Source: Kalymmatonema hyalinum WJT4-NPBG1 (lineage in GTDB: Bacteria; Cyanobacteriota; Cyanobacteriia; Cyanobacteriales; Nostocaceae). Taken from it: 64,000 nt of DNA. The first letter of the stretch is position 1. Every line of letters starts with the position of its first letter. The DNA is taken from contig JAHHIB010000038.1 of assembly GCA_019359075.1 (NCBI GenBank), positions 1 to 64,000 on the forward strand, read 5' to 3'. Below, one piece after another: positions 1 through 64,000 of the stretch. The translations under genes were made by a program, and so were the position numbers. The notes beneath the pieces are model-generated. The model did not search any database, had not been told where the DNA came from, and saw only the letters and a list, made by a program, of their open reading frames with translations.

Positions 1-1
1 G

Positions 2-55
2 CTCCCTGAAGTTGCTACTTCTTGCGCTCAAAAAGACTTATTGAAAGCTGCTTAA
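2..55 (+). CDS. C-terminal end of an unidentified gene (partial)
   Basis: The first bases are open in frame 2 and end at TAA 53-55, giving 17 residues (LPEVATSCAQKDLLKAA). It reads like a normal protein tail, but it is too short to assign and the rest lies before the window. The next 120 bases, up to the convergent DUF1361 gene, show no feature. Confidence 0.3.
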   Translation, partial: LPEVATSCAQKDLLKAA

Positions 56-178
56 TTTTATTGCTTTATTGTTTGATTCAACATCCGGGTGTTTTGCATT
101 TTCTATGCACCCCCTGAACGTTTACCTATTTGTTTACAACCTTACACCCTTATACCTCGTCTCCTATAAGAAGACTGG

Positions 179-847
179 TCATTCAACATTGGGCGTATTT
201 GAGTTAATACGTTTTGAGTTCCTACTTATGTTTTGTCCTTGGGTAACAAAACCCAAAGTGACTCGTTTCATAATCCAATGCAGAGCCACAAGTATGCCAA
301 AGGTAATAGCAATAATCACCAGAGGCTGTTTGCCAAGAATGTCCTCTATACCTCTAGTCAGAACGGCATCTGGTTGAGTCACAAAATCCCAGCTATTAAA
401 ACGTAAGAAACGTCCCCAATAAACACCAACAGCGCAGAGAGCATGGGTAATTAACTCAACCCACAAAATCCATTGGCTCTTACCAATACGATGTAAGTAA
501 TAACCTAAATTAATTAAAGAGATAACGTAAGCTTCAAATCCCGCTAGAATCACTAGTATATACAACGGGATGAGTAGAAGGGTTATTATCCAGACAGACT
601 GAATTGTACGAATATCATCTATCAGGTGAATGATATCAGTCAGCAGGTAAGGCGCATTTGGTAAAAAAGCATAGAAAACTACAAATCCCAACCACCAAAC
701 CCAAGACTGTCCGCGCCTCCTGCGAAACAACCAAACACTTAAAGCCAAAGGTATAAAAGCTAGAAATAAGTTCCAAGTCATCCAACGCATATTGATTTGC
801 AAGACTTGCACGACTCTGGAGATTAATTCAATGAGTTCTGCTTTCAT
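179..847 (-). CDS. DUF1361 family integral membrane protein
   Basis: A 222-residue hydrophobic protein of unknown function. It starts at ATG 847. About six membrane segments are visible. The DUF1361 hallmark NAPYLLTDIIHL lies at about residues 63-74, followed by a long hydrophobic run and conserved W/R pairs (WGRFLRFNSWDF, about residues 144-155). The C-terminus is a short basic tail. Family assignment rests on the NAPY-LTD motif. The reaction, if any, is unknown. Its downstream end faces the partial gene at the window start, so it is probably a single transcription unit. Confidence 0.8.
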   Translation of the reverse strand: MKAELIELISRVVQVLQINMRWMTWNLFLAFIPLALSVWLFRRRRGQSWVWWLGFVVFYAFLPNAPYLLTDIIHLIDDIRTIQSVWIITLLLIPLYILVILAGFEAYVISLINLGYYLHRIGKSQWILWVELITHALCAVGVYWGRFLRFNSWDFVTQPDAVLTRGIEDILGKQPLVIIAITFGILVALHWIMKRVTLGFVTQGQNISRNSKRINSNTPNVE

Positions 848-1157
848 AGCTGCTTCCTTGAAGAGGTGTAAATGATTTTGGTTTCCCTGTATAGTTATAA
901 GCTAGCTGATTGACAGTCAAAACTCCATTGGGCGGTAAAAATTGCTACTAGCCAAATGGTCAATCAAACGCGCTAATTCACTAGTATAGCCAATGTGTAA
1001 ATCAGAGCAGCTTTACCATAGAGACGTTTCTCACCTGGAATGGTGCTCTTGTGCTGGCTGTGATTATAGATTTCATCTTGCCCTCATTAAGTTCCAGAAA
1101 TGATTGTAATGAGTTAATCTACAGTAGCGCCTGAACGCTACTGCAATCCCATTGATG
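848..1157. other. Gene-free stretch with one hairpin
   Basis: About 310 bases lie between the DUF1361 gene and the lipoprotein gene. An inverted repeat at 1122-1143 (CAGTAGCG / CGCTACTG, 6-base loop) sits 15 bases past the lipoprotein stop. It could act as a terminator but lacks a clear U-tract. Nothing else is seen. Confidence 0.4.
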
Positions 1158-1634
1158 TCATTTTGATTGGCTACAGTACTTATTAACCTGAGATGCCAGA
1201 TTATCAGACTGCTTAGCAGCATTTGCCGCTGCTGTCAGAGCCGTATCGATTTCTCCTCTAGCCTTTTGAATTTTTACCCTACCCTCTGATGAGTCTTGTG
1301 CGTTCTTAGCTGAACCAAGAGCCTTGCCTGCCTTGGCAATCGATTGACTGAAAGTCTCAAATACCTGCACAAAACGGCTCTGAAATTCTTGAAGCTTGGG
1401 GTCTTTTAACTTCAGATCCTTGATTTGTTTGGTAACAGCTTCCAAATCCTTGGATAGTTGCAAGCTTGTTGTCACCTGCTGCCCTTTATTGTTATCAATC
1501 AGTTCAGTTCCTTTGTTTACGACATCAAACAGTCGCTGACATTGAGAGGCTTTGCTGTCACTGCAAGCAGTAACCAAAAAGGCGATGCTCAAGCTCACAG
1601 GAACAATAACAGTGTATTTACGCAAAATTGACAT
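1158..1634 (-). CDS. Small helical lipoprotein, function unknown
   Basis: I start it at ATG 1634; upstream in-frame TTG 1661 would only prepend nine residues before the signal peptide. The 158-residue product has a lipoprotein signal (hydrophobic core, then lipobox LVTAC, Cys24) followed by an Ala/Lys/Gln-rich helical region with a cysteine near the end (NKYCSQSK). Lipidation and periplasmic or outer-membrane location are inferred from the lipobox. No enzymatic motif is visible. It may form a small helical bundle, as do other cyanobacterial hypothetical lipoproteins of this size. Confidence 0.6.
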   Translation of the reverse strand: MSILRKYTVIVPVSLSIAFLVTACSDSKASQCQRLFDVVNKGTELIDNNKGQQVTTSLQLSKDLEAVTKQIKDLKLKDPKLQEFQSRFVQVFETFSQSIAKAGKALGSAKNAQDSSEGRVKIQKARGEIDTALTAAANAAKQSDNLASQVNKYCSQSK

Positions 1635-1794
1635 TAACACCCAACCATCAATAAAACCCAAACAATAGTAACTAATGATTCAGTAGTTTTTGTTGGTGTT
1701 TCGATAATTCAATTTTTCAGAATTGCTAAGGGTTGCCGATAATCACGACATGGCTCTAGTAGTGTAGCCACTGATAACTCGAAGCTAAATCCTT

Positions 1795-2715
1795 TCAACG
1801 ACTGACTTCGGTAGTACTCCGGGACAGCGCAGGTGTACCCGGTTGCACCCCTGCAACCTTGAGGCGGATGCGGTAGAGACTTGTGGTTGCTGTTATGTAA
1901 AGCGTTTTGTAGTCCGAGTCGCCCCAAGCCAGATTTGTTACCACCTCAGGCACGATAATCTTGCCCAGCCGTTGACCTGTTGGGGAGAAAATCCACACTC
2001 CTTGAGGACCGCTACAGTAGACATTGCCTTGCACATCTACCTTCATACCATCGGGTACGCCGGAGTTGCTAGGTCCTCTCAACTGTGCAAAGACCTGTCC
2101 GTTAGTGAGCGTGCCATCTGAGTTGACTTGGAAGACACGGATGTGTCCTGTTTCAGAATCACTCACATACAGTTTGTTCTCATCGGTTGAAAAGGCTAGC
2201 CCATTGGGGCGCACCAAGTCCTTAGTAAGCAACGTCAAACTTCTATCTGGTGCCAGTCGATAAACGCCATAAAAGCCGAGTTCTTCTTGTTGCTTGCTAA
2301 TGCCGTAGGGGGGGTCAGTGAAGTAAATGCTGCCATCTGACTTGACAACAACGTCGTTGGGACTGTTGAGCCGCTTGCCAAGATAGCGCTCTGCTAAGGT
2401 TATCTTGGTACCGTCTTTAGTGGTACGTACGAGGCGGCGGTCATGCTCAGCAGTAATTAACCGTCCCTGCCGATCCAATGTATTGCCGTTGGCATGTCCC
2501 GCAGGACGACGAAATATCGAAATCTTACCGTTAGGAGTCCATTTGTAGATAGTATCAGCACCGATATCACTAAACACTAGAAAGCCGCGCGGGTTCCAGA
2601 GCGGTCCTTCTGTGAAGTTAAAGCCGCCGGACAGCTTTTCGACCTTGGCGTTGCTGTTCCTGATGGTTTGTAAGCCGCCAAAGCTGTTTGGGCTGCTCTG
2701 CTGCGTGTTTAACAC
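1795..2715 (-). CDS. SMP-30/gluconolactonase family beta-propeller hydrolase
   Basis: A 306-residue six-bladed propeller of the SMP-30/gluconolactonase/LRE family. Expected metal ligands are recognisable: Glu36 in FTEGPLW, Asn120 in LNSPNDVVV, Asn171 in RPNGLAF and Asp222 in VPDGMKVD. Members hydrolyse lactones such as gluconolactone; the substrate here is unknown. The start is GTG 2715; an in-frame stop lies about 30 bases upstream, so little extension is possible. No signal peptide is evident at this start. The C-terminal tail (GVQPGTPALSRSTTEVSR) is extra to the propeller. Confidence 0.85.
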   Translation of the reverse strand: MLNTQQSSPNSFGGLQTIRNSNAKVEKLSGGFNFTEGPLWNPRGFLVFSDIGADTIYKWTPNGKISIFRRPAGHANGNTLDRQGRLITAEHDRRLVRTTKDGTKITLAERYLGKRLNSPNDVVVKSDGSIYFTDPPYGISKQQEELGFYGVYRLAPDRSLTLLTKDLVRPNGLAFSTDENKLYVSDSETGHIRVFQVNSDGTLTNGQVFAQLRGPSNSGVPDGMKVDVQGNVYCSGPQGVWIFSPTGQRLGKIIVPEVVTNLAWGDSDYKTLYITATTSLYRIRLKVAGVQPGTPALSRSTTEVSR

Positions 2716-2792
2716 GGTCAGTAAGAAACTGCATAGCGCAATTTACTATTAATTTAAAAATGCCCCCCCATCGCATTGAATTATTGAGAAAT

Positions 2793-2820
2793 TCCAAGTT
2801 TAATTATATATTTCCTTGGA
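2793..2820. promoter_or_regulatory. Inverted repeat upstream of the MHIPDG-type transporter operon
   Basis: TCCAAG (2793-2798) and CTTGGA (2815-2820) form a symmetric 28-base element in AT-rich DNA about 105 bases before the M-subunit start. It could be an operator for a metal regulator. It does not match a NikR or Fur consensus, so this is only a candidate. Confidence 0.25.
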
Positions 2821-2924
2821 TTGCATAATTTAGCTAAAAATTTCTTTAGATTAGGGATAAAATCGTGTTTCCTTTTATTCCGTACTCAAGCTGGTTACAC
2901 AGGGTCATTCAGCCCCAGTTAGCC

Positions 2925-3602
2925 ATGCACATCCCAGATGGCTTTCTTAACTTACCTGTTATTTTTGTCACCTGGGTAATTGCCATCGCTTTAATTGCAC
3001 TCGCGCTCTCGCGATCGCAGGCAGAATACCAGGAAAAAGCCGTACCCCTGATGGGAGTGTGTGCTGCTTTTATCTTTGCTGCTCAAATGATTAATTTCCC
3101 GATTCCTGGCGGCACTTCCGGGCACCTTTTGGGTGGAACCCTAGCGGGAGCTTTATTAGGTCCGTGGGCTGGCTCTCTGGTGATGGTAGCGGTGTTTATC
3201 GTTCAAGCTGTTTTGTTTCAAGATGGCGGTCTGACGGTATTAGGAGCCAACATCTTTAATATGGGATTGGTTGGCACATTTGCTGGTTATTACTTATACA
3301 AAGCAATCCGGTTTGCCATCGGTCGCAATAAATTGTCAGGAATGGTCATTGGCGCAGCCGTTGCTGCCTGGACAAGTGTAATGGTTGGCTCACTTTTGTG
3401 TGCGATCCAACTGGCAATATCTGGAACAGTTCTGTTAACGGTGGCGTTGGCGGCAATGGCAACTTGGCACGTAATTATCGGTATTGGTGAGGCAGTGATT
3501 ACCGTAATAGCACTGACGTTTATTTGGCGGACTCGCCCGGATATGTTCTACGATCCGCCGCGCAAGGCTGTTGCCTCTCGTCCTCTCTCTCGGCATCAAT
3601 AG
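2925..3602 (+). CDS. ECF transporter M component, probable nickel type (NikM/CbiM)
   Basis: Substrate-binding S-like component of an energy-coupling factor transporter for Ni2+ or Co2+. I choose ATG 2925 (225 residues) over GTG 2865 because the family needs an exposed N-terminal Met-His for metal binding, and 2925 gives exactly MHIPDGFLNLP. About six to seven membrane segments follow. The FPIPGGTSGHLLGG segment carries the second conserved metal-site histidine. From family knowledge, MHIPDG is typical of nickel-type M proteins, whereas the paralogue at 7816-8595 has MHIMEG. The gene heads an operon with a PDGLE protein, CbiQ and CbiO. Nickel is an inference from the signature only. Confidence 0.85.
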   Translation: MHIPDGFLNLPVIFVTWVIAIALIALALSRSQAEYQEKAVPLMGVCAAFIFAAQMINFPIPGGTSGHLLGGTLAGALLGPWAGSLVMVAVFIVQAVLFQDGGLTVLGANIFNMGLVGTFAGYYLYKAIRFAIGRNKLSGMVIGAAVAAWTSVMVGSLLCAIQLAISGTVLLTVALAAMATWHVIIGIGEAVITVIALTFIWRTRPDMFYDPPRKAVASRPLSRHQ

Positions 3603-3613
3603 GGATAATGCAT

Positions 3614-3988
3614 ATGAGTAATAATCTCTCGCGATCGCGCAATCGTGCTTTTGTCATAGCTGGCTTGGGTGTTGCCCTGCTTATTGCAGTTTTCCTGTCT
3701 CCTTTTGCCAGCAAAGACCCTGATGGCTTGGATAGAGTCTCGCAGGATCTTAAATTTGAAGATAAAGCCGCTGAAGATGCACCAGCGAAAAAGCTACCGT
3801 TCTACGCTGTGTTTGAGGAATACGCCCTCAGAGGTGTACCGGAAGCAGTAGCCACTCCTATAGCTGGGTTAGTCGGAACTTTAGCAGTTTTTGGCTTGGC
3901 TTGGGGAATTGGCAAACTGGTTGTGCGTGGTTCGGGTTCATCTCACCCTGAGTTAGATGAATCGCAGTACACTGATGATTCACAATAA
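3614..3988 (+). CDS. PDGLE-domain protein, NikN/CbiN-like transporter component
   Basis: A 124-residue protein with an N-terminal membrane segment (about residues 9-24), a PDGL motif (KDPDGLDRVS, about residues 29-38), a second membrane segment near residues 78-100 and an acidic tail. PDGLE proteins accompany or are fused to nickel-type M subunits and take the place of CbiN. ATG 3614 and ATG 3608 (two codons earlier) are both possible; each starts just after the M-subunit stop at 3602. Position between M and Q supports the role. Confidence 0.8.
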   Translation: MSNNLSRSRNRAFVIAGLGVALLIAVFLSPFASKDPDGLDRVSQDLKFEDKAAEDAPAKKLPFYAVFEEYALRGVPEAVATPIAGLVGTLAVFGLAWGIGKLVVRGSGSSHPELDESQYTDDSQ

Positions 3989-4017
3989 ACCACGAAACTC
4001 AATAAAAATTTAACTAG

Positions 4018-4794
4018 ATGCTGCTGCATATTGGGGCGCTAGCTTTTGATGTCGATAGTAAACAGGTCACTCCTTGGCACAAACTCGCCCCCCGTACTCG
4101 GATACTGTGTACATTGCTGCTGGTGTTTGCCATTGCCCTCACACCCAATGGGCATTGGTGGACTTGGGCTATTTATGGCTTGGCTGTGGCAAGCGTTTTA
4201 TTACTCAGTAAAGTCACCCTCACCGTGCTACTGAAACGCTTAGCAGTTGAGTTTGGTTTTGTTGGTGTTGTACTTTTTGGTACTTTGTTTCGCGGAGGTG
4301 GCACGGTTCTTTGGGCTTGGGGTCCGTTGCAGATTACCACAGTGGGGCTAACTGTCTTAGGTAGTGTCACGCTCAAGACGCTGCTGTCGCTGCTGATGTT
4401 GAATTTGCTAACTTTAACAACTTCAGTATCGGCGCTACTCAATGCCTTGATTGAATTGCGAACCCCGCCGCTTTTGGTAGCAATTTTAGCATCAATGTAT
4501 CGCTATATTGGTGTGTTGATGAACGAATTTAACACCATGCGGCGAGCAGCAGCGTCTCGCAATTTGATGAACAGCAACCGTACTATCCGCCTAGTTGTTG
4601 GCAACATGCTCGGAGCGCTGTTTATCCGCACTTACGAGCGAGGTAACCGCGTTCATCAGGCGATGCTGTCACGGGGTTATCAAGGAGTCCCACCGATAGA
4701 AAAAGTACCACAGGGCGGACGGCAAGATGTTATAGCTCTGACTTTGACGGTCATTTTGGCACTACTTGGACAAGCAGTTTACTTAATTAAGTGA
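4018..4794 (+). CDS. ECF transporter transmembrane (T) component CbiQ/NikQ
   Basis: A 258-residue membrane protein of the CbiQ family, the scaffold that couples the ATPases to the M subunit. It begins at ATG 4018. The paired coupling motifs typical of T components are visible as AAASRNLM (about residues 176-183) and MLSRGYQG (about residues 215-222), both with the A/S-R-G pattern that contacts the ATPase grooves. Several hydrophobic helices precede them. It follows the PDGLE gene by 29 bases and precedes cbiO by 12 bases, indicating one operon. Confidence 0.88.
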   Translation: MLLHIGALAFDVDSKQVTPWHKLAPRTRILCTLLLVFAIALTPNGHWWTWAIYGLAVASVLLLSKVTLTVLLKRLAVEFGFVGVVLFGTLFRGGGTVLWAWGPLQITTVGLTVLGSVTLKTLLSLLMLNLLTLTTSVSALLNALIELRTPPLLVAILASMYRYIGVLMNEFNTMRRAAASRNLMNSNRTIRLVVGNMLGALFIRTYERGNRVHQAMLSRGYQGVPPIEKVPQGGRQDVIALTLTVILALLGQAVYLIK

Positions 4795-4806
4795 CAGCAC
4801 TCTTCG

Positions 4807-5613
4807 ATGCATCATAATCCGATAAAAATCAAAAATCTTACTTATACCTACCCTGATGGGACTCTGGCTCTCGAGGGAATTAATTTATCTATCGAAGCTG
4901 GGGAACGAGTCGCATTAATTGGGGCGAATGGTTCAGGAAAATCCACTTTGCAGTTTCACCTCAATGGAATTATTCTGCCTCAGGAAGGAGAGGTGATTAT
5001 TGGCAAATGGTCTGTAACGCCTGAAAATTTCCGAGAAATTCGGAATTTTGTCGGGCTGGTGTTTCAAAATCCAGATAATCAGCTATTTATGCCCACGGTG
5101 TGGGAAGATGTTGCTTTTGGTCCGATGAATTTGGGATTACGAGACAAGGAACTCAAAGAGCAAGTTCTTCAGGCGCTGGCAGCAGTTGATATTGATCCAG
5201 AATGGTATGGGCAACGCAATACTGATAATTTGTCTGGTGGCGAAAAGAAACGTGTTGCGATCGCAGGCGTTTTAGCCATGAACCCGCAGGTTTTGGTATT
5301 AGATGAACCTTCTGCCCAGTTAGATCCCCGTTCGCGTCGCCAGTTAATTGAGTTGTTGCAAACTTTGCCTCTCACTCAAATGATTGCCACTCATGATTTA
5401 GATTTAGCTTTAGAACTTTGTTCGCGCACCATTGTGTTGAGCCAAGGACAAATTGTCTTTGATGGTGAGACTGAACGGGTGATGAATGATTCAGAATTTT
5501 TGCAGGCTCACGCTTTAGAACCTCCTTTGAGCTACAGTCGCCCTTACTGTCTCATTGAACACGCACCCATCAACAAAATAGCTGCGGTCGCACAAGCAAA
5601 ACGCACCATCTAA
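4807..5613 (+). CDS. ECF transporter ATP-binding protein CbiO/NikO
   Basis: ABC ATPase of 268 residues that powers the plus-strand metal transporter. Visible motifs are Walker A GANGSGKST (39-47), Q-loop region FQNPDNQ (86-92), signature LSGGEKK (142-148), Walker B QVLVLDEP (161-168) and H-loop His196 (ATHDLD). The start is ATG 4807. It is the last gene of the plus operon and ends 20 bases from the end of the convergent second cbiO, leaving almost no room for separate terminators. Confidence 0.92.
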   Translation: MHHNPIKIKNLTYTYPDGTLALEGINLSIEAGERVALIGANGSGKSTLQFHLNGIILPQEGEVIIGKWSVTPENFREIRNFVGLVFQNPDNQLFMPTVWEDVAFGPMNLGLRDKELKEQVLQALAAVDIDPEWYGQRNTDNLSGGEKKRVAIAGVLAMNPQVLVLDEPSAQLDPRSRRQLIELLQTLPLTQMIATHDLDLALELCSRTIVLSQGQIVFDGETERVMNDSEFLQAHALEPPLSYSRPYCLIEHAPINKIAAVAQAKRTI

Positions 5614-5633
5614 ACATCCTCAACGACTTTGTC

Positions 5634-6464
5634 TTAAAAGTAGCGAAATAAATTCAATATTCTTTGCCGTAACCGTTCCAAAACAGGTCCCTCTTCAGCG
5701 ACTCCGTCAGCAAATAACATTTCATATATGAGTGGTACTCCTAACTGTAACTCTTCTAAAATGTCGCGTTGAGTAAACACATCCTGTGGCTTTCCCTCCA
5801 AAACAAGTCGTCCTTTATCCATGACAAATATCCAATCTGCCCAGCGGTAAACTAAATCAAGGTCATGACTTGCCATCAAGATTGTTGTCCCAGATGCATG
5901 AATCTTTTTCAGGGTTGCCATGAGGTTACGAGTATGTAACTTATCCAGATAAGCTGTAGGTTCATCTAATAACAGTAGTTCAGGTCGTAGCACCATCACA
6001 TCTGCTATGGAAACTCGCTTTTTTTGTCCCAAACTCAGATGATGAACTGGTCTTTGAGCTAATTCAGTTAAACCAAATTCTACTAAAGCTTGCTCAACTC
6101 GCTGTTGAATTTCTACTTCTGGCAACCCCAAATTACACAACCCGTAAGAAATATCTTCTTCAACAGTAGAAGCTACCAGTTGTTGCTCTGGATCTTGAAA
6201 AATTAACCCAACTTTTTGACGTAACTTCATCAAGGAGTTACGATCATATTTGAGTGAGTTACCTTGCCAATACACGCTGCCTTTATTTGGTTTGTAGAGA
6301 CCATTAGCTAATAAGAATAGTGTGGTTTTTCCACAACCATTTTGACCAATTAATGCACATCTTTTCTGAGCAGGAATCTTTAGTGTTAGACCATTCAGAG
6401 CCGATTGTTGCGTTCCTAAATAAGTATAATGTACCTGCTCAAATTCAAGTAACCATTCCTGCAT
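5634..6464 (-). CDS. cbiO: ECF transporter ATP-binding protein CbiO (second system)
   Basis: A 276-residue ABC ATPase with Walker A GQNGCGKTT (40-48), signature LSLGQKK (143-149; LSLGQ instead of LSGGQ), Walker B ELLLLDEP (162-169) and H-loop His200 (ASHDLD). It is the last gene of the minus-strand operon and its start overlaps the preceding cbiQ by 20 bases. It should energise uptake of cobalt if the MHIMEG-type M subunit is correctly read. Sequence differs clearly from the plus-strand CbiO, so the two operons are paralogues and not a recent duplication. Confidence 0.92.
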   Translation of the reverse strand: MQEWLLEFEQVHYTYLGTQQSALNGLTLKIPAQKRCALIGQNGCGKTTLFLLANGLYKPNKGSVYWQGNSLKYDRNSLMKLRQKVGLIFQDPEQQLVASTVEEDISYGLCNLGLPEVEIQQRVEQALVEFGLTELAQRPVHHLSLGQKKRVSIADVMVLRPELLLLDEPTAYLDKLHTRNLMATLKKIHASGTTILMASHDLDLVYRWADWIFVMDKGRLVLEGKPQDVFTQRDILEELQLGVPLIYEMLFADGVAEEGPVLERLRQRILNLFRYF

Positions 6465-7251
6465 ACTTCCACAATTCTAATCCTATTAATACTGCACAGC
6501 CGACAATTGCTTCTATGGTATGGCGCTTCGATTGATGATAGCGATGAGGATGCCAAACCCGCAATTCTCCACTAAAACCCCGTGCTGCTAAACTTAAGGA
6601 GACTTGACGATAGTTTTCTATGGTTCGCTTTAGTAGTTGTCCAATCAACAGTGCTAAACTTTTCATCCCAGTACTAAAAGTTCGATAGCCTCCACGAGAT
6701 TGTTGGGCAGTCCATAACTCGGCAGTGGTATTTAAAAGGACAAAGATAAAGCGGTACATCAGTAATAAAAGCTCAGTTAAAAGCACTGGAATCCCGATAC
6801 GACGCAATGTTTGTAAAAGTTCGGAAAAGGGGATAGTTAACATCACAAAGTATAGGCAGGATAAAGAGGCGATCGCTCGCGTTAAAATTGTCAATCCCCG
6901 CTCAATACCTTGGTGACTGATGTAAACATAATACGACCCAAAAGTCAATCCTGTAATTGAGTCATGTTGCACAAAATCTAGATGAGATACCTCTATGCCA
7001 TTAATTGCTAAAGCTGGCAAACTCGTTAACCAGAATAGAGTGGCAACGTAGACTAATTTCAAATAAGTCTTAGCAGGAATGCCTGCATAAATAACTGTCC
7101 AAATACTCATCCAAACTGCTATCAAAACTTGAACTTGCGGATGAGCAAAGGCAGTGATTATCAGTAGGGCAGTGGCAAACAGCAATTTCTGCTCTGGCGC
7201 TAACCAACGTAAGCGATTAGTGTAAGCAAGCGTGTCAATCTGAATTTTCAT
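6445..7251 (-). CDS. cbiQ: ECF transporter transmembrane (T) component CbiQ (second system)
   Basis: A CbiQ family membrane protein of 268 residues from ATG 7251; a longer frame from 7293 would overlap cbiN more and adds an unlikely polar segment. T-component motifs are visible as TAQQSRGGY (about residues 179-187) and LAARGFSG (about residues 220-227). The gene overlaps cbiN by 17 bases upstream and cbiO by 20 bases downstream, which suggests translational coupling within cbiMNQO. Confidence 0.88.
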   Translation of the reverse strand: MKIQIDTLAYTNRLRWLAPEQKLLFATALLIITAFAHPQVQVLIAVWMSIWTVIYAGIPAKTYLKLVYVATLFWLTSLPALAINGIEVSHLDFVQHDSITGLTFGSYYVYISHQGIERGLTILTRAIASLSCLYFVMLTIPFSELLQTLRRIGIPVLLTELLLLMYRFIFVLLNTTAELWTAQQSRGGYRTFSTGMKSLALLIGQLLKRTIENYRQVSLSLAARGFSGELRVWHPHRYHQSKRHTIEAIVGCAVLIGLELWKYAGMVT

Positions 7252-7549
7252 TTTGTTTCTTGCTTTGTTCGGAACGCCCCTTGTACAAACCAATCACATA
7301 GCCAATCACACCAGCACCCGCCGCTGCTTGCACACTAAACAATAAGCTTTCAACTTCTCCACTAGGCAACTCAATTAATGGATTAAACCAAGGTTCATAT
7401 TGAGGCTGTATTTTTTTGATTTCCTCTTCAGCTTGACCATCTGCGCCGCCAAATTCTGCACCTTTTCTTAGCATAAGGGGCGTGACTGTTAATACTACCA
7501 CCGCTAACAGCAACAGCCAGTTATTCCATTTTTGATTTTGCTTATTCAT
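7235..7549 (-). CDS. cbiN: Cobalt ECF transporter small subunit CbiN
   Basis: A 104-residue CbiN with two membrane segments (about residues 11-27 and 70-88) joined by a periplasmic loop carrying the family motifs GGADGQAEEEI and PWFNPLIELPSGE. CbiN works with CbiM in cobalt capture. Presence of a true CbiN, and not a PDGLE protein, supports assigning the minus-strand system to cobalt. It is separated from cbiM by a 266-base spacer filled by a GC-rich repeat. Confidence 0.9.
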   Translation of the reverse strand: MNKQNQKWNNWLLLLAVVVLTVTPLMLRKGAEFGGADGQAEEEIKKIQPQYEPWFNPLIELPSGEVESLLFSVQAAAGAGVIGYVIGLYKGRSEQSKKQNENSD

Positions 7550-7567
7550 TAGTCCCTTGTTATTTGT

Positions 7568-7738
7568 TAGAGACGCGACGCCCTTCGGGTTCGCCAGTTC
7601 CCTACGGCGGGAAACCCGCCTTCAGGACTCGACTCACCAGTCGCCTAGGTCGGGAGAACGCCACTTGCTACAACCGGGGGAACCCCGCCAACGCAGTGGC
7701 TCCCCTCCAAAGGGCGCTGGCTCGCCATGGCGCGTCTG
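7568..7738. repeat. GC-rich cyanobacterial interspersed repeat between cbiM and cbiN
   Basis: Some 170 bases of GC-rich, internally palindromic DNA (CGGCGGGAAACCCGCC; GGGGGAACCCC) in an otherwise AT-rich spacer. The style matches the repeat at 26690-26825 and the short in-frame inserts described below. Open frames across it are artefacts. It splits the cbiM-N-Q-O transcription unit and could affect readthrough. Confidence 0.65.
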
Positions 7739-7815
7739 TACATTTTTTATTAGTTGTTAGTTGCCAAAACATCCCACTAACTACTAACGACTATCTACTA
7801 CCCAATCTCTACCAT

Positions 7816-8595
7816 TTATGAGTTCTTTGGTTTCATTAGGTTTAACATTTCTAATTCTTGACGACCATAGTTAGAAAGCCAATTCCATACCAAGACTGTC
7901 AATAATCCTTCGCTAATTGCCAAGGGTACCTGTGTTACGGCAAAGATTCCCGCGAATTTAATAAATGATGCCATGAAACCACCTGTAGCTGAGGGGAAGG
8001 CAAGAGCCAATTGCACAGAAGTCACAAGATATGTTGTCAAATCTGCAACAGCAGATGCTAGAAATATCGCCAACCTTTGCTTGCCACTTTGCATAACCAA
8101 GCGGTATAACCAGAAGGCAACAAATGGTCCGACAATTGCCATCGAAAATGCATTGGCTCCTAGTGTCGTAAGACCGCCATGGGCGAGCAGTAGTGCCTGA
8201 AATAGCAATACTAAACTACCCAGTACTGACATGGCTAAAGGTCCAAATAACACTGCGCCTAACCCTGTCCCTGTCGGATGGGAACTACTCCCTGTTACTG
8301 AAGGCATTTTCAACGCCGACAGCACAAAGGTAAAGGCTCCTGCCAATGCTAGGAGTAATTTTAGTTCAGGAGTGGCTTGGGTGATGCGAGTGAGCGATCG
8401 CAGTCCCAAAATAAAAAATGGTAATGCTACAACCCACCAAAAAATTGCCCAGCCTGGTGGTAAGAAGCCTTCCATGATGTGCATAGCATAGGCTGGTTTG
8501 GGTAGGCACACAATTAAGTAAAAACTTACCACTGCCATCAAGATTAGACTCACTAACCTTGATTTGCCTTTTGATTTAAGAATAATTTTTGACAC
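7816..8595 (-). CDS. cbiM: Cobalt ECF transporter M component CbiM
   Basis: A 259-residue CbiM. Unlike the plus-strand paralogue it has a cleavable signal peptide ending PAYA, which would expose [10 protein letters not shown], so Met-His is again the mature N-terminus. The segment [16 protein letters not shown] carries the second histidine of the metal site. About seven hydrophobic segments are present. The start is GTG 8595. MHIMEG is the form known for cobalt-type CbiM. I looked for a cobalamin riboswitch upstream and did not find its conserved boxes. Confidence 0.9.
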
Positions 8596-8864
8596 GATAA
8601 GTACCTACAGATGCATCTAAAGCTTTTAGTTTCAATCGGCGGGCGTTTTGACTCAAGAATAATCTTTACTAGCAAAGGTTCCTGTTTATTTAGTCAAGTA
8701 TGCAGAGGCACTTGGTGCAAGATATGAGCTTGTCCACTATCTCGCCTTTAGAAATATGAATCATACACCTTTTGACATTTTGTTGTTTCAAAAATAATTA
8801 AATCTATGTAACTACCGCAAGCAATAAAGAAAATTAAAATTTTTCACGACACTTTTTAGTGTTG

Positions 8865-9002
8865 TATAGCGTTTCCTAATCTATTGAGGTACAGCTTCAC
8901 CTCACCCCGCTAAAGCTATGCTTTATCTCCCCTCTCCTTGCTAAGGAGAGGGGTTGGGGGTGAGGTTTTGATATGTACTTCATACCCATAGGAACCGCTA
9001 TA
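8865..9002. repeat. MITE-like palindromic element with 14-base terminal inverted repeats
   Basis: Ends read TATAGCGTTTCCTA (8865-8878) and TAGGAACCGCTATA (8989-9002), inverted with one mismatch. The interior folds further: GAGGTAC...CCTCACCCC against GGGGTGAGG, and CCCCTCTCCTT against AAGGAGAGGGG. The 138-base unit has no coding content and looks like a non-autonomous miniature transposable element. It lies upstream of both cbiM and the multicopper oxidase gene. Confidence 0.6.
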
Positions 9003-9043
9003 CTAGCGATGCAATGTTAAGACAAGAAACCCAGAGAAATCAA

Positions 9044-9068
9044 GATAATGATAATTATAATCATTATT
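9044..9068. promoter_or_regulatory. Fur-box-like palindrome upstream of the multicopper oxidase
   Basis: GATAATGAT (9044-9052) and its near-complement ATCATTATT (9060-9068) flank a 7-base AT core, closely resembling the classical Fur box GATAATGATAATCATTATC. A second perfect 12-base palindrome, CAATAATTATTG (9099-9110), follows. They lie about 120 and 80 bases before the oxidase start. Iron-responsive control by Fur is inferred and fits the gene content downstream. Confidence 0.55.
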
Positions 9069-9189
9069 GTACTATTTGTAAAAGTTGAGAAATATTGACA
9101 ATAATTATTGATTATTTTAGTATTTCAAAAGGAATTAATTGAAAAAAATTGGCAATTTGATTTTGCTGTAAAGTATCAATAATAACACC

Positions 9190-10206
9190 ATGTCTCTATT
9201 TGCTTTAGAAAAAGAAAAACTAATAAGCCGTCGTAATCTGTTGAAGCTGGGTTTAGTAGGCGCTGGTGTGACTGGTGCGGCGTTATGGCAAATACTTAAC
9301 GCCCAAAATAAGTCAATCGTGAGAGTGCCAACCTTAGAGATGGAAGCAACTTCCGGGGTTGCTAACCCAGCCAAGATGCTACGGGATTTTGAATATGGCA
9401 CAATAAAGCAAGAAAATGGACGCACCATCCGCGAATTTCGGTTGACTGCGGGTACTTCCACGATTAAGCTCAACAATGCTGTCTCTTACAATATTTGGGA
9501 TTTAAATGGTCGCATACCAGGACCGACACTGAGGGCAAAACAAGGCGATCGCGTGCGGGTGCTGTTCTTCAACCAAGCAGGACATTCCCACTCTTTACAT
9601 TTTCACGGCGTCCACCCCTCAGAAATGGATGGTATTCGCCCAGTTCGTCACAGTACAGCAACTATCTATGAATTTGATGCTGAACCTTATGGCGTTCATC
9701 TGTACCACTGTCATATTGAGCCGGTAACCCGTCATATTGCCAAGGGGTTGTATGGAATGTTTATTATCGATCCACCCACTGCGCGTCCTCCAGCAGATGA
9801 GATAGTACTAGTTATGGGTGGGTATGACGTGAATGACGATAGCCGTAACGAATATTATGCCTTCAACGGGCTGCCCGACTACTACAAGGATCATCCTATC
9901 CCCATTTACCAAAATCAGTTGATTAGGCTGTATGTCCTCAACATCATTGAATACGATCCAGCAGTGACGTTTCACCTCCACGCCAACTTTTTTGACGTCT
10001 ATCCCACGGGGATGACTACCAAACCCACTTCTAAAACTGATGTGATTACGATGGGCATAGCGGAACGTCACATCTTGGAATTTGCCTTTCGTTATCCGGG
10101 TATGTATATGTTTCATCCCCATCAAGATGCGATCGCAGAAAGCGGCTGCATGGGTCAATTTGAAGTCATAGCTGAGAGTAACTCTCAAAAGATGACAAAA
10201 ACTTAA
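9190..10206 (+). CDS. Two-domain multicopper oxidase, Tat-exported; probable ferroxidase
   Basis: A 338-residue protein with a twin-arginine signal (SRRNLLKLG, residues 13-21) and two cupredoxin domains. All four His-X-His pairs of a trinuclear copper centre are present: His137/139, His173/175, His262/264 and His309/311. The type 1 copper cysteine is Cys174 (HCH) in domain 1; domain 2 has HPH and no such cysteine, so this is a small two-domain laccase-like enzyme with its blue copper in domain 1. The gene stands in one locus with FTR1, a ferritin-like protein and a Fur-like box, so Fe2+ oxidation feeding FTR1 is my inference. Laccase or cuprous oxidase activity remains possible. Confidence 0.85.
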   Translation: MSLFALEKEKLISRRNLLKLGLVGAGVTGAALWQILNAQNKSIVRVPTLEMEATSGVANPAKMLRDFEYGTIKQENGRTIREFRLTAGTSTIKLNNAVSYNIWDLNGRIPGPTLRAKQGDRVRVLFFNQAGHSHSLHFHGVHPSEMDGIRPVRHSTATIYEFDAEPYGVHLYHCHIEPVTRHIAKGLYGMFIIDPPTARPPADEIVLVMGGYDVNDDSRNEYYAFNGLPDYYKDHPIPIYQNQLIRLYVLNIIEYDPAVTFHLHANFFDVYPTGMTTKPTSKTDVITMGIAERHILEFAFRYPGMYMFHPHQDAIAESGCMGQFEVIAESNSQKMTKT

Positions 10207-10626
10207 TTGAAAACCGTGCAGAGATCTTAAAGCAAGCATCCTAAAGGTGACTTCCTATAACGTTCATAGTGGCTGCTTTCCACAGTAAAGCTTACCCGTG
10301 CATCGAATAATTACTTATCACTATTTTTTATTGATGAGAGATTTTGCCGTACTATGTGGTAGAACTTGTTATAGTATGGCGACAAAGACATAATTAGCGA
10401 AAAAAGTTTTGACTTGAAATTTGTCAGGGATGCAGAAGGGTAAAGGGTGACAATGGCTTTGTGCATCTTGAAACTCCTGTGAGGAGAAAAGCCTGTTTAT
10501 AAAAAATCGCTACCTACATGTCGTCAAAAAATCCTGATTTGACTCCTGTGCAATGACTGAACAACGATAGCACCAGTGGGTTAGAAACTCATGGTGCCAA
10601 GTGTAATATCTGGTGACATTTTTCCA
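10207..10626. other. Gene-free stretch before the ISL3 remnant
   Basis: About 420 bases. GGCTTTGTGCATCTTGAAAC at 10454-10473 starts with GG and could be a left end of an ISL3-type element, but no matching right end was found after 11112. Nothing else is seen. Confidence 0.3.
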
Positions 10627-11112
10627 ATGAGCATACATTTCACACATTTACTAAACTTACCTGGCGTAGCCGTAGAATCTTGTAATTTATCTCACGATTC
10701 AGTATTTTTTCAGTTAAATGTTTTAGCTGAAGGTACATACTGTCCGCATTGCCGTAAATACACGAAAGAATTGCATCAAACTAGACCAATTGTAGTGAGA
10801 GATTTACCACTTTATAGTAAAAAAGTGTATTTAAAAGTACCACGCCGCCAGTTTTATTGCAGAGTCTGCCAGCGATACATTACTGAGCGATTGCAGTTTA
10901 TTGATTGGCGAAGGAAGTATACACGAAGGTATGAAGAGAGTATTTACTCCCAAATTAATCATGCCAACATTGAGCAGATTAGCCAACAGCAACACCTTGG
11001 TATTGAGCAAATCAAGAACATTTTTAACTACATAAGTCAAAAGCAAAAAAAACAGCATCGCTTTGAACTTAGTAAAAAGATGTTTTGCTATGAAACTCAC
11101 GGAAAACAATAA
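10627..11112 (+). pseudogene. Truncated ISL3-family transposase (zinc-finger N-terminus only)
   Basis: A 161-residue product from ATG 10627. It holds the ISL3 N-terminal zinc-binding motif (CPHC at about residues 39-42 and CRVC at about residues 76-79) and the following helix-turn-helix-like stretch ending near YISQKQKK. The DDE catalytic domain of about 250 residues that normally follows is missing, and the sequence ends in a short unrelated tail. I read it as a decayed insertion sequence. A domesticated DNA-binding protein cannot be excluded because the frame is intact. Confidence 0.65.
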
Positions 11113-11347
11113 CAAAAAATTATCACCATTATGTCAAAGAATAATTCTATTATTTTTTTGACGGTAGATTTTTTCCGTAAAAGTATGTATGCTCAAATAA
11201 GTGTGTAAAACGCATTAAAAAAGCATACACTTTCGAGAAGTTTCTCTTAAGTACCAGGGCACCCCATTTACCTAATGGGAGGGACTTGCTAATTTAGATT
11301 CCCCCATCATCAATAATTGTTTATTAAACACCAACTGAGGATTTGTT

Positions 11348-11830
11348 ATGGTGGGAGATTCACGTGTTGATTCAATTTTTGGGGAATTTTCAAAGCAGCT
11401 AGATGTTGCTATTGCAATTAACAGACTAAACTTATTGTCTGTTGGGATGTTTCTATTTTTGCCCTTATTCAACCTATTGCATCTTATTCCTTGTGATCAA
11501 TGGATGCGAACAATTCACAGTTTTGCTGCATTACGTGCAAGGGTCGTTGCTGTATACATTGGGCATTTAGTATTTCCCTTACTTCAGGGAGTAAGTAAAA
11601 TGTTGCCTCAAATTCATACCCTGACATTTTGGTCAACGATTGTTACATTTTTGGGTATTGCGACTGGCAACTTAGCATATATGCATTACATCGCAGATTT
11701 TCATTTAAGCGGTGTGCAGGCTTGGCTAAAAGAAAACTCGCCGATATTTTTTCCAAAAGAAAATTTTTTCGCAAATCATGTTAAGTCCTTGATACTTGAC
11801 GGCAAGTTGAAACAGCGTCTCGTCAAATAA
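11348..11830 (+). CDS. Unidentified membrane protein in the iron locus
   Basis: A 160-residue protein starting at ATG 11348 that I do not recognise. It has perhaps three hydrophobic segments (about residues 28-47, 65-83 and 92-112) and many histidines near their ends (HLIPC, HSFAAL, HLVFPLL, HTLTF, HYIADFH), which would suit metal or haem binding at a membrane face. The C-terminal 50 residues are polar and basic. It lies between the transposase remnant and the lipoprotein gene and is followed by a good terminator hairpin, so it is probably transcribed alone or with upstream genes. Confidence 0.55.
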   Translation: MVGDSRVDSIFGEFSKQLDVAIAINRLNLLSVGMFLFLPLFNLLHLIPCDQWMRTIHSFAALRARVVAVYIGHLVFPLLQGVSKMLPQIHTLTFWSTIVTFLGIATGNLAYMHYIADFHLSGVQAWLKENSPIFFPKENFFANHVKSLILDGKLKQRLVK

Positions 11831-12295
11831 CAAGATTTGCAGCCACAGGCTGAAAAAGGAATATACAGTTTTCAATTTCTCCCAGTTGTGTTCCCCCCTT
11901 GCAAGCTACCTTATTTGGTATCGCAAGGGGGTTTACTTTAGTAGGGCTTACAACACTGATTCTATGATTAGAACATAATGCGCCCTCCGACTGTTGGTCA
12001 GGAGACTGGCTTTGTTGTCGATTCTTTCGTGCCTAGCCTAATTCCTCTACACTCTCAAATATCCAGATGTAGCATCAGCTATTAATTAGGAAGATTGTCG
12101 CCCTATAAGTATTTCAGTGATTCAATAACTGAGAATTGTTATGAAATCATGGTTAAAATCTTAGCAAATAGTTGAAAAATAATCTCATTTGTGAGAAAGT
12201 ATCATAGCAAAATCTAAGATACACTGTCAAATCCATCGATCAATACTTGTTTGAATGTTTTAATGATTACCTTTCAAATACTCCTAGGAGCAACA
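11831..12295. other. Gene-free stretch: terminator and probable promoter region of the lipoprotein gene
   Basis: About 465 bases. The hairpin at 11894-11931 is listed separately. The remaining AT-rich part up to the ribosome site at 12286 presumably carries the promoter for the lipoprotein-ferritin-FTR1 genes. No Fur-like palindrome was seen here. Confidence 0.4.
11894..11940 (+). terminator. Rho-independent-like terminator after the 160-residue membrane protein
   Basis: CCCCCTTGC (11894-11902) pairs with GCAAGGGGG (11923-11931) across a 20-base loop and is followed by TTTACTTTA. It lies 64 bases past the stop at 11830. Confidence 0.6.
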
Positions 12296-13330
12296 ATGAT
12301 AAAATTCCGTTACATCTGCTTAACTATTGCTACTGCAGCCATTTTCGCTCTAAGTTCCTGTAACAGTACGCCAACGGCACAAAATTCGACTGCACCGGCT
12401 GCTAACTCCACTCCCCAGGCTACTGAGGCAGTGAGTCACAGCGGACACGGTAACAAAAAGAAAATCAACATCAATAATGCGATCTTGTCGGAGTTGGATA
12501 AGTTTGAGGCACAGCTCGGTGTTCCAGCACTATCGCACAAAATTCAGGCGAGTCGTCCCTACATCAGTCCTGAGGACTTAGTCTCTAAAAAGGTGATTTC
12601 CCAGGAGCAATTCGACCAAATTAAAGACCAGGTGACTATTCAGGAAGTGGTTCTGACTGGGGAACCAAAAGATGTTGACTACATGACCAAACTGGGGTTA
12701 ATGAAAGGACACCTTTTGGTAGCAAAAGAACTGTTGGATCAGAATCAGCCGAAACAGGCGGAACCTCATATTGGACACCCAGTTGAAGAGATTTATGTTG
12801 ATGTAGAACAGCAATTAAATGACCGTAAAGTCAAAGAGTTTAAGACATCTTTGATAAGTTTGCAAGATTTCGTCAAATCTAACCCTAAAAATGCCAAGGT
12901 GAAAACTGATTTTGCCTCTTCCATGCAATCTGTTGATACTGCTGTGACAGCTTTACCAGCAGAGCAGCGATCGCAACCGAGATTTGTGCTACAGGTAATG
13001 AACGCCTTGCTAGATGCAGCTAACTCAGAATATGGTGCGGCGATCGCAGATGGTAAAATTTCTGCAGCCATTGAGTATCAAGATTCCCGTGGCTTTATCA
13101 ACTACGCTAACGACTTATACAAAGGGATTGCCAGCAAAATGGCTAAAGAGCATCCCCAAGAACACAAAGCGATTGAAACTAGTATGACTCAACTGACAAC
13201 AGTTTGGCCCTCTGCAATTCCACCAGCTAAACCAGTCAAAACTCCCGAAGATGTCACTAAGTTGGTGAAAAGCATTGAACAAAATTCTCAAAAAGTGATT
13301 GATAGTTCCAGCACACAAGCGCAGCGATAG
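12296..13330 (+). CDS. Helix-hairpin-helix lipoprotein with FTR1-associated periplasmic domain
   Basis: ATG 12296 is chosen over 12251 because AGGAG (12286-12290) lies 5 bases before it and the product then begins with a proper lipoprotein signal (lipobox ALSSC, Cys22 of 344). A Ser/Thr/Pro/Ala linker leads to a ComEA-like helix-hairpin-helix unit (ININNAILSELDKFE..., about residues 59-115). A helical domain follows, with H-GHP--E (HIGHPVEEIY, about 156-165) and EYQDSRGFI (about 260-268). These last motifs resemble the periplasmic part that accompanies bacterial FTR1 proteins. I infer an outer-face iron-binding or iron-delivering lipoprotein for the FTR1 permease encoded two genes downstream. 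The HHH unit is probably structural here, not DNA-binding. Confidence 0.65.
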   Translation: MIKFRYICLTIATAAIFALSSCNSTPTAQNSTAPAANSTPQATEAVSHSGHGNKKKININNAILSELDKFEAQLGVPALSHKIQASRPYISPEDLVSKKVISQEQFDQIKDQVTIQEVVLTGEPKDVDYMTKLGLMKGHLLVAKELLDQNQPKQAEPHIGHPVEEIYVDVEQQLNDRKVKEFKTSLISLQDFVKSNPKNAKVKTDFASSMQSVDTAVTALPAEQRSQPRFVLQVMNALLDAANSEYGAAIADGKISAAIEYQDSRGFINYANDLYKGIASKMAKEHPQEHKAIETSMTQLTTVWPSAIPPAKPVKTPEDVTKLVKSIEQNSQKVIDSSSTQAQR

Positions 13331-13536
13331 CATTTTGAATTGTTTGTAGTGATACTTGGCTGACATTTTACTCTCAGTTAAAACTTTAAAGTGAGTAAGC
13401 AGTGAACAAAGAGTCAGGAGTTAAAAGTTGGGTGAACCTGGATTGCCTGAGTTTTAACCCCTTGACTACGAATCAACAAACCATAACTCATCACTCATTA
13501 GTTAACAAACTTCGACGTATTACTAGAATTAGCAAC

Positions 13537-13977
13537 ATGATGCAAGAACTTGACCAGAAAAAAACAATCGACCTGCTAAACTCAATCATGGAGTGTGAGC
13601 TAGCAGGAGTAGTGCGTTATACTCACTATTCCTTAATGGTAACTGGTCCTTACCGGATTCCGATTGTGGATTATTTTAAAGCACAGGCTAATGAGTCTTT
13701 ACTTCATGCCCAACAAGTCGGAGAAATTCTCACAGGTATAGAAGGACATCCCAGCTTGAGAATTTCTCCCATCGAAGAAAGTTATAAGCATTCAATCAAG
13801 GATATCTTGGCAGAAAGCTTAGTTCACGAAAAAAAAGCACTTGAATTGTACAAAGACCTACTTGAAACTGTTAGCAATGCTAGCATTTATATCGAAGAGT
13901 TTGCCCGTAATATGATTGGTCAGGAAGAGATGCATAATCTCGAACTGAAGAAAATGTTACGCGATTTCACTGAATAG
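13537..13977 (+). CDS. Ferritin-like diiron protein (bacterioferritin/Dps-type four-helix bundle)
   Basis: From ATG 13537 (or 13540) the product has 146 residues, the size of one ferritin-like bundle. The GTG 13402 frame would add 45 residues without helical or signal character. Metal-ligand pattern is visible: Glu in MECELAGVVRYTHY (helix 1), E-LLHAQ (NESLLHAQQ, helix 2), E-LVHEK (helix 3) and EEMHNLELKK (helix 4). Such proteins oxidise and store or buffer iron. It sits between the HHH lipoprotein and FTR1, so it may handle iron delivered by that route. It lacks a signal peptide and should be cytoplasmic. Confidence 0.75.
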   Translation: MMQELDQKKTIDLLNSIMECELAGVVRYTHYSLMVTGPYRIPIVDYFKAQANESLLHAQQVGEILTGIEGHPSLRISPIEESYKHSIKDILAESLVHEKKALELYKDLLETVSNASIYIEEFARNMIGQEEMHNLELKKMLRDFTE

Positions 13978-13990
13978 TTATTAGTGGTTA

Positions 13991-14032
13991 GTCCTTAGTC
14001 ATTAGTAAAAATCAAGGGACTAATGACTAAGG
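13991..14032. repeat. Perfect inverted repeat between ferritin-like gene and FTR1
   Basis: TCCTTAGTCATTAGT and ACTAATGACTAAGGA are exact complements around a 12-base loop. The arms are built of the TCATTAG heptamer common in Nostocales spacers (compare 46551-46578). It could attenuate transcription into the FTR1 gene. Confidence 0.6.
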
Positions 14033-14060
14033 AGCAAGGACAAAAGACAAAGGACAAATA

Positions 14061-15029
14061 ATGAATTTTAGTGCTGCCTTACCTACTTTTGTAATTACAC
14101 TCCGAGAAGGAGTAGAAGCTGCTCTCGTAGTCGGCATTGTGCTGGCTTTGCTAAAAAAAGCTAAACAATCGCGCCTTAACCCTTGGGTTTATGCTGGTGT
14201 CGGCGTTGGCATTATTGTCAGTGCATTTATAGGTTTTTTGTTCACTTGGATAGTTCAAGCACTAAGTGCAATTAATCCCCAGTATTCATCAGTGGTTGAG
14301 CCATTGATGGAAGGTGTGTTCAGCTTATTAGCAATTGTTATGCTCAGCTGGATGCTCATTTGGATGACCAAGCAAGCCAGATTTATGAAAGCTCAGGTTG
14401 AGGGAGCCGTAACAGGTGCTTTAAAACAGGATTCATATGCTGGTTGGGGTGTTTTTAGTTTAGTATTTATTGCCGTTGTACGCGAAGGCTTTGAAACTGT
14501 TCTGTTCATCGCTGCTAACTTCCAGCAGGGTCTTATTCCCAGCCTTGGCGCTCTTGGTGGTATTGCAGTCGCGGCTGCAATTGGCGTGCTGTTATTTCAA
14601 TGGGGCGTTAAAATTAACATCCGCCAATTTTTTCAGGTCATGGGCGTTTTCTTAGTGTTGATTGTGGCTGGGTTAGTGGTGACAGCTTTGCATAAATTCG
14701 ACGAAGCTTTTACGACCCTTGCTCTGAGCAATCGCGCCTCAGAAAGCTTTTGTTTTTATTATGAACGGTTTACTAAAATCCACTCTTGTATCTTAGGTCC
14801 AATGGTTTGGGATACTTCCAAGATTTTACCCGACGAACAGTTCCCTGGCGTTGTTCTCAAAGCCTTATTTGGCTATAGACAATATCTTTATGTTGTGCAA
14901 GCAGTGGGATATGTTGTGTTTTTGGTAACAGTTGGTGGTTTGTATTTCCGCAGCATCACGGGTGCAGGAAGTGGTAGTGCTAAAAATCAGCCAGTCGCAG
15001 AGAAATCGATTGGTTCTGTCAAGGATTGA
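14061..15029 (+). CDS. FTR1 family high-affinity iron permease
   Basis: A 322-residue, roughly seven-helix permease starting at ATG 14061. It carries both diagnostic REGxE motifs, REGVE at 15-19 and REGFE at 141-145, which bind iron in the FTR1 family. FTR1 proteins import Fe3+ produced by a partner oxidase. The two-domain multicopper oxidase at 9190 is the obvious candidate partner. The segment between about residues 230 and 275 is a periplasmic or cytoplasmic loop (SNRASESFCFYYERF...). The C-terminal tail is polar. It ends 70 bases before the MOSC gene. Confidence 0.9.
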   Translation: MNFSAALPTFVITLREGVEAALVVGIVLALLKKAKQSRLNPWVYAGVGVGIIVSAFIGFLFTWIVQALSAINPQYSSVVEPLMEGVFSLLAIVMLSWMLIWMTKQARFMKAQVEGAVTGALKQDSYAGWGVFSLVFIAVVREGFETVLFIAANFQQGLIPSLGALGGIAVAAAIGVLLFQWGVKINIRQFFQVMGVFLVLIVAGLVVTALHKFDEAFTTLALSNRASESFCFYYERFTKIHSCILGPMVWDTSKILPDEQFPGVVLKALFGYRQYLYVVQAVGYVVFLVTVGGLYFRSITGAGSGSAKNQPVAEKSIGSVKD

Positions 15030-15099
15030 GCAATGGATAATAGGTTGGTAGTGAGCGCAAACGCTCATTACAAGCCGAATTACCAATAACTAATTCCCG

Positions 15100-15903
15100 A
15101 TGACAAAGATTTGTGTCAAAGAGTTATTTATCCATCCATTTAAAGGTTTAAGCCCCCAAAAGTGCAGTAGCGTTGAGGTGCAAGTTGGACATGGTATCAA
15201 GGGCGATCGCTCTTTTGCCTTAATGTTCAAAGAAGATGCACAACATCCCGACTCTACACAAGTGCCGTGGATGAAAAAGCAACACTTCGCCATGCAAAAT
15301 GACTGGGCTGGACTTGCAGCGTTAGATTGTTCCTACGAAGCAGCTACTGGCACTTTAACAGTCAAGCGCAAAGGCGTAGAGTTATTAGTTGCTGATACGA
15401 ATAGCCCAACAGGACGCGATCGCATTGCTAGCTTTTTCACAGGATACCTCGCAGGAATTTATCCCACTCAGGCAGCTAGACATCCAAACCGCGCACCTTT
15501 GCAGCTTGTGGGAGAGTATGGCAAAACTCGGTATCCCGACCGGGAAGCGGTGCATATTTCTCTTGTCAGTCAAGCAACTCTTGACAATTTAAGTGAGTTA
15601 GCCGGACTTCAAGTAGATGTCCGGCGTTTCCGCCCCAATATTGTTTTAGATGGTGTACCCGCCTGGGGAGAATTTGACTGGGTAGGCAAAGAAATGCAAC
15701 TTGGTACAGCCCGAATAGCCATTACAGCCAGAATTAATCGCTGCTTAAATATTGATGTTCATCCAGAAACGGGAGAAAGAGATATCTCCCTGCTGACTCT
15801 GCTGAAAAAGCATTTTCAACACACACAGACGGGAGTTTTAGCACAAATTATTACCAGTGGAACCGTGGCAATTGGCGACATTATGACACAACTTTCAGAA
15901 TGA
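15100..15903 (+). CDS. MOSC-domain protein, molybdenum-cofactor sulfur-carrier type
   Basis: A 267-residue protein starting at ATG 15100. It has an N-terminal MOSC beta-barrel (LFIHPFKGLSPQ, then GIKGDRSFAL) and a C-terminal MOSC domain with RFRPNIVLDG and a conserved cysteine in RINRCLNID (about residues 209-217). MOSC proteins bind Mo-pterin and, like the amidoxime-reducing component or MOCOS C-terminus, carry sulfur or reduce N-hydroxylated compounds. Function in the iron locus is not obvious, and it may be a separate unit. Confidence 0.8.
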   Translation: MTKICVKELFIHPFKGLSPQKCSSVEVQVGHGIKGDRSFALMFKEDAQHPDSTQVPWMKKQHFAMQNDWAGLAALDCSYEAATGTLTVKRKGVELLVADTNSPTGRDRIASFFTGYLAGIYPTQAARHPNRAPLQLVGEYGKTRYPDREAVHISLVSQATLDNLSELAGLQVDVRRFRPNIVLDGVPAWGEFDWVGKEMQLGTARIAITARINRCLNIDVHPETGERDISLLTLLKKHFQHTQTGVLAQIITSGTVAIGDIMTQLSE

Positions 15904-16025
15904 ACAAAATGCAACAGCACAAAGAGTGAGCTAACTCTGGTCACTTTGGAGGATGTTCTATTTTGCTGTTTCAAGTCAAAATGTTAAGTTTGAAAGCCTT
16001 AACGTAGATACTTTTTAGATAAATT

Positions 16026-16697
16026 ATGACAAACGAGCTAACCGTTCGCCAAATCCTATTGGATAATGATGCGGGATTACTACCCTATCTTCGTCACCAA
16101 CTCCAAACAGAGGAATTTTCACACTTTCGAGCGCAGTTCGGTTTTCATGTAGACGAGTTTGATACCCAAGTTAGTAAGAACGATGATTTTTCAGAAGCTC
16201 AAACTACGCTCAAGATCACTTTAAAGATATTGATTGTTGTAGACAGCCAAACGGATCCAGATGATGCAACACTACATGCGCTTGAGTTTCAACAGATATT
16301 GGATGCTTTACTCATTAATTGGAGCCAGCGCAGCGAGCAGTTGATAAAACCAATTTCAGAGATTAAAGGGGCGTTCAGCAACTTAGAAGAAATACCTTAT
16401 CACGGCGGCTATCTTCCTGGTTTTGAAATCCAATGCAAGTTTGCTTTAACCTACAATGCTGTCACTACACTCTTGATGGGGGAAGAGGAGCCAACCAACA
16501 AACAACAATCCACCTTGTACAACCCAGGCGATCGCACTCCCATAAGCGGACAGTACGAAGTCATCAACTCTAATGGAGAAGGTACGGGACAAGAGGTGAC
16601 ATCAACCTCTGGGCGTCCCTTTCCTCCAACTCCTGAACCTAACCAGTCATACAAGTTAGTTGACCCCACAAAGCACAAAAAGCGTAACAGGCATTGA
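16026..16697 (+). CDS. Unknown protein with YjzC-like C-terminal domain
   Basis: A 223-residue protein from ATG 16026. The first ~155 residues are acidic, Gln/Leu-rich and unfamiliar. The last ~55 (PGDRTPISGQYEV, TGQEVTSTSGRPFPPTP, YKLVDPTKHKKR) follow the pattern of short YjzC-like proteins with the GxY-pPPTP--Y-LVDPTKH layout, normally encoded alone. I therefore read a fusion of an unknown N-terminal domain to that module. The N-terminal part could be tail-completion-like, but I cannot support that. No signal peptide or membrane segment is present. Confidence 0.5.
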   Translation: MTNELTVRQILLDNDAGLLPYLRHQLQTEEFSHFRAQFGFHVDEFDTQVSKNDDFSEAQTTLKITLKILIVVDSQTDPDDATLHALEFQQILDALLINWSQRSEQLIKPISEIKGAFSNLEEIPYHGGYLPGFEIQCKFALTYNAVTTLLMGEEEPTNKQQSTLYNPGDRTPISGQYEVINSNGEGTGQEVTSTSGRPFPPTPEPNQSYKLVDPTKHKKRNRH

Positions 16698-16702
16698 GCC
16701 GA

Positions 16703-16930
16703 TTAACGCAACGACTCAAAAATGACTGTTGTTGCTATCAGACAAAACAGGATTAGTCCTAACCGCCATAAAACAGCAAATACGATCGGTGATAGCATGA
16801 TGACAAGTTTTGTTGCACCAAAAGTCATTGATGCAACGTAGGCGATCGCAAAACCAAATAGTACCAGTAGAAAATATTTCAGGAAACGAGAAACTAATCT
16901 CAATAGACGACTGTCTTGCTGTGGTTCCAT
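16703..16930 (-). CDS. Small membrane protein, function unknown
   Basis: A 75-residue product from ATG 16930. The start is fixed by AAGGAG about nine bases upstream; the longer frame from 16990 is not needed. Residues 14-32 and about 36-70 are hydrophobic with a basic N-terminal side (RLLRLVSRFLKY), indicating two or three membrane segments. It is convergent with the YjzC-like fusion gene and ends five bases from its stop. Confidence 0.55.
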   Translation of the reverse strand: MEPQQDSRLLRLVSRFLKYFLLVLFGFAIAYVASMTFGATKLVIMLSPIVFAVLWRLGLILFCLIATTVIFESLR

Positions 16931-17123
16931 ATTTCTTGGACTCCTTAATAAAACGGATCTAAGCAAAAAGCCGGGAAGTGTTTTTATCACTTCTCCGGCT
17001 TGTAAACGTCTTGTTTATCGAAAGCCAAATGTCTGTTGAACTTGCAGATATTCACTTTTACTCCTCACTCTGCCCTGCTATTTTTCTTTTCAACAGTAGA
17101 GTTACTATTGAAGAGGCACTTGT

Positions 17124-17516
17124 TTAGGTTTCTTTACGCAATTGCCTCCATCCGATCCAATTTTCAAGAATTTGGTCGTATATCTGTTGAATTTCTTCCA
17201 GTTCCTTTTTAGTTAAGAGATAGCGTTGAGTAACGTGTCCACCTACTTCCACAATGGTTTCAAACTTCCCCTGTTTGCTTCGGGTGATAAATTCGCCATG
17301 TCCAGTTTCCGACAATGATTGAATCAGTAGAAAGCTGATGTGAGAAAAAACTGGGTGCAACTCGATAGAGTCAGGTTGTTGCAGGACAATATCTTGCCTC
17401 CCTTTTTTTTCTATGGTGACTACAGGTGACCCTGCTATAGATGCATCTCCAAGCTTCAGTTGCATCTTCAGGGCATCAGGACTGCTCAAAAATTCTTGGA
17501 ATCGTGAGAAGGTCAT
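17124..17516 (-). CDS. Cytoplasmic hypothetical protein
   Basis: A 130-residue acidic protein starting at ATG 17516, without signal or membrane segments. It alternates beta-like and helical stretches (QDIVLQQPDSIELH; LTKKELEEIQQIYDQILENW) and ends in RQLRKET. I do not recognise a family; gene-like codon use and the clean start suggest a genuine gene. It points away from the large STAND gene. Confidence 0.5.
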   Translation of the reverse strand: MTFSRFQEFLSSPDALKMQLKLGDASIAGSPVVTIEKKGRQDIVLQQPDSIELHPVFSHISFLLIQSLSETGHGEFITRSKQGKFETIVEVGGHVTQRYLLTKKELEEIQQIYDQILENWIGWRQLRKET

Positions 17517-18294
17517 ATCAGTTTCTCCGTGAGGTTGACCGTTAGTCTAAACTCTTTGCTATCACCGGAACTGCTCATAGAAAGCCGCAAACTACTTATA
17601 TCCAAAGAGAACGTCACTATATCCTGCAATTTTTCTCACACACAGATAACTTATCTATAATCTATTACATAGGAAACGGAAATTTCAAGTGTTGGAATAA
17701 AAAATATTCACAAAGTCTTAGGTAGGTGTAAATTAATTTATCTTTTTAATATCACTTTTTCTCACATTGAGATAATTTAACTGAGAGTTTCTACAAAAAA
17801 TGTGAGTATTACACTGACTCAAGAGACAACAAAGGTTCTAGGAATTCTCAGGGTAACTGCTTATAGAAGGAACAAGGTTGACAATTTGATACTTTCTACG
17901 CAAAGCTCGTTATTAAATTTTATAAGTAGGGTGGGCATTGCAATGCCCTCCTTAGAAACTCACTGGCTGTAACAAAGATAACGCAATATCTCAGCAATCA
18001 ATAAAATAAGTAAATTTACTTTGTATTTTTGACCGAGTATTGTTAACATTTAGACGTGACCTATGATTGAAATACCAAGGCACAAAGACAAAGATTGTTC
18101 TTTTCCTGAGTCTTGAAAAAATAATCTTTTCTCACCAAAGAGACAAAAATCAGATGAGAAACAACCTACTGACACAAAATTGTCAGCAATAACTGACGTG
18201 TTTGTGTAATTCTCATGTTTCTTCATTGAGTCAACCATGGTATTTATAAGAGGGTTGTCTCACTTACCGATATGTCATGTGGAGCTAAGGTGAA
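17517..18294. other. Long AT-rich gene-free stretch before the STAND gene
   Basis: About 780 bases between divergent genes. A perfect 16-base palindrome GGGCATTGCAATGCCC lies at 17933-17948, similar to the hairpin at 27440-27458, so it is an interspersed repeat. The rest is AT-rich and probably regulatory. No RNA gene was recognised. Confidence 0.4.
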
Positions 18295-21200
18295 ATGGAG
18301 GCTACTGCCAATATGTTTCAGATGCCTGAAAATTTCATCAAAGAGGTAGCAACCAGCTATGGTGTTACCAAAACAGAGCTAGATGCTTTGCTGCTGGCAA
18401 TAAACGATTGTCCAGGTGCCGAGATAGCTGTTAAGCTAAATATTTCTCAACCAGCAGTCAGAAAAAGACTTGGAGAAAGCTACCGCAAATTTGGTATAGA
18501 AGGCAGTGGTAATAAAAAACTCACTAACCTCAAGCAAAGGCTATTAACCCAATACCAAATAAGTAAAGCTATTAGCAGGACACCACGTGAGGATTGGGGA
18601 GAAGCCGTAGACGTTGATGGTTTTTGGGGACGAGAAGAGGAAATTGTTAAGTTAGAGCAGTGGATTCTAGAAGATAGTTCTCAGCGCTGTCGGTTGGTTG
18701 CAATATTAGGCATAGGAGGGATTGGTAAAACAGTCCTAGCAGCACGAATTGCCAAAAAAGTACAGAAAGATTTTGATTACTTAATTTGGCGATCGCTTCA
18801 CAGCGCTCCACCTTTAGGAGATCTTCTCACACAGCTACTACAGTTTTTACCTAAAGAAGCTGAACCTGATTTGCCAGATAACGATAACAGCAAAATCCTA
18901 CGGCTGATTGAGGTTTTGCGGAAACACCGTTGTTTGGTGATTTTAGATAAAGTAGAACCAGTACTGCGTAGTGGTAAAGGTAGAGCTTACGAAAGGGCGG
19001 GAGAGTACCAAGAAGGATATGAGAAATACGGCTATTTTTTTAAAAAGGTTGCAGAAGCAGGACATGAGAGTTGCTTACTACTAACAAGCCGAGAAAAGCC
19101 TAAGCAAGTCGCCCTACTGGAGGGAAAAAACCTGCCAGTGAAAGTGTTGCATCTTGGAGGACTGAACCTAGAAGATGCTAGGGCAATGCTGAAAGATAAG
19201 GGGTTTTCTTGTCCAGATGAGCAGTTAAGCAAACTCGTGGAACGATATTCAGGCAACCCCTTAGCGTTAAAGATAGTTGCCACCACAGTTTATAATTTAT
19301 TTAGCAATAACATTGGAGAATTTTTAAACCAAATTCAACAAGAAACAGCAGTATATGGGGAGATTCGCGCTCTTTTAGACCACCAATTTAATCGCCTATC
19401 AGAGTTGGAAAAACGGCTGATGTACTGGTTGGCAATTCATCGCGAATATGTTTCCCTAACAGAACTTAAAGACGACTTAATAACAACAGAACCAGCAATT
19501 AGTGTGTTAGAAGCTGTAGAATCTTTGTTGCGGCGATGTCTCATAGAGACCGCTCCGCGAACGCTCATTGAAAAAGAAGCAGGTTCAGGTAGGTTTCGCT
19601 GTTCATCTGTTGTCATGGAGTACGTCACAGAGCAATTGATTGAAAAGGCTTATCAAGAAATCCGCCAAGGAAACTGTTTAGGAGTTATTGACAATTATCC
19701 ACTCATGAAGGCGCGATCGCTTGATTACATCCGCAAAACACAAGAGCGATTAATTCTCGAACCAGTCAAAAAGAAGCTATTAACGACTTTTGGCAAAGAA
19801 CTAGAACCTAAGTTACGCCGGATGCTCGCTAACTTACAACAGCAATCTCCTTTACAAAAGGGATACGCTGCTGGAAACCTAATTAATCTGCTGCGTCAAC
19901 TTCAAATCAAGCAATCGAGTGAGCAACCACAGATTGATTTGAGTGGGCGTGATTTTTCCAATCTCAGTATCTGTCAAGCATATCTCAAAGATGTCAATTT
20001 ACAAGATACTAGCTTTACCAATGCTGACCTGACAGGTTCGGTATTTACGGAAACACTATCCAGTTTGGTATCAGTCAGATTTAGCCCTAATGGAGAGTAT
20101 TTTGCCACAGGTGCAATCAACGGCGAAATGCACCTCTGGCGGACTTGTGATACCAAACAACTTCGCATCTACAAAGGACATACTGCTTGGGTTTGGGCAA
20201 TTGCATTCAGTCCAGATACTCAACTCCTGGCAAGTGGCAGTGCAGATTATACTGTTAAGGTCTGGAATGTACAGACAGGAACGTGTCTTTACACATTTAA
20301 AGAACATACCAACAAAGTTTACTCTGTTGCCTTTAATCCTCAAGGGACTATCTTAGTCAGCGCTGGCGAAGACCAAACGATTAAAGTGTGGGATATTAAA
20401 GCCGGGAATTGCTTGAGAACCCTTGAAGGTCATACAGATTGGGTTTGGTCTGTGACTTTCTGTCCCGTTGACAATAACATCCTTGCAAGTGGTAGCGCTG
20501 ATGGTACAATCAAGCTTTGGGACGTAAACACAGGTGAATGCCTAAAAACCTTAAAAGGGCATAGTAGCAAAGTTTACTCTGTAAGTTTTAGTCCCAACGG
20601 GCAAATACTAGCAAGCGGCAGCAAAGACCAAACCGTTAAACTTTGGGATGTTTCCACAGGAAAATGTCGGAAATCCTGGAATGGACACAGCAAAACAATT
20701 TACTCTATACGTTTTAGTCCAGATGGCAAAACCATTGCTAGCTGTAGCGAAGACCGGACAATTAAGCTATGGGATATTGATACAAGTAAATGTCTGAGAA
20801 CTTTACGAGGGCATACTAGTCAAGTGTGGGCGATCGCTTTCACTTCCAGCCCCGATGGACGTATACTTATTAGCAGCAGCGATGACCAAACAGCAAGGCT
20901 TTGGGATGTAGAGACAGGCAATTGTCTCAATGTGTTGCAAGGCTACACCCGTGGTGTCTATTCAGTCGCATTTCGTCCCGACAGCCAGGTTTTGGCGAGT
21001 GGTCTTGATGACTATACAATCAGAGTCTGGAACTTGCGTACGGGTGAATGTCACTTAATAGGCAAACATCAAGGACGCATTCGTTCCATTGCCTTTAGTC
21101 CAGATGGGCAAACCCTTGCCAGCGGTGCAGGTGATTATACCATAAAACTGTGGGATGTTAAAGATGTCAGTCACAGCAAATGCTTGAAAACCCTCACAGG

Positions 21201-21942
21201 ACACACTAACTGGGTGTGGACAGTCGTTTTCAGCCCAGATGGACAAACCCTAGCCAGCAGCAGCGAAGACCAAACTGTACGAATATGGGATACTCGTACA
21301 GGTGAATGTCTTAAAATATTGGAAGGACACACTCACTGGGGGGTGTGGACAGTAGCTTTCAGTCCAAATGGTCGTCTCCTTGCTAGTGGAAGTGCTGACA
21401 ATACAGTTAAGCTTTGGGATGTCACTACAGGAGAATGTATTGCAACTTTAGCAGACCACAAAAGCTTAGTTTGGTCAGTCGCATTTAGTCCTAATGGAGA
21501 GTTACTGGCAAGTGGGAGTGAAGACCAGACTGTTAAACTATGGAATCTGAGTACAGGTAAATGTTTAAAGACTTTAGAGGAACACACCCAACAAGTTTAC
21601 TCAGTAGCTTTTAGTCCAGATGGGCAAAGCCTTGCCAGTGGAAGTGGCGATAAAACAATCAAGCTGTGGCAAGTTGCAACAGGTATATGTTTAGACACGC
21701 TTACCCGTAGACATACAGCAGCGATTCGTTCAGTAGCATTTAGTTCTAATGGTGAGTTACTTGCAAGTGGTAGTGAAGATGAAAATATTCAGTTGTGGGA
21801 TGTACATAAGTGTAGCCGACTGCGCCAACTGAAATCTGACCGACTTTATGAGCGTATGGAAATAACAGGGATTACCGGTTTGACAGATGCAGAGAAATCG
21901 TCTTTGAAAGCTTTGGGTGCGATCGAAACAGTAGATAATTAG
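18295..21942 (+). CDS. STAND NTPase: HTH-NB-ARC-pentapeptide-14xWD40 protein
   Basis: A 1215-residue signalling protein starting at ATG 18295. Domains in order: an N-terminal helical DNA-binding-like domain (GAEIAVKLNISQPAVRKRLG, about 41-60, resembling the vWA-MoxR-associated HTH); an NB-ARC NTPase with P-loop GIGGIGKT (139-146), a Walker-B-like CLVILDK stretch and LLLTSRE; a winged-helix region (about 365-440); a short pentapeptide-like stretch (LSGRDFSNLS..., about 550-585); then 14 WD40 repeats, enough for two seven-bladed propellers. The tail ITGLTDAEKSSLKALGA is typical of cyanobacterial WD40/STAND proteins. Such proteins bind a ligand with the propellers and oligomerise on ATP binding. 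There is no obvious enzymatic effector domain. A 24-base repeat-derived insert lies at 19549-19572. Confidence 0.88.
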   Translation: MEATANMFQMPENFIKEVATSYGVTKTELDALLLAINDCPGAEIAVKLNISQPAVRKRLGESYRKFGIEGSGNKKLTNLKQRLLTQYQISKAISRTPREDWGEAVDVDGFWGREEEIVKLEQWILEDSSQRCRLVAILGIGGIGKTVLAARIAKKVQKDFDYLIWRSLHSAPPLGDLLTQLLQFLPKEAEPDLPDNDNSKILRLIEVLRKHRCLVILDKVEPVLRSGKGRAYERAGEYQEGYEKYGYFFKKVAEAGHESCLLLTSREKPKQVALLEGKNLPVKVLHLGGLNLEDARAMLKDKGFSCPDEQLSKLVERYSGNPLALKIVATTVYNLFSNNIGEFLNQIQQETAVYGEIRALLDHQFNRLSELEKRLMYWLAIHREYVSLTELKDDLITTEPAISVLEAVESLLRRCLIETAPRTLIEKEAGSGRFRCSSVVMEYVTEQLIEKAYQEIRQGNCLGVIDNYPLMKARSLDYIRKTQERLILEPVKKKLLTTFGKELEPKLRRMLANLQQQSPLQKGYAAGNLINLLRQLQIKQSSEQPQIDLSGRDFSNLSICQAYLKDVNLQDTSFTNADLTGSVFTETLSSLVSVRFSPNGEYFATGAINGEMHLWRTCDTKQLRIYKGHTAWVWAIAFSPDTQLLASGSADYTVKVWNVQTGTCLYTFKEHTNKVYSVAFNPQGTILVSAGEDQTIKVWDIKAGNCLRTLEGHTDWVWSVTFCPVDNNILASGSADGTIKLWDVNTGECLKTLKGHSSKVYSVSFSPNGQILASGSKDQTVKLWDVSTGKCRKSWNGHSKTIYSIRFSPDGKTIASCSEDRTIKLWDIDTSKCLRTLRGHTSQVWAIAFTSSPDGRILISSSDDQTARLWDVETGNCLNVLQGYTRGVYSVAFRPDSQVLASGLDDYTIRVWNLRTGECHLIGKHQGRIRSIAFSPDGQTLASGAGDYTIKLWDVKDVSHSKCLKTLTGHTNWVWTVVFSPDGQTLASSSEDQTVRIWDTRTGECLKILEGHTHWGVWTVAFSPNGRLLASGSADNTVKLWDVTTGECIATLADHKSLVWSVAFSPNGELLASGSEDQTVKLWNLSTGKCLKTLEEHTQQVYSVAFSPDGQSLASGSGDKTIKLWQVATGICLDTLTRRHTAAIRSVAFSSNGELLASGSEDENIQLWDVHKCSRLRQLKSDRLYERMEITGITGLTDAEKSSLKALGAIETVDN
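19549..19572. repeat. 24-base in-frame insert in the STAND gene
   Basis: CTCATAGAG (19540-19548) recurs as CTCATTGAA (19564-19572) around AGACCGCTCCGCGAACG-like DNA, a motif common in Nostocales repeats (compare GAGACGCTCCG near 41107). It adds eight residues (TAPRTLIE) after RRCLIE, with duplication of LIE, just before the conserved EKEAGSGRF segment. Confidence 0.5.
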
Positions 21943-21984
21943 AACTATATATCCTGGGTTCGTTTTACCATAACTCCATTGTCG

Positions 21985-22878
21985 ATGAAAAAAACTCGTC
22001 GAAAAGTCCCAAAACCTCGGATGATTAACAACTGCGACGGCGGCTTCAACGTCGTGCGTATAGGTGCATCCAACTACCGTTGGCGTGACCCATATCATTT
22101 GCTACTCACTCTTTGCTGGTATAAAACTCTAGCACTTATCAGTTTAGGGTATGTACTCGCTAACACCTTTTTTGCCTTGGCGTATCTGGCTGGAGGAGAT
22201 GGTATTGAAAATGCGCGTCCGGGTAATTTCTTCGACGCCTTTTTTTTCAGTGTCCAGACTATGGCATCTATCGGTTATGGGGCGATGTATCCCAAAACAG
22301 TCTATGCCAATATCTTAGTTACCATTGAAGCGCTATTGGGGCTTATGGGGTTGGCAATGGCGACTGGGCTAATGTTTGCCCGATTTTCTCTCCCCCAAGC
22401 GCGAGTCATGTTTAGCCGTGTAGCGGTCATTACTCCCTATAACGGTATACCGGCTTTGATGTTCCGGGTTGCCAACGAACGCCAAAACTGGATTTTAGAA
22501 GCACAAGTCAGGGTGAGTTTGGTACGTAGCGAAATTACGAAAGAAGGTGATATGCTACGTCGATTTTACGATATGTCCCTGGTTCGCAGTCAGTCACCAC
22601 TTTTTGCTTTGACTTGGACTGTCATGCACCCAATCGACGAAAGTAGTCCTTTGTATGGAGTCACACCAGAAGCGATGGTTGAAGATGACATGGAAATCGT
22701 GGTCACTCTGACTGGGCTTGATGAAACGGTAACTCAGACTATCCATGCCCGTCACTCGTATGTCGGTGAGGAAATTCTTTGGAATATGCGGTTTGTCGAT
22801 ATTTTGTCCAAAACACGCGATGGCAGGCGCAGTATTAATTACACCCGCTTTCATGATGTCGTGCCAATTGGAGATTAA
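21985..22878 (+). CDS. KirBac-type inward-rectifier potassium channel
   Basis: A 297-residue channel subunit from ATG 21985 (TTG 21979 is a less likely start). It has an amphipathic slide helix region (RDPYHLLLTLCWYK), two membrane helices, a pore with selectivity filter SIGYG (95-99) and a cytoplasmic immunoglobulin-like C-terminal domain with MFRVANERQNWILEAQV and LTWTVMHPIDESSPLYG, all features of Kir channels. It follows the STAND gene on the same strand after only 42 bases, so the two may be co-transcribed. Role: K+ conductance, possibly gated by lipids or pH. A link to the STAND sensor is my inference. Confidence 0.92.
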   Translation: MKKTRRKVPKPRMINNCDGGFNVVRIGASNYRWRDPYHLLLTLCWYKTLALISLGYVLANTFFALAYLAGGDGIENARPGNFFDAFFFSVQTMASIGYGAMYPKTVYANILVTIEALLGLMGLAMATGLMFARFSLPQARVMFSRVAVITPYNGIPALMFRVANERQNWILEAQVRVSLVRSEITKEGDMLRRFYDMSLVRSQSPLFALTWTVMHPIDESSPLYGVTPEAMVEDDMEIVVTLTGLDETVTQTIHARHSYVGEEILWNMRFVDILSKTRDGRRSINYTRFHDVVPIGD

Positions 22879-23016
22879 GCTGCATTTAGTTGCTGAGTTA
22901 ACCAGTTGCGGAAACTGGAATGATACAAGCTGTAACAGGTTTTTCCTTCTATGGGTTCCACCTGAGTTGGGTAGGAGGCGGAATTGATGGGGCTTGGGAA
23001 GGTGGGGTGTTCATGG

Positions 23017-24945
23017 TTACACTTCAATGCCTTCAAGTCGGAGGAAATGCAAGCGCCCGGATGCTTCGCCTGCTACGATTGTTACGCCATCTGGGGCAAT
23101 GGCGCAACATCTGATTTCACTTTCTCCAGTGAAACTGGCAATAAATTGTCTTGCTGATACATCCCACACCTTTAGCGTTTCATCCCCATAAGCCCAAATT
23201 TGACGCTTACCATCTGCGGTGGTTGCAAGAAGAAAAGGTAAAGTGTTACTGATGCTATGAAGGGTACATTTAACGTCGCCAGCTTTCAGTTCAAAAACTT
23301 TGTAATTATTGTTGTAATCTCCTACTAAAGTAAGTGCAGATTCGTTCTGTTCAAATATTAAATCCACGTAACCAGTTATTACAGCGTAATCTCCCAAAGC
23401 AAGCGCTGACTTACTTTCACCAGTGAAGCTAGCTTCATTCTCCCAAGTTCCTACTTTCCATAATTTAAAATTATCGTCCTTTGCAGCAGAAATTACATAC
23501 TCACCATCCGGGGTAAAAGCAACTACTTCTACTGAGTCGCTATGAGCAGTTATTGTGTTTCGTTCCGCTTTCAATGAAAATGCTTCTATACATTTTTCAA
23601 GACTCCAGACTTTGATGGTAAACTCACTAGAGAAAATATGATTTCCCGATGCAGAAATTATCTGCTTTGCGTTAGGAGTGACAGCAATAGCAAGAACCCA
23701 GGCTGTATGACCAGTAAAAGTAGCTTCGTTTTCCCAAGTTTCTACTTTCCAAATTTTTAGAGTTCCATCATTGCTTGAACCAGAAATTATCCGCTTTCCA
23801 TCAGGGGTAACAGCAACAGTGCGTACCGAATTGCTATGACCTTTTAAGATATATTCCTTCTCCCAAGTCCCAACTTTCCAGACGGTAAGAGTCCCGTCCT
23901 CTAAAGCAGAAATTACTCGCTTTCCATCAGGGGTCGCTGTGATACACCCTACCCAGTGACTATCGTTGAGAGCAAGTTCTTCTTTTCCAGTTTCTAGGTT
24001 CCAGACTTTAATAGTTTTATCATACGAACCAGAAATGACCCACTTGTTATTCTTGGAAAAGACTATTGTGACAGCTTGTACCGACCTAGTATGACCAATT
24101 AGAGTATGTAGGACTTCTCCAGTTTTTATGTTCCAAATTTTGAGGGAAGAGTCAGAAGAAGCAGAAATTATTTTTGAGCCATCAGGAGTTAGTATAACTG
24201 TGTTAACAGAACCAAAATGACCTCTTAAAGTACGTACTAATTGTCCTGTTTTCAAATTCCATATTTTAATAGTTGTATCGTGTGAACCGGAAATTACATA
24301 TAACCCATCAGCAGTTGTTGCTATTGTATGCACAGAGTCATCATGAGCAGAGATGGTGCATATTAAATTTCCTGAGTTCAAATTCCAGATTTTAATAGTC
24401 CCATCCTGCGAACCAGAAATTACCTGTTCTCCATCAGGAGTAACAGTAACAGACCATACCGAACCGCTATGACCAGTTAAGGTACGTATTAAAGGTTCAT
24501 TAGGGGTAGTTAAGCTACCTGTCAAACTACGCAAGCAAGTAGTTTGACTTCGCGGTATTTGTTGCAGTAACCCTTGAATTTCTGGTGCATCAAAGTAGAG
24601 CAAACGCCCTGACAATTGCCCTGCTAGTTGCTTTGTATCTTCAATTAAAATATGTGCCGATAATCGCAAAGCCCCTTGAATTAATTTCAGCGCTTTTACA
24701 GTTTGGGCATCGTATTCTGGATGAGTTAATAATTCTACCTCATCAATCAAATCATAATCATCAATCAGCGTATCTACCCCAAACTCAGGATGGTTAATCT
24801 TTTCTGCTATGAACTGAAAATTAGTCAAGAGATTGTAATACTTTTCTAAATTTCCTGACTGCACAAGATTATAGGGAAACCTACCGAGATAAGCTTTTTG
24901 AGAATAAGACTTTTTTGCTGTTAATTTATTAGCAACTGCGCTCAT
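23017..24945 (-). CDS. Helical-linker plus WD40 protein; probable sensor half of a split STAND protein
   Basis: A 642-residue protein from ATG 24945. Residues 1-150 match the helical arm that in APAF-1-like bacterial STAND proteins links the NTPase to the propeller (YLGRFPYNLVQSGNLEKYYNL; ALRLIQGALRLSAHIL; QLAGQLSGRLL). From about residue 150 come about 11 WD40 repeats, the later ones degenerate, ending in the usual DGVTIVAGEASGRLHFLRLEG-type closing strand. There is no NTPase in this gene. The upstream gene on the same strand (25062-26633) supplies NTPase and winged-helix parts and stops where this one takes up the architecture, so the two probably act as one receptor. Confidence 0.8.
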   Translation of the reverse strand: MSAVANKLTAKKSYSQKAYLGRFPYNLVQSGNLEKYYNLLTNFQFIAEKINHPEFGVDTLIDDYDLIDEVELLTHPEYDAQTVKALKLIQGALRLSAHILIEDTKQLAGQLSGRLLYFDAPEIQGLLQQIPRSQTTCLRSLTGSLTTPNEPLIRTLTGHSGSVWSVTVTPDGEQVISGSQDGTIKIWNLNSGNLICTISAHDDSVHTIATTADGLYVISGSHDTTIKIWNLKTGQLVRTLRGHFGSVNTVILTPDGSKIISASSDSSLKIWNIKTGEVLHTLIGHTRSVQAVTIVFSKNNKWVISGSYDKTIKVWNLETGKEELALNDSHWVGCITATPDGKRVISALEDGTLTVWKVGTWEKEYILKGHSNSVRTVAVTPDGKRIISGSSNDGTLKIWKVETWENEATFTGHTAWVLAIAVTPNAKQIISASGNHIFSSEFTIKVWSLEKCIEAFSLKAERNTITAHSDSVEVVAFTPDGEYVISAAKDDNFKLWKVGTWENEASFTGESKSALALGDYAVITGYVDLIFEQNESALTLVGDYNNNYKVFELKAGDVKCTLHSISNTLPFLLATTADGKRQIWAYGDETLKVWDVSARQFIASFTGESEIRCCAIAPDGVTIVAGEASGRLHFLRLEGIEV

Positions 24946-24971
24946 TTCTTACTCTTTTATTTTTTTATTTT

Positions 24972-25055
24972 TAGGGTGCGTTACACTTCGTTAACGCACC
25001 ATCTTAAATGATTCGGCTTGTGGTGCGTTAGGCGCTAGCCGTAACGCACCCTACT
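24972..25055. repeat. Palindromic GGTGCGTTA repeat between the two halves of the STAND system
   Basis: Two adjacent hairpins built from GGGTGCGTTA and TAACGCACC arms (24973-25000 and 25023-25052) fill most of the 116-base spacer. This kind of repeat is widespread in filamentous cyanobacteria. Its location at the junction suggests that insertion of the element, or a frameshift there, separated one ancestral gene. Confidence 0.65.
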
Positions 25056-25061
25056 GTCTTC

Positions 25062-26633
25062 TCAAGCCATCTGCCTTTCCCAGTAGTCAACAATGCGTTG
25101 ATTAACCTCCTTAAACAGCTTCCGCTTTGAATCCAAAACCCGTTTTTTCTTCAAAAAGTCAAGGAAACTAGCATGATAAATGCTGTAGCAAGTTTCTTCG
25201 TCTATTTCTTGTGGCTTCAAATACTCAACCCATTCCTTCAAAACCTCTTCTACCTCATAGATATCTTGCTCTGCAATATCGGCAATCATCTCAGAGGGAA
25301 TCGGCGTACCAATCTCCACTAAAATAAACAGGATAATCACCCTTAATTCCTTGGGTGCAGTATCCATCCCCATTTGTACCCAATGTTGTTGATAATAGTC
25401 CTCAAGACCATCGGGCAATTGCTTTAAGGTTAGGTCATTATAAAAACCGCGAGCAATTCCTGGTAAGATATACCGCAGGTACATAAAGTTATTTTCGCTT
25501 TTTTCTGCTACCTGCTCAATAAACATTTCATCATTGATATTGCGTTCTCTAATCCACTTTTTCAAATCATATTTATACTCTGGGTCTTCATTAATAAATA
25601 AGCCAATATACTCTTCCACATCATCACGGCTTAAACCTACATACTGACTCGCCCTTAAATCCAACTCTTCCATTGGAACACCAGGAGACACAGATAATCG
25701 CTTTGTCTCTTTAGTATATGGGCGTCTGGTAAGTAGGAAATAGACCTGTTCTGGAAGCGCCGTAGGTAAATATAAAAGATTATCCCCTGATTCTTGCTCT
25801 ACTTCATCAAGCGCATCAACCATAATTACCAAACGTTGATTGGGAAGAAGTTTTTTACTGACTTTTTCCAGCAAAGTTGGTAAATCAGCTTTCTCTGCAT
25901 TCTGCAACTGGTAACGCTTAATCAGTTGTTGACGAATACTTTCCAAAAACTGTTCGGGGCGATCGCGACCCTCAACGCGAATATTAAAATAGCAAGGAGA
26001 CTTGTGGTCAAAGACGTATTTAGCAGCAATGGCACTTTTCCCCATTCCCGCATCCCCTATAACTGTAAAGTAACCGTTGGAGTTGTTTTTCAAGAATTGA
26101 GCAAAAGCTTCAAAAACAAATTCACGACCGCAAAAAGACCGAATCTTTTCTTTGATTAATGGTTTAAACTCCTCTGGATACTCATCCAGATTCCAGTCTG
26201 GGTAAGGCTGCAATTCTGCTGATTTCGTACGTTGTGCTACCTCGATAAAAACTTTTCCAAACTCTTCTAACTCTGTACGTATTTCTATTCCCGCTTCTCG
26301 TATCTCATTTCCTAAAGTATTCCACTTCAAAAATTTTTCGACTTCCTTTAAAAAACCTAATGAATTCTTTGAAGTATAAGCTTGCCAAAAAGCGTTTTTA
26401 ATCTCTTTTTCTCTAAAAAGTTTAAGAATTGGCTCAGGCTTATACACCCCATACTCTACTAAAGCGTAAGCATAAACACCATCAACATCTTTGGGGGGTT
26501 GTGTTGGGTCAAGTTTCAAACTTTTTAAAACTTGGATGACAGTTTCGTTACGCTGCGCTTGATTGATGACTAGGGTTGCAGCAGGCTTAGCAAAAGGTTT
26601 AATCGCACTAATTACGGGGTCAATATTTATCAT
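25062..26633 (-). CDS. STAND/NACHT-like NTPase, N-terminal half of a split WD40 receptor
   Basis: A 523-residue protein from ATG 26633. Residues 1-150 are helical with no recognised effector domain (MINIDPVISAIKPFAKPAAT at the start). An NTPase follows, with P-loop GDAGMGKSA (193-201), Walker B VIMVDALDE (269-277) and sensor YFLLTRRPY. A winged-helix and helical segment (YHASFLDFLKKKR, near 490) precedes the end at FKEVNQRIVDYWERQMA. In intact homologues that segment continues directly into the helical arm and WD40 repeats found in the next gene. There is no propeller of its own. It is convergent with the HTH/NB-ARC STAND-KirBac pair. Confidence 0.8.
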   Translation of the reverse strand: MINIDPVISAIKPFAKPAATLVINQAQRNETVIQVLKSLKLDPTQPPKDVDGVYAYALVEYGVYKPEPILKLFREKEIKNAFWQAYTSKNSLGFLKEVEKFLKWNTLGNEIREAGIEIRTELEEFGKVFIEVAQRTKSAELQPYPDWNLDEYPEEFKPLIKEKIRSFCGREFVFEAFAQFLKNNSNGYFTVIGDAGMGKSAIAAKYVFDHKSPCYFNIRVEGRDRPEQFLESIRQQLIKRYQLQNAEKADLPTLLEKVSKKLLPNQRLVIMVDALDEVEQESGDNLLYLPTALPEQVYFLLTRRPYTKETKRLSVSPGVPMEELDLRASQYVGLSRDDVEEYIGLFINEDPEYKYDLKKWIRERNINDEMFIEQVAEKSENNFMYLRYILPGIARGFYNDLTLKQLPDGLEDYYQQHWVQMGMDTAPKELRVIILFILVEIGTPIPSEMIADIAEQDIYEVEEVLKEWVEYLKPQEIDEETCYSIYHASFLDFLKKKRVLDSKRKLFKEVNQRIVDYWERQMA

Positions 26634-27057
26634 TATTAATAATCGGTATAACTTTACACTTGTCACCCATTCTAACTGTTGGTGAAAGTGCGATCGCGAA
26701 GCGGGCGCTCTGCGGCATCGCCTTTATGCGGGGCTTTGCCCAATGCCCAAAGGGCACGCTACGCGAACGCGTAAGCCTGGCGGCACCGGAGGACTCAGCG
26801 GGCGCTCTGCGCGATCGCCATCATCTCTGGTCCGTCTTCTTCTCTTTCTCTGCGTCCTCTGTTGTCCTCTACGGTTAGTTTAAACTTGTTCGGGAGGCGC
26901 AAGACATTCCCAAGCGGAGCCTGAGAAGGAAAAGAAGACCGAAATCATACTGAAAGCAGAAGGCTACCTGAGCGCATCTATTTTCACAGGCAGATGTTGC
27001 TTTATCGTTAACCTTTTAAGTTTATTTAGTAAGAACGTAAATAGGAGAAAATACTGT
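26634..27057. repeat. Gene-free stretch dominated by a GC-rich HIP1-containing repeat
   Basis: Positions 26690-26825 are GC-rich with several GCGATCGC sites and a duplicated GCGGGCGCTCTGCG unit (26701-26714 and 26798-26811). Palindromic pieces include GGGCTTTGCCCAATGCCC. The remainder up to 27057 contains the promoter and ribosome site (AGGAG 27043-27047) of the BON gene. Open frames over the repeat are not genes. Confidence 0.6.
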
Positions 27058-27423
27058 ATGGGTTGGTTAAAAAGACTTTTTGGAATGGAAAAGCCCCAAA
27101 ACGCAGAAGTCAATCCTGCTCCACAAGCAGTACAGCAAGCGCAGCAAGCTGCTTCTCCTGCTGCAACTCAACAAATTGCCCCAGAACGTGTGGGATTGAA
27201 TGGAGAGTATGACCAAAGTGGTTTGGCTAAGCGAGTTGCGCTCGCATTTGACCAAGACCCACAATTAGATGATGTGGACACTCTCTGGGTTGCTCAGACA
27301 AGTGGAACTGTTGTGTTAAAAGGCAAAGTACCCAGCCAAGATATTCTCAATAAGATGGTTTCTGTAGCGCGTTCAGTGAATGGTGCAACTTCTGTTGATA
27401 CTAGCCAAGTTACGATTGGTTAG
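27058..27423 (+). CDS. BON-domain protein
   Basis: A 121-residue protein starting at ATG 27058, ten bases after AGGAG. The first ~45 residues are basic then Gln/Ala-rich and low-complexity (GWLKRLFGMEKPQ at the start). The rest is one BON domain (LAKRVALAFDQDPQLDDVDTLWV..., VVLKGKVPSQDILNKMVSVARSV, ATSVDTSQV). BON domains bind phospholipids or partner proteins and occur in osmotic-stress proteins such as OsmY or LysM-BON proteins. There is no signal peptide, so it is likely cytoplasmic or peripheral. A hairpin GGGGAGGGCATTGCCCACCCC at 27439-27459 just after the stop may terminate it. Confidence 0.8.
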   Translation: MGWLKRLFGMEKPQNAEVNPAPQAVQQAQQAASPAATQQIAPERVGLNGEYDQSGLAKRVALAFDQDPQLDDVDTLWVAQTSGTVVLKGKVPSQDILNKMVSVARSVNGATSVDTSQVTIG

Positions 27424-27518
27424 GGAATTTAGCCTATGGGGAGGGCATTGCCCACCCCACAGTAGCAATTGATAAGGTACGGCATTCAAAATAAAATAAT
27501 CCAGTGCGTAACAGTTTG

Positions 27519-28466
27519 CTACTGCTTCGACATTTCAGGAGTTAGAAACTCCTTGGTTTCACCAAAATGTTTGTGAATCCAATCTAAAATCACTTGATTT
27601 ACCAGTTCTGGGCGCTCGTCATGGGGACAATGTCCGACATCTTCCATACTATGCAGTTGCAAATTCTCGTTGTACTGAGCAAATTGACGAGCAAGTACTG
27701 GAGGAACAAACTTGTCCTTTTGCCCCCATATCAAAAGCATGGGCATTGTCAAGGTTGGTAATACTGTCTTAACACTTGGACCAAAGCTCGCACCCATTGT
27801 AGCTCTGAAAAGGGCGCTAAAAGCACGGGCAGAACCACGATCTTGGGTGGGACCAGCTAAAATTTCCACCAACTCATCAGTTACAGCTTCTGGATTGGCG
27901 TAGGCAATACCTGCCCATCGACGCAACACGCTGGGGCGGCGCACAACGCTAAAGACACCCTTGAGAATAAATCCAGAAGCAACAACAGATTTAATTCCTG
28001 CCACAACAGGTCGCAGCCAGGGAGGGAGAGCTTCTTGCTCCAACGATGGGTCAGGCAAACTCATCATCACCACACCCTGCACCATGTCGGGATGAGTAGC
28101 AGCTGCTGCCATAGCAATCAATGAACCGATAGAATTGCCCACCAATACCACAGGTTGACGAATGAATACTTTCCAAAAATCGTAGACCTGCTCCACCCAA
28201 AGCTCTACACTATAATTTGCTGTGGCTTTTTCAGAAGCTCCAAAACCCAACATATCAAGCGCGTAAACGGTGTAGTGTTCGCCCAGCACTTCTAAGTTGT
28301 GTCGCCAATGACCAATGGATGCACCAAACCCATGTAGCAAGATGAGGGGAGTCGTTTTTTGGTTATTTTGAGCAGGGCGAATGTACGTGTAGCGAGTTTG
28401 CCAGCCTCGCCAAACCCAGTCCCTTTGATTGCCAACCCGTTGCTGCCAATGCACTGCGCTATCCAC
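27519..28466 (-). CDS. Alpha/beta-fold hydrolase
   Basis: A hydrolase of 315 residues. I choose GTG 28466 because GGAGG lies five bases upstream; TTG 28478 would put the ribosome site inside the gene. The catalytic triad is readable: Ser112 in the elbow VGNSIGS, Asp in WGQKDKF (about 252) and His in DVGHCPHDERP (about 281). The oxyanion region is LLHGFGASIGHWR. Cyanobacteria and plastids carry close relatives of this plant-type family, some acting on chlorophyll derivatives or esters. The substrate here is unknown. It is convergent with the BON gene. Confidence 0.85.
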   Translation of the reverse strand: MDSAVHWQQRVGNQRDWVWRGWQTRYTYIRPAQNNQKTTPLILLHGFGASIGHWRHNLEVLGEHYTVYALDMLGFGASEKATANYSVELWVEQVYDFWKVFIRQPVVLVGNSIGSLIAMAAAATHPDMVQGVVMMSLPDPSLEQEALPPWLRPVVAGIKSVVASGFILKGVFSVVRRPSVLRRWAGIAYANPEAVTDELVEILAGPTQDRGSARAFSALFRATMGASFGPSVKTVLPTLTMPMLLIWGQKDKFVPPVLARQFAQYNENLQLHSMEDVGHCPHDERPELVNQVILDWIHKHFGETKEFLTPEMSKQ

Positions 28467-29014
28467 CCTTTCCTCCAAATTTATCGTATAGAAGGACTTT
28501 TGATTCCACTTTCTGAGTTAATCCCAACTCCTTGCAGCCAAATTTGTGCAAAGTTGTTATTCTAGTTTGCTTATAGAAGATAGTCTCTAAATATATTCTA
28601 GGGTAAGTACATTTTCATGTTTTTCTTTTAAGAGTTATTACTGATAACCCATGAACTCTAAAGTAGTTGAGACTACATTCTTGAAAAAGAAAATATGTAT
28701 GATAGAAAGTGCATAATTTCAGAGAATATACTGAAATAGCAAAACATAAATCAGTTGACAAAAAACAGTGACAATGGTTAAAGATTGCTACTATTATGTA
28801 ATTTAGATTAACCAGTGGACAGAAATCGTTTCAAAGTGAGTAGAATAGCAGATACAACGACGACGATGAAACTGCTCTATGGATTAGCTACCATATAACT
28901 ATAGGTTCCTTTTCGAGTCCTCAGTTATTTTCGTCTTTTGCTTCTGAGGCATACCAGAAACAAGCAAGCCAATTTCTTAACGAAAAGCTCCCACAAATCA
29001 TCCCACGAATCATA
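28467..29014. other. AT-rich gene-free stretch upstream of infC
   Basis: About 550 bases between divergent genes, presumably carrying both promoters. I see no RNA gene, and no clear leader hairpin of the kind found before some infC operons. Confidence 0.35.
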
Positions 29015-29548
29015 ATGTCTCTGATTGAAAAAAAAAGAACTCGCGATCTGCCCCAAATTAACGAACGAATTCGCTTCCCGAAAATTCGGGTTATTGATAC
29101 CGATGGTTCCCAGTTGGGAATTCTGACCCCACAAGAAGCAATACAACTAGCAGAGGAAAAAGAGCTAGACTTAGTGCTGCTTAGTGACAAGGCCGAGCCA
29201 CCGGTTTGTCGGATTATGGACTATGGGAAATACAAGTTTGAGCAAGAAAAGAAGGCACGGGAAGCTCGGAAGAAGCAGCACACTGCTGATGTCAAAGAAG
29301 TGAAGATGCGTTACAAAATAGAAGAACACGACTATAACGTACGAGTCAAGCAAGCAGAGCGTTTTCTCAAAGATGGCGATAAAGTCAAAGCAACAGTGAT
29401 GTTCCGCGGTCGAGAAATCCAACACAGCGATATGGCAGAAGTATTGCTCAAGCGAATGGCAACCGATCTGGAAACAGTTGGCGAAGTGCAGCAAGCGCCC
29501 AAAAAAGAAGGGCGAAACATGATGATGCTGATCTCACCCAAAAAGTAA
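29015..29548 (+). CDS. infC: Translation initiation factor IF-3
   Basis: A 177-residue IF-3 starting at ATG 29015. It begins [16 protein letters not shown] like other cyanobacterial IF-3 proteins. The N-domain ([46 protein letters not shown]) and C-domain ([36 protein letters not shown]) are both complete. IF-3 controls start-codon selection on the 30S subunit. No rpmI/rplT follow, consistent with infC standing alone here. Confidence 0.97.
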
Positions 29549-29678
29549 TCAACTAAGCAGGTAAGGCAGAGAGGACAAGGGGACAAGCAGATAAGGAAGA
29601 CAAGGAAGAATTTGCTTTCTTATCTCCCCCTCCTCCTCTTCAAACCTGCCCTTCCTACTAAAAATATGCTAATTTCAT

Positions 29679-29736
29679 TAGTCCTGAGTGCTGGGTGAGA
29701 AAGATAATACTCACATACTCAGGACTATAGTTTTTG
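29679..29736 (+). terminator. Hairpin with T-tract downstream of infC
   Basis: TAGTCCTGAGT (29679-29689) pairs with ACTCAGGACTA (29717-29727), the stem being extended inside by GGTGAG/CTCACA-like pairing, and TTTTTGTT follows at 29731-29738. It lies about 130 bases after the infC stop. The rest of 29549-29912 is unremarkable. Confidence 0.5.
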
Positions 29737-29912
29737 TTAGGAAATTGTTTGGTCATGCGATCGCCTTATACCGTTTCACTTTAAGGTTGATACTAATCGG
29801 GAGTAGAAACCACTCGATCACGGGGAAATAATTCTAGAAAAATCATTTGTATCAGGCATTGCCTGAAATGGTATTAGTATGCTGGATACGATTACTATTT
29901 CGATAGAAGCTT

Positions 29913-30238
29913 GTTTCTATCCCCGTTAGGCGAAGAGGTTATGTAAAGTCATTTGAGGCTAACGCATATGTCTATATCAGTCCAAAGGTTTCCATCGCCG
30001 TTAGGCGAAGAGGTTATGTAAAGAAATTTTCTAACCTGAAAAAATCGCCGCTGGCTTGTTTCTATCCCCGTTAGGCGAAGAGGTTATGTAAAGTCATTTG
30101 AGGCTAACGCATATGTCTATATCAGTCCAAAGGTTTCCATCACCGTTAGGCGAAGAGGTTATGTAAAGAAATTTTCTAACCTGAAAAAATCGCCGCTGGC
30201 TTGTTTCCATCCCCGTTAGGCTAAGAGGTTATGTAAAG
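29913..30238 (-). CRISPR. Orphan CRISPR array, 5 repeats and 4 spacers, two-spacer unit duplicated
   Basis: Five 36-base repeats start at 29913, 29988, 30058, 30133 and 30203; they run from GTTTCTATCCCCGTTAGG to GAGGTTATGTAAAG. On the minus strand the repeat ends GATAGAAAC, the usual 3' end of cyanobacterial repeats, so I infer minus-strand transcription. Spacers are 39, 34, 39 and 34 bases. Spacer 3 equals spacer 1 and spacer 4 equals spacer 2, with a 145-base period. Repeats 2 and 4 vary at CATCGCC and CATCACC, and repeat 5 has GGCTAAG. No cas gene lies in the window, so subtype is unknown (I-D or III style repeat). Confidence 0.85.
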
Positions 30239-30891
30239 AGTTCGCTGAGGAGTCTACCATTGCTCCTAGTGGCACAAATGTGGATTTGCGTACATTCAAG
30301 CAGGCGATCGCCAAAGCTTTAACTAAATCGCCGTAAGTCCCCCACTGCAACGGTACTCCATTCAGTGGTGGGATATAAGGCGGGAGACGAAGAAGACATC
30401 CCCGATTGATAATGACCTTTGGTCATTGAATGAGTGGGATGGCTGATAAGTCTCCTCTCTCCAGGAACACTTGACAAACCAATAAAGTCTATAATTCTAA
30501 TGCCCGTAGCAATAAGATGCTCTTGTGAGGCAACATTGGTGACGACCATCCACTTGACACAAACGGACTGGTAAAACAGGTGAACAGTGCAAACGTTGGG
30601 AAACGTAATAGACATAGAATTCGTTTGGATTCGCTACATACAACTTTCCGTGGGGCGTCAGGAAAGTATAAATTGCCTGTGGAGGTATCGGAACGTGGAT
30701 GTTGCTGTATGACTTGTTCTTGGGGCATCTGGAGTAACGACCAATGAAGCAGGAAATTTCTATGAGGCGACTTGTAGAAGCCCCCACCATAACGGTACTC
30801 CGTTTGGTGGCGGGAGAACGTCACCAGAACAAGCTACTGATTCGCAAATGAAACGAGAAACTAAATCCGATTGGGGCGAATAATTTAGCTG
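30239..30891. other. Degenerate region next to the CRISPR array, probably transposon debris
   Basis: No intact gene. On plus, 30241-30336 is open and ends in a plausible protein tail (NVDLRTFKQAIAKALTKSP). 30713-30883 is open and reads EAGNFYEATCRSPHHN, then GTPFGGGRTSPEQATDS, like a transposon-protein C-terminus. The AACGGTACTCC...GGTGG..GGGAGA unit occurs twice (30350-30390 and 30792-30817). Minus-strand frames of about 100 residues here show no protein-like features. I consider it the remains of an insertion sequence. Confidence 0.35.
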
Positions 30892-31857
30892 CTACTTCAA
30901 CGGGATAAAACCTACTCGTTGGACAACCTGTTGCCCGCGAGCAGATATAGTAAAATCAATAAATTGCTTTGCGGCTGGACTCGTTTTACCCGGCACGACT
31001 AAATAAACGACTCGACTAATCGGATAAGTCCCATCTTCGATAGCAGTTTTATCAGTGGGAGAAATGCCGTTAATCGGGATAAAGCGGACAGTTTTTTGAT
31101 TTTCTATCTGAGAAACCGTGCTGTAACTGATGCCGTTATCACCCAACGCACGTAATATCGAAGTGGTTTCATCTTTCTTGACTGTGGTGAAATTTGCACT
31201 ATCAGGTGCAAAAGGCTCCTCTAAAAGCACCACTTCCTGAAAGAATGTATATGTACCACTGTCTGGAGAGCGGTTAATCACTTTGATTGGCAGGTTGGGA
31301 CCTCCTACCTGTGACCAGTTGGTGATTTTCCCCTGAAAAATCCCCTTCAACTGTTCTATTGTCAATTCTCCTTTGTACGGATTGTTGATGCCCACTGCTA
31401 CAGCCAAAGCATCTCTTGCAATTGGGACTTGCACCAGTCCAGCTTGTGCTTCATCAGGTCTGAGGGGACGTGAACTGCCTGCCATCAACACTCTGCCGTC
31501 CTTCAAGTTTTGAATCCCTTTATTAGTGCCATTGGGGCTGCCATTTGGTAAGCCATAAGTTGTAGACAACGAAGGGTTCACCGGATTAAACGCAATTTGA
31601 AGCTGCTTCATCAAAGCCACTATCGTGACGCTACCATCAATACTTAGCACGTTTGGATTGGGCAAACTGGTATCCAAGCTTGAGGTGTCAAAAGCTTGAG
31701 GTGCGCCGCTTTGGGATGCAGAGGGTTGAGTCTGTTGCTTGAAACCGAAAGGCAAGCTACCCCGGAAGTACCAGACACCAAACCCTAGAAGCCCAAGAGT
31801 GATGAGCAGAGATAGCACCAAGGTGAGAGTTTCTCGATTATTGCTTCTTTTAGCCAT
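30892..31857 (-). CDS. PstS-like phosphate-binding (PBP superfamily) protein, membrane-anchored
   Basis: A 321-residue protein from ATG 31857. It has an N-terminal membrane anchor (about residues 11-30), a Ser/Gln-rich linker and a periplasmic-binding fold of the phosphate-binding type: VLSIDGSVTIVALMKQL, AGSSRPLRPDEA, INNPYKGELTIEQLKGIFQGKITNW, NRSPDSGTYTFFQEVV and DNGISYSTVSQI. The SGTY and GKITNW motifs are those of PstS. No pst permease genes are adjacent. It could be a stand-alone phosphate or oxyanion sensor or scavenger. The anchored form without a lipobox differs from classic PstS. Confidence 0.8.
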   Translation of the reverse strand: MAKRSNNRETLTLVLSLLITLGLLGFGVWYFRGSLPFGFKQQTQPSASQSGAPQAFDTSSLDTSLPNPNVLSIDGSVTIVALMKQLQIAFNPVNPSLSTTYGLPNGSPNGTNKGIQNLKDGRVLMAGSSRPLRPDEAQAGLVQVPIARDALAVAVGINNPYKGELTIEQLKGIFQGKITNWSQVGGPNLPIKVINRSPDSGTYTFFQEVVLLEEPFAPDSANFTTVKKDETTSILRALGDNGISYSTVSQIENQKTVRFIPINGISPTDKTAIEDGTYPISRVVYLVVPGKTSPAAKQFIDFTISARGQQVVQRVGFIPLK

Positions 31858-31972
31858 GTGGGATGTCAGTTATTGGGACTTTGCAATTTAGGCGATCGCC
31901 TCTGGCGCTGTGCTCTGCGCGATCGCGCTGCAACAATCCGCCTAATCGCTTCAGTAAATCGTTCAGATGGCA

Positions 31973-32416
31973 TTAAGCTTTAGTATTAGCTGGTAAAAAT
32001 TCGTTAAGTAGAGTTTTCAGATCAACGTTGCGGAGCCGAGCTAATTCTATCAGAGCTTCGGCTCTTTCAGCATCTTGATGCTCTACACGGTCTACGTAGG
32101 CTAATAGCTCTTGATGTTCAGCCTCAGTGATTTCTCCTGTTTCGTTACGCTGACGTAGATAAGCAAGCCGGGTTTCGTTATCTGGTGGTAAGCGACGTTG
32201 GATGATTTGCAGCAAAGCCTCCTCTTCAGGAGTTACCTCGCTCACCTCGCTAGTCTCTCTCCACAAAGGTTCTAAAAAGTCAACTACTTTAGTTAAAGTT
32301 TCTGCTGGTAATTTTTCAACTAGTGCGATTGGCTTTGCCACTGCCCCGTTCGGCTGAGCGCTCACGGCGAAGCCTTGGGCGATCGCTCTTTGGCGAATTT
32401 CTATTGGTGCAGTCAT
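31973..32416 (-). CDS. Small cyanobacterial hypothetical protein with repeat-derived insert
   Basis: A 147-residue soluble protein from ATG 32416. The typical part is VEKLPAETLTKVVDFLEPLW, then EEALLQIIQRRLPPDNETRLAYLRQRNETGEITEAEHQELLAYVDRVE..., a helical family abundant in cyanobacteria and often next to toxin-like genes; no partner is visible here. Residues 14-31 (QGFAVSAQPNGAVAKPIA) come from a GC-rich repeat inserted in frame. A HIP1-rich repeat also lies just downstream (31890-31950). Confidence 0.55.
   Translation of the reverse strand: MTAPIEIRQRAIAQGFAVSAQPNGAVAKPIALVEKLPAETLTKVVDFLEPLWRETSEVSEVTPEEEALLQIIQRRLPPDNETRLAYLRQRNETGEITEAEHQELLAYVDRVEHQDAERAEALIELARLRNVDLKTLLNEFLPANTKA
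32339..32395. repeat. In-frame GC-rich repeat insert in a small gene
   Basis: Bases 32339-32395 (GCCCCGTTCGGCTGAGCGCT..., HIP1 site at 32378-32385) encode about 18 residues that interrupt an otherwise conserved RAIALVEKLP junction, with IA repeated at both ends. The composition matches spacer repeats of this genome. Confidence 0.5.
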
Positions 32417-32876
32417 GGGACACCTGGATTAATTCATGCCTAGCTTGATTGTACTCAATGGTATGGGTCAAGAGGTTTGGGTGGGCGGTGTTTACCTTGA
32501 TGACTGGAAGTCATGCTTATACTGAGTTATTAGTTAATTTCAAATCAATATTGCTTTCGGACGGGGTTTTGTACCTGCTTTTTTTGTGGTGTAGTTGCGT
32601 CATTGTTGTCCCCGTAGGTTAAAAACTTGAGGCTATCTAAGTAAAGTCCACCTAAGCGAGCGATCTCTCTCAGTAGTTGTAATTTTTAGCACTTTCATAA
32701 GTTAGAGTACTTAAGAATATTTGTAATTAAATTCATATAAGTTTTAATATTTCGCTCCTGAAGGAATGGTGATGACTTTGTAGAACAGGGAAAGATATGT
32801 ATAAGGCGACTCAAGTGTTGCTGAGCAAATCTCTAGAAGCCTACCTTTGATCACTAATCACAATCAGGAGTATTTT
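32417..32876. other. Gene-free stretch before the glycine-zipper operon
   Basis: About 460 bases, presumably with promoters in both directions. AGGAG at 32866-32870 is the ribosome site for ATG 32877. No repeat, RNA gene or further open frame of interest was recognised. Confidence 0.35.
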
Positions 32877-33842
32877 ATGATTCCACTTATCTTGGGTGCT
32901 GTTGCTTTAGGGAGTGCTGCCTATGGAGCGCTAAAAGGTGCTGAAGGCGTTAACAACATGAATGATGCAAATGAGATTGGCAAGCGTGCTCAAAAGCGTC
33001 ACGAGAATGCTATCAGCAAGCTTCAAGCAGACTGGGAAGCGACCAACAAGCTGGCAGAAGATTATGGTCAACTCCAGATGAACGTCAAAATGCTTACAAT
33101 TGGTCGGTTTGTAGCGTTCATTGAGCGCATTGGTCAGCGAGCCTCTCAAAGTGATATGCAGTTTTTAGAAGGATTGGAAATATCAGTTCAAAAACTACAA
33201 GAGTATAAAGCTGCGGCTACAGAAGCTGAGCAATTTTTCAAAGGTGGAGTTAAGGCAGTGCTTGCAGGAGCTGCAGCTGGTCAAACTGTAACAGGTCTTG
33301 CAACGTCTGTCGGAGTTGCGAGTACGGGAGCAGCTATCTCAGGACTTAGTGGAGCTGCAGCTACGAATGCCACTTTAGCATGGCTTGGTGGTGGCTCACT
33401 AGCTGCTGGTGGGGGTGGAATGGCACTTGGTACTCTTGTTCTGGGAGGTATTACGGTTGGACCGGCCTTAGCAGTTGGTGGCTTTATGCTTGCTGGTAAA
33501 GGTGAAGAGGCTTTGACAAAAGCACGAGAATATGAAGCTAAGGTCAACACCGAAGTTGCCAAACTTGAAGCAGCTAGAGATTTTCTGGGACAGGTTCGAC
33601 GGCGAATTACTGAGTTAAGCAGTTTGGTGGAAGATTTGAATACTCGTGCAGTTTTAGCTCTCAACGATTTGGAATCTCGACCATTTGAGCGTAACCGTGA
33701 TGCCAACAAGTTTCAACAGGTAGCACTTCTAGTGAAAGCACTTGCAGAAATCATGAAAATCCCTGTTTTAGATAGTGAAGGGCAGCTAAACCCAGCTACT
33801 GCGACCATCCAAGCCAACTACCGTACTTTGGGAGGCAATTAG
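32877..33842 (+). CDS. Glycine-zipper membrane-active protein of unknown function (module gene 1)
   Basis: ATG 32877 follows AGGAG by six bases and gives 321 residues; the TTG 32847 frame is rejected. Residues 1-18 are hydrophobic, 25-120 form a coiled-coil-like helix, 124-207 are a Gly/Ala-rich hydrophobic region (TLAWLGGGSLAAGGGGMALG, then VLGGITVGPALAVGGFMLAG), and 208-270 are again coiled coil (EEALTKAREYEAKVNTEVAK). Such glycine zippers insert into membranes in toxins and envelope proteins. No family name comes to mind with certainty. The 132-residue gene follows after two bases, so the pair is one operon. Its role, for example as toxin-like effector or membrane-shaping factor, is open. 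Confidence 0.6.
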   Translation: MIPLILGAVALGSAAYGALKGAEGVNNMNDANEIGKRAQKRHENAISKLQADWEATNKLAEDYGQLQMNVKMLTIGRFVAFIERIGQRASQSDMQFLEGLEISVQKLQEYKAAATEAEQFFKGGVKAVLAGAAAGQTVTGLATSVGVASTGAAISGLSGAAATNATLAWLGGGSLAAGGGGMALGTLVLGGITVGPALAVGGFMLAGKGEEALTKAREYEAKVNTEVAKLEAARDFLGQVRRRITELSSLVEDLNTRAVLALNDLESRPFERNRDANKFQQVALLVKALAEIMKIPVLDSEGQLNPATATIQANYRTLGGN

Positions 33843-33844
33843 GG

Positions 33845-34243
33845 ATGTCTTTCAAGAAAGTTGCTTTCAACGAATTTATCAATCCTATTGAATGCCTGCA
33901 GCAAATGGTTTCAGCATATACCGACTATCTGAAGATAGCAGAGCAGGAAAAAACGAAGCGACGCGAAATTGATGCTTGGGAGAAAGCAACAATCGCCAAG
34001 ATAAACGTCCAACGAGAACTGTTGATGGCGTATCTTGATCGCTCGTTTGATGAACGTGCAGAAAATTTTCGCGCTTTATTTGCTGTAGTTGATAGTGCGA
34101 TCGCATCCGGTAATAATGAACAACTAGCCCTTACCTTGAATTCCATTACAGAAATAGCTAAAGCCAGCCCATTCAAAGAACTAGCTAACTTAGCTTCTGT
34201 CCGCGGCGCACTGGATGATCCAAACCACGAATGGACATTTTGA
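33845..34243 (+). CDS. Small helical partner protein (module gene 2)
   Basis: A 132-residue soluble helical protein starting at ATG 33845, two bases after the stop of the glycine-zipper gene, hence probably translationally coupled. It has no signal or membrane segment. Residues 28-75 (YLKIAEQEKTKRREIDAWEK...) are strongly coiled-coil, and the conserved-looking end is SVRGALDDPNHEWTF. I do not recognise the family. A chaperone, antitoxin or assembly partner for the first protein would fit the arrangement, but this is inference only. Confidence 0.55.
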   Translation: MSFKKVAFNEFINPIECLQQMVSAYTDYLKIAEQEKTKRREIDAWEKATIAKINVQRELLMAYLDRSFDERAENFRALFAVVDSAIASGNNEQLALTLNSITEIAKASPFKELANLASVRGALDDPNHEWTF

Positions 34244-34309
34244 TGTGATGGCTTTGCTTAAAAGAGTTAAGAGTTATAATTTTTGATTCTTAACTCCTAA
34301 CTCCTGCAA

Positions 34310-35779
34310 TTACTGCACGCGACAGAACTTACGCTGGTTATCATGCTGTGGGTCTTGCCAAGAATAAGCAAAATGACTGACTCCTGTGAGTTGGGGTGCA
34401 AGTTGGCGCATCGCCTGCATTTGCACTTCTAGTGGAGGACGATTGCTTATTGACTCTCCCCATTTACCAGCTAAAGCTGGAATCACTTGGGTACCTGGTT
34501 TTGCCAGGTTCAAAACCTGCCGCACTTGCGCCACAATACAGTCGGCACCGGCACAATTCGCATAAGCCATAGGATGCCACTCTAGGGTATTCGGGAACTT
34601 ATCCCAAGGTTGCAAGCGGGAATCATACCCTTGACCGACCATTTGGTTGCCATCAGGAAAAAATACCGCCCCTACTGGAATGCCTTGTTGCTGTGCTGGA
34701 TAAGCAGCTAGGGCGACAAAATCGAGGATGCCTTGCATTGCGTGGGCGACTGCTAACTGCCATAACTCAAATTGTAGTTTCGGTTGCCTTTGGGTTGGGG
34801 GAAGGATTGACTTTTGCTCTGCGGCTACAGCACGACCTTGCCACAACGGTTCTCCTTCTTGAGGATAGAGTTTATCGACCTCTCCTACATCTCCTGATGT
34901 GATATATCCCTTAGTTAAAAAGCGTCTAATCAATTCCAATCCTTTATAATTCAGCGCCCGTCGAAATAAAGCCTGTTGGGTCGCGTCACTGTACAGCCAT
35001 AAATCTGTGACTTTCGTGGCGATGGAATCACTGCCAGCCTGTCGTGGATAGCGCACGTAGTCAAAGAGTATCCCATCTGGGCGACGACGCAGCACTTCCT
35101 GTAACATTTGGTAGTAATCTCGTTTGGCTTGTAAGTTGTAGGGGTCGATAAATACCTGAGAACCGTTATCTACGACGTAGAGGCTGGTTTGACCTTTACC
35201 GTTGCGGGCGATCGCCCCTTCTCTATCTGAACGCTGGGCGTAAGTATAGCCAAAATTTGTTGTGAACATCCAAGCGTAAACCTTAAGACCGCGTTCCCGC
35301 CCTTTTTGAATTGCTGTGGCCAGCAAATCAGTCTTTTCTGTTCCTGGTGTGCGAATCACAGAAGGCCAAACTGTGGGGTTAGCGCCTGTCGGTAGTAAAA
35401 CTTGCCCATCATAAAAAACTTCCAAATAAACTTCGTTATAACCTCGGTTGACAATCCGATCCATGAGTTGGTCAACCACTCCCGCCTGAACATCACACGG
35501 ATACAAGCGCAACCAGATTGCTTGCAGCTTAGGCCAATTACGATTGCGGCATTCCTGCAAAGCTTGTGCGTGTTGTTGCAAAAGTTGCTGGTAACGAACC
35601 TTTTGCTCTTGATTGCCTTTGAGTGCAGACAAACGTAAGTTTTCTTTTTCTTGCGCTTGAGGAGGTGATAAATGGCAATACTCTGTGAGTTGCGCCGCTG
35701 CTGGCTGATTCCTCAAAAAGGGAATCAACAAACTACTGCTAAAAATGGCAGCAGCAAGCAAGCGTCGCCAAAAGAACAT
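34310..35779 (-). CDS. Family 10-type (GHL10-like) glycosylhydrolase, exported
   Basis: A 489-residue protein from ATG 35779, chosen because it begins directly with a signal peptide (MFFWRRLLAAAIFSSS... ending AAAQ); ATG 35812 and GTG 35854 are possible earlier starts. The TIM-barrel-like core shows IWLRLYPCDVQ, EVYLEVFYDG, RERGLKVYAWMFTTNFG, GILFDYVRYPR and DFVALAAYP, matching GHL10/DUF187-type hydrolases. The acid residues in FDYVRYP and the Trp/Asp-rich loops are likely catalytic. Predicted to act outside the membrane on an unknown glycan. A Gln-rich N-terminal helical segment precedes the barrel. Confidence 0.7.
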   Translation of the reverse strand: MFFWRRLLAAAIFSSSLLIPFLRNQPAAAQLTEYCHLSPPQAQEKENLRLSALKGNQEQKVRYQQLLQQHAQALQECRNRNWPKLQAIWLRLYPCDVQAGVVDQLMDRIVNRGYNEVYLEVFYDGQVLLPTGANPTVWPSVIRTPGTEKTDLLATAIQKGRERGLKVYAWMFTTNFGYTYAQRSDREGAIARNGKGQTSLYVVDNGSQVFIDPYNLQAKRDYYQMLQEVLRRRPDGILFDYVRYPRQAGSDSIATKVTDLWLYSDATQQALFRRALNYKGLELIRRFLTKGYITSGDVGEVDKLYPQEGEPLWQGRAVAAEQKSILPPTQRQPKLQFELWQLAVAHAMQGILDFVALAAYPAQQQGIPVGAVFFPDGNQMVGQGYDSRLQPWDKFPNTLEWHPMAYANCAGADCIVAQVRQVLNLAKPGTQVIPALAGKWGESISNRPPLEVQMQAMRQLAPQLTGVSHFAYSWQDPQHDNQRKFCRVQ

Positions 35780-36303
35780 TGATTTTGCAACATTCAAAGG
35801 ACAGTTGGGCATACGTACAAGTCGAAAGACAGAACAATCATCAACCTTAAGCACTATTACTTAGGATGATGTGTATCGAATTCTATGATTCAGAAATAGG
35901 GGTTTTGAAGCCTACATTGTATCGACTGCCAAACCCCTATTTCTGTTGCCGAATTTTGTTTGTTATTCAGCTTACTGGTATCCTCTGCTTACCTCCTCAG
36001 CTTTCTGGAGCGTCCTGTTGCGGTTCATTTATAAGTAATATTTAACTAGCAAAGAAGCATTGACAGGAAATTATTATGCAATGTTGGGATGCGCCCATTG
36101 TTTGCTATAATACCAGAAATATTTTTGTGGTATGCATAAGCTTTTATTAAATCGGGCAAGAAAACCGCATCCCGCAAGTGGAGTGCGTCTGACTTTTTTG
36201 ACTTGATGATGTTACAAAAACATTACTGAGTCTAGAGTTAAAGCTCAACAGTCAAAACTTTGGACTCTAGACTTTGACTTGAAATTGTGCGTAGCAGTTA
36301 TAT
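35780..36303. other. Gene-free stretch with two perfect inverted repeats
   Basis: CAGAAATAGGGGTTT (35891-35905) is exactly complementary to AAACCCCTATTTCTG (35931-35945). AGTCTAGAGT (36229-36238) is complementary to ACTCTAGACT (36264-36273), the latter 31 bases beyond the psb27 stop and a possible terminator for it. The rest is AT-rich without features. Confidence 0.5.
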
Positions 36304-36702
36304 TTAAGCACCACGCTTTAACGCCGCTTCTACCTGCGCAAACTCCTTCTCTAAACGGTCTTTAAGTTTTTTTGGCACAGGACGATTTGGATAAGAACTA
36401 TAATGTCCCGCTAGGGAGTTAAGAGCAGTTCGCATGGTTGTGAAGGAAGCTAGACCAAAAAGAGAGCTATCCCGCTGGTAGCGAGCTGCAAAGTCATTGA
36501 TTTTCTTACGCGCTTCTGCTTGAAATGCTGCTTTATTTGATGAATCTTCTGGTAACTCTAAAGCAGTCCTCAAAGTCGTAACTATAGCTAAGGTATCTTG
36601 ACGATAATCCCCTGTTAAAGCACCCGGAGTGCTGTTACAGCCCATCAAACCAATAACGACAACCAAAACTAGGGGAAGCAGACGTGACCAATAGCGCTTC
36701 AT
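36304..36702 (-). CDS. psb27: Photosystem II assembly lipoprotein Psb27
   Basis: From ATG 36702 the product has 132 residues with a lipoprotein signal (lipobox GLMGC, Cys22) and the four-helix Psb27 fold: DYRQDTLAIVTTLRTALELP, AEARKKINDFAARYQRDSSLFGL, SFTTMRTALNSLAGHYSSYPNRPVP and KDRLEKEFAQVEAAL. Psb27 is a lumenal lipoprotein that binds CP43 in immature photosystem II and allows assembly of the manganese cluster. ATG 36708, two codons upstream, is an alternative start. The gene stands next to cofH on the same strand with a 129-base gap. Confidence 0.93.
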   Translation of the reverse strand: MKRYWSRLLPLVLVVVIGLMGCNSTPGALTGDYRQDTLAIVTTLRTALELPEDSSNKAAFQAEARKKINDFAARYQRDSSLFGLASFTTMRTALNSLAGHYSSYPNRPVPKKLKDRLEKEFAQVEAALKRGA

Positions 36703-36830
36703 AAGCATCAAGTGAAACAATACCTAAATCAACGTCCATCGTATCTTGGATTGGTATCATGGGGATCATCTCATAGGGGGACAGGGTATAGGGTACAGCA
36801 GAATTGAACCCATAACCCATAACCTATAAC

Positions 36831-37970
36831 CTAACGTTCCACTTTTCGATACAAAGTATCACGTTGTTGGTAGGGACGTCCTAAGTCGGTGATAGCAGCT
36901 TGTAAGGTTTCGACTGACATATTAGTACCACCTTGAGCGCCTGCCATTGTCGTGATATGTTCTTCCATTAATGTGCCACCGATATCGTTACAACCCGACA
37001 ATAAAGCTTCTGTTGCACCCAAAAGCCCCAGTTTTACCCAACTCGGTTGATGGTTAGGAATCCAATTTCCCAGGAAAATCCGTGCTACAGCGGTTAGTAG
37101 CAGTGCGTCTGTCAAAATGGGTTGGTCGTGTCCCACACGGCGACGTAAAGGTTTGGGTGCTTCTTTGCCAACAAAGGGTAATAAAATAAACTCAGTCATA
37201 CGGGCAGGATACTCCCGGTGGATGGCAGTTTGTTGGAGACTTCGCAATTTTTCCAAATGCTTAATCTGTTGTTCTGGCGTTTCAATATGCCCTGATAGCA
37301 TTGTGCTAGTAGTGTGCAAACCTAGTCTATGAGCTGTACTCACAATTGAGAGCCAAGTTGCTGTGTCGATTTTTTCTGGACAAAGAATACGCCGCACTTC
37401 ATCATCTAACACCTCAGCTGCTGTTCCTGGCATAGAGTCAACACCAGCATCCCGCAAAGCTATAATGACATCGGCATACTCCAGTCCGTCTTCTCTTGCT
37501 ATGAATTGCACTTCTTGAGGAGAAAAAGCGTGTAGATGCAGTTGGGGAAATTCCTGCTTAATAGTTTCCACAAGCTTAAGATAATAAGGCAATGATTTTC
37601 CGTTCAGCTGCGCTTGTGGGTTTAACCCTCCCTGCATACAAATTTCCGTCGCACCCCGTTGCACCCCATCTGTCGCTTTTTCCAAAATTTGCGCCCAGTC
37701 TAACCAGTAAGCACCCGCCTCTGTTTCGTCTCGCCGGAAGGCGCAGAAACTACAGTGCTGTTCACAGATGTTACTGAAATTGATATTACGGTTAATGATG
37801 TAAGTAACAGTGTCACCCGCTTGCTGTTGACGTAGTTTGTCAGCTGTAGCGCGAATGGCGGCAAGTGCACTTTGGTCAGTTTGTTTCAACAATATCACTC
37901 CCTCTTCGGGAGACAAGTCGTACCCACTCAAGGCACGGTCAAGAGTAGCATCAACAGTTACAGTAGACAC
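36831..37970 (-). CDS. cofH: FO synthase subunit 2 (CofH), radical SAM
   Basis: A 379-residue radical-SAM enzyme from GTG 37970 with the cluster motif CEQHCSFC (Cys69, Cys73, Cys76), SAM-binding features (CMQGGLNPQ) and the C-terminal [10 protein letters not shown] segment of CofH. With CofG it makes 7,8-didemethyl-8-hydroxy-5-deazariboflavin (FO), the antenna chromophore of some cyanobacterial photolyases and precursor of F420. cofG is not in this window. The length matches the single-subunit form, not the fused FbiC. Confidence 0.92.
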
Positions 37971-38016
37971 AGTTTATCAAAAGCGAACCACATTTCTTAT
38001 TCTGACAATGTTCTTG

Positions 38017-39270
38017 CTAATTGGCATTATTTCGCCTCAGCACAGAATTTATTGAGCTTGGCAGATAATCTAAAAATATCCAGATACTAAACCCTAAAAT
38101 TAAAATATTTCTCAAATTTAACCATAAAATTTTAACATAATCAAGCTGGCGAAAACTACCAAATGACGCCATTATATAGGTAGTTATACAAATAGCTAGC
38201 ATCAAAATAGCGTGGCGTGGTTTTAATAGCGCAGCAAAAGGAATGATCCATACTATATATTGAGGTGAAAACACCTTATTTGTAATAATAAATATTAACA
38301 AAGCAAGCAGTGTGTAAGCTACTAAGCTATCCACTTTCATCAATTCACTTTTAGAGCGTTCTTCTCGAAAACGGTACCAGCAACTAACTAACATGGAAAT
38401 GTAGAGAATAATTAATAACAGGGGCAATACAGCCAGGACTATATCATCTAAAGGAGAAACTATATTCCGTGAACCGTAGCCAGCAACTGTTTTAAGTTCT
38501 ATTAATCCCCACTTGTGCACCAAGCTAATTATTCCAGCAGATAATGATTCAATTTGTAAACCCCGTTCTTTATGGTAATCCAAAAAGGAAAACAGCTTGT
38601 CTTTGGTAGTGATGAAAAATGGTAAAAAACTTAGAAAAACTGCACCAAGAGTTCCCAACCATATATTTAGAATGGCACGGTAGGATTTATTCGTAAAAAA
38701 ATAAACTGTAAAGACGGGAAGCAACATCAAAGGATAAAGTTTCGCAGCTACACCCAATCCAAGAGAAATACCTGCTAAGGTAGGACGATTAGATAAGACA
38801 GCAACTAAAGCTACAACTGTTAATACTGTAGGAAATAAATCATATCTCCAGAGTAGAACTGGTGAAACTATTAATGTAAATAATGTGTAGAAAACTAAGA
38901 CTCTTATTCTTTGAGGTTGAGAAGCATACACTGATACCACTCGTAGTAGGAGCAGCATATTTATTGTGCTGAATAATATGTTTTCTAACAAAAATAAAAA
39001 GGCATATATATAATAATTCTTTGCAAGCCCTAATGCTACCAGTCTCGGTAAAACAAACGGTAAGAGGGCAAATGGCGGGTATTCTAAATTAAAATCTCGA
39101 TAGGGCAATTTACCTTCTAGTAAGTAAAGCGAAGATCTGTAGTATATATTTAAATCATGAGTCCCCACCATCTTAAAAATAGTCAAGAGACCTACAATAA
39201 GTAGCCCTAACACTTGGATTGCTACTATCCAGGATATCCGTCTCTGAATTTTTCTTTCTTCGAGTAGCAT
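38017..39270 (-). CDS. GT87-like (DUF2029) membrane glycosyltransferase
   Basis: A 417-residue membrane protein of about ten helices from ATG 39270. It shows the GT87 features YYRSSLYLLEGKLPYRDFNLEYPPF (acidic D/E in the first loop), GVAAKLYPLMLLPVF and NKVFSPQYIVWIIPF. GT87 enzymes are GT-C transferases that use polyprenyl-phosphate-linked mannose or related sugars. It forms a same-strand pair with the GT39-type gene upstream (36-base gap), likely one operon for surface glycan building. Confidence 0.75.
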   Translation of the reverse strand: MLLEERKIQRRISWIVAIQVLGLLIVGLLTIFKMVGTHDLNIYYRSSLYLLEGKLPYRDFNLEYPPFALLPFVLPRLVALGLAKNYYIYAFLFLLENILFSTINMLLLLRVVSVYASQPQRIRVLVFYTLFTLIVSPVLLWRYDLFPTVLTVVALVAVLSNRPTLAGISLGLGVAAKLYPLMLLPVFTVYFFTNKSYRAILNIWLGTLGAVFLSFLPFFITTKDKLFSFLDYHKERGLQIESLSAGIISLVHKWGLIELKTVAGYGSRNIVSPLDDIVLAVLPLLLIILYISMLVSCWYRFREERSKSELMKVDSLVAYTLLALLIFIITNKVFSPQYIVWIIPFAALLKPRHAILMLAICITTYIMASFGSFRQLDYVKILWLNLRNILILGFSIWIFLDYLPSSINSVLRRNNAN

Positions 39271-39306
39271 ATTTTTAGACTCTATTACTTTAAATATTTA
39301 CGTCGG

Positions 39307-40908
39307 TTAATTTTTCTTCTTTAGCCGCCACAGTCTCCCGTTTTTGTAAACATTATCAAGAATGAATGTCTTTTCCAGGTCTGATTTAAATTTTTTAGAG
39401 GGATTATATAAAAAGACATCACTGAAGCCATCAGCAATTTTGGGTATATTGGGTTCTGTGACTAACTGTATTTGCACGTTTGATTTTAGCAAATGACTCA
39501 GAGACATGATATCTCCAATATTAAGGGAATAATTACTACTGATAAAAAGTGGTTTCATGGAATTATTGATTATTCGAGCTATTTGGGGATTGGCGTGACT
39601 TCCTTTATTCCACCATGTCTCTGCTTGGGAATTAACTGCACAGGATAAAACTCCAGTGGAAATAACTGCTACCAAAACTAAGTTCCAAAATCTGCCTTTT
39701 AGCACTTTATTAGAGATAATGTGGCTGGCTAATAAGTAAGCAACAGCTAGTTGAATCCCTACATAACAGGGGATGATGTATCGAGAGCGAAGACTCAGTT
39801 TGCCCCCAAGAATAACATCATTTAATATGAGAGCTAAAGCAGGCACTGCAGATAAGGTAAAAATAAATAGCCAAACTTGTTTTTCAGTTCGGCGGTATAT
39901 AAAATAAAAAGAAAATACCACCAATATGAGTAGTAAGGGAACTAGATATCGACCCCAACGCAAACCAGGAATATCTAAATTTGGAAAAAAGGGTTCATAG
40001 CGCCAAAAATCACCAAACAAATAACTGTTATTACTCGTCCACCCTGTGAGTAAAGCTGATATTGATTGTCTTTTTTGAGCGCTGCTTGTTGTCTGTTCGA
40101 CTTGCGACAAGTTATTAAGAAGAACTAAAATCCAAGGTACGAAAGCGAGAAAACCAGCACTTGCTGCAACCAAGTACGCTTTAACGAGTTTAGTAAATCG
40201 AAAGCCTTGAATAACAAATACGTAGATACCGTGAGCAAGCGTCACCAACGCAGAAAACAAGAATGTGTACAGCCCTAGTGTTACTGTAATGGCATACATC
40301 ACCCAAAGCCGTTTGCTACCTAGCCGGATTGCTCGTAGTAGTATCACACTTGCAAGTAAGATAGTCACCGTCCATAAACTGAACTGCCGTGCTTCTTGGG
40401 CATACAATACATGAAAGGGAGAAACGGCTAAAAGTGCGACAGCCATCCATCCTGTGATTCGTGATTCAAATAATTCTAGACACAGCCAATAAATGCAAGG
40501 AAACGCAAGCAAGCTAATGATTGCTGATAGGCTTCGGGTGACTGCGATTGAATTTCCTAAAATTTGCACCCATAATCTTACGAGTACGTAATAAAGTGGA
40601 GGATGCTGAGCATCTTCCACTGCTAAAGAATTGATTGTGTCAATGACACCTTTTTCTGGATTAGGGTACTGATACTTCCTGACAGATTCAACACCAATGA
40701 CTTGTCCGTTAAAGACTTGCTGGACAAACTCCTTCTTAGTGTAACCAGACATCCGTAGTCCAGTGTAAGCCTCATCGTGCCAGTAGACTTTTTGCTCAAG
40801 ATTAACGAAGCGAAAAAATATCCCCAAACATAACAAAACAATAATGAGAACCCTAAGCCAAGTTGTTAGTTGTCTTGGGAAGAGCCGTTCTCTACTGGTT
40901 GTTCGCAT
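39307..40908 (-). CDS. GT39/ArnT-like membrane glycosyltransferase
   Basis: A 533-residue protein from ATG 40908 with about 11 membrane segments. The first periplasmic loop carries the acidic motif WHDEAYTG (about 43-50) expected of GT-C enzymes, followed by QHPPLYYVLVRLW and LYAQEARQF, typical of the PMT/ArnT/GT39 group. The C-terminal part is a soluble extracytoplasmic domain. The donor is probably polyprenyl-phosphate sugar; the acceptor is unknown. It belongs with the GT87 gene downstream. Confidence 0.8.
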   Translation of the reverse strand: MRTTSRERLFPRQLTTWLRVLIIVLLCLGIFFRFVNLEQKVYWHDEAYTGLRMSGYTKKEFVQQVFNGQVIGVESVRKYQYPNPEKGVIDTINSLAVEDAQHPPLYYVLVRLWVQILGNSIAVTRSLSAIISLLAFPCIYWLCLELFESRITGWMAVALLAVSPFHVLYAQEARQFSLWTVTILLASVILLRAIRLGSKRLWVMYAITVTLGLYTFLFSALVTLAHGIYVFVIQGFRFTKLVKAYLVAASAGFLAFVPWILVLLNNLSQVEQTTSSAQKRQSISALLTGWTSNNSYLFGDFWRYEPFFPNLDIPGLRWGRYLVPLLLILVVFSFYFIYRRTEKQVWLFIFTLSAVPALALILNDVILGGKLSLRSRYIIPCYVGIQLAVAYLLASHIISNKVLKGRFWNLVLVAVISTGVLSCAVNSQAETWWNKGSHANPQIARIINNSMKPLFISSNYSLNIGDIMSLSHLLKSNVQIQLVTEPNIPKIADGFSDVFLYNPSKKFKSDLEKTFILDNVYKNGRLWRLKKKN

Positions 40909-41772
40909 TGGTAAAAAACAAAGTATCTAGCTCCGTTTATTTTCGGCTGTTTATAGCAGGTGTGTCAAAAGTTCGAGTGTAATAGATAATAAATACTTAT
41001 AGTTTACATAGTTTGGCGAATAATAACAAGAATTTGTAAATTTTGTTAAAACTTTACAAAGCTGGTATCAAACATACACCAGCATGGCGTCAGAAGTCAG
41101 AGATGGAGACGCTCCGTCAAGGAGTCAGAAGTAAAATTTGCTCGCTTATCTGGCTCTTGAGTTGAAAAGGTGTAGCTCAATAAAGATGCAAACTGCTGTA
41201 GTTATTTGAAATACTGTTTTCCGGACAAACGTGAATCAAATACTTGTTGCAAACAAGAAAACATAAAACGTATCTTAAATAACTTATATAAAAATATTTC
41301 TCTATCAAAAACCTGTTTAAATAATGCAATATTATATCAGTTGTCAACTAAATTATGATGAGACTTGACAAACCATATTTTTTTTATTTGGATAAAATAT
41401 AACAAAATTTCATCTATTTTTCATATTTTGGGAATTGTGTAAAGAGTAAATTAAGTAATTTTTTTTCCAAATCCGAGTGCTATACTTTGCTCATATTGGT
41501 GGTTGCAGCAAGAAAGTTGTTTGGAGTAACTACACTTCAAAAAGCAGGGCGGCAATAGAAATTCATTTGCCAGTTGGTGCATTACCTTGTATAAAAAATC
41601 ATTTGCCAATCGGTGCATGACCTAGTGAAAAAATAAATTTTTGGGTATAAATTGCTATTACTCTAATTCGAGTAAAAGGTTTTACTCTTAATTCTTTATG
41701 CAAATTTAGCGCCAGCTTTTGGTAATTCCTACCCGAAGGTAGGAGAAATTTTGTATTGATAACTATTTAAAG
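40909..41772. other. Long AT-rich gene-free stretch between divergent glycosyltransferase genes
   Basis: About 860 bases. A Nostocales-type repeat piece GTCAGAAGTCAGAGATGG...GTCAGAAGT lies at 41090-41130. An imperfect tandem repeat, TCATTTGCCAGTTGGTGCAT / TCATTTGCCAATCGGTGCAT, lies at 41562-41620. Otherwise AT-rich DNA, probably holding both promoters. Confidence 0.45.
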
Positions 41773-43149
41773 ATGATCAAGCACATTTCTCATAGAATAT
41801 TCATCACTGTATTTATTTTGATTGGTCTTCATGCAACCCCTGATGGACCTCAAACCAATCGCTATACTGATGCCATTCACTCATTTGTTAATTTCGGTAC
41901 ATTTGCTCTCCAAAAAGGATACCGTTCTCATATAGATATTTTGCTACTTAATAATAATGCTTATTCTGTCATCCCGCCTGGTATTCCAATTCTCCTGGCT
42001 CCTATTTACTTTATTCACCAAATGTTAATGAGGGTTGTTGGCATTCCAGTAGGAGAGGTTTACTGGTCAATATTTAATATATTGTCGAATGTTTGCTTCA
42101 TGGCTCCTCTTCTTGGAATTGTGGCAATCATAATGTTTAAAACTTTAAATCCTTTCACAAATGACTTAACAAAAAAATTATGGCTCGTTTTTATCTTTAT
42201 TTTCGGTTCCTTGGTATTTTTCTATTCTACTAATGGAATTTGGGCTCATGTGTACACGATGTCATTTATTTTTATAGCTTTTTATTTGATTCTTAATCAA
42301 GCAAATAGTTTTTTAATCGGAGTTTTCTTAGGTTTGGCTCAATTTGTTGATTATATTGCTATTGTTCCAATATCTTTGCTAATTGGATTTTGGATATATT
42401 TAAAGATTAAAGATAAGCAAAAGAAAAAATTGCTTACAGACATACCTTTATTGTTTTTAGGTTACTCAATCTTTATAGCAATAATTATGTATTATCACCA
42501 AAGCATCACAGGTTCAGTATTTAAAACTCCTAATTCACTGTTTCTCCTACAATTGAATCAACAAGAAGCGATGCAGAAAACTATGTTTTCTTTGCCTTCT
42601 TTAGAAAGAATATGGGGTTTGACATTTAGCCCATACCGAGGAATTTTTATATATTTTCCCCTGACGTTTTTGTTTTTTGCTTCTTTTATGAAAAAGACTT
42701 TTAAGAAAAACAATGCGATACTATTTTGTTTTATATTCTTTGCTTTTATCTTTGTGTTAAATGCTTCTTACTATGCATGGTCGGGTGATGTTTGCTTTGG
42801 ACCACGTCATTTAGTGGTCGCTACCCCGTTTATGATTCTTGCAATTGTCTACTGTCATCTGAAATATATTAAGTTATTGGGGATACTATCCATTTTTATC
42901 AATTTAGCTGGAGTCTCTACGATTCCGTCTAGTAATTTACTTATAAATATAGGGATGTTCCTTTATCGAGGACCTTTTCTCCACTGGCTAGATTACTTAT
43001 ACAAAGTAGTATTGCCTCAGTATTACAATGTTCGTCTCTCTTTAATGACACCCTTCTTCATATACGTAGCAACTGGTTTCCTGATTTATTTAATTTGGAA
43101 ACCAAACATGAAGCAGCAAAACGTGCTGTTTAAAGATAGGGTAGCATAA
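41773..43149 (+). CDS. Polytopic membrane protein, GT-C glycosyltransferase-like
   Basis: A 458-residue protein from ATG 41773 with about 11 membrane segments. An early loop (DGPQTNRYTDAIHSF) has acidic residues where GT-C enzymes bind donor, and WSGDVCFGPRHLVVATPF (about residues 336-353) is a motif seen in many such membrane transferases. Coding DNA is markedly more AT-rich than neighbours (many Ile/Phe/Lys codons with A/T), suggesting acquisition from outside. It stands alone on plus before the GT2-GtrA gene. Confidence 0.6.
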   Translation: MIKHISHRIFITVFILIGLHATPDGPQTNRYTDAIHSFVNFGTFALQKGYRSHIDILLLNNNAYSVIPPGIPILLAPIYFIHQMLMRVVGIPVGEVYWSIFNILSNVCFMAPLLGIVAIIMFKTLNPFTNDLTKKLWLVFIFIFGSLVFFYSTNGIWAHVYTMSFIFIAFYLILNQANSFLIGVFLGLAQFVDYIAIVPISLLIGFWIYLKIKDKQKKKLLTDIPLLFLGYSIFIAIIMYYHQSITGSVFKTPNSLFLLQLNQQEAMQKTMFSLPSLERIWGLTFSPYRGIFIYFPLTFLFFASFMKKTFKKNNAILFCFIFFAFIFVLNASYYAWSGDVCFGPRHLVVATPFMILAIVYCHLKYIKLLGILSIFINLAGVSTIPSSNLLINIGMFLYRGPFLHWLDYLYKVVLPQYYNVRLSLMTPFFIYVATGFLIYLIWKPNMKQQNVLFKDRVA

Positions 43150-43452
43150 CTACGTACAACTTCTTTGAAAGGCGAATAGTATCAAAAATACTAAGATTTG
43201 AGAAATGCTTTTTTAAAATAGAATTGCTCAAATTAAGGATTAGAAAATAACCTGAGCTAATACTTGACATTGTCGTTATATTATGTATGTTTAATTGCCC
43301 ACATATTTTTTGGTAGTAAGGACAAGAGCCCTTGCGATATCAACCAAAGAGGACTAAAGTCCTCACTAAGAAATTATTCAAGGTTGTATTACCAGCCTTG
43401 ATATTATTTACAAAATTAGTGAAAATCTCTTTCTCAAATAATCATTATCTAA
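43150..43452. other. Gene-free stretch with a 16-base palindrome
   Basis: About 300 AT-rich bases. GAGGACTAAAGTCCTC at 43349-43364 is a perfect palindrome of a type common in Nostocales spacers. Nothing else is seen. Confidence 0.4.
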
Positions 43453-44703
43453 ATGAGTATCATCGAACCTAATTCCCTCTTGCCAGTACCTACTGGCGCA
43501 TTACAGATTCCAGAATTGCCGAGAGCAACGATAAACGCAGATGGTGAACCTCTGTTGTCTCTGGTTATTCCAACTTACAAAGAGGCTGCAAATATCCAAA
43601 AAATCGTCTCTATATTGAACAACTTGTTAGATGAGTTTATACCAGGAAACTACGAGCTGATTGTCGTAGACGATGATAGTCCAGATGGCACTTGGAAGAT
43701 TGCACAGTCTTTAATGGAAGAATATCCGCAACTGCGGGTGATGCGACGACAGCATGAAAGGGGACTATCCAGTGCAGTGATTCGTGGATGGCAAGCAGCC
43801 ACAGGACGTGTTTTAGGGGTGATAGATGCTGATTTACAACATCCACCCCATGTGCTGTTGCAACTATTGCAAGCCATTGAACAAGGAGCAGATTTAGCTG
43901 TCGCCAGCCGTCATGTAGAAGGCGGTGGAGTCAGCAGCTGGAGTTTTGCCAGGCGTTTGTTGTCACGAGGTGCTCAGTTATTAGGATTAATCATCTTACC
44001 AGGGGTTCTCTCAAGAGTGTCAGACCCGATGAGTGGTTATTTTATGTTCCGTCGCGACTGTATAGTTGGACAAACCCTCAATCCCGTAGGATACAAAATT
44101 CTGCTGGAAACTATCGGGCGCGGAAACGTCGGCAAAATTGCGGAAGTTGGCTATGTGTTCAGTGAGCGCAAAGAGGGTGAAAGTAAGGTAACTTGGAAGC
44201 AATATGTTGATTACATCCACCACCTCATCCTCTTACGGGTATCTACAGGTCGCCTAAGACGATTCAGTCAAGTCAGTCAACGCGTCAGTTTCCCCATCGA
44301 TCGCTTTATCCGCTTTGGCTTGGTGGGATTATCAGGGGTATTTGTAGATATGGTACTGCTTTACTTGCTCAGTGACCCAACGACTTTGGGTTTGCCTGTG
44401 ACGCGCAGCAAGATTCTGGCAGGTGAAGTGGCAATTGTCAATAATTTCTTGTGGAATGATATGTGGACTTTTGCCGATGTCAGCACCCAGCAGCGGCAAT
44501 GGCGTCAGCGCTTGAAACGGTTTTTGAAATTTAATATGATCTGTCTTGCCGGATTGGTGTTAAATGTGTTGGTGTTGAACTTGGTGTTGAATTTCGTGAT
44601 TCCCAACCCCTACATTGCTAACCTGATTGCCATTGCAGTGGCTACTGTTTGGAACTTTTGGGTGAACTTGAAGCTGAGTTGGCGCGTCACACAGGTGAAA
44701 TAA
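43453..44703 (+). CDS. Dolichol-phosphate-mannose-synthase-like GT2 fused to GtrA domain
   Basis: A 416-residue protein from ATG 43453. The GT2 domain shows LVIPTYKEAANI, VVDDDSPDG (71-79) and DADLQHPP (125-132), with the metal-binding DAD. From about residue 285 a GtrA domain of four membrane helices follows (FIRFGLVGLSGVFVDMVLLYL ... WNFWVNLKLSW). The enzyme should make a polyprenyl-phosphate sugar in the cytoplasm, and the GtrA part anchors it or helps flip the product, providing donor for the GT-C enzymes encoded around it. Confidence 0.9.
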   Translation: MSIIEPNSLLPVPTGALQIPELPRATINADGEPLLSLVIPTYKEAANIQKIVSILNNLLDEFIPGNYELIVVDDDSPDGTWKIAQSLMEEYPQLRVMRRQHERGLSSAVIRGWQAATGRVLGVIDADLQHPPHVLLQLLQAIEQGADLAVASRHVEGGGVSSWSFARRLLSRGAQLLGLIILPGVLSRVSDPMSGYFMFRRDCIVGQTLNPVGYKILLETIGRGNVGKIAEVGYVFSERKEGESKVTWKQYVDYIHHLILLRVSTGRLRRFSQVSQRVSFPIDRFIRFGLVGLSGVFVDMVLLYLLSDPTTLGLPVTRSKILAGEVAIVNNFLWNDMWTFADVSTQQRQWRQRLKRFLKFNMICLAGLVLNVLVLNLVLNFVIPNPYIANLIAIAVATVWNFWVNLKLSWRVTQVK

Positions 44704-44764
44704 TAGAAGGGAACAAAGAGTGAGGAGTTATGAGTTATTAGTTATAAGTGATAACTCCTAATTT

Positions 44765-46552
44765 ATGAATTTAGTCCTTAAAACTCAAAACTCAAAACTC
44801 AAAACTCTATTACTGCTGACGGTATGGGTCTTGATCGCCATCGGCTTACGCTTAACTAACTTGAGTGCTAAACCCCCTTGGACTGACGAGTTTTCTACTC
44901 TGGTGTTTAGCCTCGGTAATAGCTTTTTGCCAGTACCGTTAGATCAGCCGATATCTGTCGATGTCCTATTACAACCACTACAACCACAGCCTACAGCTAG
45001 CATAAAAGATGTATGGAAACATCTATCGAGTGAAAGCAATCATCCGCCGCTGTACTTTTTCCTGACTCACTGGTGGATGCGGCTGTTTCCCACACATGAG
45101 GGTTTGGTGTCCTTGTGGGGAGCGCGATCGCTCGCTGCTGTTTTCGGTGCTGCATCTATTCCAGCTGTTTATGCTTTAAGCAAGCTCGCATTTCGTTCCC
45201 GTCTGGTGAGCCATTTGGCGGCTGCGATGATGGCAACATCACCTTATGGCATTTTTTTAGCACAAGAAGCCCGTCATTACACTTTAGCAATCTTGTGGGT
45301 GATTGCTTCCCTTGCTTGCTTAGTCATTGCCAGTCGCCACATCCAAAACCGTACTCAAATACCTATCTGGGTAGCCCTCTCGTGGGTGGGCATTAATGCT
45401 ATGGGCATTGCTACTCACTACTTTTTCACCCTCACCCTCTGCAGCGAAGCGTTGGTTTTGCTATTTCTTGCTTGGCGACAAGGGGATAAGAAAGAGCAGG
45501 GGGAGAAATTGCTTGCTGATCTTTCCATCTCCCACAGCCCTTGGTTGCGAATCTACGCTGTTGCTGCGGGTACATTTGTAGCGGCTTTAGTTTGGTTACC
45601 CGTGTTTTTACAGAACAGTTATGGAGGTAAGTTGACTGAATGGATTCAAGGTCCACGTACTGGAATGGCTTGGATCAACCCAATTTTTCAAGCAATCGCC
45701 GCATGGATTACAATGATTTCCTTACTACCAGTAGAAACACCACAGTTAGCGGTTGTGATTACTTCTGGAATATTAATGCTAATTTTCTTTATCTGGGCAG
45801 TACCAATTTTAGTGCGTGGGATTAAAGTTCAACTTAAACAACCACAAACCCGTTTGATGGTTCAGGTGTTTGTTGGTTTGGTTGTCGGGGCGATCGCTTT
45901 ATTTTTTCTTTTTACCTATTTTTTTGGTATTGACCTCACACGGGGCGCTCGTTATAACTTTGTCTACTTTCCCGCTGTTATAGTTCTACTTGGAGCAAGT
46001 CTGGCAGTTTGTTGGCATAATCCCATATTGGCGAAAGGGAGATGGGGAATAAATGGCAAAAAAGCTGTGGTGATAATTTGGTTAATGGGATTGGTAAGCG
46101 CTATCACTGTTGTGTGCAATCTAGGCTATCAAAAATATTACCGTCCAGATTACTTTGTACAACTCATTGAGCAAACATCCCATGTCCCTGTACTGATTTC
46201 CACAACCCAGAAAACTCATGTACACATTGGGGAAATGATGGGGATCGCCAGGGAATTCAAAATTACCGAAGTTCTGAACCGAGCAAACTTCGGCTCAGAC
46301 TTCTCTCAAAATTCCATTCAAAATACAAAATATACATCACCTCTATTTCTCCTAGCACATCAAGATGAAGATCCTAGTACTTCCACCTCTGCCCTACAAA
46401 ATACATTAAAGACGCTGCCACGTCCTTTTGACTTATGGTTAGTAAACTTTAATGCTAACGAACCAGAGGAAGTGAAAAACTGTGTTGCAGACACGAAATC
46501 CTTACCAGCAGTCAACGGTTACCAATACAAACTGTATCATTGTAGTTCTTAG
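44765..46552 (+). CDS. GT39/ArnT-like membrane glycosyltransferase
   Basis: A 595-residue polytopic protein from ATG 44765. The acidic loop motif is PPWTDEFSTLVFS (about residues 37-49), followed by ESNHPPLYFFLTHWWMRLF and FLAQEARHYTLAI, as in the GT39 group. The first residues (VLKTQNSKLKT) are encoded by four AAAACTC heptamers (44780-44807), so the true start may be later, near the first membrane helix. It follows the GT2-GtrA gene by 61 bases on the same strand. Likely transfers polyprenyl-linked sugar outside the membrane. Confidence 0.8.
   Translation: MNLVLKTQNSKLKTLLLLTVWVLIAIGLRLTNLSAKPPWTDEFSTLVFSLGNSFLPVPLDQPISVDVLLQPLQPQPTASIKDVWKHLSSESNHPPLYFFLTHWWMRLFPTHEGLVSLWGARSLAAVFGAASIPAVYALSKLAFRSRLVSHLAAAMMATSPYGIFLAQEARHYTLAILWVIASLACLVIASRHIQNRTQIPIWVALSWVGINAMGIATHYFFTLTLCSEALVLLFLAWRQGDKKEQGEKLLADLSISHSPWLRIYAVAAGTFVAALVWLPVFLQNSYGGKLTEWIQGPRTGMAWINPIFQAIAAWITMISLLPVETPQLAVVITSGILMLIFFIWAVPILVRGIKVQLKQPQTRLMVQVFVGLVVGAIALFFLFTYFFGIDLTRGARYNFVYFPAVIVLLGASLAVCWHNPILAKGRWGINGKKAVVIIWLMGLVSAITVVCNLGYQKYYRPDYFVQLIEQTSHVPVLISTTQKTHVHIGEMMGIAREFKITEVLNRANFGSDFSQNSIQNTKYTSPLFLLAHQDEDPSTSTSALQNTLKTLPRPFDLWLVNFNANEPEEVKNCVADTKSLPAVNGYQYKLYHCSS
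44780..44807. repeat. Heptanucleotide short tandem repeat AAAACTC x4
   Basis: Four exact copies of AAAACTC overlap the 5' end of the GT39-type gene. Similar heptamer repeats occur at 46551-46578 (AGTCATT x4, one variant), 59194-59221 (TAAAAAT x4) and 62265-62292 (ATTCAAA x4, one variant). They are the STRR type typical of heterocystous cyanobacteria. Confidence 0.75.
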
Positions 46553-46576
46553 TCATTAGTCATTGGTCATTAGTCA

Positions 46577-47182
46577 TTAGTTATCAAAATCTTCCGGAAC
46601 ACGTACTGATGACAAACCAGCTATTGCTCGTAAGTTTTGGCTACGAATCAACTCAGTAAAGTCTAATGCAGAACGCTTTTCAATCTTTGCCACCGCCTCA
46701 ATTGCAGATAACAGATGTTCTGCTGCTTCAGCTTCCGAGTAACCCCGTCGTTGCGCGACACGGATGGCGGCTTCATCGGCGTTTAACTCTGTTTGCTGGG
46801 AACGGTTAGTGCGCCAGATGCGAAGCATAGCCAGCGTAGTTAATCCACCAGCGACAACTACACCCACTGCATCTGCTTGGGCTGATTCTACAAATCCACC
46901 CAAAAGACCGGCGATCGCCACACCTTGATAAATGTCAGGTTTAAACCACTTGACACCCGTCAACCAGCCCACAGTCCGCAATAGTAACAAATCGCGTTGC
47001 GGTTTCGTCAGGCGACGCCATAAATCGAAATTAATATAGATTGGTCGTTCACTATTCCAAGGTAATGGAAATGTTGCGTCAATCACTTTTGCCTGTTCAG
47101 GCTTGATGATGATTTTTGTCATCATTCGACTAGAAGCAGGCATCAAATCTAGCAAACGGCGAATTTCAGCGTTTGGTTCCAT
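46577..47182 (-). CDS. DUF3318 family cyanobacterial protein
   Basis: A 201-residue protein from ATG 47182. The family pattern is MEPNAEIRRLLDLMPASSRM at the start, a central glycine-rich hydrophobic segment (about residues 84-110, one or two membrane helices) and a C-terminal helical region with LNADEAAIRVAQRRGYSEAEAAEHLLSAIEAV. Function unknown; restricted to cyanobacteria as far as I know. Its stop lies within the AGTCATT tandem repeat. Confidence 0.8.
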   Translation of the reverse strand: MEPNAEIRRLLDLMPASSRMMTKIIIKPEQAKVIDATFPLPWNSERPIYINFDLWRRLTKPQRDLLLLRTVGWLTGVKWFKPDIYQGVAIAGLLGGFVESAQADAVGVVVAGGLTTLAMLRIWRTNRSQQTELNADEAAIRVAQRRGYSEAEAAEHLLSAIEAVAKIEKRSALDFTELIRSQNLRAIAGLSSVRVPEDFDN

Positions 47183-47325
47183 GTTAGCTACCAGCTTTCA
47201 TAAACCTTTTAATATATGCTTATGCTAAGAATACCTAATTTATTGGCTTTAATGGCAACCACAAGTCCAACGGCTTTGATAGTCATTCATAATTGATACA
47301 ACTAATGACAAATGACTGATAACTC

Positions 47326-47604
47326 ATGACTATGGATGCTTTTGCTCCAACCCCACCTGAATGGACAAATACGGCAATTCATGCTTATGAATTTTGCTGT
47401 CCTAACTGTCACTCAAGTAGTTTGGAAGCTGTACAAGTCTGGATAAATCGTCGTTCGCCTGTGATGACGGAAGAGTATCGTCGCAAATGGCAGGAATTTT
47501 ACCAGTGTCATTGTGGTTGCGTGTGGTGGGCTTGGAGTAGCGATCGCCCCAAAAGGACACCTCCAGAGGACGATCGCCCTCCAACAAATCTCAATGGTCA
47601 ATAG
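47326..47604 (+). CDS. Small zinc-ribbon-like cyanobacterial protein
   Basis: A 92-residue protein from ATG 47326 (or the ATG two codons later). Two cysteine pairs, CCPNC (about 24-28) and CHCGC (about 61-65), flank an aromatic-rich segment and WWAW, suggesting a zinc ribbon. No membrane segment is present. Function unknown. It ends just before a bidirectional terminator shared with the porin gene. Confidence 0.65.
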   Translation: MTMDAFAPTPPEWTNTAIHAYEFCCPNCHSSSLEAVQVWINRRSPVMTEEYRRKWQEFYQCHCGCVWWAWSSDRPKRTPPEDDRPPTNLNGQ

Positions 47605-47619
47605 TCATGAGTGATCATG

Positions 47620-47648
47620 AAAAAGCCTGCTTAGGCAGGCTTTTTTTG
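47620..47648. terminator. Bidirectional Rho-independent terminator
   Basis: AAAAAGCCTGC (47620-47630), loop TTAG, GCAGGCTTTTTTTT: a GC-rich stem with A-tract on one side and T-tract on the other. It serves both the zinc-ribbon gene (plus) and the porin gene (minus, stop at 47695). Confidence 0.9.
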
Positions 47649-47694
47649 CATAACCCCACCCCACAAGGGTGAGGGTGACTCTATATGACTAATT

Positions 47695-49356
47695 TTAGAA
47701 AGTGAAGGTGGTACGCAGTGTACCTACATAAATGGCGTCGTTGTTGTCGTTGTGTTCTGGGTTCAAGATGACTAGTACACCAGGGGTGACAGCAATATTG
47801 TCACTGAGTTGCAGTTTGTACAGCGCCTCTAGGTGATATGATGTGTCCCTATCTTGACGACGAACGCCATTTTGGACGAAATCGTTGCCAGTTGCTTTGG
47901 GGGGTTGACCAAAGATAAAAGCAAGCACGCTACCTTGTCTGCCAAAGTCTCTGAAAGAAACGGTAGCAGCATAGGTCTCAAAGTATGCATTATTACCACT
48001 TGCAGCTCCCTTACCTTGTGCCTCACTGTAACCATACCAACCACCAACCGTAATTTTGGGTCCTAGTCTCAAGACGGCTTCTACGGCGTAGTGGTCAGAA
48101 CTCAGAGCATTACCACCGAAGGGGTTATTGGCATACTGACTACCTGTAGCGTCAAAGAGGAGATTACCACCAATATTATTAACATTACCAGTACCTCCTC
48201 TATTTAGATAGGTATGAGCGTAAGTCAAACCTATGTTGAACGCTTGATTGGGCTGGAAGGCTATCTGACCGATAGCTGCATAGCTACCATCCAAAAGACC
48301 TGAGCCATCGTTAGGGTTATTAGCTCTGTTAGCTAGATAACCTGCTGACACAGTGATAGGTCCTTTGGGATTCAAGTTAATTGTCGCACCTGCACCACCA
48401 TTACCTTGGCGGTAAATGGGGTTAAAACGACCAAAGCGGGAGATAGCGCCCCTACCAGAACTCGCGAGGTCGGGGTTGAAGTTGTTGATGTTCTCGTAGA
48501 ACTCACCACCAAATGCATCAACCTTGATGCGTATAGCCTCACTTAAGTTAAATGCATAGTTGAGTTTGTCAATCTCAATGTCGTTGTTGTTGTTCCCGTC
48601 AAATCCCAAGCGGGTCATGTCAGTACCCGTTACGTTTGTACCGTATGGGGTAATATTGCGAGCCTGTAAACGGGTTTGCAACTGGTCTGTGCCAAAGAAG
48701 CTACTGTTCAAGTTCAAACGAACTCGGTTAGCGAAAATGGTGTTGGAATCCAAATCTTGAGCTGTTGCCTGGTTAACACCAGAAGGAACAGCCCGATCAT
48801 CGCTACCAAAGATATCAGATATATTGAAAATCGCCTCCCCAACTAGTTTTGTGGTGGTGGAGAATTGATTGGCTTCCAACTCAGCAGTACGAGCTTCTAA
48901 AGCATCGACACGACCGCGCAGAGTAGCCAATTCAGCAGAGAATTCTTCTTGCAAGCGCTGCAAGGTAGCTAAGTCTTCTTTTCTTACCAGATCAGCGGTA
49001 GCTGTTGCAATCAGTTCGTTCACCCGATCCAAACAAGCATTCAAACCAGCGGCAAACTCATAACGGGTCAAAGCACGGTTCCCGCGATAAGTCCCATTGG
49101 GATAACCAGCAATACAACCGTAGCGCTCTACTAAGGACTGCAATGCTTGGAATGCCCAGTCTGTTGGTTGTACGTCGGAAAACTGAGAAACAGATGTTAC
49201 TTGGCCGAGGTTGTCAGATTGTGCCGTCAACTGGGACACGGAAGTCACCTGTTCATTGACTTCAGAAGCCATAGCGCTATTTGCAGCGAAAAATGTGGCG
49301 GCGACAACAACTGGGCTCAGCTTGAGAAAGTTTTTAGTCTTAAATAGTTTCTTCAT
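47695..49356 (-). CDS. SLH-domain OprB-type porin (iron uptake porin family)
   Basis: A 553-residue outer-membrane protein from ATG 49356 with a signal peptide ending near ANSAMA. One SLH domain follows (VQPTDWAFQALQSLVERYGC, YRGNRALTRYEFAAGLNACLDRV), which binds peptidoglycan or its polymer. A coiled coil (about residues 128-165, LQRLQEEFSAELATLRGRVDALE...) leads to a long beta-barrel rich in Gly/Asn/Tyr that ends with a terminal Phe (TFTF). This is the abundant cyanobacterial SLH-OprB porin family, members of which are linked to uptake of inorganic ions and iron. A 1:1 link to the iron locus at 9-15 kb is not shown. Confidence 0.9.
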   Translation of the reverse strand: MKKLFKTKNFLKLSPVVVAATFFAANSAMASEVNEQVTSVSQLTAQSDNLGQVTSVSQFSDVQPTDWAFQALQSLVERYGCIAGYPNGTYRGNRALTRYEFAAGLNACLDRVNELIATATADLVRKEDLATLQRLQEEFSAELATLRGRVDALEARTAELEANQFSTTTKLVGEAIFNISDIFGSDDRAVPSGVNQATAQDLDSNTIFANRVRLNLNSSFFGTDQLQTRLQARNITPYGTNVTGTDMTRLGFDGNNNNDIEIDKLNYAFNLSEAIRIKVDAFGGEFYENINNFNPDLASSGRGAISRFGRFNPIYRQGNGGAGATINLNPKGPITVSAGYLANRANNPNDGSGLLDGSYAAIGQIAFQPNQAFNIGLTYAHTYLNRGGTGNVNNIGGNLLFDATGSQYANNPFGGNALSSDHYAVEAVLRLGPKITVGGWYGYSEAQGKGAASGNNAYFETYAATVSFRDFGRQGSVLAFIFGQPPKATGNDFVQNGVRRQDRDTSYHLEALYKLQLSDNIAVTPGVLVILNPEHNDNNDAIYVGTLRTTFTF

Positions 49357-49464
49357 GATTTATGTCTCACTCACACCTACCGACTTAATCATGGTATAAT
49401 TCCCTGAAGTACATAGTTTTTTTGGGAATTTACTAATGATTTTCTGTCAGAATTGTACCAGATG

Positions 49465-49498
49465 TGAGTGGTGATTAAAACAAGTTAATCACCACTTA
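49465..49498. repeat. Hairpin between the porin and Crp/Fnr genes
   Basis: GTGGTGATTAA and TTAATCACCAC (about 49470-49495) form a perfect stem just after the regulator stop at 49512 (minus). A U-tract exists only on the plus side, so it is a weak minus-strand terminator or an operator-like site in the porin promoter region. Confidence 0.4.
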
Positions 49499-49511
49499 TT
49501 TTTCATGATGG

Positions 49512-50189
49512 CTATTTGCATCCTTTGTTTGATAGACGCATAATAATGCGACGTTTGTGACGTATAAGGCTTCCTTCTTCCTGAAACTGCTGGAGCAGTC
49601 GAGTTACGGTTACCCTTGTTGTATTTAGCACCTCTGCCATCTCTTGATGAGTCACATTGAGGTCGATTAGCTTTCCTTGCTCGACGTCGCGACCGAACTT
49701 TTCACTTAGCCAAACCAAAAATTGCCATAAGCGCAAGGACATTGGCTTACGGTGTACGATGCTCAGTAATTCTTCTGCCTGTTGGATGTGAGACAATAGA
49801 GCCTCGACATCCTGATTCCACAAATGAGGTGGTACGACACTCACTTCGACGCTAGTCAAGCATTCAATTTGGTAGGGCTTGACTTTGGACAAAGGATAAC
49901 CAACCAAATCCCCAGTTCCCCAATAACCCAAAGTGATAAATGTTCCGTCTTCACTCCAGGTTAATGTGCGAACTGCTCCGCGCTCAATCCGCCAGAGTAC
50001 ATCATTGCGCGCCGGAATAATTTCGCGTCGCGTCAGCAGTCGTTGCGGCAATTGTCCAGTAGAGGAAGAATGATGAGACTGGGCAGAATTTTGAGAACGA
50101 CTTGTGGAATACATCATGATATTTTGTAGACTAAAACTAATTAAGTGCTCAATTTCGAGGTTGTGGTCGCCATCTGGGGTAGTTGGCAT
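49512..50189 (-). CDS. Crp/Fnr family transcriptional regulator
   Basis: A 225-residue regulator. ATG 50189 opens the frame; ATG 50117 (MMYSTSRSQNS) is an equally plausible start giving about 201 residues. The cyclic-nucleotide-like effector domain is short (RGAVRTLTWSEDGTFITLGYWGTGDLVGYPL), and the C-terminal winged helix has the recognition helix LNVTHQEMAEVLNTTRVTVTRLL. Effector and targets are unknown. It does not look like NtcA or a cAMP-binding SyCRP, since the cAMP-contact R-S/T pair is not evident. Confidence 0.85.
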   Translation of the reverse strand: MPTTPDGDHNLEIEHLISFSLQNIMMYSTSRSQNSAQSHHSSSTGQLPQRLLTRREIIPARNDVLWRIERGAVRTLTWSEDGTFITLGYWGTGDLVGYPLSKVKPYQIECLTSVEVSVVPPHLWNQDVEALLSHIQQAEELLSIVHRKPMSLRLWQFLVWLSEKFGRDVEQGKLIDLNVTHQEMAEVLNTTRVTVTRLLQQFQEEGSLIRHKRRIIMRLSNKGCK

Positions 50190-50644
50190 CAGATGTTGCC
50201 TTATGGCGAAATTGGTTCAGTGAATTACACTGGCGCTCCTTGGCATCAAGCTAAGCCATAAGGTAGATTTCAGCACTTGGAAGACTTTGGTAGCTTAAGA
50301 ACACCATTAGGCTGGTTGACTAAAATAGTAAAAGTGGGTTTATAACTAACAATTCAGACTCTATGATTGCTGTAAACACGCTAACCAGTGGAAAACTTGA
50401 GTTGACCGTAGGTATGTAAGAACAAGTCATATGGTTAACTAGTGTTCAGAGCATACTGTTGTTGTCTGACATGAAATCATTTTCGTGTAAAGTTGATGCC
50501 TTGTGTTATTTTTATTTCTAAACATTTATTAAGAAATGATCTAAAAAGCAAAAATGCGTGTATAAAAAGTAATTATCTGGACAAAGGAAAATACATATCG
50601 ACAGCCGAGGATAATAACATTTTTCATATTATTTGTCAAGTTAA
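50190..50644. other. Gene-free stretch between the Crp/Fnr gene and phoX
   Basis: About 455 bases downstream of phoX and upstream of the regulator gene. I see no strong hairpin, repeat or RNA gene; the AT-rich part near 50480-50640 is unremarkable. Confidence 0.3.
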
Positions 50645-52882
50645 TTAGGATTTTGAGATAGCAACAACTGCTGGTTTGGGCGAAGCATCAGGATTTTTGC
50701 TGGGCCAATTGGAACCAATAGGAACCTGACGAGATTGTAAAAATTCTTCACCTGTCGTAGTGGTGATCAGAAATTCTCTGGTCTCAGAAGCCTGGTTTTT
50801 ACGAATTCCATTGGCTTCTCCAGGATGCTGTATAGAAAGAAACATACTCTGCTGATCCGGAGCGAAGCAAGGTCCTGTGGTTTCGCATTCCATTGGTCCG
50901 ATACTAAAGAGAAAAGCTTTACCTGCATCCTCGCCGCTTGTGGGAATGTACCAAAGGGCGTTGTTACCAAACAAACCAGATAGATTTGCTGGTTTTCCCT
51001 TGTCATTTGTGCGGCTTTTAACAGATTTATTCATTTTGCTGGTGGACATATCTGTTACCATCCAGACATTGCCGTTGTTATCTAGTAGCAAATTATCCGG
51101 ATTAGCAAAACCCAAACCACCCACAGATGGTTCACCGCCAGTTGCTGCCATTTGCCAGCGGAAGGTATTTGCCGCTGGATTGTTACCGTCTTCTGTCAGG
51201 CGCATCACCCAGCCATACTCATAGGGAGTTTCGTCTTTGGGACCTTTGAAAACTCGTATATCTGGACCACCTTCATCGTCGGGAGAACCAGAAGTAAAGC
51301 TAATGTATAAGTCGCCATTAGGAGCAATTTCTGTATCTTCAGGACGAGCTGTGCAGGTTGCACCAGCAGCATTACCAGCATAGTGGGCGTCAATAAGAAT
51401 GGCACCTTGTTGTTCTTCTGGGTTTCCAATGTAAAGGTCGCCTAGTTTTTTGAACCTCTGCTTGTACTGACCAATTTCCTCGTCCTTTGTCACTTCAAAA
51501 TCACCGCCCTCGACACGCGGCGGTAACGGCTGGAAACTTTGTCTTCCTTTTTCTTGAGCTTTTGCAGGACCTTTGGGCAAGCGAATCAGGTTTCCAGCAA
51601 TTGTGCTAGGGAGGTCTGGATTGATTGGTGTGTCAGATTTTAAAGGTATCCAACGACCTGTACCATCGGGGTTGAATTTTGCAACGTAGAGCATTCCTTG
51701 GGAAAGTAACCGGGAATTCGCTTTGTCTTTGGGGTCGTTCACCTGATCGCGGCTGACAAATTTGTAAATGTGTCCGCCTCGGCGATCGCATCCAGAATAG
51801 AAAGCCAATGGTTTCCCCGCCTCTACGCGCACACCCACCGCTTCATGGTGATAGCGTCCCAGCCAAGTGTGTTTGGTTCCGTAATCGTTGGGATTAGCGG
51901 GATCGACTTCGACAATCCAACCATATTTATTCCCTGCTAATCCAAAAACGTTACCTTGTCCGAACAGTTCCTCATCACCTAAAGCGAAAGGTCGCTTGCT
52001 GGGGTCAAAGGACGTGCCATCAGCATACACTGGTTCTGGGACTTGTGCCTGAAAGTTTTCTTCAGCACTGAGGACTGTCCCCCAAGGTGTGGTTCCACCA
52101 GCACAGTTACCATAAGAACCAATGATGCGATCGCCTAACTTATCTACGTATCCTAATCCCTGCTGCTTGCGAAAAACCGCTACCGCAGGTCCAGTTGCTT
52201 TAAGATAACGCCCATCTTCTAAACCAGAGATACCGCTAATTCGTCTATCTGCCTGCGAACTGGTACGTTCCCACTTTCCGTCGGTTGTTTTGCGAATGGA
52301 AATAACACCTAATCCTTGGTCTAGCAGTGCTTCTTTGCTAATCTCGCGTATTTTCGCTTTTATCGGGTTTGAGTCTGGCAAAGAAAAGGCGTTTATCTCG
52401 TTTTTTCCTGATTTCTTTTCTTTCAGCGCTGCTTTTACCTCATCAAACGGCAGTGATTTCCCAATCACCTGTTCGTAAGTTTGCATCCAAGGTATGGCGC
52501 TGATGTATTCAAAGTTTACTGACAGATACCCTTCATTGTTACCAGTTGGGACGAAAGAGAGATAGTCGTTGTTGTAACCGAAACGAGAATCACCGACTTT
52601 ATCACCCCATGCGGCAATCACTTGGTACTGATATCCTTGTGGCAAGACCAAATCATCCCGCACTTCATAGGCACTATATTGCTCTTTTTGCTGTTCGGGT
52701 CGGAACCCAGCTGTTTCTAGGGGAATCGGACCTTGAATTGGTTGAAATGCAAATGCTGCCCTCACTTCTTTTGTGGTAGGTTGCACTGCGATTTTTTTTT
52801 CGCATCCTACTAAAGAATTCAGCCCTACTGCACCTGCGCTGCTTCCCAGCAACAACAGGAAGTCCCGACGTGTGATACTCAT
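50645..52882 (-). CDS. phoX: PhoX-type alkaline phosphatase, Tat-exported
   Basis: A 745-residue protein from ATG 52882. It has a twin-arginine signal (TRRDFLLLLG, 4-13) with a lipobox-like LVGC (24-27), so it may be an exported lipoprotein. The DUF839/PhoX propeller follows, with GSYGNCAGGTTPWGTVLSAEEN, YHHEAVGVRVE, YSGCDRRGGHIYKFVS, ARPEDTEIAPNGDLYISFT and NPDNLLLDNNGNVWMVTD. PhoX enzymes use Ca/Fe to release phosphate from esters outside the cell. Pho-box-like repeats precede the gene and the phosphate regulators lie just upstream on the same strand. Confidence 0.93.
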   Translation of the reverse strand: MSITRRDFLLLLGSSAGAVGLNSLVGCEKKIAVQPTTKEVRAAFAFQPIQGPIPLETAGFRPEQQKEQYSAYEVRDDLVLPQGYQYQVIAAWGDKVGDSRFGYNNDYLSFVPTGNNEGYLSVNFEYISAIPWMQTYEQVIGKSLPFDEVKAALKEKKSGKNEINAFSLPDSNPIKAKIREISKEALLDQGLGVISIRKTTDGKWERTSSQADRRISGISGLEDGRYLKATGPAVAVFRKQQGLGYVDKLGDRIIGSYGNCAGGTTPWGTVLSAEENFQAQVPEPVYADGTSFDPSKRPFALGDEELFGQGNVFGLAGNKYGWIVEVDPANPNDYGTKHTWLGRYHHEAVGVRVEAGKPLAFYSGCDRRGGHIYKFVSRDQVNDPKDKANSRLLSQGMLYVAKFNPDGTGRWIPLKSDTPINPDLPSTIAGNLIRLPKGPAKAQEKGRQSFQPLPPRVEGGDFEVTKDEEIGQYKQRFKKLGDLYIGNPEEQQGAILIDAHYAGNAAGATCTARPEDTEIAPNGDLYISFTSGSPDDEGGPDIRVFKGPKDETPYEYGWVMRLTEDGNNPAANTFRWQMAATGGEPSVGGLGFANPDNLLLDNNGNVWMVTDMSTSKMNKSVKSRTNDKGKPANLSGLFGNNALWYIPTSGEDAGKAFLFSIGPMECETTGPCFAPDQQSMFLSIQHPGEANGIRKNQASETREFLITTTTGEEFLQSRQVPIGSNWPSKNPDASPKPAVVAISKS

Positions 52883-52962
52883 CTGGTTTATCGATTATAC
52901 CGAAGCCATCTGTTGGATAGCTCACAACTTTCACCTGGTCATTGCCTAATCTAAGCGGGAAA

Positions 52963-53017
52963 GTTTAAGAATAGGTAAACTTTTTGTAAAATGTTCGCTA
53001 TTTAACAAATATTTAAG
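52963..53017 (-). promoter_or_regulatory. Pho-box-like repeats upstream of phoX
   Basis: On the minus strand two pairs of half-sites with an 11-base period are seen: CTTAAAT (53011-53017) with GTTAAAT (53000-53006), and GTTTACC (52974-52980) with CTTAAAC (52963-52969). They resemble the (C/T)TTAA(C/T) repeats bound by SphR/PhoB and end about 80 bases before the phoX start. Confidence 0.55.
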
Positions 53018-53357
53018 CCAGAGATAATGTAGTGTCTCTCTATTTTCAAATTAATAATATGCAATACGTATTGCCTTTAGCCTGTCTTTTTGATTGAAGA
53101 GTTATTGATGCGTTTTGAGGGGCAGCAAGCTAATTTCCAATAATTATACAATCTTTAATATTTAACTATCTTGCATACATCTATCTAAAGTAGTATTTTC
53201 AAGAGAGTAGTCAGCTTGTGAATAATTCCGAGTCCCCACACAGGAGCCAGCGCGTTGCGGATAAGGGCTCGTGGGGAGAGTGGAACTCCTTCGCCATAGC
53301 CTATACCCATATCGACACAATACCTTGCGCCCCTACTTCCTGGCTATGAAGAAATAT
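53018..53357. other. Gene-free stretch with a GC-rich palindromic repeat
   Basis: The interval between phoX and phoU. CCCCACACAGGAGCC (53237-53251) pairs with GGGCTCGTGGGG (53267-53278) around the GCGCGTTGCGGATAA loop, a repeat type seen elsewhere in cyanobacteria and possibly the terminator of the sphR-sphS-phoU unit. Nothing else is seen. Confidence 0.45.
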
Positions 53358-54044
53358 CTAACTCCGTTGACCAGTCACAATATATGCCACACGTTGACCA
53401 ATGTTGGTTGCATGATCTGCCATGCGCTCCAGACAACGGATCGCCAGTACTAGTAGCAAAATAGGCTCAACCACACCTTCGTCGTACCGTTGATGAGCTA
53501 GGGTTTGATAAAGCTGTTCATAAGCAGTATCTACAGCATCATCGAGTCGCTTTATACCTCGTCCGTTGACTTCATCTAAATCTGCCAACGCCACTAAGCT
53601 CGTTGCCAACATTGCTTGGGCATGGTGAGACATGACTGCAATCTCTGGTATACAGGAATGAGGCGGATAAGGAAAGATTTTAATGGCAATTTCAGCCAAA
53701 TCTTTGGCATAATCGCCAATGCGTTCTAGATCGCGCACGAGCTGCATAAAGGCACTCAAACAACGTAAATCTTGAGCTGTAGGAGCTTGCAGCGTCATGA
53801 TTGCCGTACAGTCTGATTCTATTTGTCTATAAAAGCGATCAATTTTTTTATCTAATACAGGAAGTTCCTCAGCTGCTGTCAAGTTGCGGGTGAACAAGGC
53901 TTGGTGGCTTAGGCGAAATGATTGTTCCACCAAAGCCCCCATACGCAACACATCCTGCTCTAAGCGCCTAATTTCGCGAGCCAGCTGGGGTCTGTCAGGA
54001 TTGGGACTATAGAGGGGGAGTTTCACACTTGTAGTCTCAAACAT
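53358..54044 (-). CDS. phoU: Phosphate signalling regulator PhoU
   Basis: A 228-residue PhoU starting at ATG 54044, with two three-helix halves. Metal-binding E-x-D style motifs occur in each: FMQLVRDLERIGDYAKDLAEIA (about 97-118) and LVLAIRCLERMADHATNIGQRV (about 199-220). PhoU restrains the SphS kinase and Pst transporter under sufficient phosphate. It lies 10 bases after sphS and is likely co-transcribed. Confidence 0.93.
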   Translation of the reverse strand: MFETTSVKLPLYSPNPDRPQLAREIRRLEQDVLRMGALVEQSFRLSHQALFTRNLTAAEELPVLDKKIDRFYRQIESDCTAIMTLQAPTAQDLRCLSAFMQLVRDLERIGDYAKDLAEIAIKIFPYPPHSCIPEIAVMSHHAQAMLATSLVALADLDEVNGRGIKRLDDAVDTAYEQLYQTLAHQRYDEGVVEPILLLVLAIRCLERMADHATNIGQRVAYIVTGQRS

Positions 54045-54054
54045 GAAGATATTT

Positions 54055-55368
54055 TCAAATATAGTCTTGGCTGTCAGAATTTGCCACGATACCAGGTAGT
54101 TCTACTTGCAACCAAGCACCGCCTGTCTTCGGATGGTTCATGGCTTTTATAAAACCGCCATGTGCTAGAACAATTTGCTGGACAATTGCCAAACCCAAAC
54201 CACTACCAACAATTCCTGAAGCCGAATGATTCTCTGAGGGTGTCACACGGGAGCGTGATTGATCCCCTCGGTAAAAGCGCTCGAACACGTGAGGTAAATC
54301 TTCTGGGGAAAAACCCATTCCGGAGTCAATAATGCTAATTTCTATTGCTGGTTCCCGATTATTCTGTCCCGGAACGATTTTTGCTTCGACGAGAATGGTT
54401 GTACTAGGTGGACTGTATTTGATACTGTTGTCCAGTAAGTTGAGAAACACCTGGTACATGCGAGATTCATCGGCGTTAATCCAGATATTTTCTGGACCGG
54501 AATAGCCAATCTCAATCTGATGTCGCTGTGCTAGGGGTGTTAAACTCTCCCACACAGACAGAATCAGCGATCGCACTTCTACTCTTTGACGATGCAGTTG
54601 GATGGTTGGGTTGGTTTCCAGTTGAGTGAGCTCTAACCAACTTTGCACTAAGTGAATCAATCTGTCAACCTCATGCAAGAGGCGGTTAACCCAACGATCC
54701 AAGGGCGGTTGCATCCGGTCTTGTAATGTTTCTACAACCAGACGGATTGAAGTTAGCGGAGTTCTCAGCTCGTGAGCCAGATCAGAAAAAGCGCGATCGC
54801 GTGCTAAGTTCATATCTAGCAAAGGCTGACGGTTTTCTATAAAGACTCCCACTTGTCCCTTGTCTAAGGGTAAGCTTGTCGCCTGTAACATCAAAGGCTT
54901 CACTTCTGATATAGCCGCCGCATTCTCGTAAGAAGGATGAAACACCCACTCCTTTGATTGTGGCATTTGGCGATCGCGAGTTTTCTCAATTAATCGGTCA
55001 AGTTCGTAAGACCTTACTAACTCTAGCAACAAGCGCACTTGTCCGGGTTGCCATCTTTGCAGATCCAATATTTTCCGTGCCTGCTCATTACACCAGAGCA
55101 GTTGATTTTCTTCGTCAACCTGTAAATACCCCACTGGCGCGAACTGCAGCAGGTCTTGGTATGTTTGGAGCAACTGCTGCGATTGTTGCCGTTGTTGCTT
55201 GACCAATCGAATTTCGTGCCGCAAACGAGGAATGAGCAGCGCCAACTCAGAAGAATGCCCGCTTAACGGTCGCAACACTTGTCCTAGGTAGCGGTTCAGT
55301 TGAAACTGTTGCCACACCCAAAAACTTACGCCTACCGCTAAACCCAGTAAAAATCCCAGTATAAGCAT
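54055..55368 (-). CDS. sphS: Phosphate-sensing histidine kinase SphS (PhoR family)
   Basis: A 437-residue kinase from ATG 55368: one N-terminal membrane segment (about residues 2-19), a PAS-like domain (LLQFAPVGYLQVDEENQLLWCNE), the dimerisation box with phospho-His199 (DLAHELRTPLTSIRL), and the ATPase domain with N box LLDNSIKYSPP, G1 IIDSGMGFSPEDLPHVFERFYRGD and G2 GSGLGLAIV. The single N-terminal segment without a periplasmic loop fits SphS, which senses phosphate through Pst/PhoU. The gap to sphR is 41 bases. Confidence 0.93.
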   Translation of the reverse strand: MLILGFLLGLAVGVSFWVWQQFQLNRYLGQVLRPLSGHSSELALLIPRLRHEIRLVKQQRQQSQQLLQTYQDLLQFAPVGYLQVDEENQLLWCNEQARKILDLQRWQPGQVRLLLELVRSYELDRLIEKTRDRQMPQSKEWVFHPSYENAAAISEVKPLMLQATSLPLDKGQVGVFIENRQPLLDMNLARDRAFSDLAHELRTPLTSIRLVVETLQDRMQPPLDRWVNRLLHEVDRLIHLVQSWLELTQLETNPTIQLHRQRVEVRSLILSVWESLTPLAQRHQIEIGYSGPENIWINADESRMYQVFLNLLDNSIKYSPPSTTILVEAKIVPGQNNREPAIEISIIDSGMGFSPEDLPHVFERFYRGDQSRSRVTPSENHSASGIVGSGLGLAIVQQIVLAHGGFIKAMNHPKTGGAWLQVELPGIVANSDSQDYI

Positions 55369-55409
55369 TGCTAGTTGTTAGTTGTTCTCTGACAACTAAA
55401 AACTAACAA

Positions 55410-56162
55410 CTATCCAAATCGATAGCCAAAACCTCGTACAGTCACAATATATTCTGGACGGCTCGGGTCTTGTTCTAATTTTTCGCGTAACCAGCGAATA
55501 TGAACATCCACAGTTTTGCTATCGCCAACAAAATCTGGTCCCCAAACTTGATCTAACAATTGCTCGCGTGACCATACCCTCCGGGCATAGCTCATAAACA
55601 GTTCCAGCAGTCGAAATTCCTTGGGCGACAAATTCACCTCTTGAGCGCGAACCAGTACGCGACATTCTTGGGGATACAAAGTAATTTCTTTATACTGCAG
55701 CACTGGTAGCTGAGGCAAACTGCTTAAGCGTTGGCGGCGGAGCAAAGCACGACAACGAGCCACGAGTTCCCGCATACTAAAGGGTTTGGTGAGGTAGTCA
55801 TCTGCTCCCACTTCTAGCCCCAAAACGCGGTCTGTTTCACTCCCCTTAGCGCTCAGCATTAATATCGGTACTGGGTTTCCTTGATATCGAAGCAAACGGC
55901 AGATATCTAATCCATTGATTTGAGGCAGCATCAAATCAAGAATCACCAGATCAAAGGAAAGCTCTCCTGAATTTGGTTCATAACTTTTTAGGTATTCTAC
56001 AGCCAACCGCCCATCAGTGGCAGTTACCACTCCATAACCTTCCTCTTCCAAAGCTAGAACAAGCATTTCCCGGATAAGTTCTTCATCTTCTACTACTAGG
56101 ATGCGGCTTCTTTGTCCAATTTCCGCTGTATGAGGATACTTGGGCGATTCGCTGGTATACAT
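55410..56162 (-). CDS. sphR: Phosphate response regulator SphR (PhoB family)
   Basis: From ATG 56162 the regulator has 250 residues (TTG 56198 is unlikely). The receiver domain has the acidic pair in VVEDEE, phospho-acceptor Asp76 (VILDLMLP) and LTKPFS. The OmpR/PhoB winged helix ends in SKTVDVHIRWLREKLEQDPSRPEYIVTVRGFGYRF. It should bind Pho boxes such as those before phoX. It is first gene of sphR-sphS-phoU. Confidence 0.93.
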   Translation of the reverse strand: MYTSESPKYPHTAEIGQRSRILVVEDEELIREMLVLALEEEGYGVVTATDGRLAVEYLKSYEPNSGELSFDLVILDLMLPQINGLDICRLLRYQGNPVPILMLSAKGSETDRVLGLEVGADDYLTKPFSMRELVARCRALLRRQRLSSLPQLPVLQYKEITLYPQECRVLVRAQEVNLSPKEFRLLELFMSYARRVWSREQLLDQVWGPDFVGDSKTVDVHIRWLREKLEQDPSRPEYIVTVRGFGYRFG

Positions 56163-56999
56163 TGATATCACAGAATTTCCTGCTTGTGATTGTATCAATA
56201 TTAATTATCTAATTTCAGTGTATCTACGCTTTATTAAAGCTATTTAACTTTGCAATTTGTAACATAAGCAACAGGACTGGTTTTATTATAAACCAATACA
56301 ACACAAAGCTAATAATTGTTTTTTTACAGCTTTGTTTTTTGAACGTTAAAAATACAACAAATAGCCATAGCTAAGGAAACTTCGCGCCCTGGATTTATGA
56401 CAAAGCTGAGATTAATTTATGTAGCAAGTAACTTGATAAATAGATCGGCACAAATTAAAGTTAACTCGTTCAAGCGGTCATTGCTCATGAGTCATTAGTA
56501 AGAGTAAGCAAGTTTCAGGCGTTTGAACATTTCATTTCTTAACTTACATTTTGCACCTGGTAAAACAAATGTCAAAGTCATTACATATTATTTGACGCAG
56601 TGTTATCGTCCGCCTAGGACTTATAGTTCTAGGCTAATAGCGTCAGTCCATTAAAATGGACTAAAACTGGATCTGACTTTTCAGGTCATGTGGAAAAACC
56701 AACGTGAAACCTAACCCCCTAGCCCCCTGACCCTAGCCCCCTGACCCTAATCCCCACTCCGTGGGGGTCCCGAGTTCCCTACAAGGGTTGGGGCTAAGGT
56801 AAGAGCCTCTCTTCTACAAGGACAGAGGAATGGAAGCGAGGTTTTCCAGATACCGTCAAAAGTCAGAAACTAGAGCTTATTTTTGAGTAGATTGAAACAC
56901 TATTTCATAGAAGCATTAGTGGTTTACTCGTAATGGTGCAAGATATTAGTTAACATAAATTTGTTTATTCCTACCTACCTGAGTTGAAAAAAGGTAGCT
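56163..56999. other. Gene-free stretch between sphR and the IS4-type remnant
   Basis: About 840 bases. Near 56240-56260 minus reads GTTAAATAGCTTTAATA, a weak Pho-box-like pair that could give autoregulation. At 56711-56752 CCCCCTAGCCCCCTGACCCTAG-type units repeat in tandem (14-15 base period), followed by a hairpin CCCCACTCCGTGGGG (56753-56767). A small direct element TAGGACTTATAGTTCTAGG lies at 56616-56634. No gene is seen. Confidence 0.4.
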
Positions 57000-57949
57000 A
57001 TGCTGCTTCTGAACGAGTACCCTTGGTCAACCCGTGAGATGATTCGACAGGTGCGACAAGCCGTTTTAGCCAAATTGCTATCCTACAAACCAATAGGACG
57101 AAGACCATGTTTGCCGGTGATCGTTGACTTAACGAGTTTGGAGAAGCGAGGCAAGTTGAAACCCTTCGATTCACTCATCAGTGTTTTGGATGGCTTTCCG
57201 AGGGTTACACCTAGTTGTGCTTTACCTGGTAGTAGGAGATTGGCGTGTGCCCTGGAACTTTCGGGTGTTTCGGGGTAAAGGCACAACTTCACCAGCTCAA
57301 TTGGGTTTGCGGTTAGTGCGACGATTGCCTAAAACCTTAACTCGTCGCTTTCAGGTGATGGTGTTGGCAGATACCGCCTTTGGTAGCGTTGAATTTGTGC
57401 AAGGCATTCGGAAGCTGAGATATCACGGTGTTGTCGGGGTGCGGTGCGATCGCCAACTGCTTGATGGTCGTAAAGTATCTAGTCTGTACAAACGAGGGCA
57501 ACAAGTCCGGCTTGATGGCTTGCCTTTGGTTGTTTCCATTTCCTGGTTCTATCTCAAGCGCAACGGCAAATGGCAGAAACGCTTTGTCCTCTCCACTAAA
57601 GCTTTGAAAGCCAGCACTATCAATTGGTGGGGCAAACGCCGATGGCAGATTGAGGGTTGGTTTAAGACCGCTAAACACCGTTTTGGGCTACATCCCTTTG
57701 CTCAACAAACCAAGCTGGGAATGTACCGTTGGCTGATTTTATCCTTGATTGCTTACCTGTTAGCACACGCTTGCTTATCTCTCTACTGGAGCCACCTCAT
57801 TGCCAGATTGGGGGCAAATGGCACAATTAGCTCTCCATACTCTCCTCCCTCAGTTGGTTGTATGCGTGTTGTTGACTGACATTCTCCGATTGCAATCCCT
57901 GCTCCAAGAGCAGGGAATTGATATCAAGATTTCTTGGTGCAAGATGTGA
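57000..57949 (+). pseudogene. IS4-type (DDE) transposase broken by two frameshifts
   Basis: The coding sequence runs through three frames: 57000 to about 57195 (PVIVDLTSLEKRGKLKPFDSLISV, with the first catalytic Asp), then about 57200-57800 (RGLHLVVLYLVVGDWRVPWN; MVLADTAFGSVEF with the second Asp; WWGKRRWQIEGWFKTAKHRFGL with the Y/R-E-type motif), then 57800-57949 (WGQMAQLALHTLLPQLVVCV...). Together they make a near-complete transposase of about 315 residues. Two shifts mean it is inactive unless frameshifting is programmed. Terminal repeats were not identified. Confidence 0.75.
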
Positions 57950-57976
57950 GTAGTAAAAGCCCGCTAAAGGTATGAG

Positions 57977-58360
57977 ATGAAAAAAAATAGAAAACACAAA
58001 GTTAACGATTGCTACTCTCATGAAATTTATAGTACAGGCGGAACCGTTACTTTAGTTAGACAGATCCAAGAAAATTTAAAACCCAGAGAAATTGTCGAAT
58101 TATTAAAATTGGTACCGCTTAAATTTGCCTTTCTAGAAATTAACAAAAAAATGTATTGGGTAGAAGCAGTAGAAGACACCCAAGAATTTTGGGAGTTAGA
58201 AGTGAAGCCTCACTTCTGCCAAAACCTAAATATAAAATTAAGGAATAAATTAGCCAGAAAAAAAAAGCTAAATTTTCAAATCAACGGTGATTGTTATTAT
58301 GCTTCTCTTTGGGAAGCCGAAAATTTAGATAAAATAATTGTTTTATTTATGGCTCACTGA
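57977..58360 (+). CDS. AT-rich hypothetical protein
   Basis: A 127-residue basic protein from ATG 57977, just after the transposase remnant. It has no membrane segment. Beta-alpha-like segments include PREIVELLKLVPLKFAFLEINKKMYWVEAV and KLNFQINGDCYYASLW. Not recognised. Codon use is strongly A/T, as in the small genes downstream, suggesting an accessory region around the IS. Confidence 0.45.
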   Translation: MKKNRKHKVNDCYSHEIYSTGGTVTLVRQIQENLKPREIVELLKLVPLKFAFLEINKKMYWVEAVEDTQEFWELEVKPHFCQNLNIKLRNKLARKKKLNFQINGDCYYASLWEAENLDKIIVLFMAH

Positions 58361-58926
58361 ATCAATTGCAGAAACCTCTCAAAGTTGATGAAAGAAATTC
58401 CTCTAGACTAGAATTACTTCCAGCCAAAGGTTCGCCCTAGGTGGCTCTCATCAGACGACTTTGACCAAATGTTAACCGTAAAGAATCGCTTAAGTTGTTT
58501 AGGTGATGTCAAAATGCAAGGCGTGGAAGAGTCACGGCTGGGAGCTTTTCAAGGGTGCGATCGCCTATGGCACCAGCGAAGCGGATCGCCCGTTCTGGTC
58601 AGTAGTTGGTAGGCAGTAGCCAGCGGTCACTGGAGACTCTTTCTTTACAATCTTGAAACCTTTGTCTGGCATCCGTTTTGAACACTGAGATTGTAAGCAA
58701 GCTTGACAAAATTACGCTTCTTCTTCTCGCCAAAACTACGTTTTTATTGAGAATTAACGACGAACGAATCAGAGTTAGAAAAAACGTAAGTGATTACTCT
58801 TGCAAATGTTAAGAAAGATCCGGGTAATGGATAGCTTCTTATAAGAGAGGGAGGAGCAATGTAAAAATTATGGTTTTAACAAGGGAGAGCGCGTTGAATA
58901 TTCTGTACTCCTGAGTTCTTTCTTGG
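58361..58926. other. Gene-free stretch
   Basis: About 565 bases. On plus, 58419-58540 is open and reads FQPKVRPRWLSSDDFDQMLTV in part, which may be a gene fragment but has no start. A HIP1 site lies at 58558-58565. Nothing firm is seen. Confidence 0.3.
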
Positions 58927-59043
58927 TCAAACTATTTTTTTTATGGAGTCAGTCGATTTGTTCTTAGAATCTGAATTCATGAAACCAGCCTCAGTCTTTT
59001 TTGGTTTATCTTTTGGTGGTGGAACTGATTTTTCGGTAGCCAT
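58927..59043 (-). CDS. 38-residue Lys/Ser/Pro-rich small protein
   Basis: ATG 59043 is preceded by AGAGGAAAAAAT, a good ribosome site, and the frame runs 38 codons to TGA 58927-58929. The product is hydrophilic and lysine-rich (ATEKSVPPPKDKPKKTEAGF at the start, SDSIKKIV-like end) and probably disordered. Support is the ribosome site and start only. It could be a small regulatory or modified peptide. Confidence 0.4.
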   Translation of the reverse strand: MATEKSVPPPKDKPKKTEAGFMNSDSKNKSTDSIKKIV

Positions 59044-59145
59044 ATTTTTTCCTCTGAATTAACTACAAATTGATCTACACTCTGTTTAGGAATAATTCCG
59101 TAAAAAGAATTTTCAAGCGTCTTGACTTTCATACAAAAGAAAATA

Positions 59146-59169
59146 GAGACGCATAAATCAAGCGTCTCT
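59146..59169. terminator. GAGACGC hairpin between two small minus-strand genes
   Basis: GAGACGC (59146-59152) pairs with GCGTCTC (59163-59169). A near copy, GAGACGC (59505-59511) with GCGTCTC (59525-59531), lies between the basic-peptide gene and hisA. The pair may be terminators or copies of one mobile palindrome. Confidence 0.4.
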
Positions 59170-59213
59170 ACCAGAGAGGAAACCCATTAACTATAAAAAT
59201 TAAAAATTAAAAA

Positions 59214-59411
59214 TTAAAAATTAAAAAACTTATTAAAAAATTTCTTTAGTAAGCGCTTGATTTTAATCAAGAATTTTTTAAAATTGATTTTTTTGAACCT
59301 GGAAGTACCAGGGATCATCGAAAATCTTTGAATGTTGGAATTTATTAACCTGGTAGCACCAGAGTTGGTTTTGACTGGTCTACCTCTGTTAGGAGGTCTT
59401 TTACGAGCCAT
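59214..59411 (-). CDS. 65-residue highly basic small protein
   Basis: From ATG 59411 the product is 65 residues, Arg/Lys-rich throughout: ARKRPPNRGRPVKTNSGATR at the start and a Lys/Phe-rich end (FKKFLIKIKRLLKKFFNKFF). The end looks like an amphipathic cationic helix, as in membrane-active or nucleic-acid-binding peptides. Its stop lies in a TAAAAAT tandem repeat, so part of the Lys/Phe tail may be repeat-derived. Not recognised; a weak ribosome site lowers certainty. Confidence 0.4.
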   Translation of the reverse strand: MARKRPPNRGRPVKTNSGATRLINSNIQRFSMIPGTSRFKKINFKKFLIKIKRLLKKFFNKFFNF

Positions 59412-59552
59412 ATTAAGAACTGGATAATTGCTTACAAGTTGGGATACACGGCCGGAAATGACTAATCCGGAAAATTTCAAAAAAGAATTCGGTTAAAGGA
59501 AGAAGAGACGCGCTAGAGATGAAAGCGTCTCTATATTGCAGGGTAGGTGATA

Positions 59553-60326
59553 TTAGGCAAATGCGGAAAAATCTATATTAGGCGGAATATCCTGAATCCG
59601 CCCTTGACCTACCGCACGCAATGCTTCTCTAAGAGAAACATCACCAGTGTACAGTGCGCGACCGACAATGACACCAATCACGCCTTGTGGTTCTAACGCC
59701 AATAGGCTTAACAAATCGGTGACAGAACTGACACCACCAGAAGCAATGACAGGAATGGAAATTGTCGCCGCGATCGCTCGCAAAGCTTCTATATTTGGTC
59801 CAGAAAGAGTACCATCACGTTGGATATCGGTGTATATTATGGCGGCTGCTCCTAATTCTTGCATTTGTACAGCCAGTTGAGTTGCCAAAACTTCCGAAGT
59901 TTCTTGCCAGCCGCGAGTTGCTACCATTCCATTACGCGCATCGATACCGATAACAATCTGTCCTGGAAATTCTTGGCACAGTTCTTGTACGAGTTGGGGT
60001 TGTTCTACGGCTATAGTTCCCAAAATGACGCGCTGCACGCCTAAATTCAGTAACTGTTGCATGCGAGAGCGATCGCGCACGCCTCCACCCACTTGAACCG
60101 GTACTGACACTGCTTGAGTTATTGCCTCAATTGCTGGCAAATTAACTAATTCCCCTGTTTTTGCTCCATCCAAATCAACTACGTGTAGTCTAGTGGCTCC
60201 CTGTTCCACCCACTGTTGAGCCACTTCAACTGGATTGTCGTTGAAAACTTGCGATTGTTCATAATCTCCCTGATAAAGTCGCACGCAGCGACCTTCTAGT
60301 AAGTCTATTGCTGGAATAACTTCCAT
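59553..60326 (-). CDS. hisA: Phosphoribosylformimino-AICAR-ribotide isomerase HisA
   Basis: A 257-residue (beta-alpha)8 barrel from ATG 60326. Catalytic and phosphate-binding features are clear: [20 protein letters not shown] with catalytic Asp8, [30 protein letters not shown] with the second catalytic Asp and IASGGVSS. It catalyses the fourth step of histidine synthesis. No other his genes are adjacent, as usual in cyanobacteria. Confidence 0.97.
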
Positions 60327-60369
60327 TTATAACTTCTCCTTTTTTCCCACTGTAAAATTTCCTAACAAA

Positions 60370-61560
60370 TCAATTTTTGTTTGCCGAACCACTTGCCAAA
60401 ATTTCTAATAACGCTTGGCGATAAATCTTTAAACCTTCGGCATTGAGATGGTCGCCATCACTTGTTAAATTGTCTTTGAGAACATTATTTTCATATAAAG
60501 ATTGTATGCCTGACGATTGAACTGGCACATTTTCAGTTGTCGCAACTTGATTGATCACAGTATTAATTTCCTCAACTTTCGATTGTGGAGCGGCGACAGT
60601 CGGATCTTTGCTAGCAGCAACTGTTGAGTAGAAAGCAGGAATGAGAAAAATTTCTTTAGTTCCCATTCCTCTTACTAACGAAATAGACTCTTTCAATTTT
60701 TCGGTAAATACCTCTTTACTTACCCCATACAAAGCATCATTTCCACCAATGGCAATAATGGTTTTTTGGCATTTTACATTGCCTGTAGCTAAAATTTTCA
60801 ACTGTTCAACTAATGAAATTGTACTCAATCCATTTAAGGCAAAATTAAACGTTCCTTCACCAAGGGAATTCCCAAGTTGAGCAGAAACAGAATCTCCAAA
60901 TAAGCAGCCGGAAAATTGTTTTCCTTTACTTGCCAGTCTTTGATATTGGGTTTGAATTTGCCATATAGGTGTAGAAGTTAGGTTATCCTTTTGTGGCGTA
61001 TTTTGTGACGCATTAGATGAACTCGAATATAATTTTGATTGATTCAGTATTTCTAAAGCTTGCGGCAAATCCACTACTAGTTTTTCGCTAGGATAAGCTT
61101 TCAGAAAGCTGATGATTCCCAGACCTTCTCTTGATTTGGCTCCTAAGATAATGGCTGAACGTAGTGCTTGTATCCCAGCTTTGTCACGACGCGTAACGCT
61201 TTTAGAAGCAGCAGATAAAAGCATTTTGCCAAGACTTGTGTCTAGTAGCTTGTCCACAGCCACAATATCAAGAGACATATTTACGTGAAGTGCCTGTTGC
61301 AATCTCTGTTGCTGTTTAGGATTTAGGTAACGCAGGAAAGAGTTGAGATCAGAAGAAACCTGTTGAGTTTCAGCATACTTACGCAAATCTTCCACAGGAA
61401 GTGATTGCTCAAACAATCCATATCTGACAACAAATTTTTCAGCGGCAAAACTAGAAGATGAACTCTGAAGACTATCAACAGCTAAAAATGTTACACAACC
61501 TGATAGGCATAACAGAGTGCGGGAAAAATATTTAATAACAGAAGATAGCTGCAATGACAT
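60370..61560 (-). CDS. DUF1400 domain fused to an SGNH/GDSL hydrolase, exported
   Basis: A 396-residue protein from ATG 61560 with a signal peptide (cleavage near SFAAEK). Residues 40-165 form a DUF1400 domain (VVRYGLFEQSLPVEDLRKYA; LNSFLRYLNPKQQQRLQQAL; EGLGIISFLKAYPSEKLVVDL), usually found before an alpha/beta hydrolase. Here residues 200-390 are instead an SGNH hydrolase: block I FGDSVSAQL (Ser), block III IAIGGNDALYG and block V DGDHLNAEGL (Asp/His). It likely hydrolyses an ester, such as an acylated glycan or lipid, outside the membrane. Confidence 0.75.
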   Translation of the reverse strand: MSLQLSSVIKYFSRTLLCLSGCVTFLAVDSLQSSSSSFAAEKFVVRYGLFEQSLPVEDLRKYAETQQVSSDLNSFLRYLNPKQQQRLQQALHVNMSLDIVAVDKLLDTSLGKMLLSAASKSVTRRDKAGIQALRSAIILGAKSREGLGIISFLKAYPSEKLVVDLPQALEILNQSKLYSSSSNASQNTPQKDNLTSTPIWQIQTQYQRLASKGKQFSGCLFGDSVSAQLGNSLGEGTFNFALNGLSTISLVEQLKILATGNVKCQKTIIAIGGNDALYGVSKEVFTEKLKESISLVRGMGTKEIFLIPAFYSTVAASKDPTVAAPQSKVEEINTVINQVATTENVPVQSSGIQSLYENNVLKDNLTSDGDHLNAEGLKIYRQALLEILASGSANKN

Positions 61561-61569
61561 AGGTGATTT

Positions 61570-61917
61570 TTAGTCTTGAGAAGTGGGTGATGACATTTGC
61601 GATGACATTTGCTCAGGGGGAGTAGGGACAACAGCTTGATTTTGAATCACAGCTTGCCGGAAACCTAGGACAATGAAAATATTAAAAAATGTCAAGAAAA
61701 ATTCTGCGCTCCCGTGCAGCCAATCAACATTTGCTAGAGACTGACCATAATGGACTTGGGCATAAATTCCCGCTGGAATGGTGATGGCGACAAACACGAG
61801 AGTACCGTAGAAACCATACAGCGCCAAACGGGGCATTTGACTACTGCGGCTGATAAACCACAAGAAACCCAAGTAGGGAAACAATGAAAGGGCAAACAGG
61901 GCTTCTTTTGAAATCAT
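61570..61917 (-). CDS. DUF3593 membrane protein
   Basis: A 115-residue protein with three membrane helices from ATG 61917, matching DUF3593 (ALFALSLFPYLGFLWFISRS, YGFYGTLVFVAITIPAGIYA, DWLHGSAEFFLTFFNIFIVLGF). Its start overlaps the DUF2499 stop by four bases (ATGA), indicating coupled translation. The two families are conserved together in cyanobacteria and plastid lineages; function is unknown. Confidence 0.85.
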   Translation of the reverse strand: MISKEALFALSLFPYLGFLWFISRSSQMPRLALYGFYGTLVFVAITIPAGIYAQVHYGQSLANVDWLHGSAEFFLTFFNIFIVLGFRQAVIQNQAVVPTPPEQMSSQMSSPTSQD

Positions 61918-62261
61918 CGCTCTAATTTTATAGTTTTTGTAGACACAGGATTGCTATCAGTTTTGATTGACTGATTGGAACGCCAAATTAACACCGCAGC
62001 TGCCCAAAGCGTAAAATTACCGACTAAGGTCATACTTGCTTGCAGCGTCACCAGCCATTCTAGAGATTCGGAATTATCAAAATAGTGCCAAGTGCAAGCA
62101 CACATGGCGCTAACTAGAGCAGGTAACATAGCAAAGGACAATGCCCACCAAGCACGGTTACCTGTCACTTCTCCGTATTTCCAGATTAACCAAATAGCGG
62201 CAATCCACTCAATAACGCTAGATATATGAATAATCCAAGTAGGAATCGAAAGAGCGTGCAT
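61914..62261 (-). CDS. DUF2499 membrane protein
   Basis: From ATG 62261 (TTG 62270 is unlikely) it has 115 residues and three to four membrane segments, with the DUF2499 pattern HALSIPTWIIHISSVIEWIAA, NRAWWALSFAMLPALVSAMCACTWHYFDN and TLVGNFTLWAAAVLIW. It is coupled with DUF3593 and divergent from csaB across 39 bases that hold an ATTCAAA tandem repeat. Confidence 0.85.
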   Translation of the reverse strand: MHALSIPTWIIHISSVIEWIAAIWLIWKYGEVTGNRAWWALSFAMLPALVSAMCACTWHYFDNSESLEWLVTLQASMTLVGNFTLWAAAVLIWRSNQSIKTDSNPVSTKTIKLER

Positions 62262-62300
62262 AATATTCAAGATTCAAAATTCAAAATTCAAAATCAAAGT

Positions 62301-63344
62301 ATGCGGGTGTTGTTATCAGGGTATTACGGTAAGGGAAACGGTGGGGACGAAGCTTTATTAGCAACGCTTCTACAGATGCTACCACCATCAGTCACGCCTG
62401 TGGTTCTCTCTGGCAATCCTGAAGAAACTCGCGATCGCTACAACGTGGAAGCGCATGATCGCATGGTACCTTTCACCGTACTACAAGCTTTGCGCTCCTG
62501 CGGTGCTTTTCTTTGGGGTGGTGGTAGTTTAATACAAGATACAACCAGTGCCGTTAGCCCATTTTATTATGGGGGAATCATGGCATTAGCCCAAAAAATG
62601 GGTTTGAAAACCGTTGCTTGGGGACAAGGAATTGGTCCATTGAAGCGTCCTATGACTCGTTGGTTAGCACGGCAAACTTTTGGCGGTTGTACAAAAGTGA
62701 GCGTGCGCGATCGCGCTTCTGCGGCTTTGCTTAGTGATTGGCAAATTCCTTTTATACTGGCTCCAGATCCCGTGTGGGCATTGGAAAGTAAACCCGTTCC
62801 TGGACTTTGGGATTTACCTGCTCCCAGAGTTGCTGTAACTTTACGAACCCATCCCCAGTTAACAGAAACACGCCTTGCTCATCTGACTCGCGCACTCGTT
62901 GATTTTCAAAAAGCCACACAAACTTTTATATTACTGTTGCCTTTTCAAAAAAGTGAAGATTTAGGAATAGCCCAAGCAATTCAACCGCAACTCAAAGATG
63001 TCAGCCAAATTATGTGTCTAGAAGAACCGCAACTTTTGAAAGGAGTGTTTCGCGGTGTAGAAATGGCAATTGGGATGCGTTTACATAGCTTAATTATGGC
63101 AGCAAGTGAAGGGTGTCGCTGCTTTGCTCTGAGTTACGATCCCAAGGTGAATCGATTGATGGAAGATGTAGATATGCCTGGATGGGATTTGGCTAATTTG
63201 CCAGATGATCCCAATCTCATTGGTAAAACATGGATAGAACACTACGCCAATGGCGACCCATTGTCAACAGAAAAAATTCAGTTTTTGCTAGATAGAGCAC
63301 TGATTCACCGCGAGGTGTTGAGCGAAGCATTGACTGAGGATTAA
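62301..63344 (+). CDS. csaB: Polysaccharide pyruvyl transferase CsaB
   Basis: A 347-residue enzyme from ATG 62301; the longer frame from 62226 merely translates the ATTCAAA repeats. Motifs are LLSGYYGKGNGGDEALL, LWGGGSLIQDTTS, VAWGQGIGPL and GMRLHSLIMAA (His), as in CsaB-type pyruvyl transferases. CsaB adds pyruvate ketal to cell-wall polysaccharide so that SLH-domain proteins can bind, which would suit anchoring of the SLH porin at 47695-49356. Confidence 0.92.
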   Translation: MRVLLSGYYGKGNGGDEALLATLLQMLPPSVTPVVLSGNPEETRDRYNVEAHDRMVPFTVLQALRSCGAFLWGGGSLIQDTTSAVSPFYYGGIMALAQKMGLKTVAWGQGIGPLKRPMTRWLARQTFGGCTKVSVRDRASAALLSDWQIPFILAPDPVWALESKPVPGLWDLPAPRVAVTLRTHPQLTETRLAHLTRALVDFQKATQTFILLLPFQKSEDLGIAQAIQPQLKDVSQIMCLEEPQLLKGVFRGVEMAIGMRLHSLIMAASEGCRCFALSYDPKVNRLMEDVDMPGWDLANLPDDPNLIGKTWIEHYANGDPLSTEKIQFLLDRALIHREVLSEALTED

Positions 63345-63443
63345 TGCTTTTAAGGCATTTATAAACTATCAATACATTTCTTATATGGACGGGCGAGACG
63401 CCCGTGCCACAATATTTGAGAAAATTTGTACATAGCGTGATAG

Positions 63444-63788
63444 CTACGCTGCTATTTCCTCAGCTTTAACTGTCAAGCGATTCTTTGCCAATCGGTCATA
63501 ATTCATCCGCAACAGTTCTAGCAGCAGGGAAACGTCCTCAACTCCATGAATGTAGAAAGAAATCCAACCACTGTTGGGATAAATGTGATGCGGTGAAGCT
63601 TTACCTGATTCTACAAGCTCTTTGCGTATACGGGCTGTAAAAGGAATGTCTGCTTGGTAATCTCCATGCAGGTGACCAATTTCCCGATTGTTGATCTGAA
63701 ACTCTATACCTCCAAAGCGATGGGGCGCTATTGTCACACCTTGCCAGGTTTGTACTTTCCGCACAATTGTGTCTTTTATATTACTCAT
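63444..63788 (-). CDS. DUF5519 (luciferase-family-like) protein
   Basis: From ATG 63788 it has 114 residues. The pattern APHRFGGIEFQINNREIGHLHG, DIPFTARIRKELV, ASPHHIYPNSGWISFYI and VSLLLELLRMNYDRL is that of the small DUF5519 family, often annotated as luciferase-like on weak grounds. Conserved histidines suggest a ligand or metal site. Function unknown; no signal peptide. Confidence 0.75.
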   Translation of the reverse strand: MSNIKDTIVRKVQTWQGVTIAPHRFGGIEFQINNREIGHLHGDYQADIPFTARIRKELVESGKASPHHIYPNSGWISFYIHGVEDVSLLLELLRMNYDRLAKNRLTVKAEEIAA

Positions 63789-63921
63789 CCCTGTGAGTTC
63801 TCCTAAGGCATAACTTAACCTTCTCAATAAATCAGAATTGAAATGATTATGAGTTGCAATAAGGCGTGAGGCGATCGCGCTTTATGCAATCGCCTAACAC
63901 ACCCTCTGCTATAGTGAATGC

Positions 63922-63999
63922 TTACGCAGCAACTGCTTCCTCATAAGGGACAAACGTTTTCTTCGTAGCGCCACAAATTGGACACAGCCAATCTTCAGG
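63922..63999 (-). CDS. Rubredoxin, C-terminal part (cut by window end)
   Basis: Twenty-five residues are visible, PEDWLCPICGATKKTFVPYE followed by EAVAA and stop at 63922-63924. The CPICG knuckle after PEDW is the second iron-binding motif of rubredoxin. The first CxxCG motif lies beyond the window. No C-terminal membrane anchor is present, so it is the soluble form and not the anchored RubA of photosystem assembly. Confidence 0.85.
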   Translation of the reverse strand, partial: PEDWLCPICGATKKTFVPYEEAVAA

Positions 64000-64000
64000 A

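Follow-up and report, generated by a model that had tools for sequence, protein, structure and literature searches.

The array at positions 29913-30238 is best explained as the remains, now decaying, of a remote CRISPR array from a cyanobacterial type III (III-D/III-B-like) system, without an effector and with a duplicated spacer block, a reading to which we assign a probability of roughly 85%. It lies in a 64,000-nt stretch of DNA from Kalymmatonema hyalinum WJT4-NPBG1 that was analyzed as a whole (hereafter the window), and it consists of five 36-nt repeats separated by two spacers in the order S1-S2-S1-S2 (Table 1), with spacings of 75, 70, 75, and 70 nt between successive repeat starts. 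As the initial annotation had stated, the two copies of S1 (39 nt) are identical, as are the two copies of S2 (34 nt), and the array has a period of 145 bases. Tandem Repeats Finder recovers this period with 98% matches and a score of 639, far above chance, and the two 145-base units (29909-30053 and 30054-30198) differ by a single mismatch, at column 10 of the repeat (G in R2, A in R4). R3 is the same as R1 in sequence, and R5 departs from both at columns 6 and 20.

Table 1. Features of the array and its flanks, in window coordinates; the minus strand, where given, is inferred.
Feature	Position	Strand	Remarks
Repeat R1, leader-distal	29913..29948	-	T6 and C19 off class consensus; hairpin weakened
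Spacer S1, first copy, 39 nt	29949..29987	-	No protospacer found; no self-target
Repeat R2	29988..30023	-	Pairing with C19 regained through G10
Spacer S2, first copy, 34 nt	30024..30057	-	No protospacer found; no self-target
Repeat R3, junction repeat of the duplication	30058..30093	-	Same as R1
Spacer S1, second copy	30094..30132	-	Identical to first copy
Repeat R4	30133..30168	-	One base from R2
Spacer S2, second copy	30169..30202	-	Identical to first copy
Repeat R5, leader-proximal	30203..30238	-	Hairpin broken
Tandem duplication, 2 x 145 bases, 1 mismatch	29909..30198	.	GCTTGTTTC at both outer edges
Probable remnant of conserved leader end	30239..30253	-	8 nt as in L016 and L017; up to ~15 nt by eye only
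~507-bp dispersed repeated element	30318..30824	.	79 nt from last repeat, where rest of leader expected
Short dispersed intergenic repeat, leader-distal side	29765..29877	.	70-100% identity, whole or in part, in many places

Judged by its sequence, this is a genuine CRISPR array, because its repeat belongs to a class known in relatives: each of the five copies has 2 mismatches in 36 positions to the consensus GTTTCCATCCCCGTTAGGGGAAGAGGTTATGTAAAG of a cyanobacterial type III-D/III-B repeat class. A search of 217 genomes of the family with a 29-base pattern, allowing up to three mismatches, found the class in 28 of them, our own included, some with a single match. At column 19 all five of our repeats carry a C, whereas all 246 distinct repeats of relatives that were compared carry a G. 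Each of the five also matches the Rfam family CRISPR-DR37, with scores under the gathering threshold of 40 bits (30.3 to 18.5 bits; E values of 0.0009 to 1.2). CRISPR arrays are defined by near-identical repeats and unique spacers of similar length, and here the spacers are unique except for the block duplication. Could the element nevertheless be a non-CRISPR tandem repeat or a false CRISPR? It has just two distinct spacers, which alone could pass as a tandem repeat, and missing spacer diversity is among the published warning signs of false CRISPRs (PMC5294841). The probability of this explanation is, however, negligible, given that 24 arrays of the repeat class with 181 spacers occur in the 26 relatives' regions scanned, that these arrays share a leader, and that a type III operon sits between such arrays in one relative. 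The case carries a caution of its own, in that an array with just two distinct spacers can be genuine.

The block R-S1-R-S2 would have been copied in tandem by slipped replication or unequal crossing-over. GCTT, the four bases to the left of R1, is identical to the end of S2, and hence GCTTGTTTC is found at both outer edges of the duplication; this 9-base identity, common to the left-flank/R1 and S2/R5 junctions, is the probable site at which the duplication took place. The initial annotation took the variants in repeats 2, 4, and 5 to reflect divergence since the duplication. This is borne out for the difference between R2 and R4, which arose after the event. R5, however, sits at the outer edge and was not copied in the duplication, so its differences from R1 and R3 need not be younger and may be older than the duplication.

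An assembly artifact, in which the true array would have a single S1-S2 unit, might be suspected in a draft of 174 contigs when the unit repeats nearly exactly. We consider it quite unlikely: assemblers usually collapse, rather than expand, near-exact repeats, and the two unit copies differ by one base. In addition, tandem copying of spacer-repeat units is a known event in CRISPR arrays, as described in two published accounts (PMC11472070, PMC8047081). The relatives' arrays described above, each with at least two spacers, contain no exact within-array spacer duplicates in the 26 regions scanned, and one survey places about 3% of spacers among duplication candidates and 86% of these candidates among simple duplications (PMC11472070). 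The duplication is thus unusual for the repeat class and ordinary for CRISPR arrays, although it involves all spacers of a tiny array, compared with ~3% of spacers for spacer-block duplications in general.

Neither spacer has a convincing protospacer in IMG/VR (seed patterns), INPHARED, or PLSDB, so the comparison with phage, plasmid, and self sequences proposed in the initial annotation yielded no convincing target. In IMG/VR, seeds of 17-20 bases taken from the halves and middles of the two spacers were found in 0, 2, 0, 5, 0, and 0 viral contigs. In the DNA of these seven contigs the best ungapped placement reached at most 22 of 39 positions for S1 and 23 of 34 for S2, and the seed matches are hence taken as chance. 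INPHARED returned eight records for S1 and seven for S2, and PLSDB none for S1 and 43 for S2; in both collections the matches listed have E values of at least 0.9, with none covering 80% of a spacer. A 24-base core of S1 had no record in the genome_contigs collection, from which our own genome was possibly left out. With up to three mismatches allowed, S1 and S2 are also absent elsewhere in their own genome. The whole array has no match among the phages searched and matches one plasmid record, via its repeats. Arrival of the array on a phage is likewise unsupported, as an exact search with a 26-base core of the class, a pattern that does not cover all of its variants, matched 0 viral contigs.

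The link between the repeat class and type III systems comes from relatives. In one of them (G092), arrays of the class stand on both sides of an operon encoding Cas10/Cmr2 (TIGR02577), Csx10 (TIGR02674), and Csx7-type RAMPs, with 4 of the 10 proteins scanned giving no family match; its Csx10 identifies this operon as type III-D. Direct linkage of the repeat class to cas genes was seen in this one relative only, and tblastn with 16 Cas proteins (E values up to 1e-5) gave no match near the arrays at the other relatives' loci, including 20 + 5 further regions. Across the family, leaving out our own genome, 16 of the 27 genomes that have the repeat contain a Csx10 above cut-off, versus 67 of the 189 that lack it, a modest association (Fisher p 0.02) among species that are not independent. 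Given the G092 operon, this tally, and the III-B assignment made in Nodularia (see below), we assign the array, on sequence grounds, to a type III (III-D/III-B-like) repeat class and leave its subtype unfixed.

The genome-wide check for cas genes and further arrays that the initial annotation had called for returned two type I-D loci and no other copy of the repeat in the 8.4-Mb assembly (up to three mismatches). Within the window, tblastn with 21 Cas proteins from our genome and G092 gave no match at E values up to 0.01, and family searches place Cas1 and Cas6 on contigs other than that of the window; together with the RAMP family search, these results uphold, for the Cas families covered, the earlier statement that the window has no cas genes. 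In the genome as a whole, a 95.45% complete draft of 174 contigs, neither a RAMP protein (PF03787) nor Csx10 (TIGR02674) was found, for which reason we do not count the array as belonging to a functional type III system. In a draft of this completeness and contig number, the assembly may lack a type III locus. The array thus far appears to be an orphan at the level of the genome, in keeping with the initial description of an orphan array whose repeat-spacer-repeat-spacer block was duplicated in tandem. Of the three genomes of the genus, one (G085) has both the repeat and Csx10, one (G086) has neither, and our own has the repeat only; loss of the effector in our lineage is the simplest reading of this distribution.

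Of the two I-D loci, the one on contig 22 contains the genome's single match to Cas1, a I-D-type one, together with Cas3' of type I-D, a Cas6, and a 901-aa protein without NCBIfam match in the position of Cas10d. Its array, with 54 exact copies of a 21-base core, is built on a different repeat, GTTGAAATTTCATTAACTCCCTATTAGGGATTGAAAC. The second locus, on contig 138 (L046, 72000-91999) at 3757-13819, encodes Cas3', Cas10d, Csc2, Csc1, and Cas6; no array was detected across the 34 kb inspected.

The leader probably lies on the right, starting from 30239, with the array on the minus strand and read leftwards. To the right of the last repeat, 21 of 32 relatives' flanks (a few of which are one array seen in two loci) start with AGTT, followed by a shared stretch of ~60 nt; two more (L027 and L039) are leader-like by eye, and the remaining nine show no such leader. 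Degenerate left-end repeats occur in several relatives. The side of the leader and the degenerate ends point to leftward transcription, a direction that agrees with the orientation printed for the Nodularia repeat. Our own right flank keeps AGTTCGCT, identical to the sequence in two relatives (L016 and L017); beyond these first 8 nt the similarity to the leader is not significant, with 80 of 1000 shuffles scoring as well.

The ~507-bp element beyond this leader remnant has further copies in our genome and in G086 (L059, L062, L064, and L061), and similar short motifs are seen near both of its ends. It has no Rfam match, and the one frame tested has no Pfam match. In the congeners G085 and G086, the interval between infC and the next gene contains neither the array nor this element. 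Compared with G085, the segment private to our genome runs from about 29814 to 30872, its left end overlapped by the short dispersed repeat at 29765-29877. An open frame that follows R5 (KEFAEEST...) was rejected as a candidate: 18-21 of its residues match longer frames (E 0.003-0.1), most of them ~1000 aa in length, from 31 of the 216 relatives, and one such longer frame that was scanned has HEAT repeats, but because the frame ends inside the dispersed element we treat it as weak or accidental. Elsewhere in the window, heptamer tandem repeats are present at 44780-44807, 46549-46581, 59194-59227, and 62265-62298; short repeats of this kind are common in filamentous cyanobacteria.

Predicted folding indicates that the hairpin is clearly weakened in four of the five repeats. 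On the inferred transcript, the predicted energies are -9.9 kcal/mol for the class consensus, -9.1 for R2, -7.2 for R4, -5.8 for R1/R3, and -3.6 for R5; on the other strand, they are -10.6 for the consensus, -9.8 for R2, -4.7 for R1, -4.4 for R4, and -1.8 for R5. With a G at column 10, R2 regains the pair that C19 disrupts, and the column 10 base of R4 permits wobble pairing when read from the minus strand. These column 10 changes may be due to chance or may be a trace of earlier selection, and the pair-restoring change in R2 could indicate that the array stayed functional for some time.

The pairing retained in R2 and R4 is one of several observations that would fit continued use of the array in trans, with a I-D-linked Cas6 processing its transcript and the crRNAs loading into a I-D complex or acting in regulation. 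The genome has two Cas6 genes, one of its I-D loci has no array within the region examined, and a homologous cas-less array is transcribed in Nodularia (PMC5853447). However, the other I-D locus has an array with a different repeat, our own leader is nearly gone, most of the hairpins are weakened, and the spacers have no self-target at up to three mismatches. Hence, we regard use in trans as unlikely. A more specific version, in which a leader-stripped, effector-less type III mini-array would be kept as a putative source of small RNAs trans-processed by the I-D Cas6, is highly unlikely; if it were true, the restored pair in R2 and the doubled spacer pair would reflect selection for the dosage of two guides.

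Under the preferred reading, that of a decaying type III remnant, two spacers would have remained in the array before the block was duplicated. Decay would be recorded, in no set order, in the effector that was not found, in a leader gone except for ~8-15 nt, in the 507-bp repeat 79 nt away, and in the eroded hairpins. Such an array would most likely acquire no spacers, be transcribed poorly or not at all, and provide no immunity. The array is ordinary, its duplication is of a known kind, and it opens no new system. It does, however, offer a small and clear example of CRISPR memory dying, in which no effector is found, the leader is lost, the repeats are eroding, and a spacer block has been duplicated by recombination.

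Among known systems, G092 (L048; taken as Nostocales cyanobacterium LEGE 11386) resembles our array in its 36-nt repeat of the class, in the side of the leader and its first bases, and in spacer length (31-42 nt, compared with 39 and 34 nt for S1 and S2). In contrast to our five repeats with almost no leader and no effector found, it has two arrays flanking the operon on one side (16 and 3 repeats) and more on the other, with full leaders and a cas operon. The linear plasmid pC052_H of Nostoc sp. C052 (NZ_CP040280.1, L127) shares the repeat class, has a leader starting with AGTTCACTTCTGG and a degenerate left-end repeat, and lacks annotated cas genes over the 19 kb displayed (PLSDB annotation being incomplete), just as none was found by our array. 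Unlike our array, it is located on a plasmid with protelomerase genes, its repeats are one mismatch from the consensus except for the end repeat, and its spacers are all different within each array copy. The stretch at 25253-44291 of NZ_CP040280.1 looks palindromic, with the array and protelomerase on both strands, perhaps from read-through of a hairpin end.

For Nodularia spumigena UHCC 0039, two repeats are printed, of which CTTTCCATAACCTCTTCCCCTAACGGGGATGGAAAC belongs to the class and is given in the direction that we infer. This repeat is assigned with a III-B locus that is kept in that genome, and transcripts come from the cas-linked and the cas-less array alike (PMC5853447). This genome is thus like ours in having one array of the class without associated cas genes, and unlike ours in that the III-B locus has been retained and both arrays are transcribed.
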